A stretch of 48,681 nucleotides of DNA from a virus, in the IMG/VR virus record IMGVR_UViG_3300010391_000237, positions 1 to 48,681 of that record; one strand, written 5' to 3'. Under the pieces are notes generated by a model. That model did not search any database and had not been told where the DNA came from. It was given only the letters and a program-made list of their open reading frames with translations. Below, piece by piece: positions 1 to 48,681 of this stretch (positions are counted from its first letter, which is position 1; every line of letters starts with the position of its first letter). The position numbers were made by a program, and so were the translations under genes.

Positions 1-57
1 TCCCTGCTCTGTCCAGATAATCGGGCGTAAACCTAGCCTTAGCCAGTCCCAGAGCCA
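1..57. repeat. 57-bp terminal direct repeat, left copy (circular closure)
   Basis: Bases 1-57 are identical to 48,625-48,681. An open reading frame crosses the join without interruption, so the repeat is best read as an assembly overlap of a circular or circularly permuted molecule. Confidence 0.9.
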
Positions 58-1212
58 TGAATTTCCTGTAAAAAATGATTTTCCATTTCTTCTAACCAAA
101 AAGTTTGTTAATGGTACTGACAAACACCATACCTTTTTTTTACCAATTTCTTTTTTAAAATCTCCCCTTAATTTTGCGAACAGGCTTTCATTCATATTAA
201 GCCTAAAATCCCCCCTATTGCTTTTAGTTAATGTACAGGCTACACCATTTATAGAACAAAGACCCTGTAAGTACCCTAAAAATTTTTCTGTCCCATATAC
301 TATATGGCAATTCACCTTTTTATAAGAGCTACCATCTCCTAATAATGTCTCCTCTATAAATATTCTTGCTTGTCTATATGAACATTTATATAAACAAGCT
401 GGAATAGCGTTTTTTTCAATCTTAAACTTATCTATAAACTCATGGCTGAATATTCTTGGAAGGTGCAAACTATAACTCCTAAGCGGTTGCTTCTTTAATA
501 TTCTACCACAAATTTCTTTTATGTATGGTTGCCGAGAATATTTGTTGTATTTAATTTTTAACTCTTTTAAAATTAATTCAATTCTATCCAAGGTATCTAG
601 TTTTGACTGGTACAAAACAATATCTCCATTCTTGGTTATACTTCCGTCAGTTAATATCCAAGCCATTAATTGAATTTCCAAGTCAGAAATATTAACATCA
701 GAATCTTTATTAATATTGGAAAAACTGGCAAGAGGTATTTGATAGCGACTGTTATTAGGGTCATACTCTTTAACAGTATTATACTTAAACCCACCAACGG
801 TTTTATGCAATATCCTATGGGTATCAGTAATTGCCATACTCACTCTTTGACTTTCAAACACATTTATACCTTCTGATTCCTTTATAATAATTTCATTTAT
901 TCTCTGCCATTCCGATAGCCCATTTGCATTTAATCCTACTACTAAATCGTTTTTTGATACATCAATATATCTTTTCCAACCCTGCATTGTAAATACTTCG
1001 GTATCTTCACTCAAGCAATCGTGATTGCCTATCACATAGATTAAGTTCTTGATTCCGAGCAAGGTTTCTATGCACTGAGGAGTCTCTGGATAGCCGTCTG
1101 TAATATCGCCTAGTACAATCAGAGTGTCGTTATCAGTGAATTTAGCTCTTTCAAGCACTTGTGATAACGCTTTATTCGCCCCGTGTATGTCACCAACACA
1201 AAGTGTTCTCAT
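1..1212 (-). CDS. Lambda-type Ser/Thr protein phosphatase, N-terminal part, containing an intein (gene continues through the circular join)
   Basis: This reading frame is open from ATG 1212-1210 to the left edge and continues in the same frame at the right end (48,624 down to 48,187). Joined, the gene has 550 codons. The first 65 residues carry the phosphatase motifs GDIHG, GDITD and GNHD, which bind two metal ions. An intein follows immediately after GNHD, and the frame then resumes with SWLWDW, typical of this family. Removing the intein leaves about 230 residues, close to the roughly 220 of lambda phosphatase. The start codon overlaps the upstream stop as ATGA, implying coupled translation. 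A NinG-like gene lies just upstream on the same strand, recalling lambda's nin region where the nuclease and phosphatase are neighbours. The substrate in this phage is unknown. Confidence 0.93.
   Translation of the reverse strand, partial: MRTLCVGDIHGANKALSQVLERAKFTDNDTLIVLGDITDGYPETPQCIETLLGIKNLIYVIGNHDCLSEDTEVFTMQGWKRYIDVSKNDLVVGLNANGLSEWQRINEIIIKESEGINVFESQRVSMAITDTHRILHKTVGGFKYNTVKEYDPNNSRYQIPLASFSNINKDSDVNISDLEIQLMAWILTDGSITKNGDIVLYQSKLDTLDRIELILKELKIKYNKYSRQPYIKEICGRILKKQPLRSYSLHLPRIFSHEFIDKFKIEKNAIPACLYKCSYRQARIFIEETLLGDGSSYKKVNCHIVYGTEKFLGYLQGLCSINGVACTLTKSNRGDFRLNMNESLFAKLRGDFKKEIGKKKVWCLSVPLTNFLVRRNGKSFFTGNSWLWDWLRLGLRPIIWTEQG
61..1017 (-). other. Intein with LAGLIDADG endonuclease domain (319 residues)
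   Basis: The insert starts with Cys1 in CLSEDTEV (splicing block A) and has a TxxH motif at residues 64-67 (block B). It ends VWCLSVP...VRRNGKSFFTGN, matching blocks F and G, with Asn319 as the last residue and Ser as the first downstream extein residue. The penultimate residue is Gly rather than the usual His. Two dodecapeptide-like segments, ILTDGSI (about 121-127) and LLGDGS (about 225-230), indicate a LAGLIDADG homing endonuclease between the splicing halves. Excision should ligate GNHD to SWLWDW and restore the phosphatase metal site, so the enzyme should be inactive until splicing. The boundaries are read directly from motifs and host-protein continuity; splicing activity is inferred. 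Confidence 0.92.
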
Positions 1213-1559
1213 ATCTCTTGGGAAATCCTACCCTTGTTAAATGATAATAAACTCCTAAGTACTTCTATCTGTTTCTCTTTCTGAGTCTTTTTATAATCTG
1301 CCGTGTAGAACTCCGCTGAGTCATTATTCTTTTTATTTATAAAGTCCAGATACTCTGGGTCTTTGGTGGCTAGGGTAGTCTGGGAGGCATCAGAGCCTTC
1401 GTATTTGCCTTTTACACAGGCTAGTTTAATCTTTTTTAAGTCCTCATTATGTTCCTCACGGGCTTTGAGAGAACCCCAAATCATAGCTTCTTCGTCAAGA
1501 GATTCCTTGACCCAAGTAACGTATTCTTCCAGCGATTGTATAATTGTTTGTAAGTCCAT
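1209..1559 (-). CDS. Hypothetical protein, charged and helical
   Basis: A 116-residue acidic and lysine-rich protein with no signal peptide or membrane segment. The middle holds KGKYEGSDASQTTLATKDPEY; the C-terminal third (EFYTADYKKTQKEKQIEVLRSLLSFNKGR) looks like an amphipathic helix. I do not recognise the family. It ends in a 4-base ATGA overlap with the phosphatase start, so the two are probably co-translated. Its own ATG lies three bases after the stop of the 49-residue gene upstream. The replication and recombination context suggests an accessory role in DNA metabolism, which is inference only. Confidence 0.8.
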   Translation of the reverse strand: MDLQTIIQSLEEYVTWVKESLDEEAMIWGSLKAREEHNEDLKKIKLACVKGKYEGSDASQTTLATKDPEYLDFINKKNNDSAEFYTADYKKTQKEKQIEVLRSLLSFNKGRISQEI

Positions 1560-1561
1560 AG

Positions 1562-1711
1562 TTATTTAGTTAATGCCATTTTTACTATTTCAGTATAGGC
1601 TTCAAATAAAGACGGGTTATGCTCCATAAGAAGTTCCCCCTCCTCTCCTTCTATAGCTTCTCCTAGGTCTAAATTGGATACTATCTCTAATGCGTGTTTT
1701 TTTGTAAACAT
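1562..1711 (-). CDS. Small acidic protein (49 aa)
   Basis: The frame reads MFTKKHALEIVSNLDLGEAI and ends KMALTK before a TAA that sits two bases from the next ATG. The middle is very acidic (EGEEGELLME). Tight packing between two same-strand genes and a clear start support it as real. The family is not recognised. Confidence 0.6.
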   Translation of the reverse strand: MFTKKHALEIVSNLDLGEAIEGEEGELLMEHNPSLFEAYTEIVKMALTK

Positions 1712-1712
1712 A

Positions 1713-1778
1713 TTATTTGAATGATTTAGATAATAATTCTTTTGCTTTGTCTTTTATTACTCTATAGTATTTTTTCAT
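1713..1778 (-). CDS. Possible 21-aa peptide
   Basis: The lysine-rich frame MKKYYRVIKDKAKELLSKSFK fills the gap between two genes; its stop TAA is immediately followed by TATG, the next start. The packing fits a real gene, but the length makes it weak. Confidence 0.3.
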   Translation of the reverse strand: MKKYYRVIKDKAKELLSKSFK

Positions 1779-1779
1779 A

Positions 1780-2088
1780 TTATTTTAAAGTTAGTAAATA
1801 CTGATAGCTTACGATGTCAATTACTTCATTCTCAATTTCTCTCTGTAAATCCAGATGTAATGGGTCTTGGTCGGAGTGTTCTATCCTCCCTTTAATGAAC
1901 TTTTCAATAGCCTTACGTTTGAAAGTCTCCAGATAATCCGAATACTGGTACACAAGTTCTATATCCTCATCCGTGAGCTGAGACAGCGCATCCACAAAAC
2001 TATCATCTTCGTGCATATCTTCTTCTGCTATGCGTTCTAATTCTTCGTTCATATCATCTGTATAATCATCCATATATTTAAAGGTCAA
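1780..2088 (-). CDS. Hypothetical acidic protein, possibly NTP-pyrophosphohydrolase-like
   Basis: A 102-residue protein, strongly acidic at the N-terminus (DDYTDDMNEELERIAEEDMHEDD) and predicted all-helical. The second half, KGRIEHSDQDPLHLDL followed by EIENEVIDIVSYQYLL, resembles the 'DPL..L..EL.D...Y' pattern of phage MazG/dNTP pyrophosphohydrolase-like proteins, but the expected Glu/Asp metal motifs are incomplete. I therefore offer this only as a possibility. The gene overlaps the upstream lipoprotein gene by 11 bases. Confidence 0.75.
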   Translation of the reverse strand: MTFKYMDDYTDDMNEELERIAEEDMHEDDSFVDALSQLTDEDIELVYQYSDYLETFKRKAIEKFIKGRIEHSDQDPLHLDLQREIENEVIDIVSYQYLLTLK

Positions 2089-2536
2089 ATAATGTTTTAG
2101 TAATCCATCTTGAATTATATCCGTAAAACTTAGTTCCCCCCTTCCAGTGTTCGTAGCACTGGTCTATTTGCCAGTACGGGTCTGACAGAAATCTTGGGTC
2201 GTCTACAGTGTCCGAGTGCCATATCCTGTTAAGCTGGCAGAATCCCCAAGAATCCTCATTTTTAACGTCTGATTTACGGTCAGGAGTGAATAGCCCGTTC
2301 TCTCCTGCGAGCATATAAATAAATTCTATATCGTGGTATTTCCAAGCGTAATGTATATAACACTGTTGTTGTACGCTTCCGTTTTTTAGTGTGGGGGAGG
2401 TTATGTCCCAAGGCTGATTCCATCCAGCTTTGTCAATCTTTTCGCCAAAGGCTACGGATGGCGCAGAACACCCTATAATCAGAAGTACAACCCCCAGAGC
2501 TAATAGTGTTTTAATCGGTTGAAAAGTTTTAGTCAT
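2078..2536 (-). CDS. Lipoprotein with lysozyme-like (transglycosylase fold) domain
   Basis: The first 24 residues form a lipoprotein signal: basic MTKTFQPIK, a hydrophobic stretch, then the lipobox LIIGC, so the mature protein should be membrane-anchored at Cys23. The rest matches a soluble-lytic-transglycosylase-like pattern: AGENGLFTPDRKS (Glu of GENG is the likely catalytic acid), SWGFCQLNRIWH, DPYWQIDQCYEHWKGG and FYGYNSR. It would act on cell-wall peptidoglycan. It sits in the early leftward block, not next to the holin-like genes, so a role in superinfection exclusion or wall remodelling is as plausible as final lysis. Fold and lipobox are seen; the role is inferred. Confidence 0.8.
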   Translation of the reverse strand: MTKTFQPIKTLLALGVVLLIIGCSAPSVAFGEKIDKAGWNQPWDITSPTLKNGSVQQQCYIHYAWKYHDIEFIYMLAGENGLFTPDRKSDVKNEDSWGFCQLNRIWHSDTVDDPRFLSDPYWQIDQCYEHWKGGTKFYGYNSRWITKTLFDL

Positions 2537-2538
2537 TA

Positions 2539-2745
2539 TTATTCTTCGTTATGATATTTAGCTGTGCGTTTTACGATTTCTGGTATGTTTCCTTTTATAG
2601 TCGCCAATGCCTCTGCTTCTGACTTATACCCGCATATTTCCCATATCTTACGTTCCCTATCACGGACAGCTCTATACACAGAGCCATTAAGCACTATAAG
2701 CGGGTCGCCTGTGAATATATCTTCCCCAGCAATTAGATTTTCCAT
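2539..2745 (-). CDS. Hypothetical protein, predicted leaderless
   Basis: A 68-residue protein beginning MENLIAGEDIFTGDPLIVLN, with a short beta-rich first half and a helical second half (YKSEAEALATIKGNIPEIVKRT). Family not recognised. Its ATG lies six bases beyond the -10 box of a strong promoter, so transcription should start at or next to the A of ATG. It is two bases from the lipoprotein gene and appears to lead that leftward operon. Confidence 0.75.
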   Translation of the reverse strand: MENLIAGEDIFTGDPLIVLNGSVYRAVRDRERKIWEICGYKSEAEALATIKGNIPEIVKRTAKYHNEE

Positions 2746-2751
2746 ATTTTA

Positions 2752-2780
2752 AGTATAGGGTATATCATTTTAAAAGTCAA
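2752..2780 (-). promoter_or_regulatory. Sigma70-like promoter, predicts leaderless mRNA
   Basis: On the minus strand: TTGACT (2780-2775), 17-bp spacer, TATACT (2757-2752), then AAAATA and ATG. The same element with the same spacing to an ATG recurs at 40,781-40,809. Confidence 0.8.
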
Positions 2781-2806
2781 GAAGAAAATTATAAAATAAC
2801 TTGACA

Positions 2807-3082
2807 CTATAAGTTTTTATAATCTTGTATAGCTTCACATATTCTCTCATGGAAAGTCTCATTAGGGATAGTACCTTCCGAGAATAATTTGATGTGTACA
2901 AGCAGGGCTTCTCTTATCTCTTTGACAATATCTTTAATCATGTTATCCTTGCTGTCTACTTCTTCCGAGAAGGTTTTAAGCTCTAACAAAACTTCGTCGG
3001 CGTGACTCATTAATTGTTCCCTTTCGAGTTTCTCATCCGAAAGGTAGCGTTCATATATGTGTTCTAAATCGTCTATAAGCAT
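2807..3082 (-). CDS. Hypothetical helical protein
   Basis: A 91-residue, almost entirely helical acidic protein (LIDDLEHIYERYLSDEKLER; then DVD-KDNMIKDIVKEIREALLVHIKLFSEG). There is no motif I can assign. It lies seven bases after the primase-helicase stop on the same strand and is presumably co-transcribed with it. Its last codons lie near the -35 region of the leaderless promoter that serves the next genes. Confidence 0.75.
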   Translation of the reverse strand: MLIDDLEHIYERYLSDEKLEREQLMSHADEVLLELKTFSEEVDSKDNMIKDIVKEIREALLVHIKLFSEGTIPNETFHERICEAIQDYKNL

Positions 3083-3088
3083 AATGTT

Positions 3089-4891
3089 TTAGTTAAATAT
3101 TTCTTGTGCTATCTCATAGGATGGTATCTGGTATTTGTCATAGAACGAACCTTTATGGAAGAATATTGTACTCTGCCCCCCGATACCGAATTCTCGGTCT
3201 TTTATCTGGGTGATTGTAAACATAGCCTTGTCTTCTGGGAGCATATTATCGTTATACGGCGCACGATGTCCAATGACAACCGTATCTGCGTTGTGACCTA
3301 TCTTACCAGACCCACGCATAGAGTCTATACTCGCTACAACATCCCTGTCTTTACCGCCAGCCTTTCTCATGTGATGTATCAGCATAATCGGCTTAGGTAA
3401 GCCCTTAGATAAGTTTAGTATTTTATTGACCGCATCTGTTTCTGCCTTTACTTCTGAGAAATTATTAGGTTTTGATATGAGGTCAAAGTTGTCTATAAAC
3501 ACTAAGTCTGGGTTTATTTTTTTGATTACTTCTCCTATATTCTCTACCGTTGGGGGAGCTTCCGTGCTAAACCCCATAGGTATTAGGTTGGCAAGTGCCA
3601 GAAGTTCACTCTTTTTCCCCCTATAAAGTTCTTTCTGGTGCGGGCTTATAAGTTTCTTGTCTCTCCATCTCTCCTTTCCTATACAGGCGCACTCTCTGGC
3701 TATTCTAGTTAAGATAGAATCCGTACTCATTTCAAGCGACATATATAATACTCTGTGTCCAAGACGTGCGTTCTTAACCGCCATATCAAAGGCGTATGCA
3801 GTCTTCCCCATCCCTGTATGACCGACTATTATAGCAAAGGTATCTTTTTCTATAGGGGTTATCTTGGAATCGAGATTTTCAGTACCCCATGTGAACATCT
3901 TATCTTCTGAATCTATTTTATCACCAGATGGCTTTTCGGAAATCATCTTATCCACATCCTGTATGTGGGCGAACTTCTTTAGCCAGTCCATAGCTTGCTG
4001 GATGGTCATTCTGCCGTATACTATACAAGCGTCTATGGTTGACCCAGAACCCTCCTTGCCTGAGAACCTGTTTATGTAGTTCTTGGATTCATTTATGGAA
4101 GCCGAGGTTACTACCCCTTTATCGAGTATAAAGTTATTCTTAGTCTCTATACCCAGAGCAGAAAGGACTTCTTTAATCGGGATAGCCTTTACTCTGTCAA
4201 GTATGGGGTCATCCGAAGTTACAGTTTTAATTTCTATTTTTGGCGGAGTATACGGATATGCGGATAACATCTGGCTGGCTGGGATTGGTTCTGAGAGTTT
4301 CTGGAATATACATTTAATCTCGACTGGATTCTTCGGGTCTTTCATGTGAAAGAAATCTGGAAACCTGAGAACTTCGTTTATACTTGTTATAGCTTTGTCT
4401 CCGTGGAAGTAGCCTATAAGCCCGTGGATAATCTGGGAGAATACTGATTTAGGGTCTTGGTGGATGTTCTGCTCATCCCGACCACAGTTTATTGGATAAA
4501 AATTTACCCTCCAGTACAAATGATAGCTTCTCTTGGATTCCACTATGATATTCGGGATGATGGGGGAGGTTTTAATCAGCTTTCGCATTTCCTCTTTGGA
4601 CATATCGTCTATATCCACATATATCCATTCAATAGAGGTTATATTCTCCTCCCTCCTCCCTCCACTACACGGATTAGGAGTGAAGAAAATCCCACCACCC
4701 GCTCTATTAATCTCACACAATAAATCCTTATTCTTTTCGTAATCCGACATCGGGAATATCCGCACCAGTTCTTTACGACCCTTGCCAGAATCATCAAAGC
4801 ATTGGATATACCCATTTTTGAAGATTTCTTGGAACTTTAGCATAAAGTGGGTTGGTTGTTTGATACCAGAATCGACGCTATGCTCCCCCAC
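3089..4891 (-). CDS. AEP primase fused to DnaB-like (RecA-fold) helicase
   Basis: The N-terminal half is an archaeo-eukaryotic-type primase: WIYVDIDD near residue 90 supplies the catalytic Asp pair, SYHLYWRV near 122-129 the conserved His, and EVLRFPDFFHMKDP near 173-186 the third motif. The C-terminal half is a replicative helicase core with Walker A GHTGMGKT near 358-365, Walker B DLVFIDNFDL near 460 and SMRGSGKIGHNADTVVIG near the sensor region. Together they would prime and unwind DNA at the fork. The longest frame starts with GTG at 4891; an ATG at 4843 (MLKFQEIFKNGYIQCF) is an attractive alternative because the 35 bases just before it recur in non-coding DNA at 12,755-12,789. No separate DNA polymerase is visible, so the phage probably uses the host's. 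Confidence 0.93.
   Translation of the reverse strand: MGEHSVDSGIKQPTHFMLKFQEIFKNGYIQCFDDSGKGRKELVRIFPMSDYEKNKDLLCEINRAGGGIFFTPNPCSGGRREENITSIEWIYVDIDDMSKEEMRKLIKTSPIIPNIIVESKRSYHLYWRVNFYPINCGRDEQNIHQDPKSVFSQIIHGLIGYFHGDKAITSINEVLRFPDFFHMKDPKNPVEIKCIFQKLSEPIPASQMLSAYPYTPPKIEIKTVTSDDPILDRVKAIPIKEVLSALGIETKNNFILDKGVVTSASINESKNYINRFSGKEGSGSTIDACIVYGRMTIQQAMDWLKKFAHIQDVDKMISEKPSGDKIDSEDKMFTWGTENLDSKITPIEKDTFAIIVGHTGMGKTAYAFDMAVKNARLGHRVLYMSLEMSTDSILTRIARECACIGKERWRDKKLISPHQKELYRGKKSELLALANLIPMGFSTEAPPTVENIGEVIKKINPDLVFIDNFDLISKPNNFSEVKAETDAVNKILNLSKGLPKPIMLIHHMRKAGGKDRDVVASIDSMRGSGKIGHNADTVVIGHRAPYNDNMLPEDKAMFTITQIKDREFGIGGQSTIFFHKGSFYDKYQIPSYEIAQEIFN
4844..4878 (-). repeat. 35-nt repeat, primase-side copy
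   Basis: The reverse complement is identical over 35 bases to 12,755-12,789 (+). It ends immediately before the internal ATG of the primase gene and contains GGTATCAAA, also present in the upstream operator cluster. Confidence 0.9.
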
Positions 4892-4911
4892 GTTATCACT
4901 AGACGTTTTAA

Positions 4912-4938
4912 ATACCTTTAAGGTACTTTGATACCTTT
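4912..4938. promoter_or_regulatory. Operator-like cluster of TACCTT/AAGGTA half-sites upstream of the primase
   Basis: Three alternating half-sites occur in a row: TACCTT, then AAGGTA one base later, then CTTTGA and TACCTT. These make two overlapping inverted repeats in the primase leader. This looks like a regulator or initiator binding site; the protein is unknown. Confidence 0.5.
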
Positions 4939-4973
4939 TGAAATATGAAGGGGCTTAAATATCGTCTAATACG

Positions 4974-5219
4974 TTATTTTAACGATTTACTAACATTTTC
5001 AATTCTTTCTAATAGTTTTTCAAACTCTTTTCTGTCTTTTATCCCTATAATTATGGCTGGATTGTTAAGACACCCCCTTAGCGCACCACTCAGAGAACCA
5101 TAATATCCTATATTTTTATAATATGGCTTACCCTTTTCTGGGATTATGTTTTTAACAACAGTCATATTGTGTTTATCTGTAGGTTTTATAATATAGTCTT
5201 TATTGATTTCGATTATCAT
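4974..5219 (-). CDS. Hypothetical small phage protein
   Basis: An 81-residue basic protein: a beta-rich first half (MIIEINKDYIIKPTDKHNM, then GYYGSLSGALRGCL) and a C-terminal helix (DRKEFEKLLERIENVSKSLK). The pattern 'tyrosine - sl..al..ll - helix' is common in small phage proteins next to replication genes, but no function can be assigned. It lies downstream of a highly structured non-coding leader (5,220-5,462) and upstream of the primase operator region. Confidence 0.75.
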   Translation of the reverse strand: MIIEINKDYIIKPTDKHNMTVVKNIIPEKGKPYYKNIGYYGSLSGALRGCLNNPAIIIGIKDRKEFEKLLERIENVSKSLK

Positions 5220-5462
5220 ATAATTTGGTTATTAATCCAATTATGAAGATATAAGCCCACAGGTGCGTTCCGCTACACCATTTCTTATATCCTCGTAACT
5301 GAGGGGTAATTTAGGATGGTAAACCATCTGCGTGATACCCCAGAGCTGTCCATTTTCCAATGGAAGAAGTTTAAGGACTTACTTAGGTCGCTTTGTGTGT
5401 TTCTATTTTTCTTTTTGTTCTTCCAAAAGCGGTTGGAAATGGCATATAAAATTAGTTAATTG
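5220..5462 (-). ncRNA. Structured leader or candidate non-coding RNA
   Basis: This 243-base gap has no plausible gene but many perfect helices. GATATAAG (5248-5255) pairs with CTTATATC (5284-5291). GGGGTA (5303-5308) pairs with TACCCC (5336-5341) and encloses GATGG/CCATC (5315-5319, 5324-5328). TCCATT/AATGGA (5349-5364) closes a 4-base loop, and TTCCAA/TTGGAA (5421-5438) forms another hairpin. I checked both strands for a tRNA cloverleaf and could not make one. The 10-mer CCGCTACACC inside it recurs in the leader at 43,222-43,340. Function unknown; leftward transcription would make it the leader of the 81-residue gene. Confidence 0.45.
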
Positions 5463-5729
5463 TTAAAAGTCCAACTTTAAAACCTCCATAGGATAGTGTT
5501 TCCATTTATCCTCATAAACATATACGTCAAGACCCTCTATTTTCCAGCCAGATAACTCCATTAAACGTGCGTAATATGATAATTGTAATTGGTATTTGGA
5601 TAGTTTATTCTTAGGTAACTCAGCGAACTGTCCCAAATATTTATCTTTACCCTCCTCCTCACAATTAATGTTTACCTTGTAATCTCCGACCCTAGCAGTT
5701 TTATCTCCAGTTATAACCAGTCTGTCTAT
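5463..5729 (-). pseudogene. C-terminal catalytic part of the PD-(D/E)XK nuclease, in frame after the stop
   Basis: 88 codons follow the TAA at 5732-5730 in the same frame and end at TAA 5465-5463. They encode IDRLVITGDKTARVGDYKVN and KYQLQLSYYARLMELSGW, the expected end of the nuclease domain (Asp, DxK, QxxxY motifs). There is no good start codon at the beginning, so this part is made only by readthrough or not at all. Confidence 0.75.
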
Positions 5730-6494
5730 TTATCCGCATAGCCCACGTTCCACGTTAGTTACCAGTATTTCAGTTAATACTTTATCATCCTTATGGGTGA
5801 ATTTTCGTGTAAACTCTAATACGATTTCTCTTAGGCTAGGATGTGTCGGCAGGGCTTTGTTAAATTCTAAGTCTTTTTTGTCCTGCATAATCTTACCTAA
5901 GTCTTTGAATTTCTCATAATGCTCCAGAGCAAGGTGGATAGACTTCCCGTACAGCGAAGCAACCTCTCCTGTGCTATCCCACATATCCGCTACCTCCTTC
6001 TGGCGGACACCCAGAGACTTAGCAACCACCCCAGAAATCATATCCTTGTCGAACTCCTTAATCCATCTCTTTATGTAGGTAGTCCCCCCCATTAATTTTA
6101 CTTTGTTGTAAAAGTATTCGTGTTCTTTTGGGTCGAAGTCTATCACTACATCTTCGTTGAACGAATGTACACCGTTAGAAATATCCGAGCCTATTGGGAA
6201 CTCAATTTCCAAGTGTGTGATTTCCCCCTCTTGAAATTTCTGGAAAGTCTCGCCTTTAGCAAGAGTTGAAATAGTATGTACGGTTGCGGTTATAGGTAGG
6301 GAGTTAAAAACCTCCTCATGGTGTTCGTTATTCTTTTCTCCGATGTGTCCGATAGTCTTACCGTCAAACTGTACAGCCACAGCCCTTGAGCTGTATTGGT
6401 TGTCCTTATCGTGTATCAGCTCTACGGTAGAGCCTTTTACTATAAGCGGATTTTTGGTTGGATTGAAACTTATACCGACTACTTTTTGAATCAT
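5730..6494 (-). CDS. HIRAN domain plus N-terminal part of a PD-(D/E)XK nuclease, ended by a premature TAA
   Basis: Residues 1-75 match a HIRAN domain (VVGISFNPTKNPL, VELIHDKDNQYSSRAVAVQF, GKTIGHIGEKN), a DNA-end-binding fold. Residues about 115-254 begin a RecB/Cas4-like nuclease with YGKSIHLALEHYEKF (the His motif) and TNVERGLCG. The frame then meets TAA at 5732-5730, but the same frame continues for 88 sensible codons containing IDRL...VGDYK, the catalytic Asp and Lys motifs, and YQLQLSYYARLME. As written, the product lacks its active site. This could be a nonsense mutation, a sequencing or population variant, or stop-codon readthrough. It lies 69 bases after the SSB-like gene, with which it would handle recombining DNA. 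Confidence 0.85.
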   Translation of the reverse strand: MIQKVVGISFNPTKNPLIVKGSTVELIHDKDNQYSSRAVAVQFDGKTIGHIGEKNNEHHEEVFNSLPITATVHTISTLAKGETFQKFQEGEITHLEIEFPIGSDISNGVHSFNEDVVIDFDPKEHEYFYNKVKLMGGTTYIKRWIKEFDKDMISGVVAKSLGVRQKEVADMWDSTGEVASLYGKSIHLALEHYEKFKDLGKIMQDKKDLEFNKALPTHPSLREIVLEFTRKFTHKDDKVLTEILVTNVERGLCG

Positions 6495-6563
6495 TTTGGA
6501 TTGGGTTATGTTATAATCATCTCTCGAAACTGATAGTTCGCTATATGGGTTGTACAGTGAACA

Positions 6564-6944
6564 TCAGAAGGGTAAATCCTCTGCTTTTATCCTTTCTACT
6601 TCAAATACCTCCTTGGCTACTTCTACTGTGGTCTTTGGCACTACTGGCTGTGGTTTAGCACCGAATACAGCCTGTTCAAGTTTAGCTACACGTTCAGCCA
6701 ATAAATCGACTGGCTTAGGCAATACGAAGTTCACAAAGTCTCCTTTCTTTTCAAAATCCAGTTCCATAGTTTCTCCTTTCTGCCACTCAAGTGCAGGGTT
6801 TCCCTCTTGTACAAACCCAGAGGCTCGTTGCTCTGTACCGTCTGGCTTGTTAAAGTATATACTCACCATAGGTGTTTTATACTTCTTACCGTCTTTTGAT
6901 TCACGGTTGACGTAAATCTTATTTAAAGTTACTGTTCTTTTCAT
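6564..6944 (-). CDS. Single-stranded DNA-binding-like protein
   Basis: A 126-residue protein with a beta-rich OB-fold-like N-terminal part (MKRTVTLNKIYVNRESKDGK, TPMVSIYFNKPDGTEQ, FVNFVLPKPVDLL), a short helix and a Pro/Val linker. It ends KAEDLPF, matching the acidic DDIPF-type tail through which SSBs recruit partner proteins. It would coat single-stranded DNA at the fork. It has its own promoter at 6,970-6,997 and is followed by the nuclease gene. The tail is the strongest evidence; the fold is inferred. Confidence 0.75.
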   Translation of the reverse strand: MKRTVTLNKIYVNRESKDGKKYKTPMVSIYFNKPDGTEQRASGFVQEGNPALEWQKGETMELDFEKKGDFVNFVLPKPVDLLAERVAKLEQAVFGAKPQPVVPKTTVEVAKEVFEVERIKAEDLPF

Positions 6945-6969
6945 AATATTTTGGTTAAATTGTAATTAA

Positions 6970-6997
6970 ATTATATAGTAATGGTTTTGAAAGTCAA
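6970..6997 (-). promoter_or_regulatory. Sigma70-like promoter for the SSB-like gene
   Basis: Minus strand TTGACT (6997-6992), 16-bp spacer, perfect TATAAT (6975-6970). Predicted leader about 20 nt, containing TTAACCAAAA before the ATG. Confidence 0.8.
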
Positions 6998-7044
6998 TAT
7001 CATTTTCTAAATTTCACTTGACAAAACTTGGGACAAGTCCCTAA

Positions 7045-7197
7045 TTACTTAATCCAGTCCCAAGATGGGTGTTTTCTATCATTCATCATATCTCTGGCGA
7101 GACGTTTAAAGGCTTCGTAGTCTCTGGTGATTCTGCTGTCTTCCATTTCCATAAGCCTAAGCATTATCTGTTCCTGAGCGAGATTTTTATAATACAT
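7045..7197 (-). CDS. Small helical protein (50 aa)
   Basis: The frame starts MYYKNLAQEQIMLRLMEMED and ends KHPSWDWIK. It is charged and helical, with an in-line start eleven bases after the stop of the next upstream gene. Its stop lies just before GGGACTTGTCCC, a perfect 12-base palindrome at 7,031-7,042 that may act as an operator or weak terminator. Family not recognised. Confidence 0.6.
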   Translation of the reverse strand: MYYKNLAQEQIMLRLMEMEDSRITRDYEAFKRLARDMMNDRKHPSWDWIK

Positions 7198-7207
7198 ATT
7201 TTAAGAA

Positions 7208-7441
7208 TTAAAATTCTTTTACTTGTTGGGTTAAATCTCTGTCTTTTTGTGCTTCCTCGGCGCAGTCCTCACAGCAGTATTTCATCTCGTTGGTAGGCTC
7301 GAAACATCGAATACATAGATAGCTCTCCATAGCCCTCTCGATAGAACCTAGTTCCGCTATGGCTGAATCTATATCTGGAGCGGAGGCGGTGAACACCTGT
7401 TCACCAGTTGTGGTGTTTAAGACCTTTATTTCGATAAGCAT
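7208..7441 (-). CDS. Small zinc-finger-like protein
   Basis: A 77-residue protein with a beta-rich first half (MLIEIKVLNTTTGEQVFTAS) and a Cys cluster, CIRCFEPTNEMKYCCEDCAEE, spaced like a Zn-binding knuckle (CxxC...CCxxC). The start codon lies inside the end of the preceding zinc-ribbon gene, so the two are translationally coupled. Function unknown. Confidence 0.7.
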   Translation of the reverse strand: MLIEIKVLNTTTGEQVFTASAPDIDSAIAELGSIERAMESYLCIRCFEPTNEMKYCCEDCAEEAQKDRDLTQQVKEF

Positions 7442-7602
7442 TTTTTGGGTGGGTTAATTTTTAAATATAAATTTACAAGGTCTTTATTTGAATAATATTC
7501 TAACATCATTATCGGACAGGCGGAGCAACTCCAGACGTGTGTTCCGTTTACTTTCTTATAGTCCATATCCATATCGCAACAGGGGCAAAGTAGTTTTTTC
7601 AT
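7426..7602 (-). CDS. Zinc-ribbon small protein (58 aa)
   Basis: The frame begins MKKLLCPCCDMDMDYKKVNG and continues THVWSCSACPIMMLEYY. Two Cys pairs (CPCC and CSAC) 18-20 residues apart make a typical zinc ribbon. It starts five bases after the upstream gene and overlaps the next one by 16 bases. Probably a nucleic-acid or protein-binding adaptor, but this is a guess. Confidence 0.65.
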   Translation of the reverse strand: MKKLLCPCCDMDMDYKKVNGTHVWSCSACPIMMLEYYSNKDLVNLYLKINPPKKCLSK

Positions 7603-7606
7603 ATTT

Positions 7607-7903
7607 TTAATTTAGGTTATATAAATTATGTTTTATTTCTTTCAGCCCTTTTGATAGTGCTAAGTTCATTATTTTGTTTTTAGGCTCTCCCGTTACCATT
7701 GAAGTATGTTCTAATTTTTCTAATGTAACTGGGTTTATAAACTTTATTTCGGTTGCTCCTTTCGCATAAGCCACCGCCTCGGACTCTCTCTGACTGGCAT
7801 AGATACATTTCCCGTTATATTCCACCCTGAACCAAGCTACAGAATAATGCTCACCTATCATTATTATATCAAAGTCTCCGACAGTTTGCAATAGATTTTT
7901 CAT
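7607..7903 (-). CDS. Hypothetical protein
   Basis: A 98-residue protein with alternating strands and helices: VGDFDIIMIGEHYSVAWFRV, a possible Gly-containing turn, then ASQRESEAVAYAKGATEIKF. No family recognised. It overlaps the upstream SVWD-repeat gene by four bases (ATGA type). Confidence 0.7.
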   Translation of the reverse strand: MKNLLQTVGDFDIIMIGEHYSVAWFRVEYNGKCIYASQRESEAVAYAKGATEIKFINPVTLEKLEHTSMVTGEPKNKIMNLALSKGLKEIKHNLYNLN

Positions 7904-8673
7904 TTACATTGTTCAATTAAATCCTTTTTAGTTCCCTCCCACAACACATTGGCTCTTTTACCACCATGCAATCTCAATATATTACCGTCAAAACTTGAGA
8001 CTAGCCCCATATCCCATAACTTTACTGCGTCTGCGAATGGATAACCTTTATGTTTAAACTTTACATATTCCCATTTTTTTAATTTTACCATTGAACCTAT
8101 GTATGCCCCGACAGAAGCCCTGACAGAATCCCAGACAGAAGCCCAGACAGAATCCCTGACAGAATCCCAGACAGAAGCCCTGACAGAATACCAGACAGAA
8201 TCCCAGACAGAAGCCCCGACAGAATCCCAGACAGAAGCCCAGACAGAAGCCCTGACAGAATCCCTGACAGAAACCCAATGTAATAATACCTTTAAGTGCT
8301 TTTTGTTAATTTTAGGCGGTTTTATTTTAAAGGGATGTGTGGGGTTTAGTATCTGTTTTAAGTCCAGCAAAGAATATACCTGTTTTTTCCACTTATTAAA
8401 TTCTGCCCAGCATAATTCTTCGTGCTTAGGTGAAAACCACTCTGGTCTACGTTCCATATCCACTTTGAATATCCACTTATCAGGTTTTAGATAATTTCTA
8501 TTTTCAGGGGTTATTTCTATGCTTGCAAAAGTATTATAAGGCGGGTCTTTATCGTCTTTAAGCTCTTTATCCTTTTTTAAGAATAATTTAATAATATCGG
8601 AATGGGAATCTAACCCAGCTTCCCAGTATACCCTTTTTGATTTGGTTATTAAACATGAAAATGCTTTGCACAT
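7900..8673 (-). CDS. SVW(D/A) tetrapeptide-repeat protein
   Basis: A 257-residue protein. Residues 1-130 are an ordinary mixed domain rich in Trp and Lys (KPDKWIFKVDMERRPEWF). Residues about 133-189 are a run of tetrapeptides SV-[WRGS]-[DAY]. The C-terminal 65 residues form another globular segment (YPFADAVKLWDMGLVSSFDG, RLHGGKRANVLWEG). Similar SVWDSV-type runs occur in phage proteins of unknown function. The repeat probably forms a regular solenoid or helix, and its number is expected to vary by slippage because the DNA is a 12-bp tandem array. It overlaps the next gene and is preceded by a small secreted protein gene. Confidence 0.8.
   Translation of the reverse strand: MCKAFSCLITKSKRVYWEAGLDSHSDIIKLFLKKDKELKDDKDPPYNTFASIEITPENRNYLKPDKWIFKVDMERRPEWFSPKHEELCWAEFNKWKKQVYSLLDLKQILNPTHPFKIKPPKINKKHLKVLLHWVSVRDSVRASVWASVWDSVGASVWDSVWYSVRASVWDSVRDSVWASVWDSVRASVGAYIGSMVKLKKWEYVKFKHKGYPFADAVKLWDMGLVSSFDGNILRLHGGKRANVLWEGTKKDLIEQCK
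8106..8273 (-). repeat. 12-bp coding tandem repeat, 14 units
   Basis: Fourteen consecutive 12-bp units of the form CCCxGACAGAAx (plus strand) encode the SVWD tetrapeptides. Variation is mostly at two positions, and all three plus frames stay open across it, creating spurious ORFs. Confidence 0.92.
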
Positions 8674-8684
8674 AATGGTTGGGG

Positions 8685-8897
8685 TTAAAGTCCTGAATTA
8701 AGTAAATAACATTCATTACCCTTATACAGAGCCTCGTAGCAGTAGTCGTGTATAGCTTCACAGTTCTTGCTAGGGTTTTCACGGCACAATAAGCCGACCT
8801 GTATGGCTATACCTGTTTTGCTGACTGGCTGATAATATACGGCTAATGAAAATATAATTACGCCGATTATTATTGCTATTGGTTTAATATGTTTCAT
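8685..8897 (-). CDS. Small exported or membrane-anchored Cys-containing protein
   Basis: A 70-residue protein with a basic start (MKHIKP) and a hydrophobic segment IAIIIGVIIFSLAVYY (residues 7-22), then an extracytoplasmic part with four Cys residues (LLCRENPSKNCEAIHDYCYEA, GNECYLL) that could form disulphides. The start overlaps the preceding stop as ATGA. It may act in the cell envelope; nothing more can be said. Confidence 0.7.
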   Translation of the reverse strand: MKHIKPIAIIIGVIIFSLAVYYQPVSKTGIAIQVGLLCRENPSKNCEAIHDYCYEALYKGNECYLLNSGL

Positions 8898-9163
8898 TTT
8901 TGGTTGATTATTGATAAAACTGTTGACTTAGGTAAATACGTTATTTTAAGGCAAGTAGTAGAATAATCTCCTACTCCTCCGCACTGCTCGCCGAAAGTAA
9001 GCTGATATAAAGCGATAAAGTCATGCGGGGGTTCACCTTTAACGAGTTTCAGATTTTTGACTAAAGTAAATCCTCCATTAATATTTTTTAGTCCTTTAGA
9101 GTGAAGTTGTTGCCACTCTAACCAATCTGTTAGTTTAGCTTTCTGTTCTTTTGTGAGTTTCAT
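8894..9163 (-). CDS. Hypothetical protein
   Basis: An 89-residue basic protein starting with a helix (MKLTKEQKAKLTDWLEWQQL), followed by a beta-rich section (GGFTLVKNLKLVKGEPP, CLKITYLPKSTVLSI). No recognised motif. Coupled to the next gene through an ATGA overlap. Confidence 0.7.
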   Translation of the reverse strand: MKLTKEQKAKLTDWLEWQQLHSKGLKNINGGFTLVKNLKLVKGEPPHDFIALYQLTFGEQCGGVGDYSTTCLKITYLPKSTVLSIINQK

Positions 9164-9210
9164 AGTATTAAAATTAAGAAATAAAGTTGTTGTCGGATTT
9201 TCCGACAGTT

Positions 9211-9444
9211 TTAATCCTCCTCTGTAAATTTGTTGCCAGCTTCATCATCACAAGACCAGATTTCGCAGTCATAATTTTCACTGATATACTCCTTAGCACG
9301 TTCTGTATTATCAGCCTCAAAACTATCAAAGCACTCTATTTCCTGTGTACCTCCGAAATAAGAACCTGTTATTTTTGAGCCGATAGGGTATAAACTCATA
9401 TCAGGGTCGCTGGAAAATTCCAGCCAGTGTAAAGTGTATTTCAT
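9211..9444 (-). CDS. Hypothetical acidic protein
   Basis: A 77-residue acidic protein (MKYTLHWLEFSSDPDMSLYP; ERAKEYISENYDCEIWSCDD). Family unknown. It has a dedicated promoter (9,546-9,574) and a roughly 100-nt leader containing a strong three-helix hairpin (9,487-9,533), suggesting post-transcriptional control. Confidence 0.75.
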   Translation of the reverse strand: MKYTLHWLEFSSDPDMSLYPIGSKITGSYFGGTQEIECFDSFEADNTERAKEYISENYDCEIWSCDDEAGNKFTEED

Positions 9445-9486
9445 ATTTATGTGGGTTAAATAATATTGTCTTAGGAACTTGTCGTA

Positions 9487-9533
9487 GTGATTAGCGTAAC
9501 GAATTAATGCCTATTGGCTATCGTTGTAATCAC
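9487..9533 (-). promoter_or_regulatory. Stable hairpin in the leader of the 77-residue gene
   Basis: Nested helices: GTGATTA/TAATCAC, then AACGA/TCGTT, then GCC/GGC closing an AATA loop, all within 47 bases. It lies between the promoter and the start codon. Confidence 0.6.
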
Positions 9534-9545
9534 GCTGACAGAACC

Positions 9546-9574
9546 ATTATAACATACCAGAAAATAAAAAGCAA
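9546..9574 (-). promoter_or_regulatory. Sigma70-like promoter with extended -10
   Basis: Minus strand TTGCTT (9574-9569), 17-bp spacer ending TATGT, TATAAT (9551-9546). The motif TATGTTATAAT recurs at several other sites in the genome. Confidence 0.75.
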
Positions 9575-9597
9575 GTGACAAATATTTTTATTATGTT

Positions 9598-9795
9598 TTA
9601 ATTTATAAATTCATCTTCTATCTCGTATTCAGTTTCTTCTATTAAGTCTAAGCTGACGTTAAATTTGTCGGCTATCTGCTGGTTATCTAATCCTAATGCA
9701 CGTTCATTGACGAAGTGGTAACGTAATGAAACAGTATTAGGTGATACTGGTGCGTTGGTATTTATTAAGGCTTGCGCCTGTTCCTGTAAAATCAT
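9598..9795 (-). CDS. Small helix-turn-helix-like protein
   Basis: A 65-residue protein whose C-terminal half, LGLDNQQIADKFNVSLDLIEE, has the helix-turn-helix spacing seen in small DNA-binding proteins. The first half is a helix (MILQEQAQALINT). It may be a regulator of the leftward block. It sits directly after the HNH endonuclease gene, which itself ends with a similar element. Confidence 0.65.
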   Translation of the reverse strand: MILQEQAQALINTNAPVSPNTVSLRYHFVNERALGLDNQQIADKFNVSLDLIEETEYEIEDEFIN

Positions 9796-9817
9796 GGTGA
9801 TAAAATTAAAAAATAAA

Positions 9818-10315
9818 TTATTTTAAATGCCCCCATCTCTTACCACTTATTATATGTGATATATGGGATAGAGATAAATTAAATTTTTTAGATATTTCCC
9901 TCGCATTAAACCTGACCCCCATTATTTTTATTTCACTAGCCTGTTCTTCTGTTATTTTAGCATTTGGGTGTGATTCCCCTATGGGTCGTGATTTTAACCC
10001 AGTTCTATATGCGTGTTTGCAATTTTCGCTCTGTGTACACCATTCTAAATTAATAGCTCTATTATCAGTTTTGATACCATTCTTATGATTTACAGTTTGT
10101 AATTTATTTGGCAAAAAATATTCCGCCACTAACCTGTGTATACGATAAGATTTAATATTACCTTTATATTGTAATAATATACAAAAATATCCGCATTTAC
10201 AAGGAGATGGTATTCTAATCCTTTCTTTACCAAAGTGTAAACTTTTAAGTCTACCTAAGTTACTTATTTTGTATACCCCCTTATATCCGTTTATATCTTT
10301 CCATTCCTCTTTCAT
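9818..10315 (-). CDS. HNH homing endonuclease (NUMOD4 + HNH_3 type)
   Basis: The N-terminus WKDINGYKGVYKISNLGRLKS is a NUMOD4 DNA-binding motif. The HNH core follows: IHRLVAEYFLPNKLQTVNHKNGIKTDNRAINLEWCTQSEN. The C-terminus KITEEQASEIKIMG...ISKKFNLSLSHISHIISGKRW is a helix-turn-helix that would contact the target site. The 165-residue length is normal. It would cut a specific site in intron- or gene-free alleles and spread by repair. It is free-standing at the head of the leftward block, under the promoter at 10,349-10,377. Confidence 0.92.
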   Translation of the reverse strand: MKEEWKDINGYKGVYKISNLGRLKSLHFGKERIRIPSPCKCGYFCILLQYKGNIKSYRIHRLVAEYFLPNKLQTVNHKNGIKTDNRAINLEWCTQSENCKHAYRTGLKSRPIGESHPNAKITEEQASEIKIMGVRFNAREISKKFNLSLSHISHIISGKRWGHLK

Positions 10316-10348
10316 TTTGGTTTTGGTTAAATAATAATTGACACGAGA

Positions 10349-10377
10349 ATAATACCAAATAATCTAGGGCAAGTCAA
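10349..10377 (-). promoter_or_regulatory. Sigma70-like promoter heading the leftward block
   Basis: Minus strand TTGACT (10377-10372), 17-bp spacer, TATTAT (10354-10349). A TTAACCAAAACCAAA sequence follows and precedes the HNH start. Confidence 0.75.
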
Positions 10378-10446
10378 GAATATTATTTTAAAAACTCTTG
10401 TTATGTTTCATAATTATTATGTAATCGTAATAAAAAATTAACTGAT

Positions 10447-10478
10447 ATTATAACATATTTTAGGATTATTGCAGTACA
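10447..10478. repeat. 32-bp direct repeat, left copy
   Basis: Matches 11,193-11,224 at 30 of 32 positions. On the minus strand it contains TATGTTATAAT. The two copies bracket the 0.7-kb divergence region. Confidence 0.85.
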
Positions 10479-10527
10479 TTTTTTATATATTTTTGAGAGT
10501 TAGCATAGGAATAAGCATGATTTGTGC

Positions 10528-10556
10528 TTGACTTTTAAATGTATAAGGTTTATTGT
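10528..10556 (+). promoter_or_regulatory. Possible rightward promoter
   Basis: TTGACT (10528-10533), 17-bp spacer, TATTGT (10551-10556), about 18 nt upstream of the following ATG. The -10 is weak. Confidence 0.5.
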
Positions 10557-10580
10557 TAAGTGGGAACAGCAACTATTTTT

Positions 10581-10727
10581 ATGGAAACATTTATTTGTGA
10601 ATACAATAAAGAACATCCTATATGGTATTCGCATAGTAGATGTAAATATAATAATTGGAAAGAAGAAATAAAAGAGGATAAATTCTGTGATTGCAGATAC
10701 GAACCGCCACAATTAAATTTAGTGTAA
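10581..10727 (+). CDS. Small Cys-containing protein (48 aa)
   Basis: The frame begins METFICEYNKEHPIWYSHSR and continues with CKYNNWKEEIKEDKFCDCRY. Cys residues at C6, C21 and CDC could bind a metal. It is preceded by a promoter-like sequence and is the only plausible gene in the divergence region. The opposite-strand ORF over the same bases is low-complexity hydrophobic and rejected. Confidence 0.5.
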   Translation: METFICEYNKEHPIWYSHSRCKYNNWKEEIKEDKFCDCRYEPPQLNLV

Positions 10728-11192
10728 CAAATTTGAAGCTGTTATGTATACATATATAGAAGGACTATACTTTTATTTTCCAATTAAACTAAATACTGAG
10801 GGCAGGGCAGACAGGCATAAACTACCAATCCCCCCTCGGAAGCCAATCGTAAGGCGGTAGTGAAAAAGCGACAGGACGTATAATCGGGAAGAGCTTTTAC
10901 TGATATAGACGTTAAATCTGATAACCTTTTGCGTTTATATATTACCCCTACCTGCATTAACGCAGTAGTAGGTGAGAGTTAAGGTTAATTAGCTACGGGA
11001 GAGACATCCCTATAAGAGCAATAGATAAGTGTCTTTGGAATACTCCTCAGGCTTTTAGCTCCCTCGTGTCTCGGGAAGAGCAAAAGGGCTAATATAAAGA
11101 TAAAAAGATAAACTATTTTCGAGCCTTTTGCGAGAAAATAACGAGCGGGAGCGAGTTTGTAAGAAAGAGTTTAGAAAGAGTTAGTAGCCCTG
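10728..11192. ncRNA. Non-coding structured region between direct repeats (candidate RNA or origin)
   Basis: About 465 bases without a credible gene. Helices visible include ACTACC/GGTAGT with inner GCC/GGC near 10,827-10,861; CCTACCTGC/GCAGTAGTAGG near 10,949-10,973; GGGA/TCCC near 10,997-11,012; and a long imperfect hairpin GGCTTTTAGCTCCC against GGGAAGAGCAAAAGGGC near 11,050-11,092. The 11-mer TCGGGAAGAGC occurs twice (10,883 and 11,073 areas). GC content is higher than in the flanks. It lies where leftward and rightward transcription diverge, a usual place for a replication origin or an early regulatory RNA. No known RNA family was recognised. Confidence 0.4.
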
Positions 11193-11224
11193 ATTATAAC
11201 ATATTTTAGAATTATAGCAGTACA
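11193..11224. repeat. 32-bp direct repeat, right copy
   Basis: Differs from 10,447-10,478 at two positions. On the minus strand it contains two -10-like boxes (TGCTATAAT and TGTTATAAT), so it may start leftward transcription through the structured region. Confidence 0.85.
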
Positions 11225-11251
11225 AAATCACCTCTGTCTTGGTTCACCCCC

Positions 11252-11281
11252 TTGACAAGAAAACCATGAGTATGCTATTAT
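11252..11281 (+). promoter_or_regulatory. Sigma70-like rightward promoter
   Basis: Perfect TTGACA (11252-11257), 18-bp spacer ending TATGC (extended -10), TATTAT (11276-11281). It drives the small-gene and replication cluster at 11.3-12.5 kb. Confidence 0.8.
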
Positions 11282-11282
11282 T

Positions 11283-11300
11283 GTAGTATAGGGGTACTAC
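11283..11300. promoter_or_regulatory. Inverted repeat at the transcription start (operator candidate)
   Basis: GTAGTA and TACTAC are separated by six bases directly over the predicted start site of the 11,252 promoter, two bases before the ATG. This is the position expected for a repressor site. Confidence 0.5.
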
Positions 11301-11302
11301 AA

Positions 11303-11473
11303 ATGAACGAAACAAAAACATATTCGGATTATCTCGAAGTTGAGGTACAGAAAGAAAGAATGACACCGCAGGAAGCGAGGTCAATTCTTATACAAAAAGA
11401 ATTACTAAAAGATTCTTGTGTACCCTCTGTATATATAGAGCCAGATAATCACGCCTTCGATCCGATAGATTAA
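11303..11473 (+). CDS. Small acidic protein (56 aa)
   Basis: The frame begins MNETKTYSDYLEVEVQKERM and ends EPDNHAFDPID. It is the first gene after the rightward promoter and starts two bases after the operator-like inverted repeat, so its leader is only about 15 nt. It is acidic and helical in the middle (TPQEARSILIQKELLKDS). Function unknown; an early regulator is plausible from position alone. Confidence 0.65.
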   Translation: MNETKTYSDYLEVEVQKERMTPQEARSILIQKELLKDSCVPSVYIEPDNHAFDPID

Positions 11474-11489
11474 ATCATATTTTACGACT

Positions 11490-11954
11490 ATGGGTAACGA
11501 AAATAAAAACGAAGAAAAAATAGATATGACCCAGAAATTTGACAAAATATGGGGAATGTACCCAAATAAACTAAAGAAGCATTATGCAGGGGTAGAGTGG
11601 TTGCACATGACAGACGAGGAAAGGGATTTGGCAGTAAAGGCAGTACCCAAACATATAGAGAAATGGAGAAAGGATAATACCGAAATGCAGTTTATCCCCC
11701 AGCTTAATAACTGGCTTAACGGTAAGAGGTGGCAAGATGAATTTTCAGAGCAAAAGGCTATGACGCTTGACTACTCAAGGTGGGTTAAGGTGTTGCCAGA
11801 CGGGACAAAGGAATACGACCACAATGGGCTGATAGATTATCTGATTGGACACAGAGAGGATATAGACCCCAGTGTAGCGTTGAACTTACCCTTTATTTCT
11901 CCCTGCGCTGGCGTAGCAAAAAGACATTTAGAAATAATAGGACTTTATGCATAA
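11490..11954 (+). CDS. Replication-protein-like (replisome organiser domain)
   Basis: A 154-residue protein. Residues 16-85 have the pattern 'F..iW..YPnK..K......W..m...er..a...vp.hi..wr....qfiPqlnnWLNGkRWqDE', which matches the conserved C-terminal segment of phage replisome organisers and helicase loaders. Here that segment is at the N-terminus, followed by a roughly 70-residue tail (DYSRWVKVLPDGTKEYDHNG...). A role in recruiting the primase-helicase to the origin is a reasonable inference, since no other loader is visible. The start has no Shine-Dalgarno. Confidence 0.65.
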   Translation: MGNENKNEEKIDMTQKFDKIWGMYPNKLKKHYAGVEWLHMTDEERDLAVKAVPKHIEKWRKDNTEMQFIPQLNNWLNGKRWQDEFSEQKAMTLDYSRWVKVLPDGTKEYDHNGLIDYLIGHREDIDPSVALNLPFISPCAGVAKRHLEIIGLYA

Positions 11955-11957
11955 TTT

Positions 11958-12113
11958 ATGATAAGAGTAATACATGACGGAGCATATACAGATGAAGATG
12001 TGGATAATGCCAGAGAATTTCTAAAATATTGGTATGGTAAAACGCCTACTGATTTAAGAAATTGTGCACTAGAAGCCAAAAGAATTTTAGAGTTAAGAAA
12101 AGGTAAACTTTAA
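11958..12113 (+). CDS. Small hypothetical protein (51 aa)
   Basis: The frame starts MIRVIHDGAYTDEDVDNARE and ends ILELRKGKL. It lies three bases after the previous stop. Charged, helical, no recognised family. Tight spacing supports it. Confidence 0.6.
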   Translation: MIRVIHDGAYTDEDVDNAREFLKYWYGKTPTDLRNCALEAKRILELRKGKL

Positions 12114-12116
12114 TTT

Positions 12117-12194
12117 ATGCCAATTCAAATAAACTTTGATGAGGGGGTAAACGAACTCGATATAAATGAGGCTATTATGTTTTGCACCAAATGA
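12117..12194 (+). CDS. Possible 25-aa peptide
   Basis: MPIQINFDEGVNELDINEAI then MFCTK. Its stop TGA overlaps the next ATG (ATGA), which is the main reason for including it. Confidence 0.4.
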   Translation: MPIQINFDEGVNELDINEAIMFCTK

Positions 12195-12334
12195 AATTTC
12201 AGAATCGCCGTCAGATGCACGACGAATTAGTAAGAGAGGCAAGGCAAGTCAAATTACTAAACAAAGTTGAAAACGGATTTCCTACAATAAGAAACGCAGT
12301 TGAACTACGTTCTATAGAAAAAAATGCAAAATAA
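12191..12334 (+). CDS. Small basic protein (47 aa)
   Basis: The frame starts MKFQNRRQMHDELVREARQV and ends NAVELRSIEKNAK. Highly basic and helical, so nucleic-acid binding is possible. It is coupled at both ends: ATGA overlap upstream, and the next gene starts 11 bases before its stop. Confidence 0.55.
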   Translation: MKFQNRRQMHDELVREARQVKLLNKVENGFPTIRNAVELRSIEKNAK

Positions 12335-12524
12335 ATGTTCAAAATGCGGTAAAAATAGTGGGAGGTACATTATGTGCGCCCCCTGCGAAGCTAGTTGCAC
12401 CACCAAAGTTGCACCCGAAAAATTGCACCCCAAAAAGCAAAGTTGCATTGATATTCCAGATGTATTCATAGCGAATGTGCCTGAAATGCCAAAGCGAAGC
12501 GTCGCTAAACGAAAAACAAAATAG
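12324..12524 (+). CDS. Small zinc-finger protein
   Basis: A 66-residue protein with CSKCGKNSGRYIMCAPC, a CxxC(n)CxxC zinc knuckle, then a basic tail ending KRSVAKRKTK. Probably binds nucleic acid. It is the last gene of the short rightward cluster before the regulatory region at 12.5-12.8 kb. Confidence 0.7.
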   Translation: MQNKCSKCGKNSGRYIMCAPCEASCTTKVAPEKLHPKKQSCIDIPDVFIANVPEMPKRSVAKRKTK

Positions 12525-12842
12525 CTCTTTTAAATCATCACTTTTATACCCAAAACACCCAGCGAAGTAGTTTTCTAAAGTAGTTTTCTAAAACGTCATT
12601 TCGTGTAGGTAAACAAAAGTTCACCAAATGGTGAACATACGTTCACTTGCTAAAAAGTACCCGTTTTAAGCGATTTAAGCCACGCGATATGCGTCAGGCT
12701 ACCTAGATACCCCTTTTGATTATTTTTGTCTTAAATCGCCTAAAAAGGGGCTCTGCGTCGATTCTGGTATCAAACAACCAACCCACTTTTGACCAATTAC
12801 AACATAAATAGACATCGGGAAAGAGAAAAGCCAATTTGTCAA
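12525..12842. promoter_or_regulatory. Non-coding regulatory region with tandem, inverted and interlocked repeats
   Basis: No gene is visible. In order: a 13-bp-period tandem repeat (AAGTAGTTTTCTAAA at 12,565 and 12,578); the perfect inverted repeat GTTCACC-AAAT-GGTGAAC (12,619-12,636) with another GTTCAC at 12,641; GCGATTTAAG (12,670-12,679) complementary to CTTAAATCGC (12,730-12,739); CCCCTTTT (12,710-12,717) complementary to AAAAGGGG (12,743-12,750), the two pairs being interlocked as in a pseudoknot; and the 35-nt primase-leader repeat at 12,755-12,789. It lies between convergent gene sets, so it could hold terminators, an antisense RNA or an origin. Confidence 0.55.
12755..12789 (+). repeat. 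35-nt repeat, non-coding copy
   Basis: Exact match, in inverted orientation, to 4,844-4,878 beside the primase start. Nothing before or after it matches. Confidence 0.9.
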
Positions 12843-13040
12843 TTAAGCGTTATGTTGATTGAGCAGGGATAATATATATTCCCGATGATTTATAGAGACT
12901 TCGTCGAAGGATAGTAATTTTTCCACTAAGCAATTCTGAATTATATCCCTTGTCTCGCTGTAATGTTTAAGCTTTGAATTTGCCCGCCTTGTTTGTCTCT
13001 CAGCTCCCAGAGGAGACGCAATTTGTGTTTTTTCGCTCAT
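12843..13040 (-). CDS. Hypothetical basic protein
   Basis: A 65-residue protein, basic in the middle (AERQTRRANSKLKHYSE) and helical at the C-terminus (EVSINHREYILSLLNQ). Last gene of a leftward islet of very small genes. Unread-through transcription from it would continue across the 12.75-kb copy of the primase-leader repeat and be antisense to primase mRNA. Confidence 0.6.
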   Translation of the reverse strand: MSEKTQIASPLGAERQTRRANSKLKHYSETRDIIQNCLVEKLLSFDEVSINHREYILSLLNQHNA

Positions 13041-13049
13041 AGTATTAAG

Positions 13050-13127
13050 TTAAATAATATTAAATATTTTAAGTGTTATAATGTAAATAAATCCGACCAT
13101 AATAATTACAAGTATTTTATATTTCAT
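13050..13127 (-). CDS. Possible 25-aa membrane peptide
   Basis: The frame MKYKILVIIMVGFIYIITLK plus IFNII is a basic start followed by one hydrophobic segment. Its ATG overlaps the TGA of the upstream gene (ATGA). Confidence 0.45.
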   Translation of the reverse strand: MKYKILVIIMVGFIYIITLKIFNII

Positions 13128-13336
13128 AAATGATATTTTAATTTAATTTTAGCAAGTAGTTTATTTATATCGTTTCTGATAAATGTCAGATTTTCCACTC
13201 TTGATAAATGGAGTAAGCAATTAATGACCTCTCGGACATCATTTATCCGTTGTTCCTTGCGTTTGATAGCGTTTTGGCTTAGATAGTCGGCCCGCACTTC
13301 CAAAGCCTCTATAATGTCTTTAAATTCGTTTTTCAT
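13124..13336 (-). CDS. Hypothetical helical basic protein
   Basis: The frame can start at 13,357, but that ATG lies inside the upstream gene. The ATG at 13,336 (MKNEFKDIIEALEVRADYLS) follows that gene's stop by two bases and is preferred. The product is about 70 residues, helical and basic, ending NKLLAKIKLKYHL. Unknown function. Confidence 0.6.
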   Translation of the reverse strand: MKNEFKDIIEALEVRADYLSQNAIKRKEQRINDVREVINCLLHLSRVENLTFIRNDINKLLAKIKLKYHL

Positions 13337-13338
13337 AT

Positions 13339-13560
13339 TTAATAAACGTTGCCCCAAAAAGTACTATTAGAATTATGTTGATAGTCTGAAATGGCTTGTC
13401 TAGCGTCTTTTAATCTTAAATATCTACCACTAATAACATTTGGATATTTTCTATCCCCAAAGCAAATCTCAATAACAAAATGTTTTTTATTTTCTATTGC
13501 ACGTCTGATTAAATAATTTGCCCCATTGCCATTATTAGATTTTAGTCTATATTCTCCCAT
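13339..13560 (-). CDS. Hypothetical protein
   Basis: A 73-residue basic protein: MGEYRLKSNNGNGANYLIRR, then a beta-strand-like HFVIEICFGDRKYPNVISG and a helix LKDARQAISDYQ. Family unknown. Tightly packed with its neighbours in the leftward islet. Confidence 0.65.
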   Translation of the reverse strand: MGEYRLKSNNGNGANYLIRRAIENKKHFVIEICFGDRKYPNVISGRYLRLKDARQAISDYQHNSNSTFWGNVY

Positions 13561-13564
13561 ATAA

Positions 13565-13645
13565 TTAAAAGGTTAAATTAGTAAAATAAACACTCAAAGC
13601 GAACATAAACGCACAAATTAATAAAGTAAGTATTTTATAAAACAT
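13565..13645 (-). CDS. Possible 26-aa membrane peptide
   Basis: The frame MFYKILTLLICAFMFALSVY plus FTNLTF is nearly all hydrophobic, like the 25-residue peptide at 13,050. Two such peptides in one islet are notable. Confidence 0.45.
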   Translation of the reverse strand: MFYKILTLLICAFMFALSVYFTNLTF

Positions 13646-13662
13646 AGTAAAAGGGTTAATGA

Positions 13663-13917
13663 TTAAAAGTTTTGTATTATTAAATTAATTTTTGCGTCAA
13701 ATTCTGCGAAGTTATCAAAGCAATGGAATTTATAAAGATTTATAAATTGATTATATTCAAGTTCAGAAGGTAAAAATATTGTTATTGCTTTGTGGCTTTC
13801 ATAATAGCCATATATCCGCCACCTATCAAATCCACTATCTTTACCTACACAGTCCATATAATAAATACGGCGTTCATTGTATAAAAATCCTTTTGGCATG
13901 TTGTTTATTGTTATCAT
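13663..13917 (-). CDS. Hypothetical protein
   Basis: An 84-residue protein rich in aromatic residues (GFLYNERRIYYMDCVGK, DRWRIYGYYESHKAITIFLP, FHCFDNFAEFDAKINLIIQ), probably a small beta-alpha fold. No recognised family. Preceded by TTAGGTTATTAAATAAT, and by the 42-residue gene upstream. Confidence 0.65.
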   Translation of the reverse strand: MITINNMPKGFLYNERRIYYMDCVGKDSGFDRWRIYGYYESHKAITIFLPSELEYNQFINLYKFHCFDNFAEFDAKINLIIQNF

Positions 13918-13943
13918 ATAATTGTGGTTAGGTTATTAAATAA

Positions 13944-14072
13944 TTAACGTTTGAATGTAGTTGTACAAGTAGTAGAAAATAAACCTTTTTTAACAATCTT
14001 TCTTGTTAATTGTGGTGTATCTTCTAAAATAACTTTCCGCGCAGATATAAGCCTTAAAATGGTTTTGAACAT
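13944..14072 (-). CDS. Small basic protein (42 aa)
   Basis: The frame begins MFKTILRLISARKVILEDTP and ends TTCTTTFKR. Strongly basic. It has its own promoter at 14,105-14,133 with a roughly 26-nt leader. Confidence 0.5.
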   Translation of the reverse strand: MFKTILRLISARKVILEDTPQLTRKIVKKGLFSTTCTTTFKR

Positions 14073-14104
14073 ATTGATTAAGAGTTAAGTTATAAAGTAA
14101 TTAA

Positions 14105-14133
14105 ATTATATCACAAGTAAATTTTAATTGCAA
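14105..14133 (-). promoter_or_regulatory. Sigma70-like promoter of the leftward islet
   Basis: Minus strand TTGCAA (14133-14128), 17-bp spacer, perfect TATAAT (14110-14105). Confidence 0.75.
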
Positions 14134-14136
14134 GTG

Positions 14137-14307
14137 TTAATAAATATAATTTTTATTGATAGTCATATAACAAAAGCCATTTTCTGATAATTCATCTGAT
14201 TTCCGTTTCGGTACTCTGTATGCGTCTATAAAGCCTCTTTTCAAACTCTTAACGCATAAAACACTAAACATTGTATCTAATTTGTATAATAATTTTATTC
14301 GTATCAT
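14137..14307 (-). CDS. Small basic protein (56 aa)
   Basis: The frame begins MIRIKLLYKLDTMFSVLCVK and ends MTINKNYIY. Basic, no recognised motif. It is the first gene after the promoter at 14,341-14,369 and ends just before the next promoter, which overlaps its stop. Confidence 0.5.
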   Translation of the reverse strand: MIRIKLLYKLDTMFSVLCVKSLKRGFIDAYRVPKRKSDELSENGFCYMTINKNYIY

Positions 14308-14340
14308 ATATAATGTATTAAAAAATAAATGTACATAACC

Positions 14341-14369
14341 ATTATACCAAAGTCTTCAGCGGTTAGCAA
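14341..14369 (-). promoter_or_regulatory. Sigma70-like promoter of the leftward islet
   Basis: Minus strand TTGCTA (14369-14364), 17-bp spacer, perfect TATAAT (14346-14341). Confidence 0.75.
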
Positions 14370-14418
14370 GCAAATCAAGCAAGAAAATTGCATATCATCT
14401 GCACTCTCAACAATTACA

Positions 14419-14447
14419 ATTATAACATAAATCCCGCCAATAAGCAA
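14419..14447 (-). promoter_or_regulatory. Sigma70-like promoter with extended -10, divergent from the late block
   Basis: Minus strand TTGCTT (14447-14442), 17-bp spacer ending TATGT, TATAAT (14424-14419). It nearly duplicates the 9,546 promoter in hexamers and spacing and lies nine bases before the rightward gene at 14,456. Confidence 0.7.
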
Positions 14448-14455
14448 TAGCATAT

Positions 14456-14827
14456 ATGAATAAGCCACAAGGTAAAATCAACATAGATACTGTAATAAAA
14501 GGAATAATGAATAATGAAAAGAAAATAAACATCGCGCCGAAAGCGGGCAGTTTAGCCGTGTCAGATTCGGCCAAAGTAAACGCTGTAAATGAGACCATGA
14601 ATAGACCTGAATATAAGCAAAAAGCAAAGGACTTTATAAAAAGATTAGAAAACGAAAGAGATAGACTATTAAAACATATAGAAGAACATAACATAGTCGG
14701 AGAGTACAAAGACACAGTGGCAAGCCTGGAGAGGATAGCCAAGCTTAAAGAGTTACTAAGCGGTGGAGTTACAGAGAGAACAGAGATAAGCTCAGAGCAA
14801 TTAGATAAGTTCTTAAATAATGCCTGA
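14456..14827 (+). CDS. Hypothetical helical protein at the head of the late block
   Basis: A 123-residue charged protein with a long predicted helix (EYKQKAKDFIKRLENERDRL; DTVASLERIAKLKELLSGG) and an acidic end (SSEQLDKFLNNA). Its position about 1 kb before TerL invites the idea of a small terminase subunit, but no helix-turn-helix is evident, so I leave it unassigned. The start is shared with the upstream divergent promoter region. Confidence 0.75.
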   Translation: MNKPQGKINIDTVIKGIMNNEKKINIAPKAGSLAVSDSAKVNAVNETMNRPEYKQKAKDFIKRLENERDRLLKHIEEHNIVGEYKDTVASLERIAKLKELLSGGVTERTEISSEQLDKFLNNA

Positions 14828-15057
14828 AACGTATCAGAAAAGCAGATAATCGGACAAATCCGCACGTTTCCCAAAAGCTCAGTATTCCCAATATGTTATA
14901 ATCATATATCCTACACTCTCAAGCTCTTATACACCCATATACATATACTGAAAGCATTGTATAATGTATCTTAGCTCTCAAGGGGTATAAATAATCCCGC
15001 CAAAACCCCGTATTTTTCCCAACACCCCGCCTACTTGACAACATTAATCAAAAAACT

Positions 15058-15204
15058 ATGTCAGATATATACACACCAGAAAACATAAAACTTTGGACAA
15101 AACAACAGAAAGAGGCAACAGATAAAGGGCTATGTAGTAACTGCGGTTATATAACAGGCAATAAGCAGGAACATAAAAGCAAATGCACAGCTTGCAATGG
15201 GTGA
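15058..15204 (+). CDS. Small zinc-ribbon protein (48 aa)
   Basis: The frame begins MSDIYTPENIKLWTKQQKEA and carries LCSNCGYITGNKQEHKSKCTACNG: CxxC, 15 residues, CxxC. A typical zinc ribbon. TTGACA lies 17 bases before its ATG, but no matching -10 fits upstream of the start. Confidence 0.6.
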   Translation: MSDIYTPENIKLWTKQQKEATDKGLCSNCGYITGNKQEHKSKCTACNG

Positions 15205-15535
15205 ACATCTGTCCACCGCCCACTTAAAGCGTAGCTTCGCTATAGGTTTTATTCCTTTTTAGTATTTAGTATTTAAATATATATTAATAGTTATTGAGTT
15301 ATATATATTGGTATTACATTTATGATTCTGGTATAGAGCATGACTTTTGTGGAGAGTGAGGGGTACAATGTAATGAGAGATGTCTGAGAATAGATTATTA
15401 AATTAAGTTATTGACAAAAACTAATATTATGTTATCTACTAATACATTAGATTTTCAAAAGAGGTGGGGGTATATTTTTTTACTGGGCAGAAAATTTTTA
15501 AAAAAATCTGAGTAATATAATTAACCAAAAACACT
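15205..15535 (+). promoter_or_regulatory. AT-rich non-coding stretch with a possible late promoter
   Basis: There is no gene. It opens with a small hairpin (AGCG-TAGCTT-CGCT near 15,228-15,241) followed by T-rich DNA, which may be a weak terminator. TTGACA at 15,411-15,416 with 16 bp to TATCTA (15,433-15,438) is a possible promoter for the capsid and packaging genes. Confidence 0.4.
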
Positions 15536-15793
15536 ATGAGTCATGTACAATCAGCCTGTGATAATCTCAGGAAAGAGACAGAAAAAATTAAATTAGACCT
15601 TATGTGTCTGACTTACGAGGTATTAGATCTGATAAATTATATTGTGGCAAAGGACACTCCTGAGTTAGAAAAGGAAGATAAAGGAGAACAGATAGCCAAT
15701 GCTATGCTGGCGTTCAGACACCTAGAAGATGCTAAAATGCGTCTAGGTAAGGTAATTCAGGCGACAGTAGGACAGTCAGTATATGATAAATAA
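15536..15793 (+). CDS. Possible Acb2/Tad1-hairpin family protein (cyclic-nucleotide sponge)
   Basis: An 85-residue all-helical protein. Its C-terminal half, IANAMLAFRHLEDAKMRLGK followed by VIQATVGQSVYDK, matches from memory the small phage proteins whose conserved 'RHLEDARMRLGKxIQ' helix is classed with the Acb2/Tad1 hairpin domain. Acb2 proteins bind the signal nucleotides of CBASS and Thoeris defence and so protect the phage. The first half is a helical hairpin arm (DNLRKETEKIKLDLMCLTYE). It is placed just before TerL. The motif is seen; family membership is moderately sure; the anti-defence role is inferred. Confidence 0.6.
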   Translation: MSHVQSACDNLRKETEKIKLDLMCLTYEVLDLINYIVAKDTPELEKEDKGEQIANAMLAFRHLEDAKMRLGKVIQATVGQSVYDK

Positions 15794-15887
15794 ATATATA
15801 TGCACAATCTTGGAATTTTCCTAATTATACTACCCCATATCCTGTGACGTGCGGGAATACAGTAGCCACTAATTGTACCCATTATTA

Positions 15888-17486
15888 ATGTACACGCTAA
15901 GTTCGCCCGTAAGGGAGAAACTAAAATCACAGTTAGCCAAACTCCTGTCCGAAAATAAGTGGGACTATATCCGCACTTGGTTCGGGGTATGGGAGACGGT
16001 AGACGGAGTGCCGACAGAGTTAGGTCTTGAGGAGATGGTACATAAATGCCACCTATGGGGGTATCTGTGTATGCCAGAGTTCTTCCGAGCTAGGGGCTGT
16101 GACGCTCATCTGGAGCTTATACGGTGCAATCTTTCAAAGATAAACGAATACAACGCCTTCCCCCGTGGGGCAGGTAAGACTTCCATCCTAGAACTGTGTA
16201 TAGCCTTTGAGTGCGCCAACGGGACTCAGAAGTTCATCCCCGTAATTGAAAAATCATGGGAAGCTGCAAGTGAGATTCTGGCTACCATAAGGGAGGTGTT
16301 CTCGTCAGAGATTGTCAAAAAAATCTACGGTGGTATGATAGGTCGAACCGTCACTGGCGTAGAGGCTGAAAAATCTCCAGATGCCAAAGGCGATATATTT
16401 ATAAACGGAGTACGATTGAGAGGTGTGGGTTTTGATAAGACTATCCGTGGTCTAAAGACTGGAGCATGGCGACCCACCAAGATTTATGTAGATGACGTTG
16501 AAATAGATGTCCACGTTGGAAATCCTGAGCAAAGAGTAAAATACGTTGATAATTATACTAAAGGTATTATCCCTGCGCTGGATATTCAGATAGGGTCAGT
16601 TAAGGTCTGTGGGACTATCCTTCATTACGACTCCCTCCTTCTGAACCTGATTAACCAGCACAAGGGTAATATCTTTAAAGCCTATAACAAATTCGACCCC
16701 AAACACACACTACTATGGGCGGATTATCTGACTTACGAGGTATTAGAGAAGAAAAAAGAGGAGATGATGACCGAAGGCGCGAGAATAAACGCCTTTTATC
16801 AGGAATATCTGAACGAACCCATCAGTGAGGAGGAGAGAGACTTCCACTGGGATGACATCACCAAGACCTATAAGGAGAGTGACCTGAAATTCAAAGAACT
16901 TAACCTGTACGCAGCACTGGATATGGCTCAGGCGGCAGACGGGCTCTCGGATTACACAGGAGTAGCCGTGGAAGCCGTAGATAAAGATGGAAACTGGTAT
17001 AACAGGCTCACAAAGAGGTATAAAAAGGACATTTTAGGCGTAATTGACCTGATATTTGAACTCTGGCAGATTCCTAACATGAGAAAGATAGGAGTCGAGA
17101 AATTAGCCTTCGATGACCAGCTAAAACCGCTTTTAAAGAAAGAAAGTGAGAAAAGAGGCGTTTACCCAGTCGTAGTAGAGCTAAAACACCGTGGGAAGCG
17201 TAAAATAGACCGAATTAAGGGTGCTTTACAGGCTAGATACGTTCAGGGAAGGATATTCAACAAAGAAAACCCAGAAGATGACACTAAATTACTGTGGGAG
17301 GAGCTATATTCTATGGGCGGCGGCATAATAGCCGCCAAAAATGACGACTTAATGGATGCAAAAGCCTATATATCCGACCTAGTAGACGACTTTGCTGGTG
17401 GAGATTACAAAACCAGATGGAAAAAGTCAGGTCGTGTGAGGAGAAAAGACCCCTTAAAAGAGATAAGAAGCACAGTTTCAAACTAA
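15888..17486 (+). CDS. terL: Terminase large subunit
   Basis: The packaging motor: an N-terminal ATPase and a C-terminal RNase H-like nuclease. Walker A is FPRGAGKTS near residue 92; the Walker B-like segment is PTKIYVDDVE near 203. Nuclease acidic residues appear in LYAALDMAQAADGLSDYTGV (about 344), KIGVEKLAFDDQ (about 400) and AAKNDDLMDAKAY near the end. A longer frame opens at TTG 15,873, but the ATG at 15,888 is preferred. About 532 residues, normal for the family. It is followed six bases later by the portal gene. Confidence 0.95.
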   Translation: MYTLSSPVREKLKSQLAKLLSENKWDYIRTWFGVWETVDGVPTELGLEEMVHKCHLWGYLCMPEFFRARGCDAHLELIRCNLSKINEYNAFPRGAGKTSILELCIAFECANGTQKFIPVIEKSWEAASEILATIREVFSSEIVKKIYGGMIGRTVTGVEAEKSPDAKGDIFINGVRLRGVGFDKTIRGLKTGAWRPTKIYVDDVEIDVHVGNPEQRVKYVDNYTKGIIPALDIQIGSVKVCGTILHYDSLLLNLINQHKGNIFKAYNKFDPKHTLLWADYLTYEVLEKKKEEMMTEGARINAFYQEYLNEPISEEERDFHWDDITKTYKESDLKFKELNLYAALDMAQAADGLSDYTGVAVEAVDKDGNWYNRLTKRYKKDILGVIDLIFELWQIPNMRKIGVEKLAFDDQLKPLLKKESEKRGVYPVVVELKHRGKRKIDRIKGALQARYVQGRIFNKENPEDDTKLLWEELYSMGGGIIAAKNDDLMDAKAYISDLVDDFAGGDYKTRWKKSGRVRRKDPLKEIRSTVSN

Positions 17487-17492
17487 CCAATT

Positions 17493-19697
17493 ATGATAAA
17501 AAAGCCGAAAAAACAGTTAGAAAAGGACATTAAGGTAAAATTACCGTTAGGTTCTTTCGAGTTTGATGAGCATTATCCCACAGATGATGAGTGTGAGATT
17601 ATGAATTATACGGAAAAGAGGAGAAGTCAGATGGACACCCAGTACCGTAAGGAGCTTATCAGGACTGCCAAGTGGTCACGGGATGAGTACGACTCAATCC
17701 CAGAGGAACGGCTGGACAACTTAGACCTATTTAAGACTGGACTTTCACGGGCTGTGGTAGACCACAGGCTTGTGATGCTTTATGACAACCCGTCAGAGGC
17801 TATTTATAAAAGTGTCGAAGATTCCGACAACAGAAAAGTAGAAATCTACAAACAGGTAGACAAATACGACAAAAGTGTTTCCGCTTATGATGCAGTATAT
17901 CAGGAAATGGAACGCAAGGCTAATATCGAGGGAGTCTCGATTGGTCAGGTGAAGTGGCACGAGAGGATAGAAGACGGTGTAACTGTCGGAAAGTTCTGTA
18001 CAGTCACCGAGATAGTAGATATAGAGGATTTTTATTGGGATGAGGCTGGTATTCATTTAAACGGATATGTAGCCAATGTGTGTAACGATTCAATCACGTT
18101 CAAAACCATGTCCATAGCCAAGTTCCGTGAGGACTTCGGCGGGGATAAGTATATGAACGTAGAAAGTGTCAGACCCAGTAAACACGTTCAGCCAGACAGA
18201 GTGGCTTGGGATGATAAATGGTCAGACCAAGGGGGCTGGAAACAGGGTGTATGGAACTCAGACGGAGACTACGTTCTAGTATGTGAACACAAAATCAAAA
18301 GATTCTGGGATGGTGAGAAATTCACAGACAAAGAGTTCATCATGGCGAACGGACAGTTGATTTATGACGGAGAAATGGATGAACCGTATATCTGCGGTGA
18401 GAAATGGCTGCCATACGGTAAATTAGTCGGTATTCCTACGGGGAACTTCGGTGGATTGGGTATCCCTATCCTTATTCGACACCCGCAGGAGGCTCTTGAC
18501 AGGATGTTGACTATGACAGAGGCTCAGGCTGAACTCGCAGTGAACCCAGTGCTGTTTTACGCAGCCACAGGAGAACTTCTGCCAGATACCATAGATTATT
18601 ACGCAGGTGCAGCCTATCCGTACAAGGGCACGGGTAACGGACTCACCAACGATTTACAATTCCTGAGACAGCCAGACATCACACAGGGTGCTACCTATAC
18701 CATTGACAAGATGATACAGATTATCACTATGGTCACAGGTGTAGATATTCAGGCACTCGTAGATACGGGTTCTGAATTGGCTATCCAGACTCAGAATAAA
18801 GCTGAGATTCAGGAGAAGATTTTGAAAATGACAGTCCTGTGGAACGAACGCCACGGACTTAGGGATTTGGCTATCATAAGATTAGCCTATATCCAGAAAT
18901 ACTACCCACAGAAACGTGTAGAGAGGATTGTCAGACCAAACGGGACTACAACAGAGAAGTCCAAATACCCGACCATAGGTATAGACGATTATAAAGTACA
19001 GAGTGTACAGATTAAAAATAAGAAACTAAAGAGATTAGTCCCCCAAAAAGGTGCATATTCGGAATTAACCGTAACGCCAGATGATATACAGATACTTATG
19101 GATGTTACTATAGAGAGTTCACACGCAGACAGCGGTGCGAACACCGTAAAGCAGAATAAATGGGACAAGATGCTGGATTCTTTGGCGAGAATACCAAATG
19201 CAGCCTCTATGATGGACACTGCCACCTTAGCCAAGAACACAATTAAGATGGCAGGATTTAAACAGTCAGAAGTAATGCCTAGGCTTATGCAGGAGACAGA
19301 AGATAACCAGCACCCAGCCAGAAAAGAATTTAAAGCTATTCTGGTGTCAGAACAGATACCTTTCGAGCCGATTATGCCAGAAGATTACAAACCAGTTGAG
19401 TATCTGATGATATTCAGGTCGCTGATGAAACTCCCAGAGTTCCAGACAGCTCCAGCCACAGTCAAAAAACTTATGATGGAGAGATTAGCTTTCCACGCTA
19501 TGAACGCAGCAGACCCATATTTCGAGGACAAACAGAAAAAAGGGCAGGTAGACGCACAACAGGCACAACAGAGCCAAGACCAAGCTATGGGTAACGTACT
19601 CAAGCCGTTAGGAGGCTCAGACGAACCGCCTACGAGCTTACAGGGCAGAGTAAAATCCAGAGCGGCAAAAATCGGTCACGGTGATACAGGTTTATAA
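17493..19697 (+). CDS. Portal protein
   Basis: A 734-residue protein directly after TerL. It has the mixed layout of large portals: an N-terminal region with WSRDEYDSIPEERLDNLDLF, a central region with GIPTGNFGGLGIPILIRHPQEALDRMLTMTEAQ (stem/wing junction), a long helical region with ATTLAKNTIKMAGFKQSEVM, and a Gln-rich tail (KKGQVDAQQAQQSQDQAMGN). It forms the dodecameric DNA gate. No exact motif is diagnostic; size, position and composition support the call. The length is typical of podovirus-type portals. Confidence 0.88.
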   Translation: MIKKPKKQLEKDIKVKLPLGSFEFDEHYPTDDECEIMNYTEKRRSQMDTQYRKELIRTAKWSRDEYDSIPEERLDNLDLFKTGLSRAVVDHRLVMLYDNPSEAIYKSVEDSDNRKVEIYKQVDKYDKSVSAYDAVYQEMERKANIEGVSIGQVKWHERIEDGVTVGKFCTVTEIVDIEDFYWDEAGIHLNGYVANVCNDSITFKTMSIAKFREDFGGDKYMNVESVRPSKHVQPDRVAWDDKWSDQGGWKQGVWNSDGDYVLVCEHKIKRFWDGEKFTDKEFIMANGQLIYDGEMDEPYICGEKWLPYGKLVGIPTGNFGGLGIPILIRHPQEALDRMLTMTEAQAELAVNPVLFYAATGELLPDTIDYYAGAAYPYKGTGNGLTNDLQFLRQPDITQGATYTIDKMIQIITMVTGVDIQALVDTGSELAIQTQNKAEIQEKILKMTVLWNERHGLRDLAIIRLAYIQKYYPQKRVERIVRPNGTTTEKSKYPTIGIDDYKVQSVQIKNKKLKRLVPQKGAYSELTVTPDDIQILMDVTIESSHADSGANTVKQNKWDKMLDSLARIPNAASMMDTATLAKNTIKMAGFKQSEVMPRLMQETEDNQHPARKEFKAILVSEQIPFEPIMPEDYKPVEYLMIFRSLMKLPEFQTAPATVKKLMMERLAFHAMNAADPYFEDKQKKGQVDAQQAQQSQDQAMGNVLKPLGGSDEPPTSLQGRVKSRAAKIGHGDTGL

Positions 19698-19711
19698 ACT
19701 AATACACGCAA

Positions 19712-20143
19712 ATGTTAAAAGAAATAGCCCGTAAAATATTAGCAGACGAATTATACGAGACAGAAATCAAACGTGGGAATACAGAAGAACAGTTAAAACG
19801 TGCAGAGGAGATAATCCATGATTTAGCAGACGCTATAGACAAGCTAAAGCACGGCAGAGGTTATATTTTCAAGCCAGAGAATCTCACAGAGGCAGACCAG
19901 AGATTAATTGCCAAGAACTTAGACAACGAGGTAATTGTAATCCTGAAAAAGCTGTTCAAAGCCAAGGCAGACGAAAATGCCGACTTACTGATACATTTTC
20001 CAGAGGAGACTATCGGGAAACGTATGGGGTGGTCAATTAGTGTACGGATGTACGACGACCTAGTAATGCAGCTAGACAGGTGCGATAAAATCCTCCGAAG
20101 TAAAGATGCTATGGAGGAAGCTAAAAAGAAGTATAAGAGATAA
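19712..20143 (+). CDS. Hypothetical helical protein between portal and scaffold
   Basis: A 143-residue highly charged helical protein (TEEQLKRAEEIIHDLADAID; EVIVILKKLFKAKADENADL; VRMYDDLVMQLDRCDKILRS). Its position suggests a head-assembly factor, but no family is recognised. A strong hairpin lies between its stop and the scaffold gene. Confidence 0.75.
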   Translation: MLKEIARKILADELYETEIKRGNTEEQLKRAEEIIHDLADAIDKLKHGRGYIFKPENLTEADQRLIAKNLDNEVIVILKKLFKAKADENADLLIHFPEETIGKRMGWSISVRMYDDLVMQLDRCDKILRSKDAMEEAKKKYKR

Positions 20144-20154
20144 TTGGTAAAATG

Positions 20155-20190
20155 CAGAGATGTTTTGTTTGCGTGTTCAAAACATTTCTG
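20155..20190 (+). promoter_or_regulatory. Intergenic hairpin before the scaffold gene
   Basis: CAGAGATGTTTTG pairs with CAAAACATTTCTG (13 bp, one G-U) around a 10-base loop. There is no T-run, so it is more likely an mRNA processing or stability element than a terminator. Confidence 0.5.
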
Positions 20191-20227
20191 TATCTTGTCA
20201 ATTAGACAGGAATAATTTAACATCATT

Positions 20228-20983
20228 ATGAAAAAACAAATTCCACCTGCGGGTGAGGAAGTTGTTACTGAGGACAACGTTGAAGCTGAGGCAGATACGA
20301 ACACTCAGCAGGAAGCTGATGAGGCTTCTATGGAAACTGAGGAAACGGAGACTGAACAAGAAACCGATACCGAAGAATCCAGTGATAAAGAGGAAAAAGC
20401 GATTGAAAAACCTTCAATCCCAACTGTTCCTCTTTCTGACTTCTCTAATTTAAAGGACATCGTGTCCAGATTAATCGGGGAAGACCCAGAGAAATTATTA
20501 GAAATAGCTGAGGCTGACCCTAAACTCGCACAGAGGATTAAGGCACAGTTTCCAAAGCGTTTCAAAGAAATCACACTCACAAATCACGATGACGAGGACA
20601 TCGAAACCAGAGTTCAGAAAGCTGTTAAGGAACAACTAGAGCGTTCTAACAGCGAACAGGCACTCGAAAGTTTCAAGGATAAACTCGGCATGACTGGAAT
20701 TGAGTTCAGTGATATTAAAAAAAGATTAGACGATAAAGCTAGGAGTCTTGTAAGGTCGGAAGCTGCCGACAATTACAAGCAAGCTCTAAACTTAGCTCTC
20801 TCAATAATCGAACCTGACCTGTACGAGAATTTAGAAACCGATAAGGTTACTAAAAAAGTTCAGGAGAGGATTAGCAAGGCTGGCGACAGTAAGTCAGTCT
20901 CGAAGAAAGCTGATAAGGGGTCAGAGATGACCGCTATGGAGGCAAAATTCAACAAGAATCTTCCTCCTACATTCAGAGTTTAA
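20228..20983 (+). CDS. Scaffolding protein
   Basis: A 251-residue protein with an extremely acidic, low-complexity N-terminus (residues 9-60, mostly E, D and T), a helical middle (LKDIVSRLIGEDPEKLLEIA; TRVQKAVKEQLERSNSEQAL) and a basic C-terminal end (KKADKGSEMTAMEAKFNKNL). The placement between portal and capsid and the acidic-helical-basic layout are typical of scaffolding proteins, whose basic tail touches the capsid protein. Confidence 0.82.
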   Translation: MKKQIPPAGEEVVTEDNVEAEADTNTQQEADEASMETEETETEQETDTEESSDKEEKAIEKPSIPTVPLSDFSNLKDIVSRLIGEDPEKLLEIAEADPKLAQRIKAQFPKRFKEITLTNHDDEDIETRVQKAVKEQLERSNSEQALESFKDKLGMTGIEFSDIKKRLDDKARSLVRSEAADNYKQALNLALSIIEPDLYENLETDKVTKKVQERISKAGDSKSVSKKADKGSEMTAMEAKFNKNLPPTFRV

Positions 20984-21000
20984 CCTTTAAATAAATAACA

Positions 21001-21417
21001 ATGAGATTCACAATAGACGACGGAGAAGTAGTCCGTTTGGTGACTGCTACCATTGCTTATGATACCGTTATCGCCGCTGGTGATTTAGTCGCACTCGATA
21101 CTGGTTTAATCATTAAAGCCTTAGCTGCTTCCACTGCCACTGCGTATTGCCCGAAAGGACACGCTGCTGGAACTGCTGGAGTAGATGTCACCTGTGAGGT
21201 TACTGTCGGTAACGACTTTACACTCAGGGGTACATTAGACACAACATATTTAGTCACCCATCAGGCGACCGTATGTACAATAGACGACACGACTCAGTAT
21301 ATTGATGTCAGCGACACAACAGGTACAGACCTTTTGGTTGTTGGTATCGGCACTGATGTAGGTGTGGTGGGTTCTGCTTCTGCTGTAAAATGCAGAATCA
21401 ACAAACCTTTATTTTAA
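21001..21417 (+). CDS. Capsid decoration-like protein, copy 1
   Basis: A 138-residue beta-rich Ala/Thr/Val protein starting MRFTIDDGEVVRLVTATIAY. The segment CEVTVGNDFTLRGT and the ending CRINKPLF are shared with the next gene. No cofactor motif. The pattern fits small head-decoration proteins that sit near the capsid gene. The two copies arose by duplication and have diverged considerably except at the start, middle and end. Confidence 0.7.
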   Translation: MRFTIDDGEVVRLVTATIAYDTVIAAGDLVALDTGLIIKALAASTATAYCPKGHAAGTAGVDVTCEVTVGNDFTLRGTLDTTYLVTHQATVCTIDDTTQYIDVSDTTGTDLLVVGIGTDVGVVGSASAVKCRINKPLF

Positions 21418-21433
21418 CTAACAAACCTATAAA

Positions 21434-21832
21434 ATGGCTTTTAAATTAGCTGACGGAGAGAAAGTCCGTTTAGTAACAGTTGCAAAGGCATCAGCTACCG
21501 TAATTCCTGCTGGCGATTTCGCTGGTATGACTTCTGGTCTGGCTATAGATGCTGTTGCTGCAACAGCCGCTATCGCTTGGTGTCCCAAAGGGGCAGCAGA
21601 CGGTCAGACAACCTGTGAAGTGACTGTCGGGAACGACTTCACTCTCATTGGTACATCTGACGCAAACTTTGCCGTTACTGACAAAGGACTCGAAGTAGAC
21701 CTTACTGCCGCACAACTTATTGACATTGGGGAATCCACAACGGATGTACTTAAAGTCGATATTTCCAACACTGCTGGCACTGCTGGTTCTACTTCAAACG
21801 TAAAGGTGCGTATCAACAAACCTTTATTCTAA
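21434..21832 (+). CDS. Capsid decoration-like protein, copy 2
   Basis: A 132-residue paralogue of the preceding protein: DGEKVRLVTVAKASATVIPA at the start, CPKGAADGQTTCEVTVGNDFTL in the middle and VRINKPLF at the end. Same beta-rich composition. The two may form different trimers on the capsid or one may be a fibre base; not determinable here. Confidence 0.7.
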   Translation: MAFKLADGEKVRLVTVAKASATVIPAGDFAGMTSGLAIDAVAATAAIAWCPKGAADGQTTCEVTVGNDFTLIGTSDANFAVTDKGLEVDLTAAQLIDIGESTTDVLKVDISNTAGTAGSTSNVKVRINKPLF

Positions 21833-21872
21833 ACTAAAAAATACACGCAAATAGATAATACGCAAATAGATA

Positions 21873-22307
21873 ATGAATGAGCAAAAACGAAGACAACAAG
21901 TAGATGGTAAGTGGTGTTGTGGTAAATGCAAACAATACCAGTTGCCAGAAAATTTTGGAAAAATATCTCACTCTTGGAATGGACTTGATACTGTATGCAA
22001 ATTTTGCAGAAGTGATAAGAGAAAAACCAAGGAGGAAAGAGAGAATATCTGGAATTTTTGTTTAGTCAAACGATATGGAGTTACTAAGGAAGATTATTAC
22101 AAACTTCTTGAAGAACAAAATAATGTTTGTGCTATCTGTCACAAAGCGGACATCTCTGGTAGGAAACTAAGTGTAGACCACTGTCATTCTACTGGCGAGG
22201 TTAGGGGGTTATTATGTTCTAAATGTAATACCGCACTAGGTCTGCTTGGAGACAACATAGAACTTTTCGTTGAAGCCATAAATTATTTAAAACAATTTAA
22301 CATTTAA
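21873..22307 (+). CDS. Endonuclease VII-like HNH nuclease
   Basis: A 144-residue protein with the fold signature of T4 endonuclease VII: WCCGKCKQYQLPENF at the N-terminus, YGVTKEDYYKLLEEQNNVCAIC, and the catalytic LSVDHCHSTGEVRGLLCSKCN, followed by ALGLLGDNIELFVEAINYLK. Four Cys residues would bind zinc. It interrupts the decoration-capsid gene order, so it is probably a free-standing homing-type nuclease, although resolution of branched DNA during packaging is also possible. Confidence 0.88.
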   Translation: MNEQKRRQQVDGKWCCGKCKQYQLPENFGKISHSWNGLDTVCKFCRSDKRKTKEERENIWNFCLVKRYGVTKEDYYKLLEEQNNVCAICHKADISGRKLSVDHCHSTGEVRGLLCSKCNTALGLLGDNIELFVEAINYLKQFNI

Positions 22308-22318
22308 ACATAATAATA

Positions 22319-23245
22319 ATGACTAGTCAAGATTACGCTTTACAGGCTGTCAAGGGTATCAAAAAATCCTTTGACAACGCTGTAAAAAATAAACTTGAGG
22401 AATATATGGATAATCGTGTTTTCGATTTCTATAATACCTCAGAAGTGTTTGAAATCTACACTTCGACAGAAGGTCTTAACGGTTCACGCAAACTTGCTGA
22501 ACTTGAGACTCCTCCTGTTTTAGCTCTTGAAGATGGTTACACTGTAACTATCACAGAAAACCGCTTCGGCGGTGCTATCATCCTCTCTGAAAAAATGTGG
22601 AGACGTGATGGTGCAGATGCGACTCTTAAAGTAGATTCCTACCTGATGAGACAACGCAACCAGCTTTTGAAAGACAATGTAAATTTGCTCTTGACAGAAG
22701 CCTTCACATTTTTGAACTTCGCTTTCGCAACCACTTATTACGCTGCTCCTGACGCTGCTGTGCTTTGCGGGTCGCATACTTGGTCAACAGGTACAACTTT
22801 CGATAACGGTATTACCGCTGCTTTCACTGAGAGCGAAGTAGACACTGCTCTCGAATACGCTGGTGCTTTCACTGATGCTTCTGGCAAACCAATGCCTCTT
22901 AACTTCGACACAATCATAGTTAAGAAAGGTTCTCCTAACGCACGTCTGGCTAAGAAACTGTTCGCTTTCGGTATCACACCTGCGCACGTAGCAGACATCA
23001 ATATCTATGAAGGTACTTTCAAAATAGTTGAAGTCCCATATATCACATCCGCTAAAAAGGCGTACTGGTTTATGAGGGATTCATCTCTTGATAACTCCTT
23101 AAAAGTAGGTATCGGTGCTTACCCAGCTATGCGTGACCCAATCCGTGAAAACAACGAAGCAATCCGTTCTAACGTAACTGGCTTCTGGAAACAGGGCATT
23201 GTGAATATGCCTTTTGACTGGTACGGCTCTGATGGTACAGTTTAA
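22319..23245 (+). CDS. Major capsid protein
   Basis: A 308-residue protein in the expected position after the scaffold and decoration genes. It has an N-terminal helical arm (AVKGIKKSFDNAVKNKLEEY), many HK97-type alternating strands and helices, GGAIILSEKMWRRDGADATL, a spine-helix-like YLMRQRNQLLKDNVNLLLTE, and a C-terminal PAMRDPIRENNEAIRSNVTG. The length suits an HK97-fold capsid subunit. The call rests on position and style, as no sequence motif is unique. Confidence 0.85.
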   Translation: MTSQDYALQAVKGIKKSFDNAVKNKLEEYMDNRVFDFYNTSEVFEIYTSTEGLNGSRKLAELETPPVLALEDGYTVTITENRFGGAIILSEKMWRRDGADATLKVDSYLMRQRNQLLKDNVNLLLTEAFTFLNFAFATTYYAAPDAAVLCGSHTWSTGTTFDNGITAAFTESEVDTALEYAGAFTDASGKPMPLNFDTIIVKKGSPNARLAKKLFAFGITPAHVADINIYEGTFKIVEVPYITSAKKAYWFMRDSSLDNSLKVGIGAYPAMRDPIRENNEAIRSNVTGFWKQGIVNMPFDWYGSDGTV

Positions 23246-23294
23246 GGCTTAGATAAGCCATAAACAAGGTGTTGAGTATACCTAAAATATGACA

Positions 23295-23315
23295 GTGGGG
23301 GTGAAATTCCCCCAC
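23295..23315 (+). promoter_or_regulatory. Hairpin after the capsid gene
   Basis: GTGGGGG and CCCCCAC are separated by seven bases. No T-run follows. It could partly terminate or stabilise capsid mRNA. Confidence 0.5.
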
Positions 23316-23337
23316 CTATTAATTAACTTAAATTAAA

Positions 23338-24075
23338 ATGTCACATAAATATGAACACGTTAGTACGGGTAACGGATTCTGGGTTGCAAGCCCAGATGGA
23401 AGCTCCCGTGTACAAGTAGTGTCCCAAACAGGGCAATTCAAAAGAAATGTAACCTCTAGCTCTGCTCCAACCTTAAAATTGCACAACCACCTTACAACTT
23501 CTGATATTGCTAATGAGTTTAAAGGTGAGCTTGTGAATACCACTGGAACGGTAGTGGGTTCAGGTAATTACTGGTCTTACCAACCGACAGGAGGTGCGGG
23601 GACACCTGATGGCGTTTCTGCGAATAACAATGCTATGGCTATTGCTGGTAGCATGACATTGACAACAGGTGCTATCACTGGTGTCACTGGTGAAGTCCAA
23701 TTACAAGGGACACTTAACGGAGCTGCTGTCAGTGTTGCAGGGCTTTCAGGTGTTTTAAGTGGTGCAGGAGCTAACACATTAGTCGGAACAATGGCTGGTG
23801 TTGCTTCGTATATGGGAACGGGGTTAATCAATCCGACCACAGGAACATTATCTCATTTTCAGGGAGCATCTGCGGGAACTGTTGTTATTGACAATGTAAT
23901 AAATTTGTTAGGCTCAGAGTATATAACAAATTTTGCTTCATTCAATTCCGCTGCTACGGATAAATGTATCGAGGCTAGTGTTGCTGAACCTGCTGGGAAT
24001 ACAACTCATGCCTTAAGGATACTCATTGCGGGCGTTGAAGGGTATATACCTGTATATGCCGCTAAAACTTTCTAA
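23338..24075 (+). CDS. Virion structural protein, fibre- or head-spike-like
   Basis: A 245-residue Gly/Thr/Ala-rich beta protein. Residues 75-175 hold long runs of short beta repeats (TTGAITGVTGEVQLQGTLNG, AGANTLVGTMAGVASYMGTG) like beta-helical fibre shafts; the C-terminal part is more compact (LGSEYITNFASFNSAATDKC). Directly after the capsid gene, so a head fibre or spike is likely. Confidence 0.7.
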   Translation: MSHKYEHVSTGNGFWVASPDGSSRVQVVSQTGQFKRNVTSSSAPTLKLHNHLTTSDIANEFKGELVNTTGTVVGSGNYWSYQPTGGAGTPDGVSANNNAMAIAGSMTLTTGAITGVTGEVQLQGTLNGAAVSVAGLSGVLSGAGANTLVGTMAGVASYMGTGLINPTTGTLSHFQGASAGTVVIDNVINLLGSEYITNFASFNSAATDKCIEASVAEPAGNTTHALRILIAGVEGYIPVYAAKTF

Positions 24076-24087
24076 ATTCCTCTATGG

Positions 24088-24105
24088 GGGTGGAACATTC
24101 CACCC
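24088..24105 (+). promoter_or_regulatory. Hairpin after the spike-like gene
   Basis: GGGTGGAA-CA-TTCCACCC, a perfect 8-bp stem. Similar to the element after the capsid gene. Confidence 0.45.
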
Positions 24106-24137
24106 TCTTGTGAGCAATTTATAATTAACACGCATAT

Positions 24138-24437
24138 ATGAAACTCAATTTATCAGAACGGCTGGTTATAGCTGACGTACTTCCACAGAGAGGTAACTTT
24201 CTTGAAATGATTATCAAGAAAGACGTACTTGATAAGGTAACAGTAAAACAGGGAGACATCGAAAAGTTCGGTGTTAAGGTAGACGGAGATAAAATCTCTT
24301 GGACATCTCAGGAGGAAATAGAAGTAGATTTTACACCTGCCGAAACAGAGATGATTAAGAAACAATTATCCGATTTGGATAAAAATAAACAACTAGAGGA
24401 CAAACACATACCAACTTATAAAAAATTTAATAATTAA
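24138..24437 (+). CDS. Hypothetical protein
   Basis: A 99-residue charged protein (LSERLVIADVLPQRGNFLEM; GDIEKFGVKVDGDKISWTSQ; ETEMIKKQLSDLDKNKQLED). The layout (helix, strands, helix) resembles the small proteins between capsid and tail genes in other phages, but I cannot assign it. Confidence 0.7.
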   Translation: MKLNLSERLVIADVLPQRGNFLEMIIKKDVLDKVTVKQGDIEKFGVKVDGDKISWTSQEEIEVDFTPAETEMIKKQLSDLDKNKQLEDKHIPTYKKFNN

Positions 24438-24446
24438 AAACACATT

Positions 24447-24800
24447 ATGTTAGACCTAAATACACAAATTTATAACATTGACGGTTCAGAATCGTTTTCC
24501 AAGCTAAGGAAAACAGTTATGAAAGAAGTCAACGGAGAATTAGTAGAGACACAGGCTCTTGAGGATAAAGCAGTCACACTAGGTGCTATGCTTACTCATT
24601 CTGTACTTAAAACTATGGGAGACACTTCCGTAGGAGTTGTAACACAGAAATACAACCTGTTTAAGAAACTGAATGTACCAGAAGTAGACGGTAAAAAACT
24701 GGTAGAGCTTGATGACAACGATAAGGAATTTTTAAAGACCTTAGTATGTGATTCATTAGAGATTTTCTACGCAGGGCAGATTTTAGAGTTACTTGACTAA
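24447..24800 (+). CDS. Hypothetical protein
   Basis: A 117-residue helical protein (MLDLNTQIYNIDGSESFSKL; ALEDKAVTLGAMLTHSVLKT; DKEFLKTLVCDSLEIFYAGQ). It recalls tail-assembly-type proteins of other phages in position and composition. Ten bases after the preceding gene; clearly one transcription unit. Confidence 0.7.
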   Translation: MLDLNTQIYNIDGSESFSKLRKTVMKEVNGELVETQALEDKAVTLGAMLTHSVLKTMGDTSVGVVTQKYNLFKKLNVPEVDGKKLVELDDNDKEFLKTLVCDSLEIFYAGQILELLD

Positions 24801-24827
24801 AATTCTTAATTTTTAAACTAAAAACAC

Positions 24828-25100
24828 ATGACGCAAACTTGGACAATCGGCGGCAGGACTATGAATCTTGCCCAGCTTAATAAATGGAAAGAAGAAAAGG
24901 GTATAAGTGAACCTACAGAAGAAAAAGAACCAGAGCTAAAACCCGTAATGAAACAACCGCAATCACTGACGGATAAGGGACTGGTCGTAACTAACAGCAC
25001 AGAAGAAGCGTTTAACGCACTCCTTGAAAAAAGGTGGGCTAACCTTAACAGGGAAGAACGCAAATTATACAAAATGTACAAAGAACAACTTGGTAAATAA
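24828..25100 (+). CDS. Hypothetical protein
   Basis: A 90-residue charged protein with an acidic, Pro-containing middle (ISEPTEEKEPELKPVMKQPQ) and a helical end (EEAFNALLEKRWANLNREER). Function unknown; unstructured linker plus helix suggests a small assembly protein. Confidence 0.65.
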   Translation: MTQTWTIGGRTMNLAQLNKWKEEKGISEPTEEKEPELKPVMKQPQSLTDKGLVVTNSTEEAFNALLEKRWANLNREERKLYKMYKEQLGK

Positions 25101-25114
25101 TTAACTTATAACAA

Positions 25115-25504
25115 ATGAAACAATTTCATACATTTTTCACAGATAAACAAGCCGATGGGATAGGAAACCCATGTAATGGTTTAGACTGGGACAAATTTTT
25201 ATTCACACTGGACACAACGGGTAGTTCTACTCTTGTTGTTAAATTCCAGATTTCTGGCTCAGAGGCTATGCCAGATTTTGCATCCGCTGCATCAGACACA
25301 AATAAATGGTCTTATGTAGATACAGTCGACACGCTAGATGGTGCATCCATAGACGGAGGTACTGGTTATACCGCTTCCGCAGGAGTTCTCCATAAAACTA
25401 TTCTTTTGAACTCAGAAGCAGCAGTATGGGTAAACGCCATCATATCTGGTCGCTCAGGCGGTGGGGCAACTTGTACAGTATGCAAAATTAACCATTCAAA
25501 ATAG
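25115..25504 (+). CDS. Virion-associated beta-sandwich protein
   Basis: A 129-residue beta-rich protein (FHTFFTDKQADGIGNPCNGL; STLVVKFQISGSEAMPDFAS; VHKTILLNSEAAVWVNAIIS read approximately). The composition fits a small virion surface or tail-tip component. Ends just before a hairpin at 25,511. Confidence 0.65.
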   Translation: MKQFHTFFTDKQADGIGNPCNGLDWDKFLFTLDTTGSSTLVVKFQISGSEAMPDFASAASDTNKWSYVDTVDTLDGASIDGGTGYTASAGVLHKTILLNSEAAVWVNAIISGRSGGGATCTVCKINHSK

Positions 25505-25510
25505 AGGTGG

Positions 25511-25532
25511 ATTTTACCCACTTCGGTAAAAT
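25511..25532 (+). promoter_or_regulatory. Intergenic hairpin
   Basis: ATTTTACC-CACTTC-GGTAAAAT, a perfect 8-bp stem, followed by ATATATTTC. Third hairpin between late genes. Confidence 0.45.
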
Positions 25533-25540
25533 ATATTTCT

Positions 25541-26308
25541 ATGGATGATAAAAACACACAGGAAGAAATAGGGAAATTGCAGATTCAACATTCTGACCTT
25601 TTGTATTGTATAGACACTTTTGAGATAAAGAAAAAGGAACTTGAGGAAAGCATAAAGAATCTTACAGAGATAAATAATAGGAAATTATCTGAGAACAAAC
25701 TTATTTCACAGTCATTTATAACAGAACTTGAGGGGAGGAACAAACTTAAACACAATGAGTTCCTGCTATTAGATAAGCATATAAATGATTTAAAAATATC
25801 CAACGCTTCGTTGGGGTCAGATAATAAATATCTTTCATCACAAAATCTAGTTTTAAAGAACGAACTTGAGCAGGTATTAAGCAGTATATCAGAAAAGAAA
25901 AAAGAACTCAATAGTCTGGCAAGAGAATCAGAATCCAAAAGAATATCTAACCAGACTGAGGAAAAATCACATTCTGATGAGATAGGAATACTTTTAACGC
26001 AGAAAGACTGTCTGGCTTCTGACATACAGACCAAAAAAGACGAACTAGATAAAATGTCCAAGGATAAGATTATTCTTTCATCTCAGATAGGGGTATTGGT
26101 TCAGAATAAAGATTTAGCGCATAGCGAATTTCTTGACGCACAGAATGAACTTAATAATACACTTACAGACATAATAAAAGAAAAAGAAAACATATCCAAA
26201 CTTAGAGATGAGAGCTTGCAGTTAGTCAGAAAACATCTATATATAGATTCTAAGGCTAAAGAACTCAAAAAATTCGCAGATAAGGCAGGAGTGCCGTTTA
26301 ATATATAA
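25541..26308 (+). CDS. Long coiled-coil protein
   Basis: A 255-residue protein, almost wholly heptad-patterned coiled coil (IDTFEIKKKELEESIKNLTE; LVLKNELEQVLSSISEKKKE; DELDKMSKDKIILSSQIGVL) with a short C-terminal KAKELKKFADKAGVPFNI. It lies between structural genes, so a fibre stalk, a tape-like spacer or a chaperone are all possible. Too short for a siphovirus tape measure. Confidence 0.8.
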   Translation: MDDKNTQEEIGKLQIQHSDLLYCIDTFEIKKKELEESIKNLTEINNRKLSENKLISQSFITELEGRNKLKHNEFLLLDKHINDLKISNASLGSDNKYLSSQNLVLKNELEQVLSSISEKKKELNSLARESESKRISNQTEEKSHSDEIGILLTQKDCLASDIQTKKDELDKMSKDKIILSSQIGVLVQNKDLAHSEFLDAQNELNNTLTDIIKEKENISKLRDESLQLVRKHLYIDSKAKELKKFADKAGVPFNI

Positions 26309-26319
26309 TTTATAAAACA

Positions 26320-27174
26320 ATGTCAGACAGAGCGTCAGAAATAGGGTTACAAAATCAACTCGGTGTGGTTATAAACCCAGCCACAGAAGAAACATTAGGC
26401 AACATTGAAGATGCTGTTTATACAGACGGCTCAGGCACTCCATCCAAAGGTATGCTTATTATGGGTACTGATGGGACTAATCCACAGGCTGTAAAGGTAA
26501 ACTCAGATGGTGAGCTTGTGGTGAACCTAGAGACTGCCGATATAGAAATCAGTGCTGTAGAACTAAAAGATGGCGGGACAGATACGAGGGCGACTATAAA
26601 CGCAGCTAATACATCCCGTACTACGGCTACTACCGTTGTGGCTGTTCAGGGTGTAGATAGCGCAGGTGCGGTTCTTTCAACTTCTGCTTTAGCCACAGCC
26701 GCTAAACAGCCGACACTAGGCACTGGCTTAATGGCTGGCTCTGCTCCTGTTACTATAGCAACCGATGATACTCAGATGGGTGCTGTCGGTGCAGTTGCGG
26801 ATGTGGATGGGAATATACATGGGCAGTTGAGGTATATAGGGGAGGAAACGGTAAATATTGGGCAGGATGTGGCAGATATTAAGACGGCTACAGCAACACC
26901 GACTACCCTTACCTCTGGTAACACCACGGTAGCCACTTCAGGCACAGCGGTTACTCTTGGTGCTTCACTTGCTACCAGAAGTATTTATATCCGTGCGAAA
27001 CTCGCTAACACAGGCAGTATTTATGTAGGAGATTTAACAGTAGACGCAGTTACAAATCAGGGGATTATACTCGCTGCTGGTGATTCAGTTACTTTAGACA
27101 TAGCCAACAGAACTACCGTTTATGTTGACAGTTCGGTTAACGGCGAAGGAGTCGATTATGTAGCAATGAGTTAA
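26320..27174 (+). CDS. Virion structural beta protein
   Basis: A 284-residue Thr/Ala-rich protein. The N-terminal PATEETLGNIEDAVYTDGSG and the middle TLTSGNTTVATSGTAVTLGA, with SIYIRAKLANTGSIYVGDLT towards the C-terminus, resemble surface domains of phage structural proteins. I take it as a tail- or head-surface protein with a C-terminal receptor- or carbohydrate-facing beta-sandwich. It is followed by a fibre gene of different base composition. Confidence 0.7.
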   Translation: MSDRASEIGLQNQLGVVINPATEETLGNIEDAVYTDGSGTPSKGMLIMGTDGTNPQAVKVNSDGELVVNLETADIEISAVELKDGGTDTRATINAANTSRTTATTVVAVQGVDSAGAVLSTSALATAAKQPTLGTGLMAGSAPVTIATDDTQMGAVGAVADVDGNIHGQLRYIGEETVNIGQDVADIKTATATPTTLTSGNTTVATSGTAVTLGASLATRSIYIRAKLANTGSIYVGDLTVDAVTNQGIILAAGDSVTLDIANRTTVYVDSSVNGEGVDYVAMS

Positions 27175-27237
27175 ATTCACCACTTATTTTAGAGTGGCTT
27201 TAGCGGTAGCCAATCCGTATTCATAACTTAAAATTTT

Positions 27238-28191
27238 ATGCCAAATATACGAGTAACACCATATCCTCCCTTCAAACGAGGCGGAACTGCAATCACCCCA
27301 AGGACAGCGGGGGATACCCTTAATATGGGTAACGCCCTGATCAAAAATGTCGCCAACCCTGTAGACGAAGGCGATGCCGTCAATTTGCGCACCTTGCAAG
27401 AGAGCATCAATATCGGGCTGAACTATTGGCTCGGCAATGCAACTTTGGTGCAATCCCTTACAGACAGCGAAACGGCATTGACAGAAACCCCGACCACAGA
27501 CCCGCAGACCCTTTCGACCATCACCTTCAAATCGGCGGCGGCGGCAACCCCTACCCCCTTCACAATTGAGGCGGGGGAGATTGTGGAGATTCACTTCAAT
27601 GCAAATGTGACTACGGCATCGGGGAAGCACCCGACTGTTTTAAGATGCCAATTAGGTTATGTCGATGCGGACGGCACTTCTAATTTCACGCAGATCGGGT
27701 CGAACTCCGACGACACAGCCACTCTCACCGCCGTGAAGACGGAATATACCCTTCACTCCCATGTGGCGACAGGAGTGACAGTACCAGCGGGTAAAAGGCT
27801 ATGGCTCAAGTTCATAGCGGACGCCACGGTAGGAGGAGGCACTTATCCCGAAATCAACGTCTATTACAATGCGGCCATAAACCATATTACGTTTGGAGTG
27901 CAGGCTTCGATTTTAAACAATTTCCTACAGCTTGCGGGAGGGACTATGACGGGGAAGACGGTCACGGCTGGCTCGTCCGAGGTCGGTAAAACATACACAC
28001 CAGCCACAGGCGCACAGACAGTTGCCTTGGACTGCGCGCTGAACAACATACACCACGTCTCGGGGCACGCCAACGGTACTGCCATTACGTTCACCGTCGC
28101 CAACGCGGTGAACTCCCAATGCTTCATCGTCTCGATTTTGCAGGGTGCTGTGGTATCTACAATAGCAGCTTGGTTTGCAACAATCCGCTGA
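27238..28191 (+). CDS. Tail fibre / receptor-binding protein, ended by a premature TGA
   Basis: A 317-residue protein. The N-terminus PRTAGDTLNMGNALIKNVANPVDEGDAVNLRTLQ is a typical fibre-attachment motif; the rest is beta-rich. The C-terminal domain reads ALNNIHHVSGHANGTAITFTVANA and then ends at TGA after FATIR. The same frame goes on for 37 more codons that look like the normal end of this domain, and homologous domains usually have Trp at the stop position (TGG to TGA). Bases 27,240-28,260 are visibly richer in GC than the neighbours, a sign that the fibre tip came by transfer. Confidence 0.85.
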   Translation: MPNIRVTPYPPFKRGGTAITPRTAGDTLNMGNALIKNVANPVDEGDAVNLRTLQESINIGLNYWLGNATLVQSLTDSETALTETPTTDPQTLSTITFKSAAAATPTPFTIEAGEIVEIHFNANVTTASGKHPTVLRCQLGYVDADGTSNFTQIGSNSDDTATLTAVKTEYTLHSHVATGVTVPAGKRLWLKFIADATVGGGTYPEINVYYNAAINHITFGVQASILNNFLQLAGGTMTGKTVTAGSSEVGKTYTPATGAQTVALDCALNNIHHVSGHANGTAITFTVANAVNSQCFIVSILQGAVVSTIAAWFATIR

Positions 28192-28305
28192 GCGGGAGGT
28201 TCTGCACCAACCCTTACGGCTACCATAAACAAGCGGGACACCTTTGGGTTTGTGCGTACTGGAAATAATACTTATGACGGGTTCATAATTGGACAAAATT
28301 GCTAG
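28192..28305 (+). pseudogene. In-frame C-terminal continuation of the tail fibre
   Basis: After TGA 28,189-28,191 the frame reads AGGSAPTLTATINKRDTFGF then VRTGNNTYDGFIIGQNC and stops at TAG 28,303-28,305. This is the usual end of the fibre domain (WAGGxAPTLT...YxGFxxGQ). It would be made only by readthrough. Confidence 0.75.
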
Positions 28306-28324
28306 ATTATATTGTAATCTAATT

Positions 28325-28876
28325 ATGAGAAATGATAAAGGTCAATTCATCAAAGGTCATTCAGAAGGGATAAGATTTGGTTTGGGCCAATCAACTGGCT
28401 CAAAGGAAAAGTATAAAAAAATATCAGAGGCACAGATCGGAAAGTATGTGTCAGAAGAAACAAGAAAAAGACTAAGCGATTCACATAAAGGTAAAAAAAC
28501 ATGGAATAAAGGTACAAAAGGAAAAGTAAAACCAAATTCAGGTTCGTTCGGCCCACGGGACACTTCAAGAGAAAACAATGTTAATTGGAAAGGAGGAATA
28601 GCCAAAGAAAGCGATATGATAAGGCATAGCATTGAAGGAAATTTATGGAGAAATTCAGTATTCGCCCGTGATGGATACACTTGCCAGAAAACTAAAATAA
28701 AAGGTGGTTCTCTAGTCGCCCACCACATCCTTAATTTCTCATCACATCCTGAACTTCGATTCGCAATCGACAACGGCATCACGCTATCCGATAAAGCACA
28801 TAAAGAATTTCATAGAAAATATGGCAACAGAAACAACAACAGAGAGCAACTTGATGAATTTTTACAGAATTGTTAG
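28325..28876 (+). CDS. HNH homing endonuclease with NUMOD3-type DNA-binding repeats
   Basis: From ATG 28,325 the protein starts MRNDKGQFIKGHSEGIRFGL. NUMOD3-like repeats follow: GKYVSEETRKRLSDSHKGKK and NKGTKGK. Then comes the HNH core, RNSVFARDGYTCQKTKIKGG (Cys reduced), VAHHILNFSSHPELRFAIDN and GITLSDKAHKEFHRKYGNRN. A longer frame from TTG 28,289 overlaps the fibre continuation and is not preferred. It is a free-standing selfish nuclease between two fibre genes; its target is likely in the intact fibre or a neighbour. Confidence 0.9.
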   Translation: MRNDKGQFIKGHSEGIRFGLGQSTGSKEKYKKISEAQIGKYVSEETRKRLSDSHKGKKTWNKGTKGKVKPNSGSFGPRDTSRENNVNWKGGIAKESDMIRHSIEGNLWRNSVFARDGYTCQKTKIKGGSLVAHHILNFSSHPELRFAIDNGITLSDKAHKEFHRKYGNRNNNREQLDEFLQNC

Positions 28877-28909
28877 CTTGTTAATCTTTAATTTTTAATC
28901 TGGTTTACG

Positions 28910-29893
28910 ATGGTCTTCGATAAAGATTTCTTTAAACAACACCAATCCAAACTTTTGTTTCTCTTAAACAACAGATTTACGAAACGCTGGTTTCGGTATG
29001 TTTTAAGGATAAGAAAAGAGGATTTACCCCTAAAGACTAAAATCCTTGAGTTAGGTAATAACTTCTTCACCCACTCGGCTAAAAGAAAAGGCGATAAGGT
29101 GGAGTTAAAGACGAGCTTCCGTTCCAATGAGAAATATGCACGCAGATTATGGTTCGCTTTTGAGCCTTTATGGTGGGTGTTACACGCTTGGGATATGGTT
29201 ACGAAGCCTTGGCCTGCGTTGAATCTATCTTTCGACACACTTCCGACCAAGTATTCGACTCCAGGGAGCACGGTGAGCGGTTATTGCCAGAGGACAGGAC
29301 AAGATGCTACATATTCCACACTTAGGGCTGGGGCAGGAACGGTGAGTGGTGAAAATGGGATAATCACCTATAATAACTCATCAGCGACATCTAACCAATT
29401 CGAAAGAATTAGTAGGAGTATATTTCTATTCGACACCTCTGCCCTGACATCTTCCGCTACTGTGACTGCCGCCGTTGTCGGTTTATGGGGAAAGGGGCAA
29501 TTCACAGGTCTTGGTGCTTTCGAGATAGATGTTGTCGCATCCACACCAGCGTCGGACACGGTGTTGGCAAATGCGGATTTTTCGCAATTGGGTGATACAC
29601 CATTCTCATCAATCGCATCAGGAAGCCTGAGTGTGAACGACACCGCCTACAATTTATTCACATTGGATGCCAACGGAAGGGCTAATGTTAGCAAGACTGC
29701 CAACAGCAAATTCGGCATAAGGAACAATTGGGACACGGACAATAATTTTGCAGGAACTTGGGCGAATGGAAATTTAAGCGGAACTTCATTCCAAGATAGT
29801 TCATACACAGGAACCACCCGTGACCCCAAGATAGACATCACCTATACACTGCCAGCAGTCGCCACAGCAGGCTTCCTATTTAATATGATATGA
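28910..29893 (+). CDS. Tail-associated protein with a basic N-terminal domain and a C-terminal adhesin-like beta-sandwich
   Basis: Residues 1-95 are basic and Trp-rich (FFKQHQSKLLFLLNNRFTKR, FRYVLRIRKEDLPLKTKILE, WFAFEPLWWVLHAWDM), a domain that recurs in tail gene clusters and may dock to the tail. Residues about 120-320 form a beta-sandwich (FLFDTSALTSSATVTAAVVG; FEIDVVASTPASDTVLANAD; RDPKIDITYTLPA) like DNRLRE/CBM-type adhesin domains. Probably receptor binding. Confidence 0.75.
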   Translation: MVFDKDFFKQHQSKLLFLLNNRFTKRWFRYVLRIRKEDLPLKTKILELGNNFFTHSAKRKGDKVELKTSFRSNEKYARRLWFAFEPLWWVLHAWDMVTKPWPALNLSFDTLPTKYSTPGSTVSGYCQRTGQDATYSTLRAGAGTVSGENGIITYNNSSATSNQFERISRSIFLFDTSALTSSATVTAAVVGLWGKGQFTGLGAFEIDVVASTPASDTVLANADFSQLGDTPFSSIASGSLSVNDTAYNLFTLDANGRANVSKTANSKFGIRNNWDTDNNFAGTWANGNLSGTSFQDSSYTGTTRDPKIDITYTLPAVATAGFLFNMI

Positions 29894-29927
29894 AAGAAAA
29901 ACTAAAATGGAGTAACCCCAAATTAAC

Positions 29928-30137
29928 ATGGAAGAAATAGTGCCAAATTCGTTAGTACAGCTCGGAGAATATGGAACAGTAGGGATAATTCTAGCTCTTA
30001 TAGGGCTGGTAGGGCTTATCGGCTGGTTATTCTATAGGTTCGCAGCTAACCATGTAGAACACTCTAATATAGCCTTCAATCAGAATACTGAGGCACTTAC
30101 AAAACTCTGCACTATTATAGAACTTAAAATTAAATAA
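29928..30137 (+). CDS. Single-pass membrane protein, holin-like (BhlA/UviB style)
   Basis: A 69-residue protein: a short N-terminus, the hydrophobic segment TVGIILALIGLVGLIGWLFY (residues 17-36), then a charged helix (NHVEHSNIAFNQNTEALTKL). This layout resembles BhlA/UviB-like holins. It sits among tail genes, far from the C39-like protein, so a structural membrane role is also possible. Its stop overlaps the next start (TAATG). Confidence 0.55.
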   Translation: MEEIVPNSLVQLGEYGTVGIILALIGLVGLIGWLFYRFAANHVEHSNIAFNQNTEALTKLCTIIELKIK

Positions 30138-31321
30138 TGTCAACTACAAAAGCTCAATTAGGGATTAGGCTTACGGAAGTGTTAAAGAGGAGTGAAACCC
30201 GTAATCTTACCCCGACACAAAGAGACAGGGCATTGAATGATGCTTTATTAACTGATGTCAACCACTATAGGAATTGGAATCCTCAGTATAAGAACTCAAC
30301 TACACAGGCTGTGGATGGGGTTATTAACATACCCTATAATTTCAGGAGGTCAGACTATTTAACTTACGGCTCAGACGAGGAAGATGTACTTTATAAAGAG
30401 TACGATTTGGTAGACCAGACCAAATTCTTTGCTGATAAGGCTGACCAGACTGCCGTAATAACAGATTTAAACGGAAGACAGGTTATCAGGATTCACGATG
30501 ACGAAGACCAAGGGGTAGATGTATCTAACAAGACCGCAACCGCAGACTTAGGCTTGAGAGATGCCGCAGCCAGAGAAAGGCTTTTCCAGACATTCACAGC
30601 GGTAAGTTCAATACAGGGTGTAACACACAGGCTGAAAAAGGTCGGCTCTCCGACTGGCACTGTAACGGTTGCACTTTATGCAACCTTAGCAGGAGTACCT
30701 ACAGGTTCAGCTCTGGACTCAAAAACAATAAACATAGATGAATTTCAGGATTCGGATTACTATAATATGTTCTTCGACCTAGATTATACTCTGACAGCGG
30801 CTACGGTATACGCAACCGTATTAAGCGGGAGTTATACTGTAAGCGCAACTAATTACATAGCCTGTGAGTATTCCGCTGCCTCAGTATACACAGGCGGCAC
30901 ACACGGTACTTATGACGGCGCAACTTACGCTGCTGGGACAGGAGATTTGTACTTCATTATCTGGAAAGATAAATTCAGGTGGCAGTACGAAGCGGAACTT
31001 ACAGAGATGACAGAAGCCAGTGATGAAACTGGGCTTTCAAGAGACTTCGATGAACCTATCTGTATGCTCGCAGCCGCAAGACTCTTAGAAAGACAGTCTA
31101 ACGGGCGTGACCAAGGCAGGACTTCAAGGGCTTTCCAGTTGAGATACGGCAACGGGGGCAACGTAGCCACACCTACACCTGACTCAGCTTTCGGGCTTTT
31201 AAACAATATCTGGAACGAAACCCGTGTCCAGACCAAACATCCATTACGCAGGATGCAGAACATTTATGAGAAACGCAAATTATCCAGAAGATACCCAGAT
31301 ACTAATGCCACACAGCCTTAA
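30137..31321 (+). CDS. Head-tail adaptor-like protein with inserted beta domain
   Basis: A 394-residue protein. The ends look like the helical adaptor of short-tailed phages (IRLTEVLKRSETRNLTPTQR...DALLTDVNHYRNWNP; FDEPICMLAAARLLERQSNG). Residues about 155-275 are a beta-sandwich insert (FTAVSSIQGVTHRLKKVGSP; TVTVALYATLAGVPTGSALD), as found in host-facing decorations. Neighbours (nozzle, fibre) support an adaptor or tubular role. The assignment is by layout rather than motif. Confidence 0.6.
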   Translation: MSTTKAQLGIRLTEVLKRSETRNLTPTQRDRALNDALLTDVNHYRNWNPQYKNSTTQAVDGVINIPYNFRRSDYLTYGSDEEDVLYKEYDLVDQTKFFADKADQTAVITDLNGRQVIRIHDDEDQGVDVSNKTATADLGLRDAAARERLFQTFTAVSSIQGVTHRLKKVGSPTGTVTVALYATLAGVPTGSALDSKTINIDEFQDSDYYNMFFDLDYTLTAATVYATVLSGSYTVSATNYIACEYSAASVYTGGTHGTYDGATYAAGTGDLYFIIWKDKFRWQYEAELTEMTEASDETGLSRDFDEPICMLAAARLLERQSNGRDQGRTSRAFQLRYGNGGNVATPTPDSAFGLLNNIWNETRVQTKHPLRRMQNIYEKRKLSRRYPDTNATQP

Positions 31322-31425
31322 TAGCGTGTCAATGAAGCCCCTTTTTAGGCTATTACAGCCACGAAAACAATTTTAACGTATGGGTATAGCCTACGCAATA
31401 TAGACCCCCCTTAAATCGATTATAA

Positions 31426-33429
31426 ATGACAATTTATCGTAACAGAGCTTTCAATTTCGGCATAAACTCACTTGATGCAGAACATCAGGTTGGTGATAAT
31501 TATTGTGTCATAGGTAAAAACGTAAACGTAGGGGCAGGATATGTCCAGACCAGAGGAGGTTTTGAGTTATGGAATGAGGGTGTGGGGTATAACCCAGCAT
31601 ATCTCACAGGCGGGGCATCCGCTACTTCTGTTGTAGCCACTTGGAACGCTGTTACAGACGGTACATTCACAATATTTATAAACGGTGTTGAATATGATAT
31701 AACTGGTCTGAATTTTTCCACAGACACTACAATGGCTTTAATAGCAGCCAGAATACAGGCAGCTATAAGGACTGCCACATCATCACTGGAAACTTGTGTA
31801 TTTGAAACAGATAAATTTATAATAAGAAGTGTTAATATAACAAGTGCCAGTGCAATAACAGTCACATCAGCGAAAGGTTCTGGAACGGATATTTCTGGTG
31901 CGGGAGGAACTGCTTTTATGGACTCGGAAACAGGCAGGGGAACAGTGACTAATTCTTTCGAGATAACAGGCGGTATCCCTATGATGACACCTGCTTATTT
32001 CCGTGGAGGCACTAAGTTCTTGGTATTCGCTAATGCAGACCATTACTACTCTCTGCCTAATACAGCCACGACAGCAAGCACTTGGACAGACTTAGGAGAT
32101 TATGGAACAGCCGTACCAAACCCGTATGCGATTATGCACAAGAACGTGATGATATTCGGTACAGGATTAGTAGGCAACACACCTAAGAAATGGTCTGGGT
32201 CTGGTTCTATAGCCAACATCACAACCCCAGCAGACACAACTAATGATTTAAGATTTTACAAATACTTCCAAGGTGCTAATATAGCATATCTATTAGGAGG
32301 CGGTAACCACCGTGACCATGCGACGAATAACAACTCTACTTCTTATTATGCTCCTGATAGTGATAACTGGGCTGGCGGCGGTTACGTTCAGATAGGAGAC
32401 GGAGACGGGCAGGAACTCACAGGTATAGCAGTACATAGTAATATTATATTTTATAAAGAAAACTCAAAATACAGAGGAGATGTGGTAATTGAACCATCTA
32501 CATCTGTCTCGGTTATGAGAGTATTGGAGAAGTTCAATGACGGAGGGTCTATAAACCACGAATGTATAGTCGAAGTCCTTAATGACATAGTAACTATGTC
32601 TAACCGTAAAGGAGACGGAGTACGAGGTTTCTCCCAGCAGCAGACCAAGTTAGGTGGTTCTGAGTCTAAAAGGTACTCCACAAAGATAACACCTTTAACA
32701 GACCAGATTAACCGAGCTATAGCCAAAGACACCATGAGGGCTATAGTATTCGAGGAGAAACTTTACATAGCCGCACCATTGGGGGCTGCTAATTATAACA
32801 ACGTAATCTTTGTAGGTCATTTAAACCAGACCACAGACTTAGGAGAACCAGCTTGGACAATCTACAATATAAACGCAGGTTCATTCGCTATTCTTAATGA
32901 CGAAAACAATAAAGAGATGCTCCTTATGGGAGACTCTCTCTCGTCTAAGATTTATAAATGGAACGAGAACATATTAAGTGATAATGGTCATCCTATCTCA
33001 GCCCAGTTCAGGACTAAAAAGGTTGATATGGGAGATATAGGTATAGACACTTATGAGAACATACTCATTGCTGGGGAGATGACCACACCTACAGAAATTC
33101 ACGTTAAGGTCTATATAGACGGGAAAAGAACTACCTACACTATTACTAAAGAACAGATTTATGACACAAATTCTCTTTTATGGTCACACGTTATAGGTTC
33201 AGAGATAGTAGGTCACAACTCCGTAGGCTCTGGCTTCCAGAAACTAAGGTTTGTAGCCATATTACCTATCCCAGACCAGTTCAGAGACGGTGCTGAGGTA
33301 CAGGTAGACCTGAGTTCATCAGGTGTGGGTTACTGGTGGAAAATGGATGCCCTTATGATAATAGGAGAAGAAGATAATTCAATTAACTTAAATTTGTTCC
33401 CAGATAATCACTGGGTTTCAGCTAACTAA
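31426..33429 (+). CDS. Tail nozzle / stabilisation-like protein (beta-propeller)
   Basis: A 667-residue beta-rich protein beginning MTIYRNRAFNFGINSLDAEH. It contains FGINSLDAE-type nozzle starts, many WTIY/FAILND-type blades (AWTIYNINAGSFAILNDENN; LSSKIYKWNENILSDNGHPI) and an inserted roughly 100-residue Thr/Ser domain (residues 55-165). Beta-propeller tail nozzles such as P22 gp10 have this size and follow the adaptor gene. Supports a podovirus-type tail. Confidence 0.7.
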   Translation: MTIYRNRAFNFGINSLDAEHQVGDNYCVIGKNVNVGAGYVQTRGGFELWNEGVGYNPAYLTGGASATSVVATWNAVTDGTFTIFINGVEYDITGLNFSTDTTMALIAARIQAAIRTATSSLETCVFETDKFIIRSVNITSASAITVTSAKGSGTDISGAGGTAFMDSETGRGTVTNSFEITGGIPMMTPAYFRGGTKFLVFANADHYYSLPNTATTASTWTDLGDYGTAVPNPYAIMHKNVMIFGTGLVGNTPKKWSGSGSIANITTPADTTNDLRFYKYFQGANIAYLLGGGNHRDHATNNNSTSYYAPDSDNWAGGGYVQIGDGDGQELTGIAVHSNIIFYKENSKYRGDVVIEPSTSVSVMRVLEKFNDGGSINHECIVEVLNDIVTMSNRKGDGVRGFSQQQTKLGGSESKRYSTKITPLTDQINRAIAKDTMRAIVFEEKLYIAAPLGAANYNNVIFVGHLNQTTDLGEPAWTIYNINAGSFAILNDENNKEMLLMGDSLSSKIYKWNENILSDNGHPISAQFRTKKVDMGDIGIDTYENILIAGEMTTPTEIHVKVYIDGKRTTYTITKEQIYDTNSLLWSHVIGSEIVGHNSVGSGFQKLRFVAILPIPDQFRDGAEVQVDLSSSGVGYWWKMDALMIIGEEDNSINLNLFPDNHWVSAN

Positions 33430-33437
33430 ATAACATT

Positions 33438-35300
33438 ATGCCAACAATATCAGGTATAGAATCTAAAGTAACAGGATTCTTAAAGACCGATTTATCAATA
33501 GAAGCCACAACTACGGCAATAGATGTGGAATTTGTCGATGAAGATGATAACAATACTTCGGTCACTTTACAGAGTGATACTCTGGATTTCACCATAGACC
33601 CATTAAATGAGACTGGCAACGGTGCAGAGAGGATTTGCTGTGCTTCTACTACCGCTGATACACCGACTACTGGTATCACAAGGCTCAATACAGTCCAGAG
33701 AGGGCTTCTTAGATACGGCACTGGTCAGACTGGTTCAGCGACTTATGCTAAAAGTTACGCTCAGGGGACTAGAGTAGCTGTTTCGACAGATGCTCTGATG
33801 AGAGGTGTTAATATTCTTAAATCTTATCTGACAACTGACCCTTCTACTACAACCCGCACAGGCGCACAGACATTCACTGGTGCTGTTACAATGACAAAAT
33901 CATTACTGCACCCTGTTTATGCTGACGCTACAGCAAGAGACGCTGCGATTACTGTACCTGCGAATGGTATGATAATCTACAACACAGCTCTTGGGGTACA
34001 TCAGGAATACATAACAGGTGCTTGGGCTAACATGACATCTGGTTCAGTTACACCCAATTCGGCAGACCACACAGGAGGTAAAGTAGACATCGCTTCTGCA
34101 ACCGAGATTGGAGCAGGAACAGCTACAGATGCAACTTCTAGTGCTGTTAACGTAATACCAGTATCTCAGACTGCCAAGACAAGTTCTGGTGCAGGTGATG
34201 AAAATAAACTACCTGTATTAAATTCTTCTGGTCAACTTGCGACAGGATTTGTTAATCTATCAGCACTTGACGGTAATAATGCTTTTGGAAATGGTTCTAC
34301 TGGAGCTTACACGGCTTCAAGTGGTACTTTAACAGCAGATATTTTTGCCACTGATGCCACTATCCCCGCAGGTGTTACTTTAAATACTGGTGGGTATAGG
34401 ATTTATGCGACAGGAACTTTTACAGTAGAAGCTACTGGAGTTTTACAGAATAATGGTTCAGCAGGAGGAAATGGAGGTGCTGGAGCGGTTGCGGTCACGA
34501 CAACAGGCGGAGCGGCGGGTTCAGCAGGTGCAGCAGGAGCTACTATTGCGCCAGGTGTTACAGTTCCTCCAGGTCTTATAGGTAAAATAGGAGGGGCAGG
34601 AGGGGCTGGCGCAAACACTAATGCTAGCGGAGCTAGCGGAGCAAACGGAACAGCGGGTGACAACATAACTAACGGAATAGGTGTAATCGGACTAATAGGT
34701 AAGATAGGCGGTCATGGCGGAGATTGCCCTGGAGTACCAACTACAGGAGGTATAGGCGGCACAGCAGGTGCGGCTGGAACTTTTGCGGCAAGCTCACTGA
34801 AAGTGAAAACATTAAGTATCGCTGAACTTCTTTTCGATGTTGTAGTAGGAACAAGATTTTACACAAGTTCAGGTTCAGGGAGGTCTTGTGGAGGTGGAGG
34901 AGGTGCTGGTTTTTCTTCCGGCAATGGTGGTGGCGGCGGCGGTGGTGGTGGTGGAAATGGCTGTACAGGAGGAACTGTGTGGGTGGCGGCTAAAACAATT
35001 GTTAATGGAGGAACGATAAAGGCTAATGGAGGAAATGGAGGTGATGGAGGTGCGGGGGGAAGTTCATCTGGAGCTAACGGAGGTGTTGGTGCGGGCGGAA
35101 GCGGAGGAAGCGGAGGAAGCGGAGGAGTGATAATTCTGATTTATAAAGATAAAAGCGGTGCTGGGACTTTACAGGTCGCTGGAGGAACAGGCGGGTCTTT
35201 GGGAGCTATCGGAGCAGTTGGTAACACAACTAACGCAACAGCCGCAACAGCAGGAAATAACGGTGGAACAGGCACTACTTACAAAATAGAACTAACTTAA
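33438..35300 (+). CDS. Gly-rich tail fibre
   Basis: A 620-residue fibre. Residues 1-170 are a virion-attachment region (SGIESKVTGFLKTDLSIEAT; NAERICCAST read approximately), a middle beta section follows (TGAYTASSGTLTADIFATDA), and residues about 335-600 are extremely Gly/Ala-rich, with runs such as GGGGGGGGNG and GGSGGSGGSGG. Poly-Gly sandwich domains form rigid receptor-binding tips in phage adhesins. The repetitive GGA/GGC-rich DNA (34,450-35,270) is prone to recombination between phages. Confidence 0.85.
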   Translation: MPTISGIESKVTGFLKTDLSIEATTTAIDVEFVDEDDNNTSVTLQSDTLDFTIDPLNETGNGAERICCASTTADTPTTGITRLNTVQRGLLRYGTGQTGSATYAKSYAQGTRVAVSTDALMRGVNILKSYLTTDPSTTTRTGAQTFTGAVTMTKSLLHPVYADATARDAAITVPANGMIIYNTALGVHQEYITGAWANMTSGSVTPNSADHTGGKVDIASATEIGAGTATDATSSAVNVIPVSQTAKTSSGAGDENKLPVLNSSGQLATGFVNLSALDGNNAFGNGSTGAYTASSGTLTADIFATDATIPAGVTLNTGGYRIYATGTFTVEATGVLQNNGSAGGNGGAGAVAVTTTGGAAGSAGAAGATIAPGVTVPPGLIGKIGGAGGAGANTNASGASGANGTAGDNITNGIGVIGLIGKIGGHGGDCPGVPTTGGIGGTAGAAGTFAASSLKVKTLSIAELLFDVVVGTRFYTSSGSGRSCGGGGGAGFSSGNGGGGGGGGGGNGCTGGTVWVAAKTIVNGGTIKANGGNGGDGGAGGSSSGANGGVGAGGSGGSGGSGGVIILIYKDKSGAGTLQVAGGTGGSLGAIGAVGNTTNATAATAGNNGGTGTTYKIELT

Positions 35301-35304
35301 TAAA

Positions 35305-38300
35305 ATGTCAAAGACACAACCTAATATCGGCAAGGTTATACAAAAAATCGGTGAAAAACCGATTGTAGCCAATTCACCAGCAACAAACAAAATCATATCA
35401 CAATATGATACTGCCGACAAAAAGGCGGGGTCTGTTATGACTCCACCTGTGCTGACTGATGCTCAGAAAAACCAGCAGGAGATTAGGAACAGGATGGGTG
35501 GAGGTACTGCTCAGACACCTAAACCGACTCCTTCTACGTTAAACGATGGTGTACCTATCTGGGAAGAAAAGGGTATGACCCGTGAGGAATACATAGCTCA
35601 GAATAATAAAAGGATTCAGGGTGAATTTGATGTAAAACCTAAAGAGGGTGAAGTATTTGACCCTTATGCTGCTCTACGGGCTAGACAGATGGATGGTACA
35701 GACGGTGCGGTAAGCGGTGCTATCGCTAAAGGTAGGGCAGACGCTATCCGTGATAAAATTATGGAAGGTGTAGGTGAACAGCCCAAGGGGACAGACACTA
35801 GCGGTATGACCAAGGAAGAGGCTGACGCTGCCAGATTAGCGGATGCTCAGGCTCTTGGTGACTGGTGGAGAAAGGTAGGAGAGAAATCCCAGATGGAGTT
35901 AGGAGACGCTACCGTTGGGATAGCTGATGTTAAAAATGAGATTTCTACCTACAAAGAGAGTATCGACAAGATGCTGGCTAATCTTAATAGTGTAGACCCA
36001 GCAGCAGGTACAGCTATAGGAGATACAATAACGAATTATACAAATAACGGAGGTACTCAGATTACACCAGAAGCTTTAGCTAAGATACAGCAGTTAGGTT
36101 CTCAGGGGTTAAGCCCAGCGGAACTCAAAGTTAAAGTAAACGCTATACTGAACACTCCCAGCCAGACCCAGTTAAACGGTGCTGGTATCACTGACACTGG
36201 AGACTCATTTACGATGAGTAACGGAGTATCTTTCAGAAAAGGTGCAGACGGATTACCAGATTACTCTGGTGAGAACCTCCCCAAAGACGCTAACGCTTAT
36301 GATATAGCGTTAATGGAACTAGCAGTCAATAATAAAATTGCCGATACAGGATTGACACAGCAGATACGCCTATTAAAAGACTTATCTGAGGAGGTTGCAA
36401 GAGCTACTAAAACTTCCAAACAGGAGGTAATGAACACATTTGACACAGCATCTAATAAAGTAGATGAAGCCATGCTTAGTGCTATGAACAACATGAAGTA
36501 CCAAGAGAGAAAATTGTCTCTTGAGAAAGACATATCTTTAGACAATATACTTACCAACGAAGCCAAGATGGAAGGGTATCTGAAAGGTCAGATGGAGGCT
36601 TGGGGAGCAGAGGGTTCTAGTGCAGCCCTTACGGTGATGGCAACGACTAAAAACAACTTCCTTAAACAGTACACTCAGACAGCATTGGGTTATGATATAG
36701 AACTTTCCCGTGTAGCTGATTTACAGACAGAGGCTAGTATGGCATTTACAAACAGAACTATAGAAATAGCCAACGCAAAGGCTTTAGGATTGCAGCAGAT
36801 TAATGATGATTTACTCACAAACATAGACAATATTTTCAATAAGACTTCCGAGGCTTATGAGAATACAGATTTGAAGTTAATGCAGAATAACTTAAATTAC
36901 GGCAAACAGGTACAGGCTATTAAGACAGCCGAACAGGAAGCCGCCCTCAAAGCCGCAGAAGCTACTAAGAAGTACAATTTTGATTTAATGAAGGAATATG
37001 CAGACCAGACAGGATATGTATATCAAATAGACAAAGATGGTAATGTAAAACCTAAGGTAGATTCAAATGGCTATCCACAATTAACATTAGCAGGAAGGGC
37101 AGAAAAAAGATTAGGTGATAAAGAAAATGGTTCTAGCGGAACATTTAATCCGTCTGGGATTGGAACGGGCGGTGGAACTAGTGGTGGGACTGGTGCTGTA
37201 TCACTACAAATGACTACGGACTACCTGAACGGGTTAGACCCGAACTGGATTGCTAATACTGGCACTGGTCAGGTAATGACTGGTTCTCCTTGGGGTTACG
37301 GGCTTGATATAGACGGTAAAATAGGCGACCCAGTTAAATCTCCTGTTACTGGTAAAGTAATAAGAGTTGAAAGTGATAAAAATGGTTCTAAAACTGGATT
37401 TGGTAATAATGTTCTTATAGAAACAGAAGATGGGAAGATAATCCAATTCAGTCATTTAGATTCCACTAGCGTAACAGTAGGACAGGATGTTGATAGTTCT
37501 ACAGTGTTAGGTGCTTTGGGTAATACTGGATATGTAATAGCTGGTAAAGGCGGAGACGGTTCTCACCTTGACATTACTATGTGGAGTAATCTAAAAGAAA
37601 TAAAAGATAAAGAGGATGCTATTGCAGGTTCTTCATCTGAACTTTTACAATCCTCAGAAATCAGACCCACTGGGAATACCGATGTAGATACTGCTTTAAG
37701 GCAAATTAAATCTGGAGCTTTAAGTTTAGAAGATTTCCCTGTTGTTGGAGGTAGTGCAGATGAAAGACAATTAAATAGAATGGTACACGAAGCGTACTCA
37801 GCTCAATCTACAGCACTAGGTGTACCCTCACAAGAGGGTAGGGTTGAGATAGAGAGTAGGGTGTCATACCTATCACCAGTACATCCTATGTACACTGGTC
37901 GTGGTACTTCGGATAAGGATATGGCTTTGATACAAGATGACATCCGTAGAGGTATAGCATCAGGTAAAACAGATGCACAAATCTTATTGGGATATATGAC
38001 TCCACAGGGTCAGCCTTGGAGCGATGTTGCTATGAATCTATTTGACCTTGCAAGCGGAAATCCAGATATAAATACAAGAAAATCTATCGGATTACCTATA
38101 AATCAGGGTAAGCCAGTGCAGGCTATGAATAATCTTGAAAATAGTTTGTTAAAAACTGTAGATAGAGATTTCTCAGACGCAACAACTATGTCAGAGGTTG
38201 TTAATAGGGCTTCTGAGGCTAGAGAGTTAGCCGCACAATTACCGAATATGACTGGTAAATTCGATAAAAAATTAAATGAATTTTTAATTCAATTCCCTGC

Positions 38301-38616
38301 ATCGGCTACAGATGCACAGCGGCAGAAAGGTGTTAGGTTAGCCTCTATACTCACCGATATTTCAAGAGGATTCCTTTCAAAAACTATCGGAAAAGCTATG
38401 ACCGAATCCGAATTAAGACTTCTCGAACCATTGATTACTACCATGAAAGACCAGCCTGATACTATCCAGACGAAATTAGACGAGATGATTGGCTCTGTTC
38501 TGAACACTCATAACGCTGTTAGGAGACAGGGTAATCTTCCAGTAATAAACGAACTACAGGCTAAATACCCAGAAATCAGACTCCAGCTATACAGAAGCCC
38601 GAAAGAGAAAACATAA
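35305..38616 (+). CDS. Giant internal virion protein with a degenerate M23 peptidase-like domain
   Basis: A 1,103-residue protein. The first 640 residues are helical and Gln/Ala-rich with coiled-coil segments (NKIADTGLTQQIRLLKDLSE; EQEAALKAAEATKKYNFDLM), suiting an ejected internal protein. Residues about 665-765 form a LysM-less M23 (lysostaphin-type) fold: SPWGYGLDIDGKIGDPVKSP...FSHLDST...GSHLDITMW. In M23 enzymes the zinc ligands are HxxxD and the second His of HxH; here the first His is Gly and HxH reads HLD, so activity is doubtful. A helical tail follows to PKEKT, where a TAA interrupts a frame that continues 17 more codons. Confidence 0.8.
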   Translation: MSKTQPNIGKVIQKIGEKPIVANSPATNKIISQYDTADKKAGSVMTPPVLTDAQKNQQEIRNRMGGGTAQTPKPTPSTLNDGVPIWEEKGMTREEYIAQNNKRIQGEFDVKPKEGEVFDPYAALRARQMDGTDGAVSGAIAKGRADAIRDKIMEGVGEQPKGTDTSGMTKEEADAARLADAQALGDWWRKVGEKSQMELGDATVGIADVKNEISTYKESIDKMLANLNSVDPAAGTAIGDTITNYTNNGGTQITPEALAKIQQLGSQGLSPAELKVKVNAILNTPSQTQLNGAGITDTGDSFTMSNGVSFRKGADGLPDYSGENLPKDANAYDIALMELAVNNKIADTGLTQQIRLLKDLSEEVARATKTSKQEVMNTFDTASNKVDEAMLSAMNNMKYQERKLSLEKDISLDNILTNEAKMEGYLKGQMEAWGAEGSSAALTVMATTKNNFLKQYTQTALGYDIELSRVADLQTEASMAFTNRTIEIANAKALGLQQINDDLLTNIDNIFNKTSEAYENTDLKLMQNNLNYGKQVQAIKTAEQEAALKAAEATKKYNFDLMKEYADQTGYVYQIDKDGNVKPKVDSNGYPQLTLAGRAEKRLGDKENGSSGTFNPSGIGTGGGTSGGTGAVSLQMTTDYLNGLDPNWIANTGTGQVMTGSPWGYGLDIDGKIGDPVKSPVTGKVIRVESDKNGSKTGFGNNVLIETEDGKIIQFSHLDSTSVTVGQDVDSSTVLGALGNTGYVIAGKGGDGSHLDITMWSNLKEIKDKEDAIAGSSSELLQSSEIRPTGNTDVDTALRQIKSGALSLEDFPVVGGSADERQLNRMVHEAYSAQSTALGVPSQEGRVEIESRVSYLSPVHPMYTGRGTSDKDMALIQDDIRRGIASGKTDAQILLGYMTPQGQPWSDVAMNLFDLASGNPDINTRKSIGLPINQGKPVQAMNNLENSLLKTVDRDFSDATTMSEVVNRASEARELAAQLPNMTGKFDKKLNEFLIQFPASATDAQRQKGVRLASILTDISRGFLSKTIGKAMTESELRLLEPLITTMKDQPDTIQTKLDEMIGSVLNTHNAVRRQGNLPVINELQAKYPEIRLQLYRSPKEKT

Positions 38617-38670
38617 AGTTCTGGCGGGCAGACAGCAGACGATATTTTAAAAGAATTAGGAATACAATAA
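38617..38670 (+). pseudogene. In-frame C-terminal continuation of the internal virion protein
   Basis: After TAA 38,614-38,616 the frame reads SSGGQTADDILKELGIQ and stops at TAA 38,668-38,670, two bases before the next ATG. That spacing matches other junctions in the block, so the extended form is likely the ancestral one. Confidence 0.7.
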
Positions 38671-38672
38671 CT

Positions 38673-40679
38673 ATGCCATATACAGATTTAGAAATAAAGG
38701 ATTACGCAAAAAAACTACTAGAAAAAGGAGCTACAAATGATATAATAACTGAGTTTGTTAAACGTGCCAAAAATGAACAGACACCTGTACGCCCCGTGGC
38801 GCAACCAGTAAGACCTATTATCGCTAAAGAACAACCTAAAATAGAGAAACCACTTTTCAAAAATGCTTCTCCTTTTTCACTGGATGTCACGCAAATACCA
38901 TCCAGAGTTAAGTCAGCGGTAGAAACAGTCGGGAGTGTAGTCAAAGGAGGTTATGATAGGGGCAGGACTGGTATGGAAGAAATTATAGGAGCTACGACAG
39001 GAGATAAAACTTATGACCCCGTTACAAAAGAATATAAAGAAACACCTAAAGGATTTCTCCCCAGACTACGGCAGGGCGCAAGCGGTTTGAAGAAAGTAGT
39101 GACAGGCACTTTAGAAACAGCTACAGCACCAGTTTATGCTGGTTATATAGCGGGTGCGGGTGCTTTAAGACCAGAGATAGTTAACGCCACACAAGGGATT
39201 AAGGATTTATATGTTAAATCCACTAATCCAGAGATAAGACAGAAGCTAGATACAATAATTAATAATTTACCAGAAGAAGCTAAAGACCTTCCTAGGTCTG
39301 TTTTAGATTTAGTGGGATTCCAATACAGACCGAAAGATGTGTTTGAAAAACCGATTAGTAAAGTTTTAGATGATACTGTAAAAAATGTAAAAACTTTCTC
39401 TGATAATGTACTAAAACTTAAATCGCAGCTAGATGAGGCTACAACTATAAAGAACCCAGCAATGGCTTCCAAGGTGCTTAATAATGTCTATAAAACAAAT
39501 ACATCACCTATGTTTACAGGTAAAACAACTGTAGGCAACGAATTTAAGCGTATGACTGGAGAGGATTTTGGGAATTGGCAATCAAACAGGGGTTTGGTAG
39601 ATACTCCAGTAAAATCATTACAAAACAATATAGATTATTACCTTAAAGCCAAGAGCAGTGTAGATGATTGGTTCTCAACCAAAGGACAATACTTTGGGGG
39701 GTATAACCAGCCGTTTATAAAAGTGATGACTAAGGAATTAAAAAAATTATATGACAGACCAGCGATAAGAGTAAGTGTAGGTTATCAAGATGATATAGCA
39801 AGATTCGATAAAATACAACGTGATTTAACTAACACAGGTATAAATTTAGACGACATCCAATTTCTTAAAAGGAAGTTAGAAGATAATAAATTAGGGTATT
39901 GGAAAGAAAATAACTCTAAAGCTGTAACTGATTTAACCGCCCTAGATAATACAGCCAGACAATTTCTTACAAATGAAACTAAAAACCTTGGGTTTAATAA
40001 CTATGCAAATCTTAATAAAGAAATACAAGGTGCATATAGTTCTGCTAAGATAATAGCGAAAAAATTAGGGGCTGATACATCCACATTAGATGGAATGGAT
40101 ATGCTTATAGCATCTCACGTTAATGTCCCCGCATTAATGGCTGTAGGTATTAGACATATATTTAAAAGCCCTAGCGCAAGAACACGATTTGCTAAATGGA
40201 TAGGTGGGAAAGATATTAGTGTGCCTAAAATGCCAAATGCCAATCTAAAGCATTTTGAAGCCTTGCCAAGCCCTGTAAAACCCATGAGCAAAAGATTACA
40301 GCTTACAAGCGGTAATCCTAATACTACTGGTAGCACTCTTATAACACCAACCACGGGACAACAAACAGCATATAATAATTTTATAACAAATCTTAAATCA
40401 CCGAATAAACTTTTACCATCCCCGAAGAAAGGTGCTTTAAGACATGAGTTTCCGATTATTTATGGTAAGGGGGGTAGGAAATTACAGCCAGAGAATAATA
40501 TAGTCCCCAGACCAGTAGAGACAGTAAAGACTACGCCAGTTAAATCACCAAAGGTAAAAAATCTTGATAATATAAGAAATGATTTAGAGTACCTTAAAAC
40601 AAGACTTTCACCAAAAGAATATAAAAAGGCTGAGCAGGTTTATAAACAGGTTAAGGCTTTATTCTCACAGGGGAGATAA
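38673..40679 (+). CDS. Internal virion protein (ejection-type), possible frameshift near the end
   Basis: A 668-residue basic protein. Residues 1-25 are a short helical motif (YTDLEIKDYAKKLLEKGATN). A Pro/Lys-rich linker, a possible membrane-active Gly/Ala helix (PVYAGYIAGAGAL near 152-165) and a long helical region (DEATTIKNPAMASKVLNNVY; VTDLTALDNTARQFLTNETK) follow. The end is Pro/Lys-rich. Internal proteins of short-tailed phages look like this. Near the stop, a -1 shift at CAGGGGAG would give EINSLIHEVGDSISTVNKTV and PTPDYKYD, ending at 40,759. Confidence 0.75.
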   Translation: MPYTDLEIKDYAKKLLEKGATNDIITEFVKRAKNEQTPVRPVAQPVRPIIAKEQPKIEKPLFKNASPFSLDVTQIPSRVKSAVETVGSVVKGGYDRGRTGMEEIIGATTGDKTYDPVTKEYKETPKGFLPRLRQGASGLKKVVTGTLETATAPVYAGYIAGAGALRPEIVNATQGIKDLYVKSTNPEIRQKLDTIINNLPEEAKDLPRSVLDLVGFQYRPKDVFEKPISKVLDDTVKNVKTFSDNVLKLKSQLDEATTIKNPAMASKVLNNVYKTNTSPMFTGKTTVGNEFKRMTGEDFGNWQSNRGLVDTPVKSLQNNIDYYLKAKSSVDDWFSTKGQYFGGYNQPFIKVMTKELKKLYDRPAIRVSVGYQDDIARFDKIQRDLTNTGINLDDIQFLKRKLEDNKLGYWKENNSKAVTDLTALDNTARQFLTNETKNLGFNNYANLNKEIQGAYSSAKIIAKKLGADTSTLDGMDMLIASHVNVPALMAVGIRHIFKSPSARTRFAKWIGGKDISVPKMPNANLKHFEALPSPVKPMSKRLQLTSGNPNTTGSTLITPTTGQQTAYNNFITNLKSPNKLLPSPKKGALRHEFPIIYGKGGRKLQPENNIVPRPVETVKTTPVKSPKVKNLDNIRNDLEYLKTRLSPKEYKKAEQVYKQVKALFSQGR

Positions 40680-40705
40680 ACAGTCTTATCCATGAAGTCG
40701 GCGAT

Positions 40706-40774
40706 TCAATATCTACCGTTAATAAAACTGTACCCACACCAGACTATAAATATGATTAATAATATGTGTATCAT
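40706..40774 (-). CDS. Possible 22-aa hydrophobic peptide, predicted leaderless
   Basis: MIHILLIIFIVWCGYSFING then RY. The ATG is exactly six bases after the -10 box of the promoter at 40,781-40,809, the same geometry as at 2,752. It lies antisense to the late block; real status uncertain. Confidence 0.35.
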   Translation of the reverse strand: MIHILLIIFIVWCGYSFINGRY

Positions 40775-40780
40775 GTTTCA

Positions 40781-40809
40781 AGTATAAAGTATATCATTTT
40801 AAAAGTCAA
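40781..40809 (-). promoter_or_regulatory. Leftward sigma70-like promoter inside the late block, second copy of the 2,752 element
   Basis: Minus strand TTGACT (40809-40804), 17-bp spacer, TATACT (40786-40781). The sequence is nearly identical to the 2,752-2,780 promoter and both are leftward. Confidence 0.7.
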
Positions 40810-40836
40810 GGGGATTATAGTTTCTAACCAAATTAT

Positions 40837-41400
40837 ATGTTATATTTAAGCCAAAGAGACAGTAAGTGGAAAGATGTCAAGATAGGTCATTCACATTCTA
40901 CATTGGGAACCAACGGGTGCTTAATAACATCACTTTGTATGGTATTATCCAAGCTTTATCCAGAACGTGGATTTGCATGTTTTTACACACCAGAAGAAGC
41001 GGCAAGAGACTGGCAGTATGTCGCGCTGGGTAATGACCCAGACCCAAGATACTTGGATTATATTAAATCCAAAGAAGGATTTAAAAAGGCTGGTATGGAA
41101 TTTGTGTGGAGGAACACAAGCTATTTTCCAGACAAGGCTATTAAAGACCCAGTTACAGGTGAGTATATTATGGAGAAAGAGGTTCTCAAAAAATATATGA
41201 ACGCCAAGAACTTCGGTATATGTTTCAGGGTGAAAACTAAAACAGGCGGTCAGAATTGGTTGGCTGGTAAGGGAGGGGGATTATTCGGTCAGCCAGTCTG
41301 TAATGACCCGTGGTCTGGTAAGATTTTGTATAAACCAGTCGGGGTTTTAAGCCCATATTTGTCAATAGACGGTTGGTTACTTATACGGAAGTGCGATTAA
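40837..41400 (+). CDS. C39-like (papain-fold) protein, likely wall-acting
   Basis: A 187-residue protein beginning LSQRDSKWKDVKIGHSHSTL then GTNGCLITSLCMVL, the start of C39_2-type cysteine peptidase folds with Cys28 as nucleophile. Near the end, GGQNWLAGKGGG and CNDPWSG match the 'HW.la.g...iNDPw' block, but the catalytic His is replaced by Asn. It may therefore be an inactive binder, or use another residue. Its place at the end of the late block near holin-like genes suggests a role in lysis or wall penetration. Confidence 0.65.
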   Translation: MLYLSQRDSKWKDVKIGHSHSTLGTNGCLITSLCMVLSKLYPERGFACFYTPEEAARDWQYVALGNDPDPRYLDYIKSKEGFKKAGMEFVWRNTSYFPDKAIKDPVTGEYIMEKEVLKKYMNAKNFGICFRVKTKTGGQNWLAGKGGGLFGQPVCNDPWSGKILYKPVGVLSPYLSIDGWLLIRKCD

Positions 41401-41416
41401 TGTCAAGCCAAATTGA

Positions 41417-41444
41417 TTGACAATAGAATGGTTAATGCTATACT
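41417..41444 (+). promoter_or_regulatory. Sigma70-like rightward promoter
   Basis: TTGACA (41417-41422), 16-bp spacer ending ATGC, TATACT (41439-41444), about 23 nt before the ATG. GCTATA-CT-TATAGC forms an inverted repeat over the -10. Confidence 0.75.
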
Positions 41445-41467
41445 TATAGCAAATAACCCAAACAAAT

Positions 41468-42217
41468 ATGGAAGTTAAGTTACCAAAAATAGAAAAACTT
41501 ACCAAAGTAGTAGCCCTGTTTGACCTGCACATACCAAATAATATCCCGCTAGACGGGATTTATAATTTTCTCAAAGATGAGAAGCCAGATATTGTAATCC
41601 TTGGGGGGGATTTTATGGATATACAAGCCCTAAGCCACTGGAGTCTGGCTGGAGGTAAAAGACTTACCCTAGAGGGTAAAAGATTCCAGAAAGAGTGTGA
41701 ACAGGCTACAGAGATATTAGACAGGATAAGAACGTGCGTAGAGGGTGCTGATATAATTTATGAAGGAGGAAATCACGAGGATTGGGTAGAGCAATATATC
41801 GAACAGCATCCAGAAATGGATGGGATTATAAATCTACCGATTATGCTGGGGCTTGCGGATAGGGAGATTAAATGGATTCCGTACAGAGATAATAATAACT
41901 TTTATAAGGTCGGAAAATTGTACTATGTACATGGAGAGTATACAGTATCTAACCACGCCAAGAAGATGCTTAGTGTGTGGAACTGCAATATACGATACGG
42001 ACACCTGCACGACCATCAGGTATATTCTAAAACATCCCGCAGAGGCATAGGCGACTTTCATAAGGCTGTATCTGTACCGTGTTTATGCAAAAAAGGAGAC
42101 TATCTGATAGGAAAGTCAGATAACTGGTCACACGGATTCCATATCGCCTATGTCAAGCCCAACGGTAATTTCTTTGAATATGTGATTCATTATAGACGGT
42201 CACTTTTACTTCAATAA
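41468..42217 (+). CDS. Calcineurin-like metallophosphoesterase
   Basis: A 249-residue enzyme with the full metal-site series: FDLHIP (DxH-like), GGDFMD (GDxxD), GGNHEDW (GNHE), YVHGEYT and YGHLHDHQ (GHxH). These proteins hydrolyse phosphodiesters or phosphomonoesters; phage members often act on nucleic acids or nucleotides. It is distinct from the intein-containing phosphatase of the leftward block. It has its own promoter, so it may be expressed apart from the virion genes. Confidence 0.9.
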   Translation: MEVKLPKIEKLTKVVALFDLHIPNNIPLDGIYNFLKDEKPDIVILGGDFMDIQALSHWSLAGGKRLTLEGKRFQKECEQATEILDRIRTCVEGADIIYEGGNHEDWVEQYIEQHPEMDGIINLPIMLGLADREIKWIPYRDNNNFYKVGKLYYVHGEYTVSNHAKKMLSVWNCNIRYGHLHDHQVYSKTSRRGIGDFHKAVSVPCLCKKGDYLIGKSDNWSHGFHIAYVKPNGNFFEYVIHYRRSLLLQ

Positions 42218-42231
42218 CCGTTTATATTAAT

Positions 42232-42399
42232 ATGAAATTCCGAAGTACAAAACTATCCATAGGCGGTGCTGAGTTATTTATTAAAGACGGTGGGGACTTA
42301 GATAAAGTACGCCGTATACTAACTTCTCTTACTCAGGCAAAAGAGCCAGAAGATACTCATAACCTGAAAAAATTTAAAGATTTATTTAACCTAAAATAA
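42232..42399 (+). CDS. Small hypothetical protein (55 aa)
   Basis: The frame begins MKFRSTKLSIGGAELFIKDG and ends NLKKFKDLFNLK. Mixed strand-helix protein, one base before the holin-like gene. Unknown function. Confidence 0.6.
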   Translation: MKFRSTKLSIGGAELFIKDGGDLDKVRRILTSLTQAKEPEDTHNLKKFKDLFNLK

Positions 42400-42400
42400 T

Positions 42401-42571
42401 ATGAACAATTTTCTTTTCTTAAAATCTACTCGCTTTTGGGTGCTATTTTTGCTCGCAGGATGCGTAGCACTTAACTCTTATGGTGTCTTACCGCAGGAGA
42501 CAATGAACGCACTAATTACCCTGTTAGGAGGGTTTATAGTCGTCAGAACAGTGGATAGAGCCACAGAATAG
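42401..42571 (+). CDS. Holin-like small membrane protein (56 aa)
   Basis: The frame begins MNNFLFLKSTRFWVLFLLAG and continues CVALNSYGVLPQETMNALIT then LLGGFIVVRTVDRATE. It has two hydrophobic segments (about 10-25 and 36-48) with a turn containing PQE and a short charged C-terminus ending in TVDRATE. The layout is common among small phage holin-like proteins. It is the last gene before the terminator. Confidence 0.65.
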   Translation: MNNFLFLKSTRFWVLFLLAGCVALNSYGVLPQETMNALITLLGGFIVVRTVDRATE

Positions 42572-42588
42572 GCGTTTTAAGACAATCC

Positions 42589-42626
42589 AAAAGAGCTAAC
42601 GGTATAAACTACCTTAGCTCTTTTTT
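42589..42626. terminator. Bidirectional rho-independent terminator
   Basis: AAAAGAGCTAA (42,589-42,599) pairs with TTAGCTCTTTT (42,614-42,624) around a 14-base loop and runs into T6. On the minus strand the stem is followed by TTTTGG. It separates the converging late and early blocks. Confidence 0.85.
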
Positions 42627-42640
42627 AATGCGTGTAATCT

Positions 42641-42811
42641 TTAGCGTTTGATTTCCGCAAGTTTATTCCTTATTTTTTCTATCTCTTTAGTGAGTTCAGA
42701 TACAAGGGGGTGGTCTATACTAACTCCGAGCCTACGCATAACAGTAGCTCTTATATCTATAAGTTTATCCAGAAGGTCTTTAGACGATGGTTGTTCTAAT
42801 ATCAGTCCCAT
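42641..42811 (-). CDS. Small helical protein (56 aa)
   Basis: The frame begins MGLILEQPSSKDLLDKLIDI and ends EIEKIRNKLAEIKR. Helical and basic. It overlaps the previous gene by 10 bases and is the last gene of the leftward block before the terminator. Confidence 0.65.
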   Translation of the reverse strand: MGLILEQPSSKDLLDKLIDIRATVMRRLGVSIDHPLVSELTKEIEKIRNKLAEIKR

Positions 42812-43221
42812 AAATTTACGAAAAATTTTGATAATAACTGGAAAGACCTTTTTAGGGCTACCTGAGCGTCTTTATGTTTTTTGATTATCCTTTTAATATC
42901 ACATCCGTGATAATCGTTAGACCCGTTATAAAGTGTAAACCCTTTACGGATTTCTTTTATGACCTTAACCCAATCCTTGTCTGACTTAAAGTTCATCGGG
43001 AATCCGCTGGTATTATCACCGAAGTCTTTAAGCCCCCTGTCCATAATCTTAGATATATAGCTTGCGAAATTCCACAGGTCGCAGTCTGCGTACCCCCTAA
43101 AAGCACGTTGCCAGTGCCAGCGTATTTCTCTGGGTATGTCTTTTATAAAGTAGTATATTCTGTACATAGTGATATTGGTTAATTTGTAATCAGGGGCAGA
43201 TAAGAGGGCTGCTTTATACAT
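42802..43221 (-). CDS. Conserved-looking hypothetical phage protein
   Basis: A 139-residue basic protein. The core WHWQRAFRGYADCDLWNFASYISKIMDRGL (Trp-rich, then 'RGYxDxDxWNF...l') is a pattern I have seen in many phage proteins of unknown function. The first ATG (43,221) immediately follows a structured leader; a second ATG at 43,167 (MYRIYYFIKDIPREIRWHWQ) is an alternative start. Basic and helical at the C-terminus (KHKDAQVALKRSFQLLSKFF). Confidence 0.75.
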   Translation of the reverse strand: MYKAALLSAPDYKLTNITMYRIYYFIKDIPREIRWHWQRAFRGYADCDLWNFASYISKIMDRGLKDFGDNTSGFPMNFKSDKDWVKVIKEIRKGFTLYNGSNDYHGCDIKRIIKKHKDAQVALKRSFQLLSKFFVNLWD

Positions 43222-43367
43222 TTACCGCTCGGCAACGCACCCAGACCCGCTACACCCATCAGTAGCCTACGCTCTGCATATATCCCATACAGGACTCAAT
43301 CCGATACAGAATCGAATAATTGGGCACACTTATCTGCCTTTGATTAAAATTTAAGTTTGTCTTCCAA
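43222..43367 (-). ncRNA. Structured leader upstream of the 139-residue gene
   Basis: No gene is visible. Minus-strand helices include GGCA/TGCC, CGAT-TCTGT-ATCG, and GCTAC-TGATGGGT-GTAGC. The plus-strand 10-mer CCGCTACACC is shared with the leader at 5,220-5,462. The promoter lies at 43,382-43,410. Confidence 0.4.
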
Positions 43368-43414
43368 TATTTTGTAAATACATTTTATCGGGTATTTTGT
43401 ATTTTGTAAATACA
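43368..43414 (-). promoter_or_regulatory. Promoter flanked by two 15-bp operator repeats
   Basis: Minus strand TTTACA (43410-43405), 17-bp spacer, TAAAAT (43387-43382). The 15-mer TATTTTGTAAATACA occurs at 43,368-43,382 and 43,400-43,414, 32 bp apart (about three DNA turns), covering the start site and the -35. The core GTATTT-TGT-AAATAC is an inverted repeat, a typical dimeric repressor site. Confidence 0.65.
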
Positions 43415-43457
43415 AACAATCCACAACCCTGACCTATGTATTACATAGGGCAGCTTT

Positions 43458-43676
43458 TCATACGATTAAATCATCTAAATCTTTCTGCGTAAACTCATAC
43501 CTGCCGTAATATTCGTATTTTCCAAGCTCCTGTGCCAGTTCCTTTTTCCCTTCCAGCATATAATGTTCCTCCATTTCCAGCAGAAAATTATCATGGTCAG
43601 TCTTAGTGGGTTTCCCCACTTTTTTTTCGGCGCATATTGTATCCCAGTAAACCAGTGGTGTAAGTCCATTTTTCAT
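43458..43676 (-). CDS. Hypothetical protein
   Basis: A 72-residue acidic protein, helical in the middle (DHDNFLLEMEEHYMLEGKKE) with KYEYYGRYEF near the end. Family not recognised. Separated from the next gene by the promoter with operator repeats. Confidence 0.65.
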   Translation of the reverse strand: MKNGLTPLVYWDTICAEKKVGKPTKTDHDNFLLEMEEHYMLEGKKELAQELGKYEYYGRYEFTQKDLDDLIV

Positions 43677-43698
43677 AAATGATTAAGGGGTTAGTTTA

Positions 43699-43749
43699 TT
43701 ATTCTTTACAGATGTCGCAGGTACAGCTTCCTAAATTTAGTTTACGCAT
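43699..43749 (-). CDS. Possible 16-aa Cys-rich peptide
   Basis: MRKLNLGSCTCDICKE. Its GSCxCDIC end also ends the 50-residue protein at 46,539, and its MRK start resembles the protein at 44,200. The shared motif supports translation despite the length. Confidence 0.4.
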   Translation of the reverse strand: MRKLNLGSCTCDICKE

Positions 43750-43785
43750 TGTTCGACTGTGTAATATCTTCTCTCTTTCAACAGC

Positions 43786-43980
43786 CTACTCTAACTTCTT
43801 AATTCTATCCTGCAAAGCTAATAAATGACCTGTATTTAATTCATTATTATCATTACAATTTTTTATTTCTTCTCCCTGCTTTTCAATAGCCTCAGCTAAG
43901 TCATTAAACATATTAGCAATAGCAAAAAATGTCTGGGGTGTATTATCTAAGACTTTTTTATAATCTATAAATTTTTTCAT
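43786..43980 (-). CDS. Hypothetical helical protein
   Basis: A 64-residue acidic helical protein (DYKKVLDNTPQTFFAIANMF; NELNTGHLLALQDRIKKLE). Unknown function. It follows the large structured leader at 43,981-44,199, which is probably part of its mRNA. Confidence 0.65.
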   Translation of the reverse strand: MKKFIDYKKVLDNTPQTFFAIANMFNDLAEAIEKQGEEIKNCNDNNELNTGHLLALQDRIKKLE

Positions 43981-44199
43981 AATTCATTAGTTAGTAATCA
44001 GGGGGCTGGCAGAGATTTCTGACGTTCTCTTTTCGTATCAGCTACGAACACCAGCCCCTTTGACAGGACAACCCTAGCGGGTCAGTTTTACGGACATTTG
44101 AGCCTGTACTCTCATCCAACCAGCCTCAGTCAGTCGTTTCAATCGTGCGCAATGAAACGTGGTTTGGCTGGAAAATTAAACTGTTAAGTTATAAGGGGG
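43981..44199 (-). ncRNA. Structured leader with two multi-helix elements
   Basis: Element 1: GGGGCTGG (44,002-44,009) pairs with CCAGCCCC (44,051-44,058) and encloses CAGA/TCTG (44,010-44,021) and TTCGTA/TACGAA (44,032-44,048), a three-way-junction layout. Element 2: CCAGCC (44,120-44,125) pairs with GGCTGG (44,166-44,171) and encloses CGTTTCA/TGAAACG (44,135-44,159). Between them ACCC-TAGC-GGGT forms a small hairpin. The half-stems GGCTGG and CCAGCC are shared between elements, so they could also switch partners. Confidence 0.45.
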
Positions 44200-44364
44200 T
44201 TACTTTAGTTTCCAAGCTCTCGTTTCAGTCTCTCCAAATGGAATTTCGTCTTTACAATTGTGTTCTATCGCCTGACCGCAACCGTGTCTGCAAAGTAATG
44301 GCTCACTATGTTTGAGACATACATCTTCGCTGGGGATACAGCCTTTAGAGTTTGGTTTACGCAT
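44200..44364 (-). CDS. Small Cys/His-rich protein (54 aa)
   Basis: The frame begins MRKPNSKGCIPSEDVCLKHS and carries CRHGCGQAIEHNC, which could bind zinc. It ends TETRAWKLK. Start preceded by TTATTAACCAAATGAATT. Function unknown. Confidence 0.55.
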   Translation of the reverse strand: MRKPNSKGCIPSEDVCLKHSEPLLCRHGCGQAIEHNCKDEIPFGETETRAWKLK

Positions 44365-44394
44365 AATTCATTTGGTTAATAATATCTGTTATTT

Positions 44395-44940
44395 CTATTT
44401 ACCCAATTTATCCATAATACTGAAATAAAAATCATAACCCTTATCAGACAACTTTGCTTCTGTAAATTCCATAATCAGTTCCTTTAAAATATTCTCCCTT
44501 TCCTGCTGTGCGAAGTAATCGTAGTATTGGTATTTCAGACCATGAGCCTTCCACTCATCTACTCCCATTGGGATTACAGGATTAGCCATATGCTTATCCT
44601 CCATTAATATCATAGCCTCTCTAAATCCTTTGTGGGAGGCTTGGGCGAGTAGGTCAGATAATTTTTCACATAATTCTACACAACTGCTAAAAAATATATT
44701 ACATTGAGGACATCGCAGGTTTCCAAATTCCTCTATCTCTTTTTCCTGTCTGGCATTGGCGAGGGCTTTTTTGCAAGCCCCATTTTTCTTTAAATCAGCC
44801 AATAAACTTTCTTCATAAGCCATTAGTAACTCTCTGACTTGGCAGAAGCTATACATCTTCGGCATTTGTACAGAAGGATTTAAAAGCAGGTCTAAGTCTG
44901 ACCCTATCTCTTTCTCCTGTGGTGTTGGGTTTGGGGACAT
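44395..44940 (-). CDS. Hypothetical protein with N-terminal TPQEK motif
   Basis: A 181-residue helical protein starting MSPNPTPQEKEIGSDLDLLL. A CxxC at LRCPQCNIFFSSCVELC may bind zinc; the rest is charged helix (YFAQQERENILKELIMEFTE). It shares the N-terminal TPQEK motif with the next two upstream genes. No family recognised. Confidence 0.7.
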   Translation of the reverse strand: MSPNPTPQEKEIGSDLDLLLNPSVQMPKMYSFCQVRELLMAYEESLLADLKKNGACKKALANARQEKEIEEFGNLRCPQCNIFFSSCVELCEKLSDLLAQASHKGFREAMILMEDKHMANPVIPMGVDEWKAHGLKYQYYDYFAQQERENILKELIMEFTEAKLSDKGYDFYFSIMDKLGK

Positions 44941-44942
44941 AA

Positions 44943-45371
44943 TTAAGATTTTAAAAATTGTTTAAATAATTGCCAGCTCGTTTTTGAACGCTCATATCTT
45001 TCTATAATCCGTTTAAGATTTTCTACCGCATCTGTTTCTAACGGGGTATTTCTAACAAATTCTATTATTTCATTGGTCAGCCAATCTTCATATTTCTGAT
45101 TAGACACTGTTGAGGTATAGGTAACAAATTTCTCCTGCAACAAATCTGTGGGGAGATTGCAACAACTACAGATGTAGTAATTAGTTCCCTCTTCTTCGCT
45201 GTGTACATATATTCCTGCCTTACAGCAACTTGATAGCTGTGAGGGTTCATCATCAAATCCGTTAAGGGCTATGAATATACACTTGTCGCAGTCCTGCTTG
45301 AAGTATCTGTGTATCTTACAATGTTTTTTGCTGTATGTGGGTTTCTCCTGTGGTGTTTTTTTAGATGTCAT
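44943..45371 (-). CDS. Zinc-binding-type hypothetical protein with N-terminal TPQEK motif
   Basis: A 142-residue protein: MTSKKTPQEKPTYSKKHCKI, then HRYFKQDCDKCIF and SSCCKAGIYVHSEEEGTNYY with ICSCCNLPTDL, giving several Cys pairs for one or two zinc sites. The C-terminal half is helical (LTNEIIEFVRNTPLETDAVE). Overlaps the upstream gene by 11 bases. Confidence 0.7.
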   Translation of the reverse strand: MTSKKTPQEKPTYSKKHCKIHRYFKQDCDKCIFIALNGFDDEPSQLSSCCKAGIYVHSEEEGTNYYICSCCNLPTDLLQEKFVTYTSTVSNQKYEDWLTNEIIEFVRNTPLETDAVENLKRIIERYERSKTSWQLFKQFLKS

Positions 45372-45621
45372 TTTTTTTAAAAGTTAGACAATAATTACCA
45401 TCTGCTCTGGGGCTTAAAACTTTGATAGGTTTTCTACCCTTAAATTTTAATAATGTTTCTGGGCAATTTTTTTCCGCCAAAATACAATCTTTGGGATTGA
45501 TATTATATAAATAGCAAAGCGATTTTGCATTTACATAATGTCTCTCTCCGTCTGTTTCAGATATTACCCAATCTCCTATAACAAAGAATTTCTCCTGTGG
45601 TGTTTTCTTAGGGTTGTTCAT
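45361..45621 (-). CDS. Hypothetical protein with N-terminal TPQEK motif
   Basis: An 86-residue basic protein: MNNPKKTPQEKFFVIGDWVI, then ETDGERHYVNAKSLCYLYNI and a basic beta end. First of three consecutive genes with the same N-terminal peptide. Function unknown. Confidence 0.7.
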   Translation of the reverse strand: MNNPKKTPQEKFFVIGDWVISETDGERHYVNAKSLCYLYNINPKDCILAEKNCPETLLKFKGRKPIKVLSPRADGNYCLTFKKNDI

Positions 45622-45633
45622 AAGGGTTAAATG

Positions 45634-45792
45634 TTATTTGACTTCTATTTCCCCTGTCGCCTCACAGTACTCGCATTGGACTTGTATGGGGCAAGAAGTA
45701 CAATAACCAGCATAATGCTGTTCACTTGTATCAGTGGGGTCGTGTTCAGAAGTCCACCCTACTCCATTACATTTGGGACAAGGTTCTTTCAT
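45634..45792 (-). CDS. DnaJ-type zinc-finger-like small protein (52 aa)
   Basis: The frame begins MKEPCPKCNGVGWTSEHDPT and includes CTSCPIQVQCEYCEATGEIE. CPKCNGVG and CEYCEATG are CxxCxGxG-like units of the DnaJ central zinc domain. Probably a protein- or RNA-binding adaptor. It lies opposite a longer plus-strand ORF that is a shadow. Confidence 0.65.
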   Translation of the reverse strand: MKEPCPKCNGVGWTSEHDPTDTSEQHYAGYCTSCPIQVQCEYCEATGEIEVK

Positions 45793-45806
45793 CTGTTAAA
45801 AAATAA

Positions 45807-46031
45807 TTATTTACAATCCTTACAGGTATTCCAAAAGCTTGCGTTTTCTTTAACTTCTCCACAACCATCGCAGACTATCCAATCTCCACGTTTTAACTTC
45901 TTCTCATACATATCAGCTACTTTCTGCATATATTTGAATACATATCCTAAAATCTTACTTTCATTTTCATCAAAATTTACCAGCACATCTTTTTCCGCCT
46001 GTAGTTTTAATTTGGCTAAATCGTTGTTCAT
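45807..46031 (-). CDS. Small zinc-ribbon protein
   Basis: A 74-residue protein: a helical N-terminal half (MNNDLAKLKLQAEKDVLVNF; YVFKYMQKVADMYEKKLKRG) and a C-terminal ribbon CDGCGEVKENASFWNTCKDC. Function unknown; similar in style to the other Cys-rich proteins here. Confidence 0.7.
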   Translation of the reverse strand: MNNDLAKLKLQAEKDVLVNFDENESKILGYVFKYMQKVADMYEKKLKRGDWIVCDGCGEVKENASFWNTCKDCK

Positions 46032-46046
46032 AGTATTAGTTATAGG

Positions 46047-46208
46047 TTAAAGGCTATCTTCCTCTAATTCCTCCCAATTTTTTCCGTCTATTGTGAACAG
46101 GGATTTTGTGCAATTAATTACCATCATACCTTTGACGTAATTATTCTCATAATCAAACCAGTCAGTAAGGAAAGGTTTTGAATTTTTTGGTATAATCAGA
46201 TATTTCAT
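46047..46208 (-). CDS. Small hypothetical protein (53 aa)
   Basis: The frame begins MKYLIIPKNSKPFLTDWFDY and ends WEELEEDSL. Beta-rich, acidic end. Coupled to the upstream gene by ATGA overlap. Confidence 0.6.
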   Translation of the reverse strand: MKYLIIPKNSKPFLTDWFDYENNYVKGMMVINCTKSLFTIDGKNWEELEEDSL

Positions 46209-46405
46209 TTATAATTTTTAGTTACAATCATAAAGGCTAAATTCCAAGCTATGACTTTTACTACCTTTTCATCCATACCTTTTTTATTACATTCCAACTC
46301 CATTTTTAGCATATCGAACATTTGTTCTCGCCAATAATCGAACTCCTGCCTTCGCAGTTTATCGAAGCGTTCACCGTTACACTTAGGGTAATCTGATATT
46401 TTCAT
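46205..46405 (-). CDS. Small hypothetical helical protein
   Basis: A 66-residue protein, MKISDYPKCNGERFDKLRRQ followed by an amphipathic helix (FDYWREQMFDMLKMELECNK; VVKVIAWNLAFMIVTKNYK). Family unknown. Its leader contains the 11-bp-stem element at 46,434-46,522. Confidence 0.65.
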   Translation of the reverse strand: MKISDYPKCNGERFDKLRRQEFDYWREQMFDMLKMELECNKKGMDEKVVKVIAWNLAFMIVTKNYK

Positions 46406-46433
46406 AATATTTTAGTTAGATAATTAATCGGCT

Positions 46434-46522
46434 AAGTACAATGTTCGATTTATTCCTTTTATTATTCGACATCATTTAGGATATGTCTGGTTATCCTTTT
46501 ATGAGTTGGAGACATTGTACTT
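46434..46522 (-). promoter_or_regulatory. Leader element closed by an 11-bp stem
   Basis: AAGTACAATGT (46,434-46,444) pairs perfectly with ACATTGTACTT (46,512-46,522). Inside, GGATA/TATCC (46,479-46,496) forms a second hairpin. It lies between the 50-residue gene and the 66-residue gene on the same strand. Confidence 0.5.
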
Positions 46523-46538
46523 ATGCGAATAATAGTAA

Positions 46539-46691
46539 TTAAGAGTTACAAATATCACAACCGCAACTCCCTGTTCTTTTAATACCATCGCCAAAAATAT
46601 AATTTCTATCCTTAAAATGTCTTTCCTTAACTTCTTCTTTCAGCCTCTCTATTTCTTTCTCCATTTCCTGCTGTAATTGTTTTAAGTCCAT
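46539..46691 (-). CDS. Small protein with a C-terminal GSCGCDIC motif (50 aa)
   Basis: The frame begins MDLKQLQQEMEKEIERLKEE (coiled-coil helix) and ends RTGSCGCDICNS. The Cys end is shared with the 16-residue peptide at 43,699. One base separates its ATG from the preceding stop. Confidence 0.6.
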   Translation of the reverse strand: MDLKQLQQEMEKEIERLKEEVKERHFKDRNYIFGDGIKRTGSCGCDICNS

Positions 46692-46692
46692 A

Positions 46693-46797
46693 TCAGTCTT
46701 TAAAAATTATTAAACCACACGCTATTATTATTATTAAACCCCACCCCATTAAAAAGAATCCATTTATGCTGTCCATCATTTCAGTACAGTTATCCAT
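46693..46797 (-). CDS. Small membrane peptide (34 aa)
   Basis: MDNCTEMMDSINGFFLMGWG then LIIIIACGLIIFKD: one transmembrane segment with a short outside or inside tail. It fits exactly between two genes. Confidence 0.5.
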   Translation of the reverse strand: MDNCTEMMDSINGFFLMGWGLIIIIACGLIIFKD

Positions 46798-46799
46798 AT

Positions 46800-47363
46800 T
46801 TAAGGGTTAATTTCTTTAATAACTACTTCCCCGAAATTTAGAATTAAGTCCGTGATTTCCTTTCGTGCTTCATTATATCCACACCCCCAACAGTGGTCAC
46901 ATTTTTTTCCATATGTACAGTCTGCCTTTTCAGGTATCTTCCCCAACAGCTCCTCCTTGAGTTCTTTTTTTGCTTCGGCTTTGGCTGAGGCGATTTCGGA
47001 TTCGACAAAATTTTCTATCGCATTGAAATAAAAATTCCCTTTTTTCATTTCTGCAAATTCCGCACCAACTACCATTGCTAATCTCTGCTTCATTGTTTTC
47101 ACATCGGGTGTGTTGTCGGGCTGTTGGGGGAGTTCCAGCATCTTGAATCTGAACGGGTTATCCATCTTCTCGGCCATAAGGTTCACAACCTCTTGATAGT
47201 GGGTGAAAGCCATGCCCATCGCTTTGGCGAACTCGTGGAACGGCTCAACCCATTCGAGTTTCTCCCCCTTCGGCTGTTGGGGCTTCTCGGCTGAGTCTTG
47301 CATGGGGATATAATTACGGCAGTAGCATCCAGACTGTCCATTGTGGCAGTTTTTGCATGGCAT
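46800..47363 (-). CDS. Cys-rich hypothetical protein
   Basis: A 187-residue protein with Cys clusters at both ends: CKNCHNGQSGCYCRNY (residues 3-18) and CTYGKKCDHCWGCGYNEARK (about 150-169), with a helical middle (HEFAKAMGMAFTHYQEVVNL; ESEIASAKAEAKKELKEELL). Bases near 47,080-47,350 are richer in GC than their surroundings, hinting at a mosaic origin. Function unknown; the ends may share one zinc-binding module. Confidence 0.7.
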   Translation of the reverse strand: MPCKNCHNGQSGCYCRNYIPMQDSAEKPQQPKGEKLEWVEPFHEFAKAMGMAFTHYQEVVNLMAEKMDNPFRFKMLELPQQPDNTPDVKTMKQRLAMVVGAEFAEMKKGNFYFNAIENFVESEIASAKAEAKKELKEELLGKIPEKADCTYGKKCDHCWGCGYNEARKEITDLILNFGEVVIKEINP

Positions 47364-47401
47364 GGGATTTTGGGGTTACAAATCAATCAGCCTCGGGTTC
47401 A

Positions 47402-47536
47402 TTAAAAAAGTTTATCAATCAATCTCCAGAACCAGTTAGCCCCCATTAAACAATCATCGCAAAGAGAATGTTTTTTCCTAAACTCAGGTGAATAATAATG
47501 TGTGCCTCCACATCTTTTGCATTTAAAATTCTTCAT
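47402..47536 (-). CDS. Small zinc-ribbon protein (44 aa)
   Basis: The frame begins MKNFKCKRCGGTHYYSPEFR and continues KKHSLCDDCLMGANWFWRLI. Clean CxxC(n)CxxC ribbon. Start codon follows TTAATTGAAAAACCT. Confidence 0.6.
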   Translation of the reverse strand: MKNFKCKRCGGTHYYSPEFRKKHSLCDDCLMGANWFWRLIDKLF

Positions 47537-47547
47537 AGGTTTTTCAA

Positions 47548-47745
47548 TTAAGGATGGCAATCAGCCTCGGGTTCCGATTCCATATTAATAATTCTCAGAG
47601 GCATTTCGACATAATTATCTTGCCAGAACTTCCACCATTTCTTGAATTTATGGACTTTTGCGTATAGCTCCATTGATTCCACATCACCCCAAACATTTTT
47701 AGGAGGCTCTGGAAGCTCGACAGTTATGATAAGTTTATCTTTCAT
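47548..47745 (-). CDS. Hypothetical protein
   Basis: A 65-residue protein (MKDKLIITVELPEPPKNVWG; HKFKKWWKFWQDNYVEMPLR). Trp-rich and basic in the middle. No recognised family. The leader AATTGAAAAACCT is identical to that of the neighbouring zinc-ribbon gene. Confidence 0.65.
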   Translation of the reverse strand: MKDKLIITVELPEPPKNVWGDVESMELYAKVHKFKKWWKFWQDNYVEMPLRIINMESEPEADCHP

Positions 47746-47785
47746 AGGTTTTTCAATTAAGGATTAGGAGTCTCAATTAAGTTCT

Positions 47786-48181
47786 TTAATCATTTAATAA
47801 ATTATCTGTTAATTCTTTATAGTGAAGTTCTAATTTTTTTAAATCCTCAACTGTGAATTTAACTGTAGTATTAGCTGTTTCTTCCAGTTCTCTTATCCAC
47901 GTCTCTCCGTATTTCTCAAGCATAAACAGGGCATAAGCCGATGCGTTACCTCCTAGGTTTATATTGCAGTGGAAACATTGCGGATGTACATTTTCTGCTA
48001 TGAACCTGCAAGCATTTCCCCTCCCCGCAGGTACGAAGTGCCCAGCTTGCATTTCTTTCCAGTGCTTAGTTGTAGAACAGGAACAGCACTTAACAAATCC
48101 ATCTTTATCAGCATATTTCTGACGTATATACCTGCTCATTACTGACCAAGTTTTCTTTTTTTGTATTGTTAGTTTTGACAT
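47786..48181 (-). CDS. ninG: NinG/Rap-like recombination nuclease
   Basis: A 131-residue protein with the NinG layout: VKCCSCSTTKHWKEMQAGHFVPAGRGNACRF (zinc Cys pair, then the His of the HNH-like core), ENVHPQCFHCNINLGGNASAYALFMLEKYG, and a helical C-terminal (DLKKLELHYKELTDNLLND). NinG/Rap is a structure-specific endonuclease that helps resolve recombination intermediates. It is slightly shorter than lambda NinG, lacking part of the N-terminus. It is next to the protein phosphatase, as in the lambda nin region. Confidence 0.88.
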   Translation of the reverse strand: MSKLTIQKKKTWSVMSRYIRQKYADKDGFVKCCSCSTTKHWKEMQAGHFVPAGRGNACRFIAENVHPQCFHCNINLGGNASAYALFMLEKYGETWIRELEETANTTVKFTVEDLKKLELHYKELTDNLLND

Positions 48182-48186
48182 TTATT

Positions 48187-48681
48187 TTAGTTACGGCCCT
48201 TACATTCTGGGTACAAAGTAGATACTTTATCTGACTGCCAGACTTCTTTAGTATCGACATCCATCAAGCTCAATTTTCCTCCCCATCCAGCCCCCGTATC
48301 CATCAATATGATATTGTTTCTTATAATAGGCTTATCTGTGTATCTTTCGGTTGTGGTGTGACCTAAATAAATCTCTTTGAATCTATGTTCTGTTATATTC
48401 AGCCCTCTCAGAACCGCATCAGCGGTGTTTCTGTCCCAAGAGAGTTCTTCTACCGTGGCAGAGTATATATCTGTGTATAAAGGTATCCCGCCGTGTACAA
48501 AACATCTGTTCTCTGAGTCTATGTAATATGGTAACGCTTTTTTGAAGAAATCTCTGTGCTTAATCATCAGTGGCTTAGGATTTACCTTAGCGTCTTTCAG
48601 GTAAGCGGCTATGGTTGCTTTACCTCCCTGCTCTGTCCAGATAATCGGGCGTAAACCTAGCCTTAGCCAGTCCCAGAGCCA
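48187..48681 (-). CDS. Lambda-type Ser/Thr protein phosphatase, C-terminal extein (continues at position 1212-1)
   Basis: This is the downstream half of the phosphatase that begins at 1212. Reading leftward from 48,681 it gives WLWDWLRLGLRP and then continues in frame past an internal Met at 48,567 to the stop at 48,187. It carries the remaining family motifs: FVHGGIP (metal-binding His) and YLGHTTTE (GH motif), then MDTGAGWGG near the end. Taken alone it would be misread as a 126-residue protein starting at 48,567; closing the circle shows that start is internal. It lies six bases from the NinG-like gene. Confidence 0.9.
   Translation of the reverse strand, partial: WLWDWLRLGLRPIIWTEQGGKATIAAYLKDAKVNPKPLMIKHRDFFKKALPYYIDSENRCFVHGGIPLYTDIYSATVEELSWDRNTADAVLRGLNITEHRFKEIYLGHTTTERYTDKPIIRNNIILMDTGAGWGGKLSLMDVDTKEVWQSDKVSTLYPECKGRN
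48625..48681. repeat. 57-bp terminal direct repeat, right copy
   Basis: Exact copy of bases 1-57. It falls inside the phosphatase coding sequence, which argues against a packaging-end repeat placed between genes. Confidence 0.9.

Follow-up and report, generated by a model that had tools for sequence, protein, structure and literature searches.

A phosphatase gene lying across the two ends of a phage contig raises the question of what interrupts it directly behind its metal-site motif GNHD, and how such an insert came to occupy an active site. The window, meaning the whole 48,681-nt stretch analysed here (IMGVR_UViG_3300010391_000237), begins and ends with an exact 57-bp terminal repeat (1-57 = 48625-48681) and, on this sequence overlap, is a circular contig closed through the repeat. 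A sequence-only reading had proposed that one minus-strand frame runs over the join, from 1212 to 1 and on from 48624 to 48187. We confirmed this frame, which is uninterrupted over 1650 nt (549 aa and a stop codon, without an internal stop). The accompanying statement that a linear ORF scan misses the intein was incorrect: an open-ended 404-aa ORF from such a scan already contains the N-extein, the entire intein and the C-extein as far as its residue 20. The circular join splits the C-extein only, and the intein (61-1017, minus) lies wholly on one side of it. The calculated masses are 62.9 kDa for the precursor, 36.8 kDa for the intein and 26.2 kDa for the ligated enzyme, in line with the sizes of about 37 and 26 kDa expected earlier for the two products. 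The features are collected in Table 1.

Table 1. Features of the intein-containing phosphatase locus in the window.
Feature	Position	Strand	Basis
N-extein, 65 aa, NinI-like PPP phosphatase, ends in metal-site motif GNHD	1018..1212	-	phrog_246 match of spliced protein; GDxHG, GDxxDG, GNHD invariant in relatives
Intein, 319 aa, predicted Hint splicing fold and LAGLIDADG homing-endonuclease domain; Cys1, block B TDTH, Gly318, Asn319	61..1017	-	family alignment, AlphaFold2, PDB profile, Foldseek
LAGLIDADG-like motif 1, EIQLMAWILTDGSI, intein residues 114-127, acidic D124 present	637..678	-	Pfam and alignment; position computed from intein start 1017
LAGLIDADG-like motif 2, RQARIFIEETLLGDGSS, intein residues 215-231, acidic D228 present	325..375	-	alignment; position computed from intein start 1017
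C-extein start, 20 residues (SWLWDW...), +1 residue Ser	1..60	-	joined frame
Remaining C-extein past the circular join, FVHGG and YLGHT histidine motifs, stop codon	48187..48624	-	joined frame; motifs in relatives' alignment
NinG/Rap recombination endonuclease gene, directly downstream of phosphatase	47786..48181	-	phrog_5034 E 1.3e-23; PF05766 E 8e-22
57-bp copy of positions 1-57, terminal overlap of circular contig	48625..48681	.	exact sequence match

By sequence comparison, the host gene product is a NinI-like phosphatase of the PPP family, with a predicted phosphatase activity. The spliced product of 230 aa (N-extein 65 aa, with GNHD ending at residue 65, and C-extein 165 aa) matches PHROG 246 (phrog_246, E 6.2e-46), Pfam Metallophos (8.4e-13) and the lambda-type serine/threonine phosphatase 1g5b (PDB, phmmer, 1.6e-5). 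The metal-site motifs GDxHG, GDxxD, GNHD, H and GH are present and form invariant columns across the aligned NinI-like relatives; both the phosphatase host and the active-site location suggested at the outset stand. In PPP enzymes GNHD carries metal-binding and catalytic residues, and it is therefore plausible that the unspliced precursor would be inactive.

Over its full length, including the join, the spliced protein aligns with the phosphatases of Cellulophaga phage phi40:1 and Leptolyngbya phage Lbo-JY46 and with IMG/VR relatives at 44-52% identity. This end-to-end alignment with intein-free phosphatases is evidence for the join as well as for the boundaries of the intein. The 57-bp overlap is short, perhaps merely the assembler's overlap, and the join is known from it, so that two different molecules might have been closed artificially at a common 57-mer; we regard this as extremely improbable, since the joined C-extein stays in register with the phosphatase domain and a second NinI-like gene (L085, IMG/VR contig 3300038674_000341) has the identical architecture inside a single contig without a join. 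The adjacent NinI-like phosphatase and NinG/Rap genes would constitute a lambda-nin-like neighbourhood, as in the lambdoid nin region. The rest of the phage genome is poorly matched (TerL at 15873-17486, DnaB-like helicase at 3089-4891); megablast of window positions 1-25000 against phage records gave no match, and a scan of the window for tRNA and Rfam families found none. A 12-bp unit (CCCAGACAGAAG-like) occurs as a tandem array at approximately 8106-8290, within overlapping ORFs at 7900-8673 (minus) and 8099-8494 (plus).

The insert (CLSEDTEV...RRNGKSFFTGN) lies between GNHD and SWLWDW, and its deletion restores the conserved host protein. It has the appearance of a class 1-type intein, with a predicted Hint fold and a two-motif LAGLIDADG endonuclease, and would be expected to splice. 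The splice-junction residues C1, N319 and S+1 are all present. Block B reads TDTH, and all 12 aligned inteins share its T and H; in block F, position F:4 is Cys (KVWCL), and the penultimate residue is Gly318, not the usual (non-obligatory) His. The extent of 319 residues, the boundaries and the two LAGLIDADG motifs were thus read correctly from the sequence. Single-sequence Pfam search of the insert gave LAGLIDADG_3 as the only passing family (5.3e-5, above its cut-off) and no Hint hit, so the proposed check against Hint profiles failed in its simple form and succeeded at the level of the family. A profile built from the window intein and 11 aligned relatives detected the PDB inteins AceL NrdHF (3.1e-14), Spl DnaX (7.1e-10) and PI-PkoII (6.2e-8), and Pfam Intein_splicing matches 4 of the 12 family members. 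The AlphaFold2 model (pLDDT 92.7, pTM 0.89) has as its best solved Foldseek matches the TliVMA (E 2.6e-15, TM 0.71 on query) and PhoVMA inteins, followed by PI-SceI and, lower down, I-DmoI; in a BFVD fold search predicted structures of viral phosphoesterases match the window intein as well. A class 3 intein, which has no nucleophile at position 1 and a WCT triplet, was ruled out by Cys1, the F:4 Cys alone being insufficient. A free-standing or intron-borne endonuclease was ruled out by the in-frame insertion, the exact splice residues and the Hint fold.

The combination of GNHD with an intein proved to be known. A tblastn search of phage records with the complete protein yielded, besides intein-free phosphatases, 103 records from Mycobacterium phages that matched over the intein; most are RidgeCB-type phosphoesterases and a few are methylases. 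RidgeCB gp51, annotated as containing an intein, reads ...EGNHD/CSWTN...HLTGN/SRARDY, the identical GNHD/S junction, and about 100 mycobacteriophage records have a homologous intein there. Its 317-aa intein has R157 and G316, the residue numbers published for the recombination directionality factor (RDF) intein of Bethlehem gp51 (PMC5050341), and the correspondence between the two rests on this match of numbering. The Bethlehem intein spliced completely in a reporter, its penultimate Gly is native, and the G316H substitution slows splicing (PMC5050341). Both the insertion site, which the sequence-only reading had suggested to be new, and the penultimate Gly are therefore already known from the mycobacteriophage RDF intein, and further cases are described below. 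In recent records, among them Mycobacterium phage terelak and PQ362659, the phosphoesterase intein is labelled as an HNH endonuclease; its endonuclease is LAGLIDADG-type, and the label is likely an annotation error.

Very probably, the window gene encodes a NinI-like phosphatase precursor with a class 1-type LAGLIDADG intein between GNHD and Ser+1, which would be spliced post-translationally and would home at the DNA level. Class 1 splicing and LAGLIDADG homing are suggested by the anatomy and by the tested RDF relative, Cys1 and the parallel with RDF being the basis for placing the window intein in class 1. Cys1 would attack and the chain would be passed to Ser+1 (the class 1 route); Asn319 would cyclise next to the non-His (Gly) penultimate residue, and the intein would be excised. 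GNHD would then be ligated to SWLWDW, restoring the active site. The endonuclease probably cuts intein-free GNHD-coding alleles in co-infecting phages, and repair of the cut allele would copy the intein in.

The Cys at F:4 and the Gly in place of the penultimate His indicate that the splicing chemistry is not textbook. This noncanonical appearance would also fit a decayed, non-splicing intein in an effectively dead phosphatase gene, and relatives do show decay at this site (in L112 the acidic residues of LAGLIDADG are gone, and L115 is 227 aa long without the endonuclease core). We consider decay in the window very unlikely: the 549-codon frame is intact, no splice-junction residue and neither acidic residue of the endonuclease has been lost, the active-site motifs of the C-extein are conserved, and Gly318 is compatible with a class 1 intein, as the RDF intein splices with a native Gly there.

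An intein placed directly behind a metal-site motif and using Cys chemistry might alternatively act as a regulatory switch that delays splicing, and with it phosphatase activity, until a redox, metal or stress signal arrives, as conditional splicing has been described for other inteins (discussed in PMC5050341). This role is unlikely, slightly less so than decay. No signal or conserved regulatory feature was found. The intein is missing from almost all NinI relatives and is thus not needed for the enzyme's role, and in the reporter the homologous RDF intein reached complete splicing with no such signal (PMC5050341). The active-site placement is explained by conservation of the motif as a homing target together with resistance to imprecise loss.

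The spread of such inteins was followed by scanning for junction DNA patterns, GNH(D/E)/C-[hydrophobic]-x-x-D-T in IMG/VR and GNHD in the genome collection. GNH(D/E)-site inteins were detected in eleven further distinct contigs and several unrelated phosphoesterase families, including one NinI-like gene. Inteins follow GNHD in L080 (near-duplicate L086), L083, L084, L085 and L090, and GNHE in L111-L116, with L117 truncated; the GNHD/C junction occurs in 7 inteins. In the genome collection the junction scan gave one real intein, L090 in a Melainabacteria MAG contig, the other hits being chance or intein-free. A scan for the GGNACN junction variant gave chance hits only, and the intein had no match among plasmids. 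Close-relative IMG/VR scans with the spliced phosphatase alone or the intein alone likewise gave no match; alignment-based scans found the relatives. The second NinI-like gene with a same-site intein (L085) is an intact 566-aa ORF, and its intein is unannotated. At GNHE, the L115 intein (L115:2159-2839, minus) is the reduced form mentioned above, and the L112 intein has kept its length; together they represent several stages of the intein life cycle, a natural decay series at one motif. In Rheinheimera Barba phages the intein lies one residue earlier (GNH/C). The window itself carries a second, intein-free metallophosphoesterase at 41468-42217 (+) (phrog_221, E 1.4e-25; motif GGNHEDW), a possible second homing target.

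The 54 loci found by extein-alignment search, of which about 40 are full-length NinI relatives and the others truncated or distant, all lack the intein. Ser directly follows GNHD, giving a splice-competent site, in only one of these NinI relatives (L023), whereas in all intein carriers the +1 residue is Ser or Cys. GC content is 31% in the intein and approximately 42% in both exteins, and GC3 is 25% vs 44%. The lower GC and GC3 and the absence from the full-length NinI relatives are in keeping with a mobile element, and the lower GC and GC3 and the patchy distribution fit recent mobility.

In blastp the window intein matches every GNHD intein at 1.7e-63 to 2.4e-30, and tested inteins from other sites at 2.7e-21 or worse. 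The hosts of the GNHD inteins except L085 have negative global scores against the window phosphatase and are not globally alignable with it. GNH(D/E) inteins thus resemble one another more than most of their hosts do, which suggests, from sequence comparison, motif-directed spread over non-orthologous phosphatases. In the tree the GNHD inteins cluster beyond shuffles; a single GNHD clade is neither rejected (p-AU 0.175) nor supported, with two GNHE inteins mixed in. A well-supported lineage of its own (99/99) unites L111, L112, L116 and Barba. Grouping every GNHD and GNHE intein into one clade is rejected (p-AU 2.9e-5), but not when Barba is included (p-AU 0.08). Co-descent of the window and L085 inteins with their NinI hosts is neither rejected (p-AU 0.485) nor demonstrated. 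In the flanking DNA, conservation is concentrated in the GNH(D/E) codons. The data are read most simply as two or more intein lineages that moved from one phosphatase family to another by way of the conserved motif; ancient descent followed by rapid divergence of the exteins could also explain the pattern. More specifically, and tentatively, one lineage may target GNHD-coding DNA and have crossed among metallophosphoesterase families that are not orthologous (NinI-like PPP, RDF-like and others), and another lineage may do likewise at GNHE. If so, the homing address would be a catalytic motif and not a gene. Inteins in RecD-like and primase/helicase genes of unrelated phages (L101, L105, L107) group together (100/98), two of them (L101 and L105) sharing the P-loop junction G/C...TGN/TGKST. 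This is a parallel to GNH(D/E), with related inteins occupying a single conserved motif of proteins that differ. An unannotated intein of about 356 aa was also observed in a non-phosphatase protein of the megaphage Prevotella phage Lak-B7.

The window intein is a further example of the known GNHD-site inteins, and its evolutionary extension of them is modest and testable. The active-site position of the mycobacteriophage RDF intein is now extended to NinI-like protein phosphatases, and the window intein and its relatives mark GNH(D/E) as a repeatedly invaded site in phage phosphoesterases. With these inteins it can be tested whether homing endonucleases are guided by a conserved catalytic motif from gene to unrelated gene. 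Phosphoesterase genes on phage contigs may, in addition, be mis-annotated or split in two.

Among known systems, the subcluster A1 mycobacteriophage RDF intein (Bethlehem/RidgeCB gp51) is homologous to the window intein (26-28% identity, tblastn E ~6e-30) and shares with it the GNHD/S junction, the length (317 vs 319 aa), Cys1, WC in block F, the TGN end with penultimate Gly and a LAGLIDADG-type endonuclease. It differs in its first LAGLIDADG motif (TDS vs TDG), in its actinobacterial host and in residing in another family of metallophosphoesterases, which does not align globally with NinI. The L085 gene belongs to the same phosphatase family as the window gene (46.5% extein identity) and has the closest intein found (41% global identity), which ends in SGN and is followed by Cys at +1, where the window has Ser. 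The phosphoesterase inteins of L111-L116 and Barba, full-length or reduced, use the same conserved metallophosphoesterase motif, with the junction after Glu or one residue earlier, respectively, instead of after Asp. The Cellulophaga phi40:1 and Leptolyngbya Lbo-JY46 phosphatases belong to the same enzyme family and have GNHD, but are without the intein. TliVMA and PI-SceI, solved class 1 endonuclease-bearing inteins, have the overall Hint and LAGLIDADG architecture in common with the window intein, but reside in another host protein and site, with a sequence identity of 10-14%.

Follow-up and report, generated by a model that had tools for sequence, protein, structure and literature searches.

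A probable divergent early control region, with two copies of a predicted leftward promoter, in an uncultivated phage genome

What occupies the largest gene-poor interval of a phage genome, at the point where two oppositely oriented gene blocks part? The question is raised by IMG/VR record IMGVR_UViG_3300010391_000237, whose 48,681 bases form the stretch analyzed here (hereafter the window), and in which a first-pass annotation had singled out a structured non-coding segment of about 460 nt bracketed by direct repeats, suggesting that it may be a replication origin, an abundant early RNA or the remains of an inserted element. The first 57 bases of the record are identical to its last 57, so the sequence probably closes into a circular molecule of 48,624 bp; the record's end class reads linear. 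Encoded proteins include a terminase (phrog_38 match), a DnaB-like helicase whose N-terminal part is primase-like and an M23 peptidase, along with many others of unknown function.

ORFs run leftward up to 10315 and rightward from 11303, and the two blocks converge near 42.6 kb, which bears out the earlier statement that transcription parts here. The leftward block is opened by a gene for a NUMOD4/HNH_3 homing-type endonuclease (9818–10315, minus strand). The rightward block begins with a 56-aa gene of unknown function (11303–11473, plus strand), followed by a gene for a 154-aa protein (11490–11954, plus strand) that is similar to phage replication-initiation and primosomal proteins in their C-terminal part (family matches to phrog_9474, 2.1e-11; phrog_270, 2.8e-11; phrog_9327, 4.6e-11). 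Counting ATG ORFs of at least 45 aa, the interval between the blocks is the largest gene-poor region but not the only sizeable one, as had been claimed, since gaps of 318 nt (12525–12842), 327 nt (15209–15535) and 270 nt (5460–5729) are also present; apparent gaps within 1–1208 reflect a gene running off the window end. At that end of the window, a metallophosphoesterase gene (1–1212, minus strand) is split at its GNHD motif by a stretch that matches LAGLIDADG_3 (E 9e-5), ends in ...FFTGN before S and is apparently an intein with a homing endonuclease; a second metallophosphoesterase gene lies at 41468–42217 (plus strand). Shine-Dalgarno-like sequences were found in 5 of 60 genes picked from the ORF list, pointing to an unusual host, which tempers any assignment of promoters here.

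The region is indeed bounded by a direct repeat, whose copies (10447–10478 and 11193–11224) are identical at 30 of 32 positions. About 3e-9 such pairs would be expected by chance in a 951-nt stretch of the same composition, and the longest exact direct repeat within 10447–11224 measures 17 nt, against 13 nt in the best of 300 dinucleotide shuffles. The boxes that had been noticed inside the repeat proved to be the right lead: both copies end, on the minus strand, in TATGTTATAAT, which matches the extended -10 promoter consensus. The consensus of extended -10 sigma-70 promoters is TRTGNTATAAT. The window holds six exact TATGTTATAAT sites, at 6507(+), 9546(-), 10447(-), 11193(-), 14419(-) and 14892(+), where 0.07 are expected, and none of 100 shuffles reached six (maximum, 1); allowing up to one mismatch, there are 12 sites in the window against 2.97 expected. 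One further TRTGNTATAAT site lies at 14105(-). Although the window is 88.6% coding by a hand-picked gene list, all six exact sites fall between genes (chance 2e-6), as do all seven TRTGNTATAAT sites (chance 3e-7). A TG one base before a TATAAT-like hexamer and intergenic enrichment, the two features by which we would recognize extended -10 sigma-70 promoters, are thus both found here.

Conservation in the repeat ends exactly with the final base of the -10 hexamer and extends about 26 bases upstream of it, as expected of a promoter core that has been duplicated. Our preferred reading of the repeat is a predicted leftward promoter present twice. In the proximal copy, which adjoins the left block, the extended -10 occupies 10457–10447 (minus strand) with the conserved stretch upstream of it; the distal copy, also on the minus strand, contains another extended -10, TGCTATAAT, at 11219–11211. 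In favor of promoters, TTGCTT was read by eye 17 bases upstream of the hexamer at two of the six sites (9546 and 14419). Against them count the poor -35 region of the repeat and the 6507(+) site, which points against its neighboring genes. These genes are leftward, and the extended -10 at 6507–6517 (plus strand) might give an antisense RNA. Two further features were recorded in this part of the genome: 6570–6594 is complementary to 29005–29029 at 88%, and 12-bp tandem repeats (GACAGAAKCCCW) occupy 8106–8288 within an ORF at 7900–8673 (minus strand).

Sigma-70-type matches as a class are not enriched in 9500–12600 (17 found, 12.9 ± 3.7 expected), so the promoter argument rests on the enrichment of the extended -10 motif together with position. 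The best such match across 9500–12600 is a rightward early promoter-like site, TTGACA-18-TATTAT with TG, at 11252–11281 (plus strand), which agrees with the consensus at 11 of 12 positions. A third leftward promoter-like site, TTGACT-17-TATTAT with TG (10377–10349, minus strand), recognized by consensus match only, lies 33 nt before the start of the HNH gene. A weak rightward site, TTGACT-17-TATTGT (10528–10556, plus strand), shares TTGACTTTTAAA with 2780–2769(-) and 40809–40798(-), a 12-mer that shows no enrichment when up to two mismatches are allowed (16 found, 13.68 expected). The predicted rightward start is spanned by a perfect palindrome, TTGTAGTA-N6-TACTACAA, with 8-bp arms and a 6-base center (11281–11302, plus strand), the sole copy in the window, which ends at the ATG at 11303 and could be an operator or an mRNA hairpin. 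The stretch 11281–11400, which lies beyond the region that had been annotated, folds at z -4.76, with 0 of 200 shuffles as good.

The distal repeat copy and the rightward site thus form a back-to-back pair, while the proximal copy and the site at 10377–10349 face the leftward genes. Given this arrangement, the region is probably a divergent early control region of the phage in which the leftward promoter has been duplicated; such phage early control hubs are of a known and ordinary type. A leftward sigma-70-type extended -10 promoter would be present in two near-identical copies, presumably regulated in common. The distal one (11193–11224) would form a back-to-back pair with the replication-type block's promoter (11252–11281), on whose start the palindrome may act as an operator, and the proximal one (10447–10478), together with the third site, would serve the left block headed by the HNH endonuclease gene. 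Leftward transcription from the distal copy would carry the segment between the copies as a long leader, and rightward transcription may also enter it from the weak site at 10528, in which case opposing transcription may interfere there. Promoters alone explain neither the duplication nor the length of the segment, which also counts against this reading.

Is the segment itself coding, or something more than a leader or spacer? Between the copies lies a possible 48-aa ORF (10581–10727, plus strand; third-position G+C, 22%), which has no family match and for which tblastn gave five phage records, none better than E 2. The 465 nt that follow (10728–11192) hold no convincing ORF on either strand, in agreement with the earlier claim of a non-coding segment of about 460 nt, and we annotate them as an untranslated leader or spacer that is not significantly structured. 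Across 10728–11302 there is no sizeable ORF, each frame carrying 7 to 17 stops. Coding on the minus strand was considered, frame 0 being fairly open, but its 57-aa ORF (10784–10957) was judged un-protein-like, on judgment only. The segment had also been said to differ in composition from its flanks. The region is AT-rich only to about 10780, and 10800–11199 has 39%–45% G+C in a genome of 39%, so the composition step lies inside the segment rather than at the repeats.

A functional non-coding RNA of an undescribed family, perhaps abundant early in infection, could be made from a segment that lacks a convincing ORF and has promoter-like sites on both sides. Since these sites flank and face the segment, its transcription as such is likely, and the purine-rich plus strand (GC skew 0.135, AT skew 0.121), which in this respect resembles the coding strand of genes elsewhere in the genome, mildly favors the rightward direction. 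The fold of the segment does not set it apart. For 10780–11220, the plus strand gave z -1.06 (14 of 100 shuffles as good) and the minus strand z +0.37 (68 of 100), where 24 folds of 413 nt elsewhere in the genome had a mean z of -0.60 (sd 1.62); other boundaries and sub-segments had equally ordinary energies, and a minus-strand RNA from 11187 did not reach significance (z -1.70, 16 of 200). In overlapping 120-nt windows over 10401–11440, 5 of 24 on the plus strand (starting at 10481, 10561, 11081, 11281 and 11321) and 3 of 24 on the minus strand (11081, 11281 and 11321) fell below z -2, against genome-wide baselines of 14% and 13%, respectively, from 69 windows. Two of these lie over the rightward gene start and two over the 48-aa ORF or its leader; the only one mostly inside the 465-nt segment is 11081–11200 (plus z -2.12, minus z -2.52), which is also the only one of the 10 windows starting within 10721–11081 to fall so low. 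Local hairpins exist, as the first-pass annotation had noted, yet the folding energy is no better than that of dinucleotide shuffles.

The Infernal-type search proposed for such an RNA, run with the Rfam 15 covariance models, gave no match at gathering score anywhere in the window. Among permissive matches (E up to 10) the best, and a point in favor of an RNA, was to RAGATH-32 at 10868–10944, but its 16.9 bits (E 0.39) fall far below the gathering score of 41.8. The repeated 11-mer that had been remarked upon, TCGGGAAGAGC, does occur twice (10884–10894 and 11071–11081, plus strand), which could likewise suit an RNA; it is marginal, as 6 of 300 shuffles of 10780–11192 contain an exact direct repeat of at least 11 nt. 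A duplicated domain inside the segment was considered and rejected: the gapped alignment of its two halves gave p 0.026 when compared with shuffles, yet scores as high came from 32 of 313 control windows of the genome. GGA, counted with a CsrA sponge in mind, an idea then dropped, occurs seven times on the plus strand and four times on the minus strand. No terminator is predicted within the segment. Ordinary folding, an empty Rfam search and a marginal repeat lead us not to call the segment a structured RNA, and the abundant structured early RNA proposed before loses its footing with them; the sequence details of the first-pass annotation otherwise hold up for the most part. The segment may still give an RNA that is unstructured or pseudoknotted; overall, we regard a functional RNA from the segment as rather unlikely.

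Comparison with other genomes adds a further point against such an RNA, in that no homologue of the segment appeared among phage or plasmid records by blastn (best E 5 and 0.3, respectively) or in IMG/VR by exact patterns taken from the segment core, the two TCGGGAAGAGC copies or the 32-bp repeat; the repeat had no homologue in genome contigs either. The pattern TCGGGAAGAGC...CCTTTTGCG matched two IMG/VR records (L008 and L009), which were dropped as chance; both matches sit at the start of a long ORF (455 and 456 aa). Searches for relatives found none by the replication protein or the helicase, two by a portal-sized protein and four by terminase alignment, two of them already found, with none in genome contigs. 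None of these relatives (L002, L003/L007, L005 and L006) reaches the early region, and of two whole relative records searched, one gave an 18-base match (E 0.016) and the other none. In relative L002, positions 933–1043 (111 nt) have an Rfam tRNA match of 48 bits and look by eye like an initiator-like tRNA with a CAT anticodon and an anticodon loop enlarged by about 39 nt; ARAGORN did not call a tRNA at this place.

How the two copies arose is a separate question, to which the answer may be duplication or the entry of a 746-bp piece into the promoter. Under the second proposal, an element consisting of the small ORF and the non-coding part would have entered at the leftward promoter and thereby duplicated it, an account of origin that is compatible with the promoter reading. 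The 30/32 repeats at both ends of the 746-bp segment fit an inserted element, as had been suggested earlier; without the segment, a single leftward promoter would be paired back to back with the rightward promoter, and the 48-aa ORF is AT-rich, as is the HNH gene. The repeat ends, however, coincide with the promoter core, so that selection would explain them without a target duplication, for which 32 bp is long. The composition step at about 10780 falls inside the supposed element rather than at its ends, the neighboring proteins scanned gave no integrase or transposase match, and no empty site was seen, the relatives found not extending to the region. We hold insertion to be an unlikely source of the copies.

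A phage replication origin in this region, also raised by the first-pass annotation, would suit the adjoining replication-initiation-like gene, the stretch at 10290–10500, one of the genome's most AT-rich, and the minimum of the cumulative GC skew at 10313. Specific signs of an origin are nevertheless missing: no iterons appear among the repeats listed for 10000–11800, and none of the 16 loose DnaA-like matches of the window falls in 10316–11302. Of what marks a theta-type origin, iterons or DnaA boxes beside an AT-rich stretch, the AT-rich stretch alone is present, and 13.0–14.1 kb is as AT-rich as 10290–10500. The skew minimum at 10313 and the maximum at 42307 both mark changes of gene direction, and a reversed cassette (12843–14468) has a weakly negative skew (-0.065) that follows its own genes rather than the arm in which it lies, which argues that skew tracks gene direction. 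An origin here is possible, though we consider it quite improbable.

The divergent control region remains our preferred reading, and its promoter motif recurs, with one mismatch, at a better candidate for a non-coding RNA than the segment between the repeat copies. A perfect 35-nt inverted repeat (12755–12789 and 4844–4878; about 5e-12 expected) places 35 nt directly before the helicase ATG at 4843–4841, which is probably the true start, the longer ORF opening with GTG 48 nt upstream. The motif copy, TATGTTGTAAT, lies at 12806–12796 (minus strand), and the transcription start predicted from it, at about 12790–12789, would fall where the 35 nt begin. The candidate RNA, predicted at 12790–12610 (minus strand), would thus be perfectly antisense over its first 35 nt to the helicase leader. 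Its sequence folds at z -3.28 (1 of 200 shuffles as good) and, by eye, has at its end a hairpin and, after it, a T-rich run (the terminator scan ended at 12600); no similar DNA was found in the phage collection, and Rfam matched at chance level only. A rival role for the inverted repeat is at the DNA level, such as inversion of the intervening 7.9 kb. Because the promoter carries a mismatch, was noticed after the repeat and belongs to a class with 2.97 sites expected by chance, we treat this RNA as a lead rather than a result. If real, its 35/35 match would be of wider interest, as trans-encoded small RNAs are described (PMC12197685) as pairing by shorter, imperfect stretches. Within the candidate RNA, AGCCCCTTTTTAGGC (12739–12753, minus strand) recurs at 31336–31350 (plus strand), in the gap after the gene at 30137–31321.

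A broader scheme, which we put forward as a doubtful speculation, is that a regulon of near-identical extended -10 promoters fires gene blocks and untranslated RNAs alike. A long leftward RNA would start from 11193 and run across the 465-nt segment, and a separate small RNA from the one-mismatch copy at 12796, whose first 35 nt would block helicase translation, thereby coupling early transcription and replication by RNA. For annotation, the value of the analysis is that it locates a probable early control region in an uncultivated phage and offers, for a host in which most phage genes have no Shine-Dalgarno sequence, a promoter motif open to testing. The analysis further illustrates that a striking-looking non-coding stretch can prove statistically ordinary.

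Opposing transcription beside replication genes, as predicted here, recalls the pR/pO-oop arrangement of lambda (PMC3985674); this is an analogy only, as neither an oop-like RNA nor an origin was identified in our region. With extended -10 sigma-70 promoters, the likeness is an exact consensus at six intergenic sites, and the difference a poor -35 region in the repeat. Compared with divergent early regions of the lambda pL/pR type, the leftward promoter is here duplicated 746 bp apart, no repressor gene was identified and the promoters are predicted ones; what the two share is leftward and rightward early blocks that part between back-to-back promoter-like sites, a palindrome at the rightward start and a replication-type gene in the rightward block.
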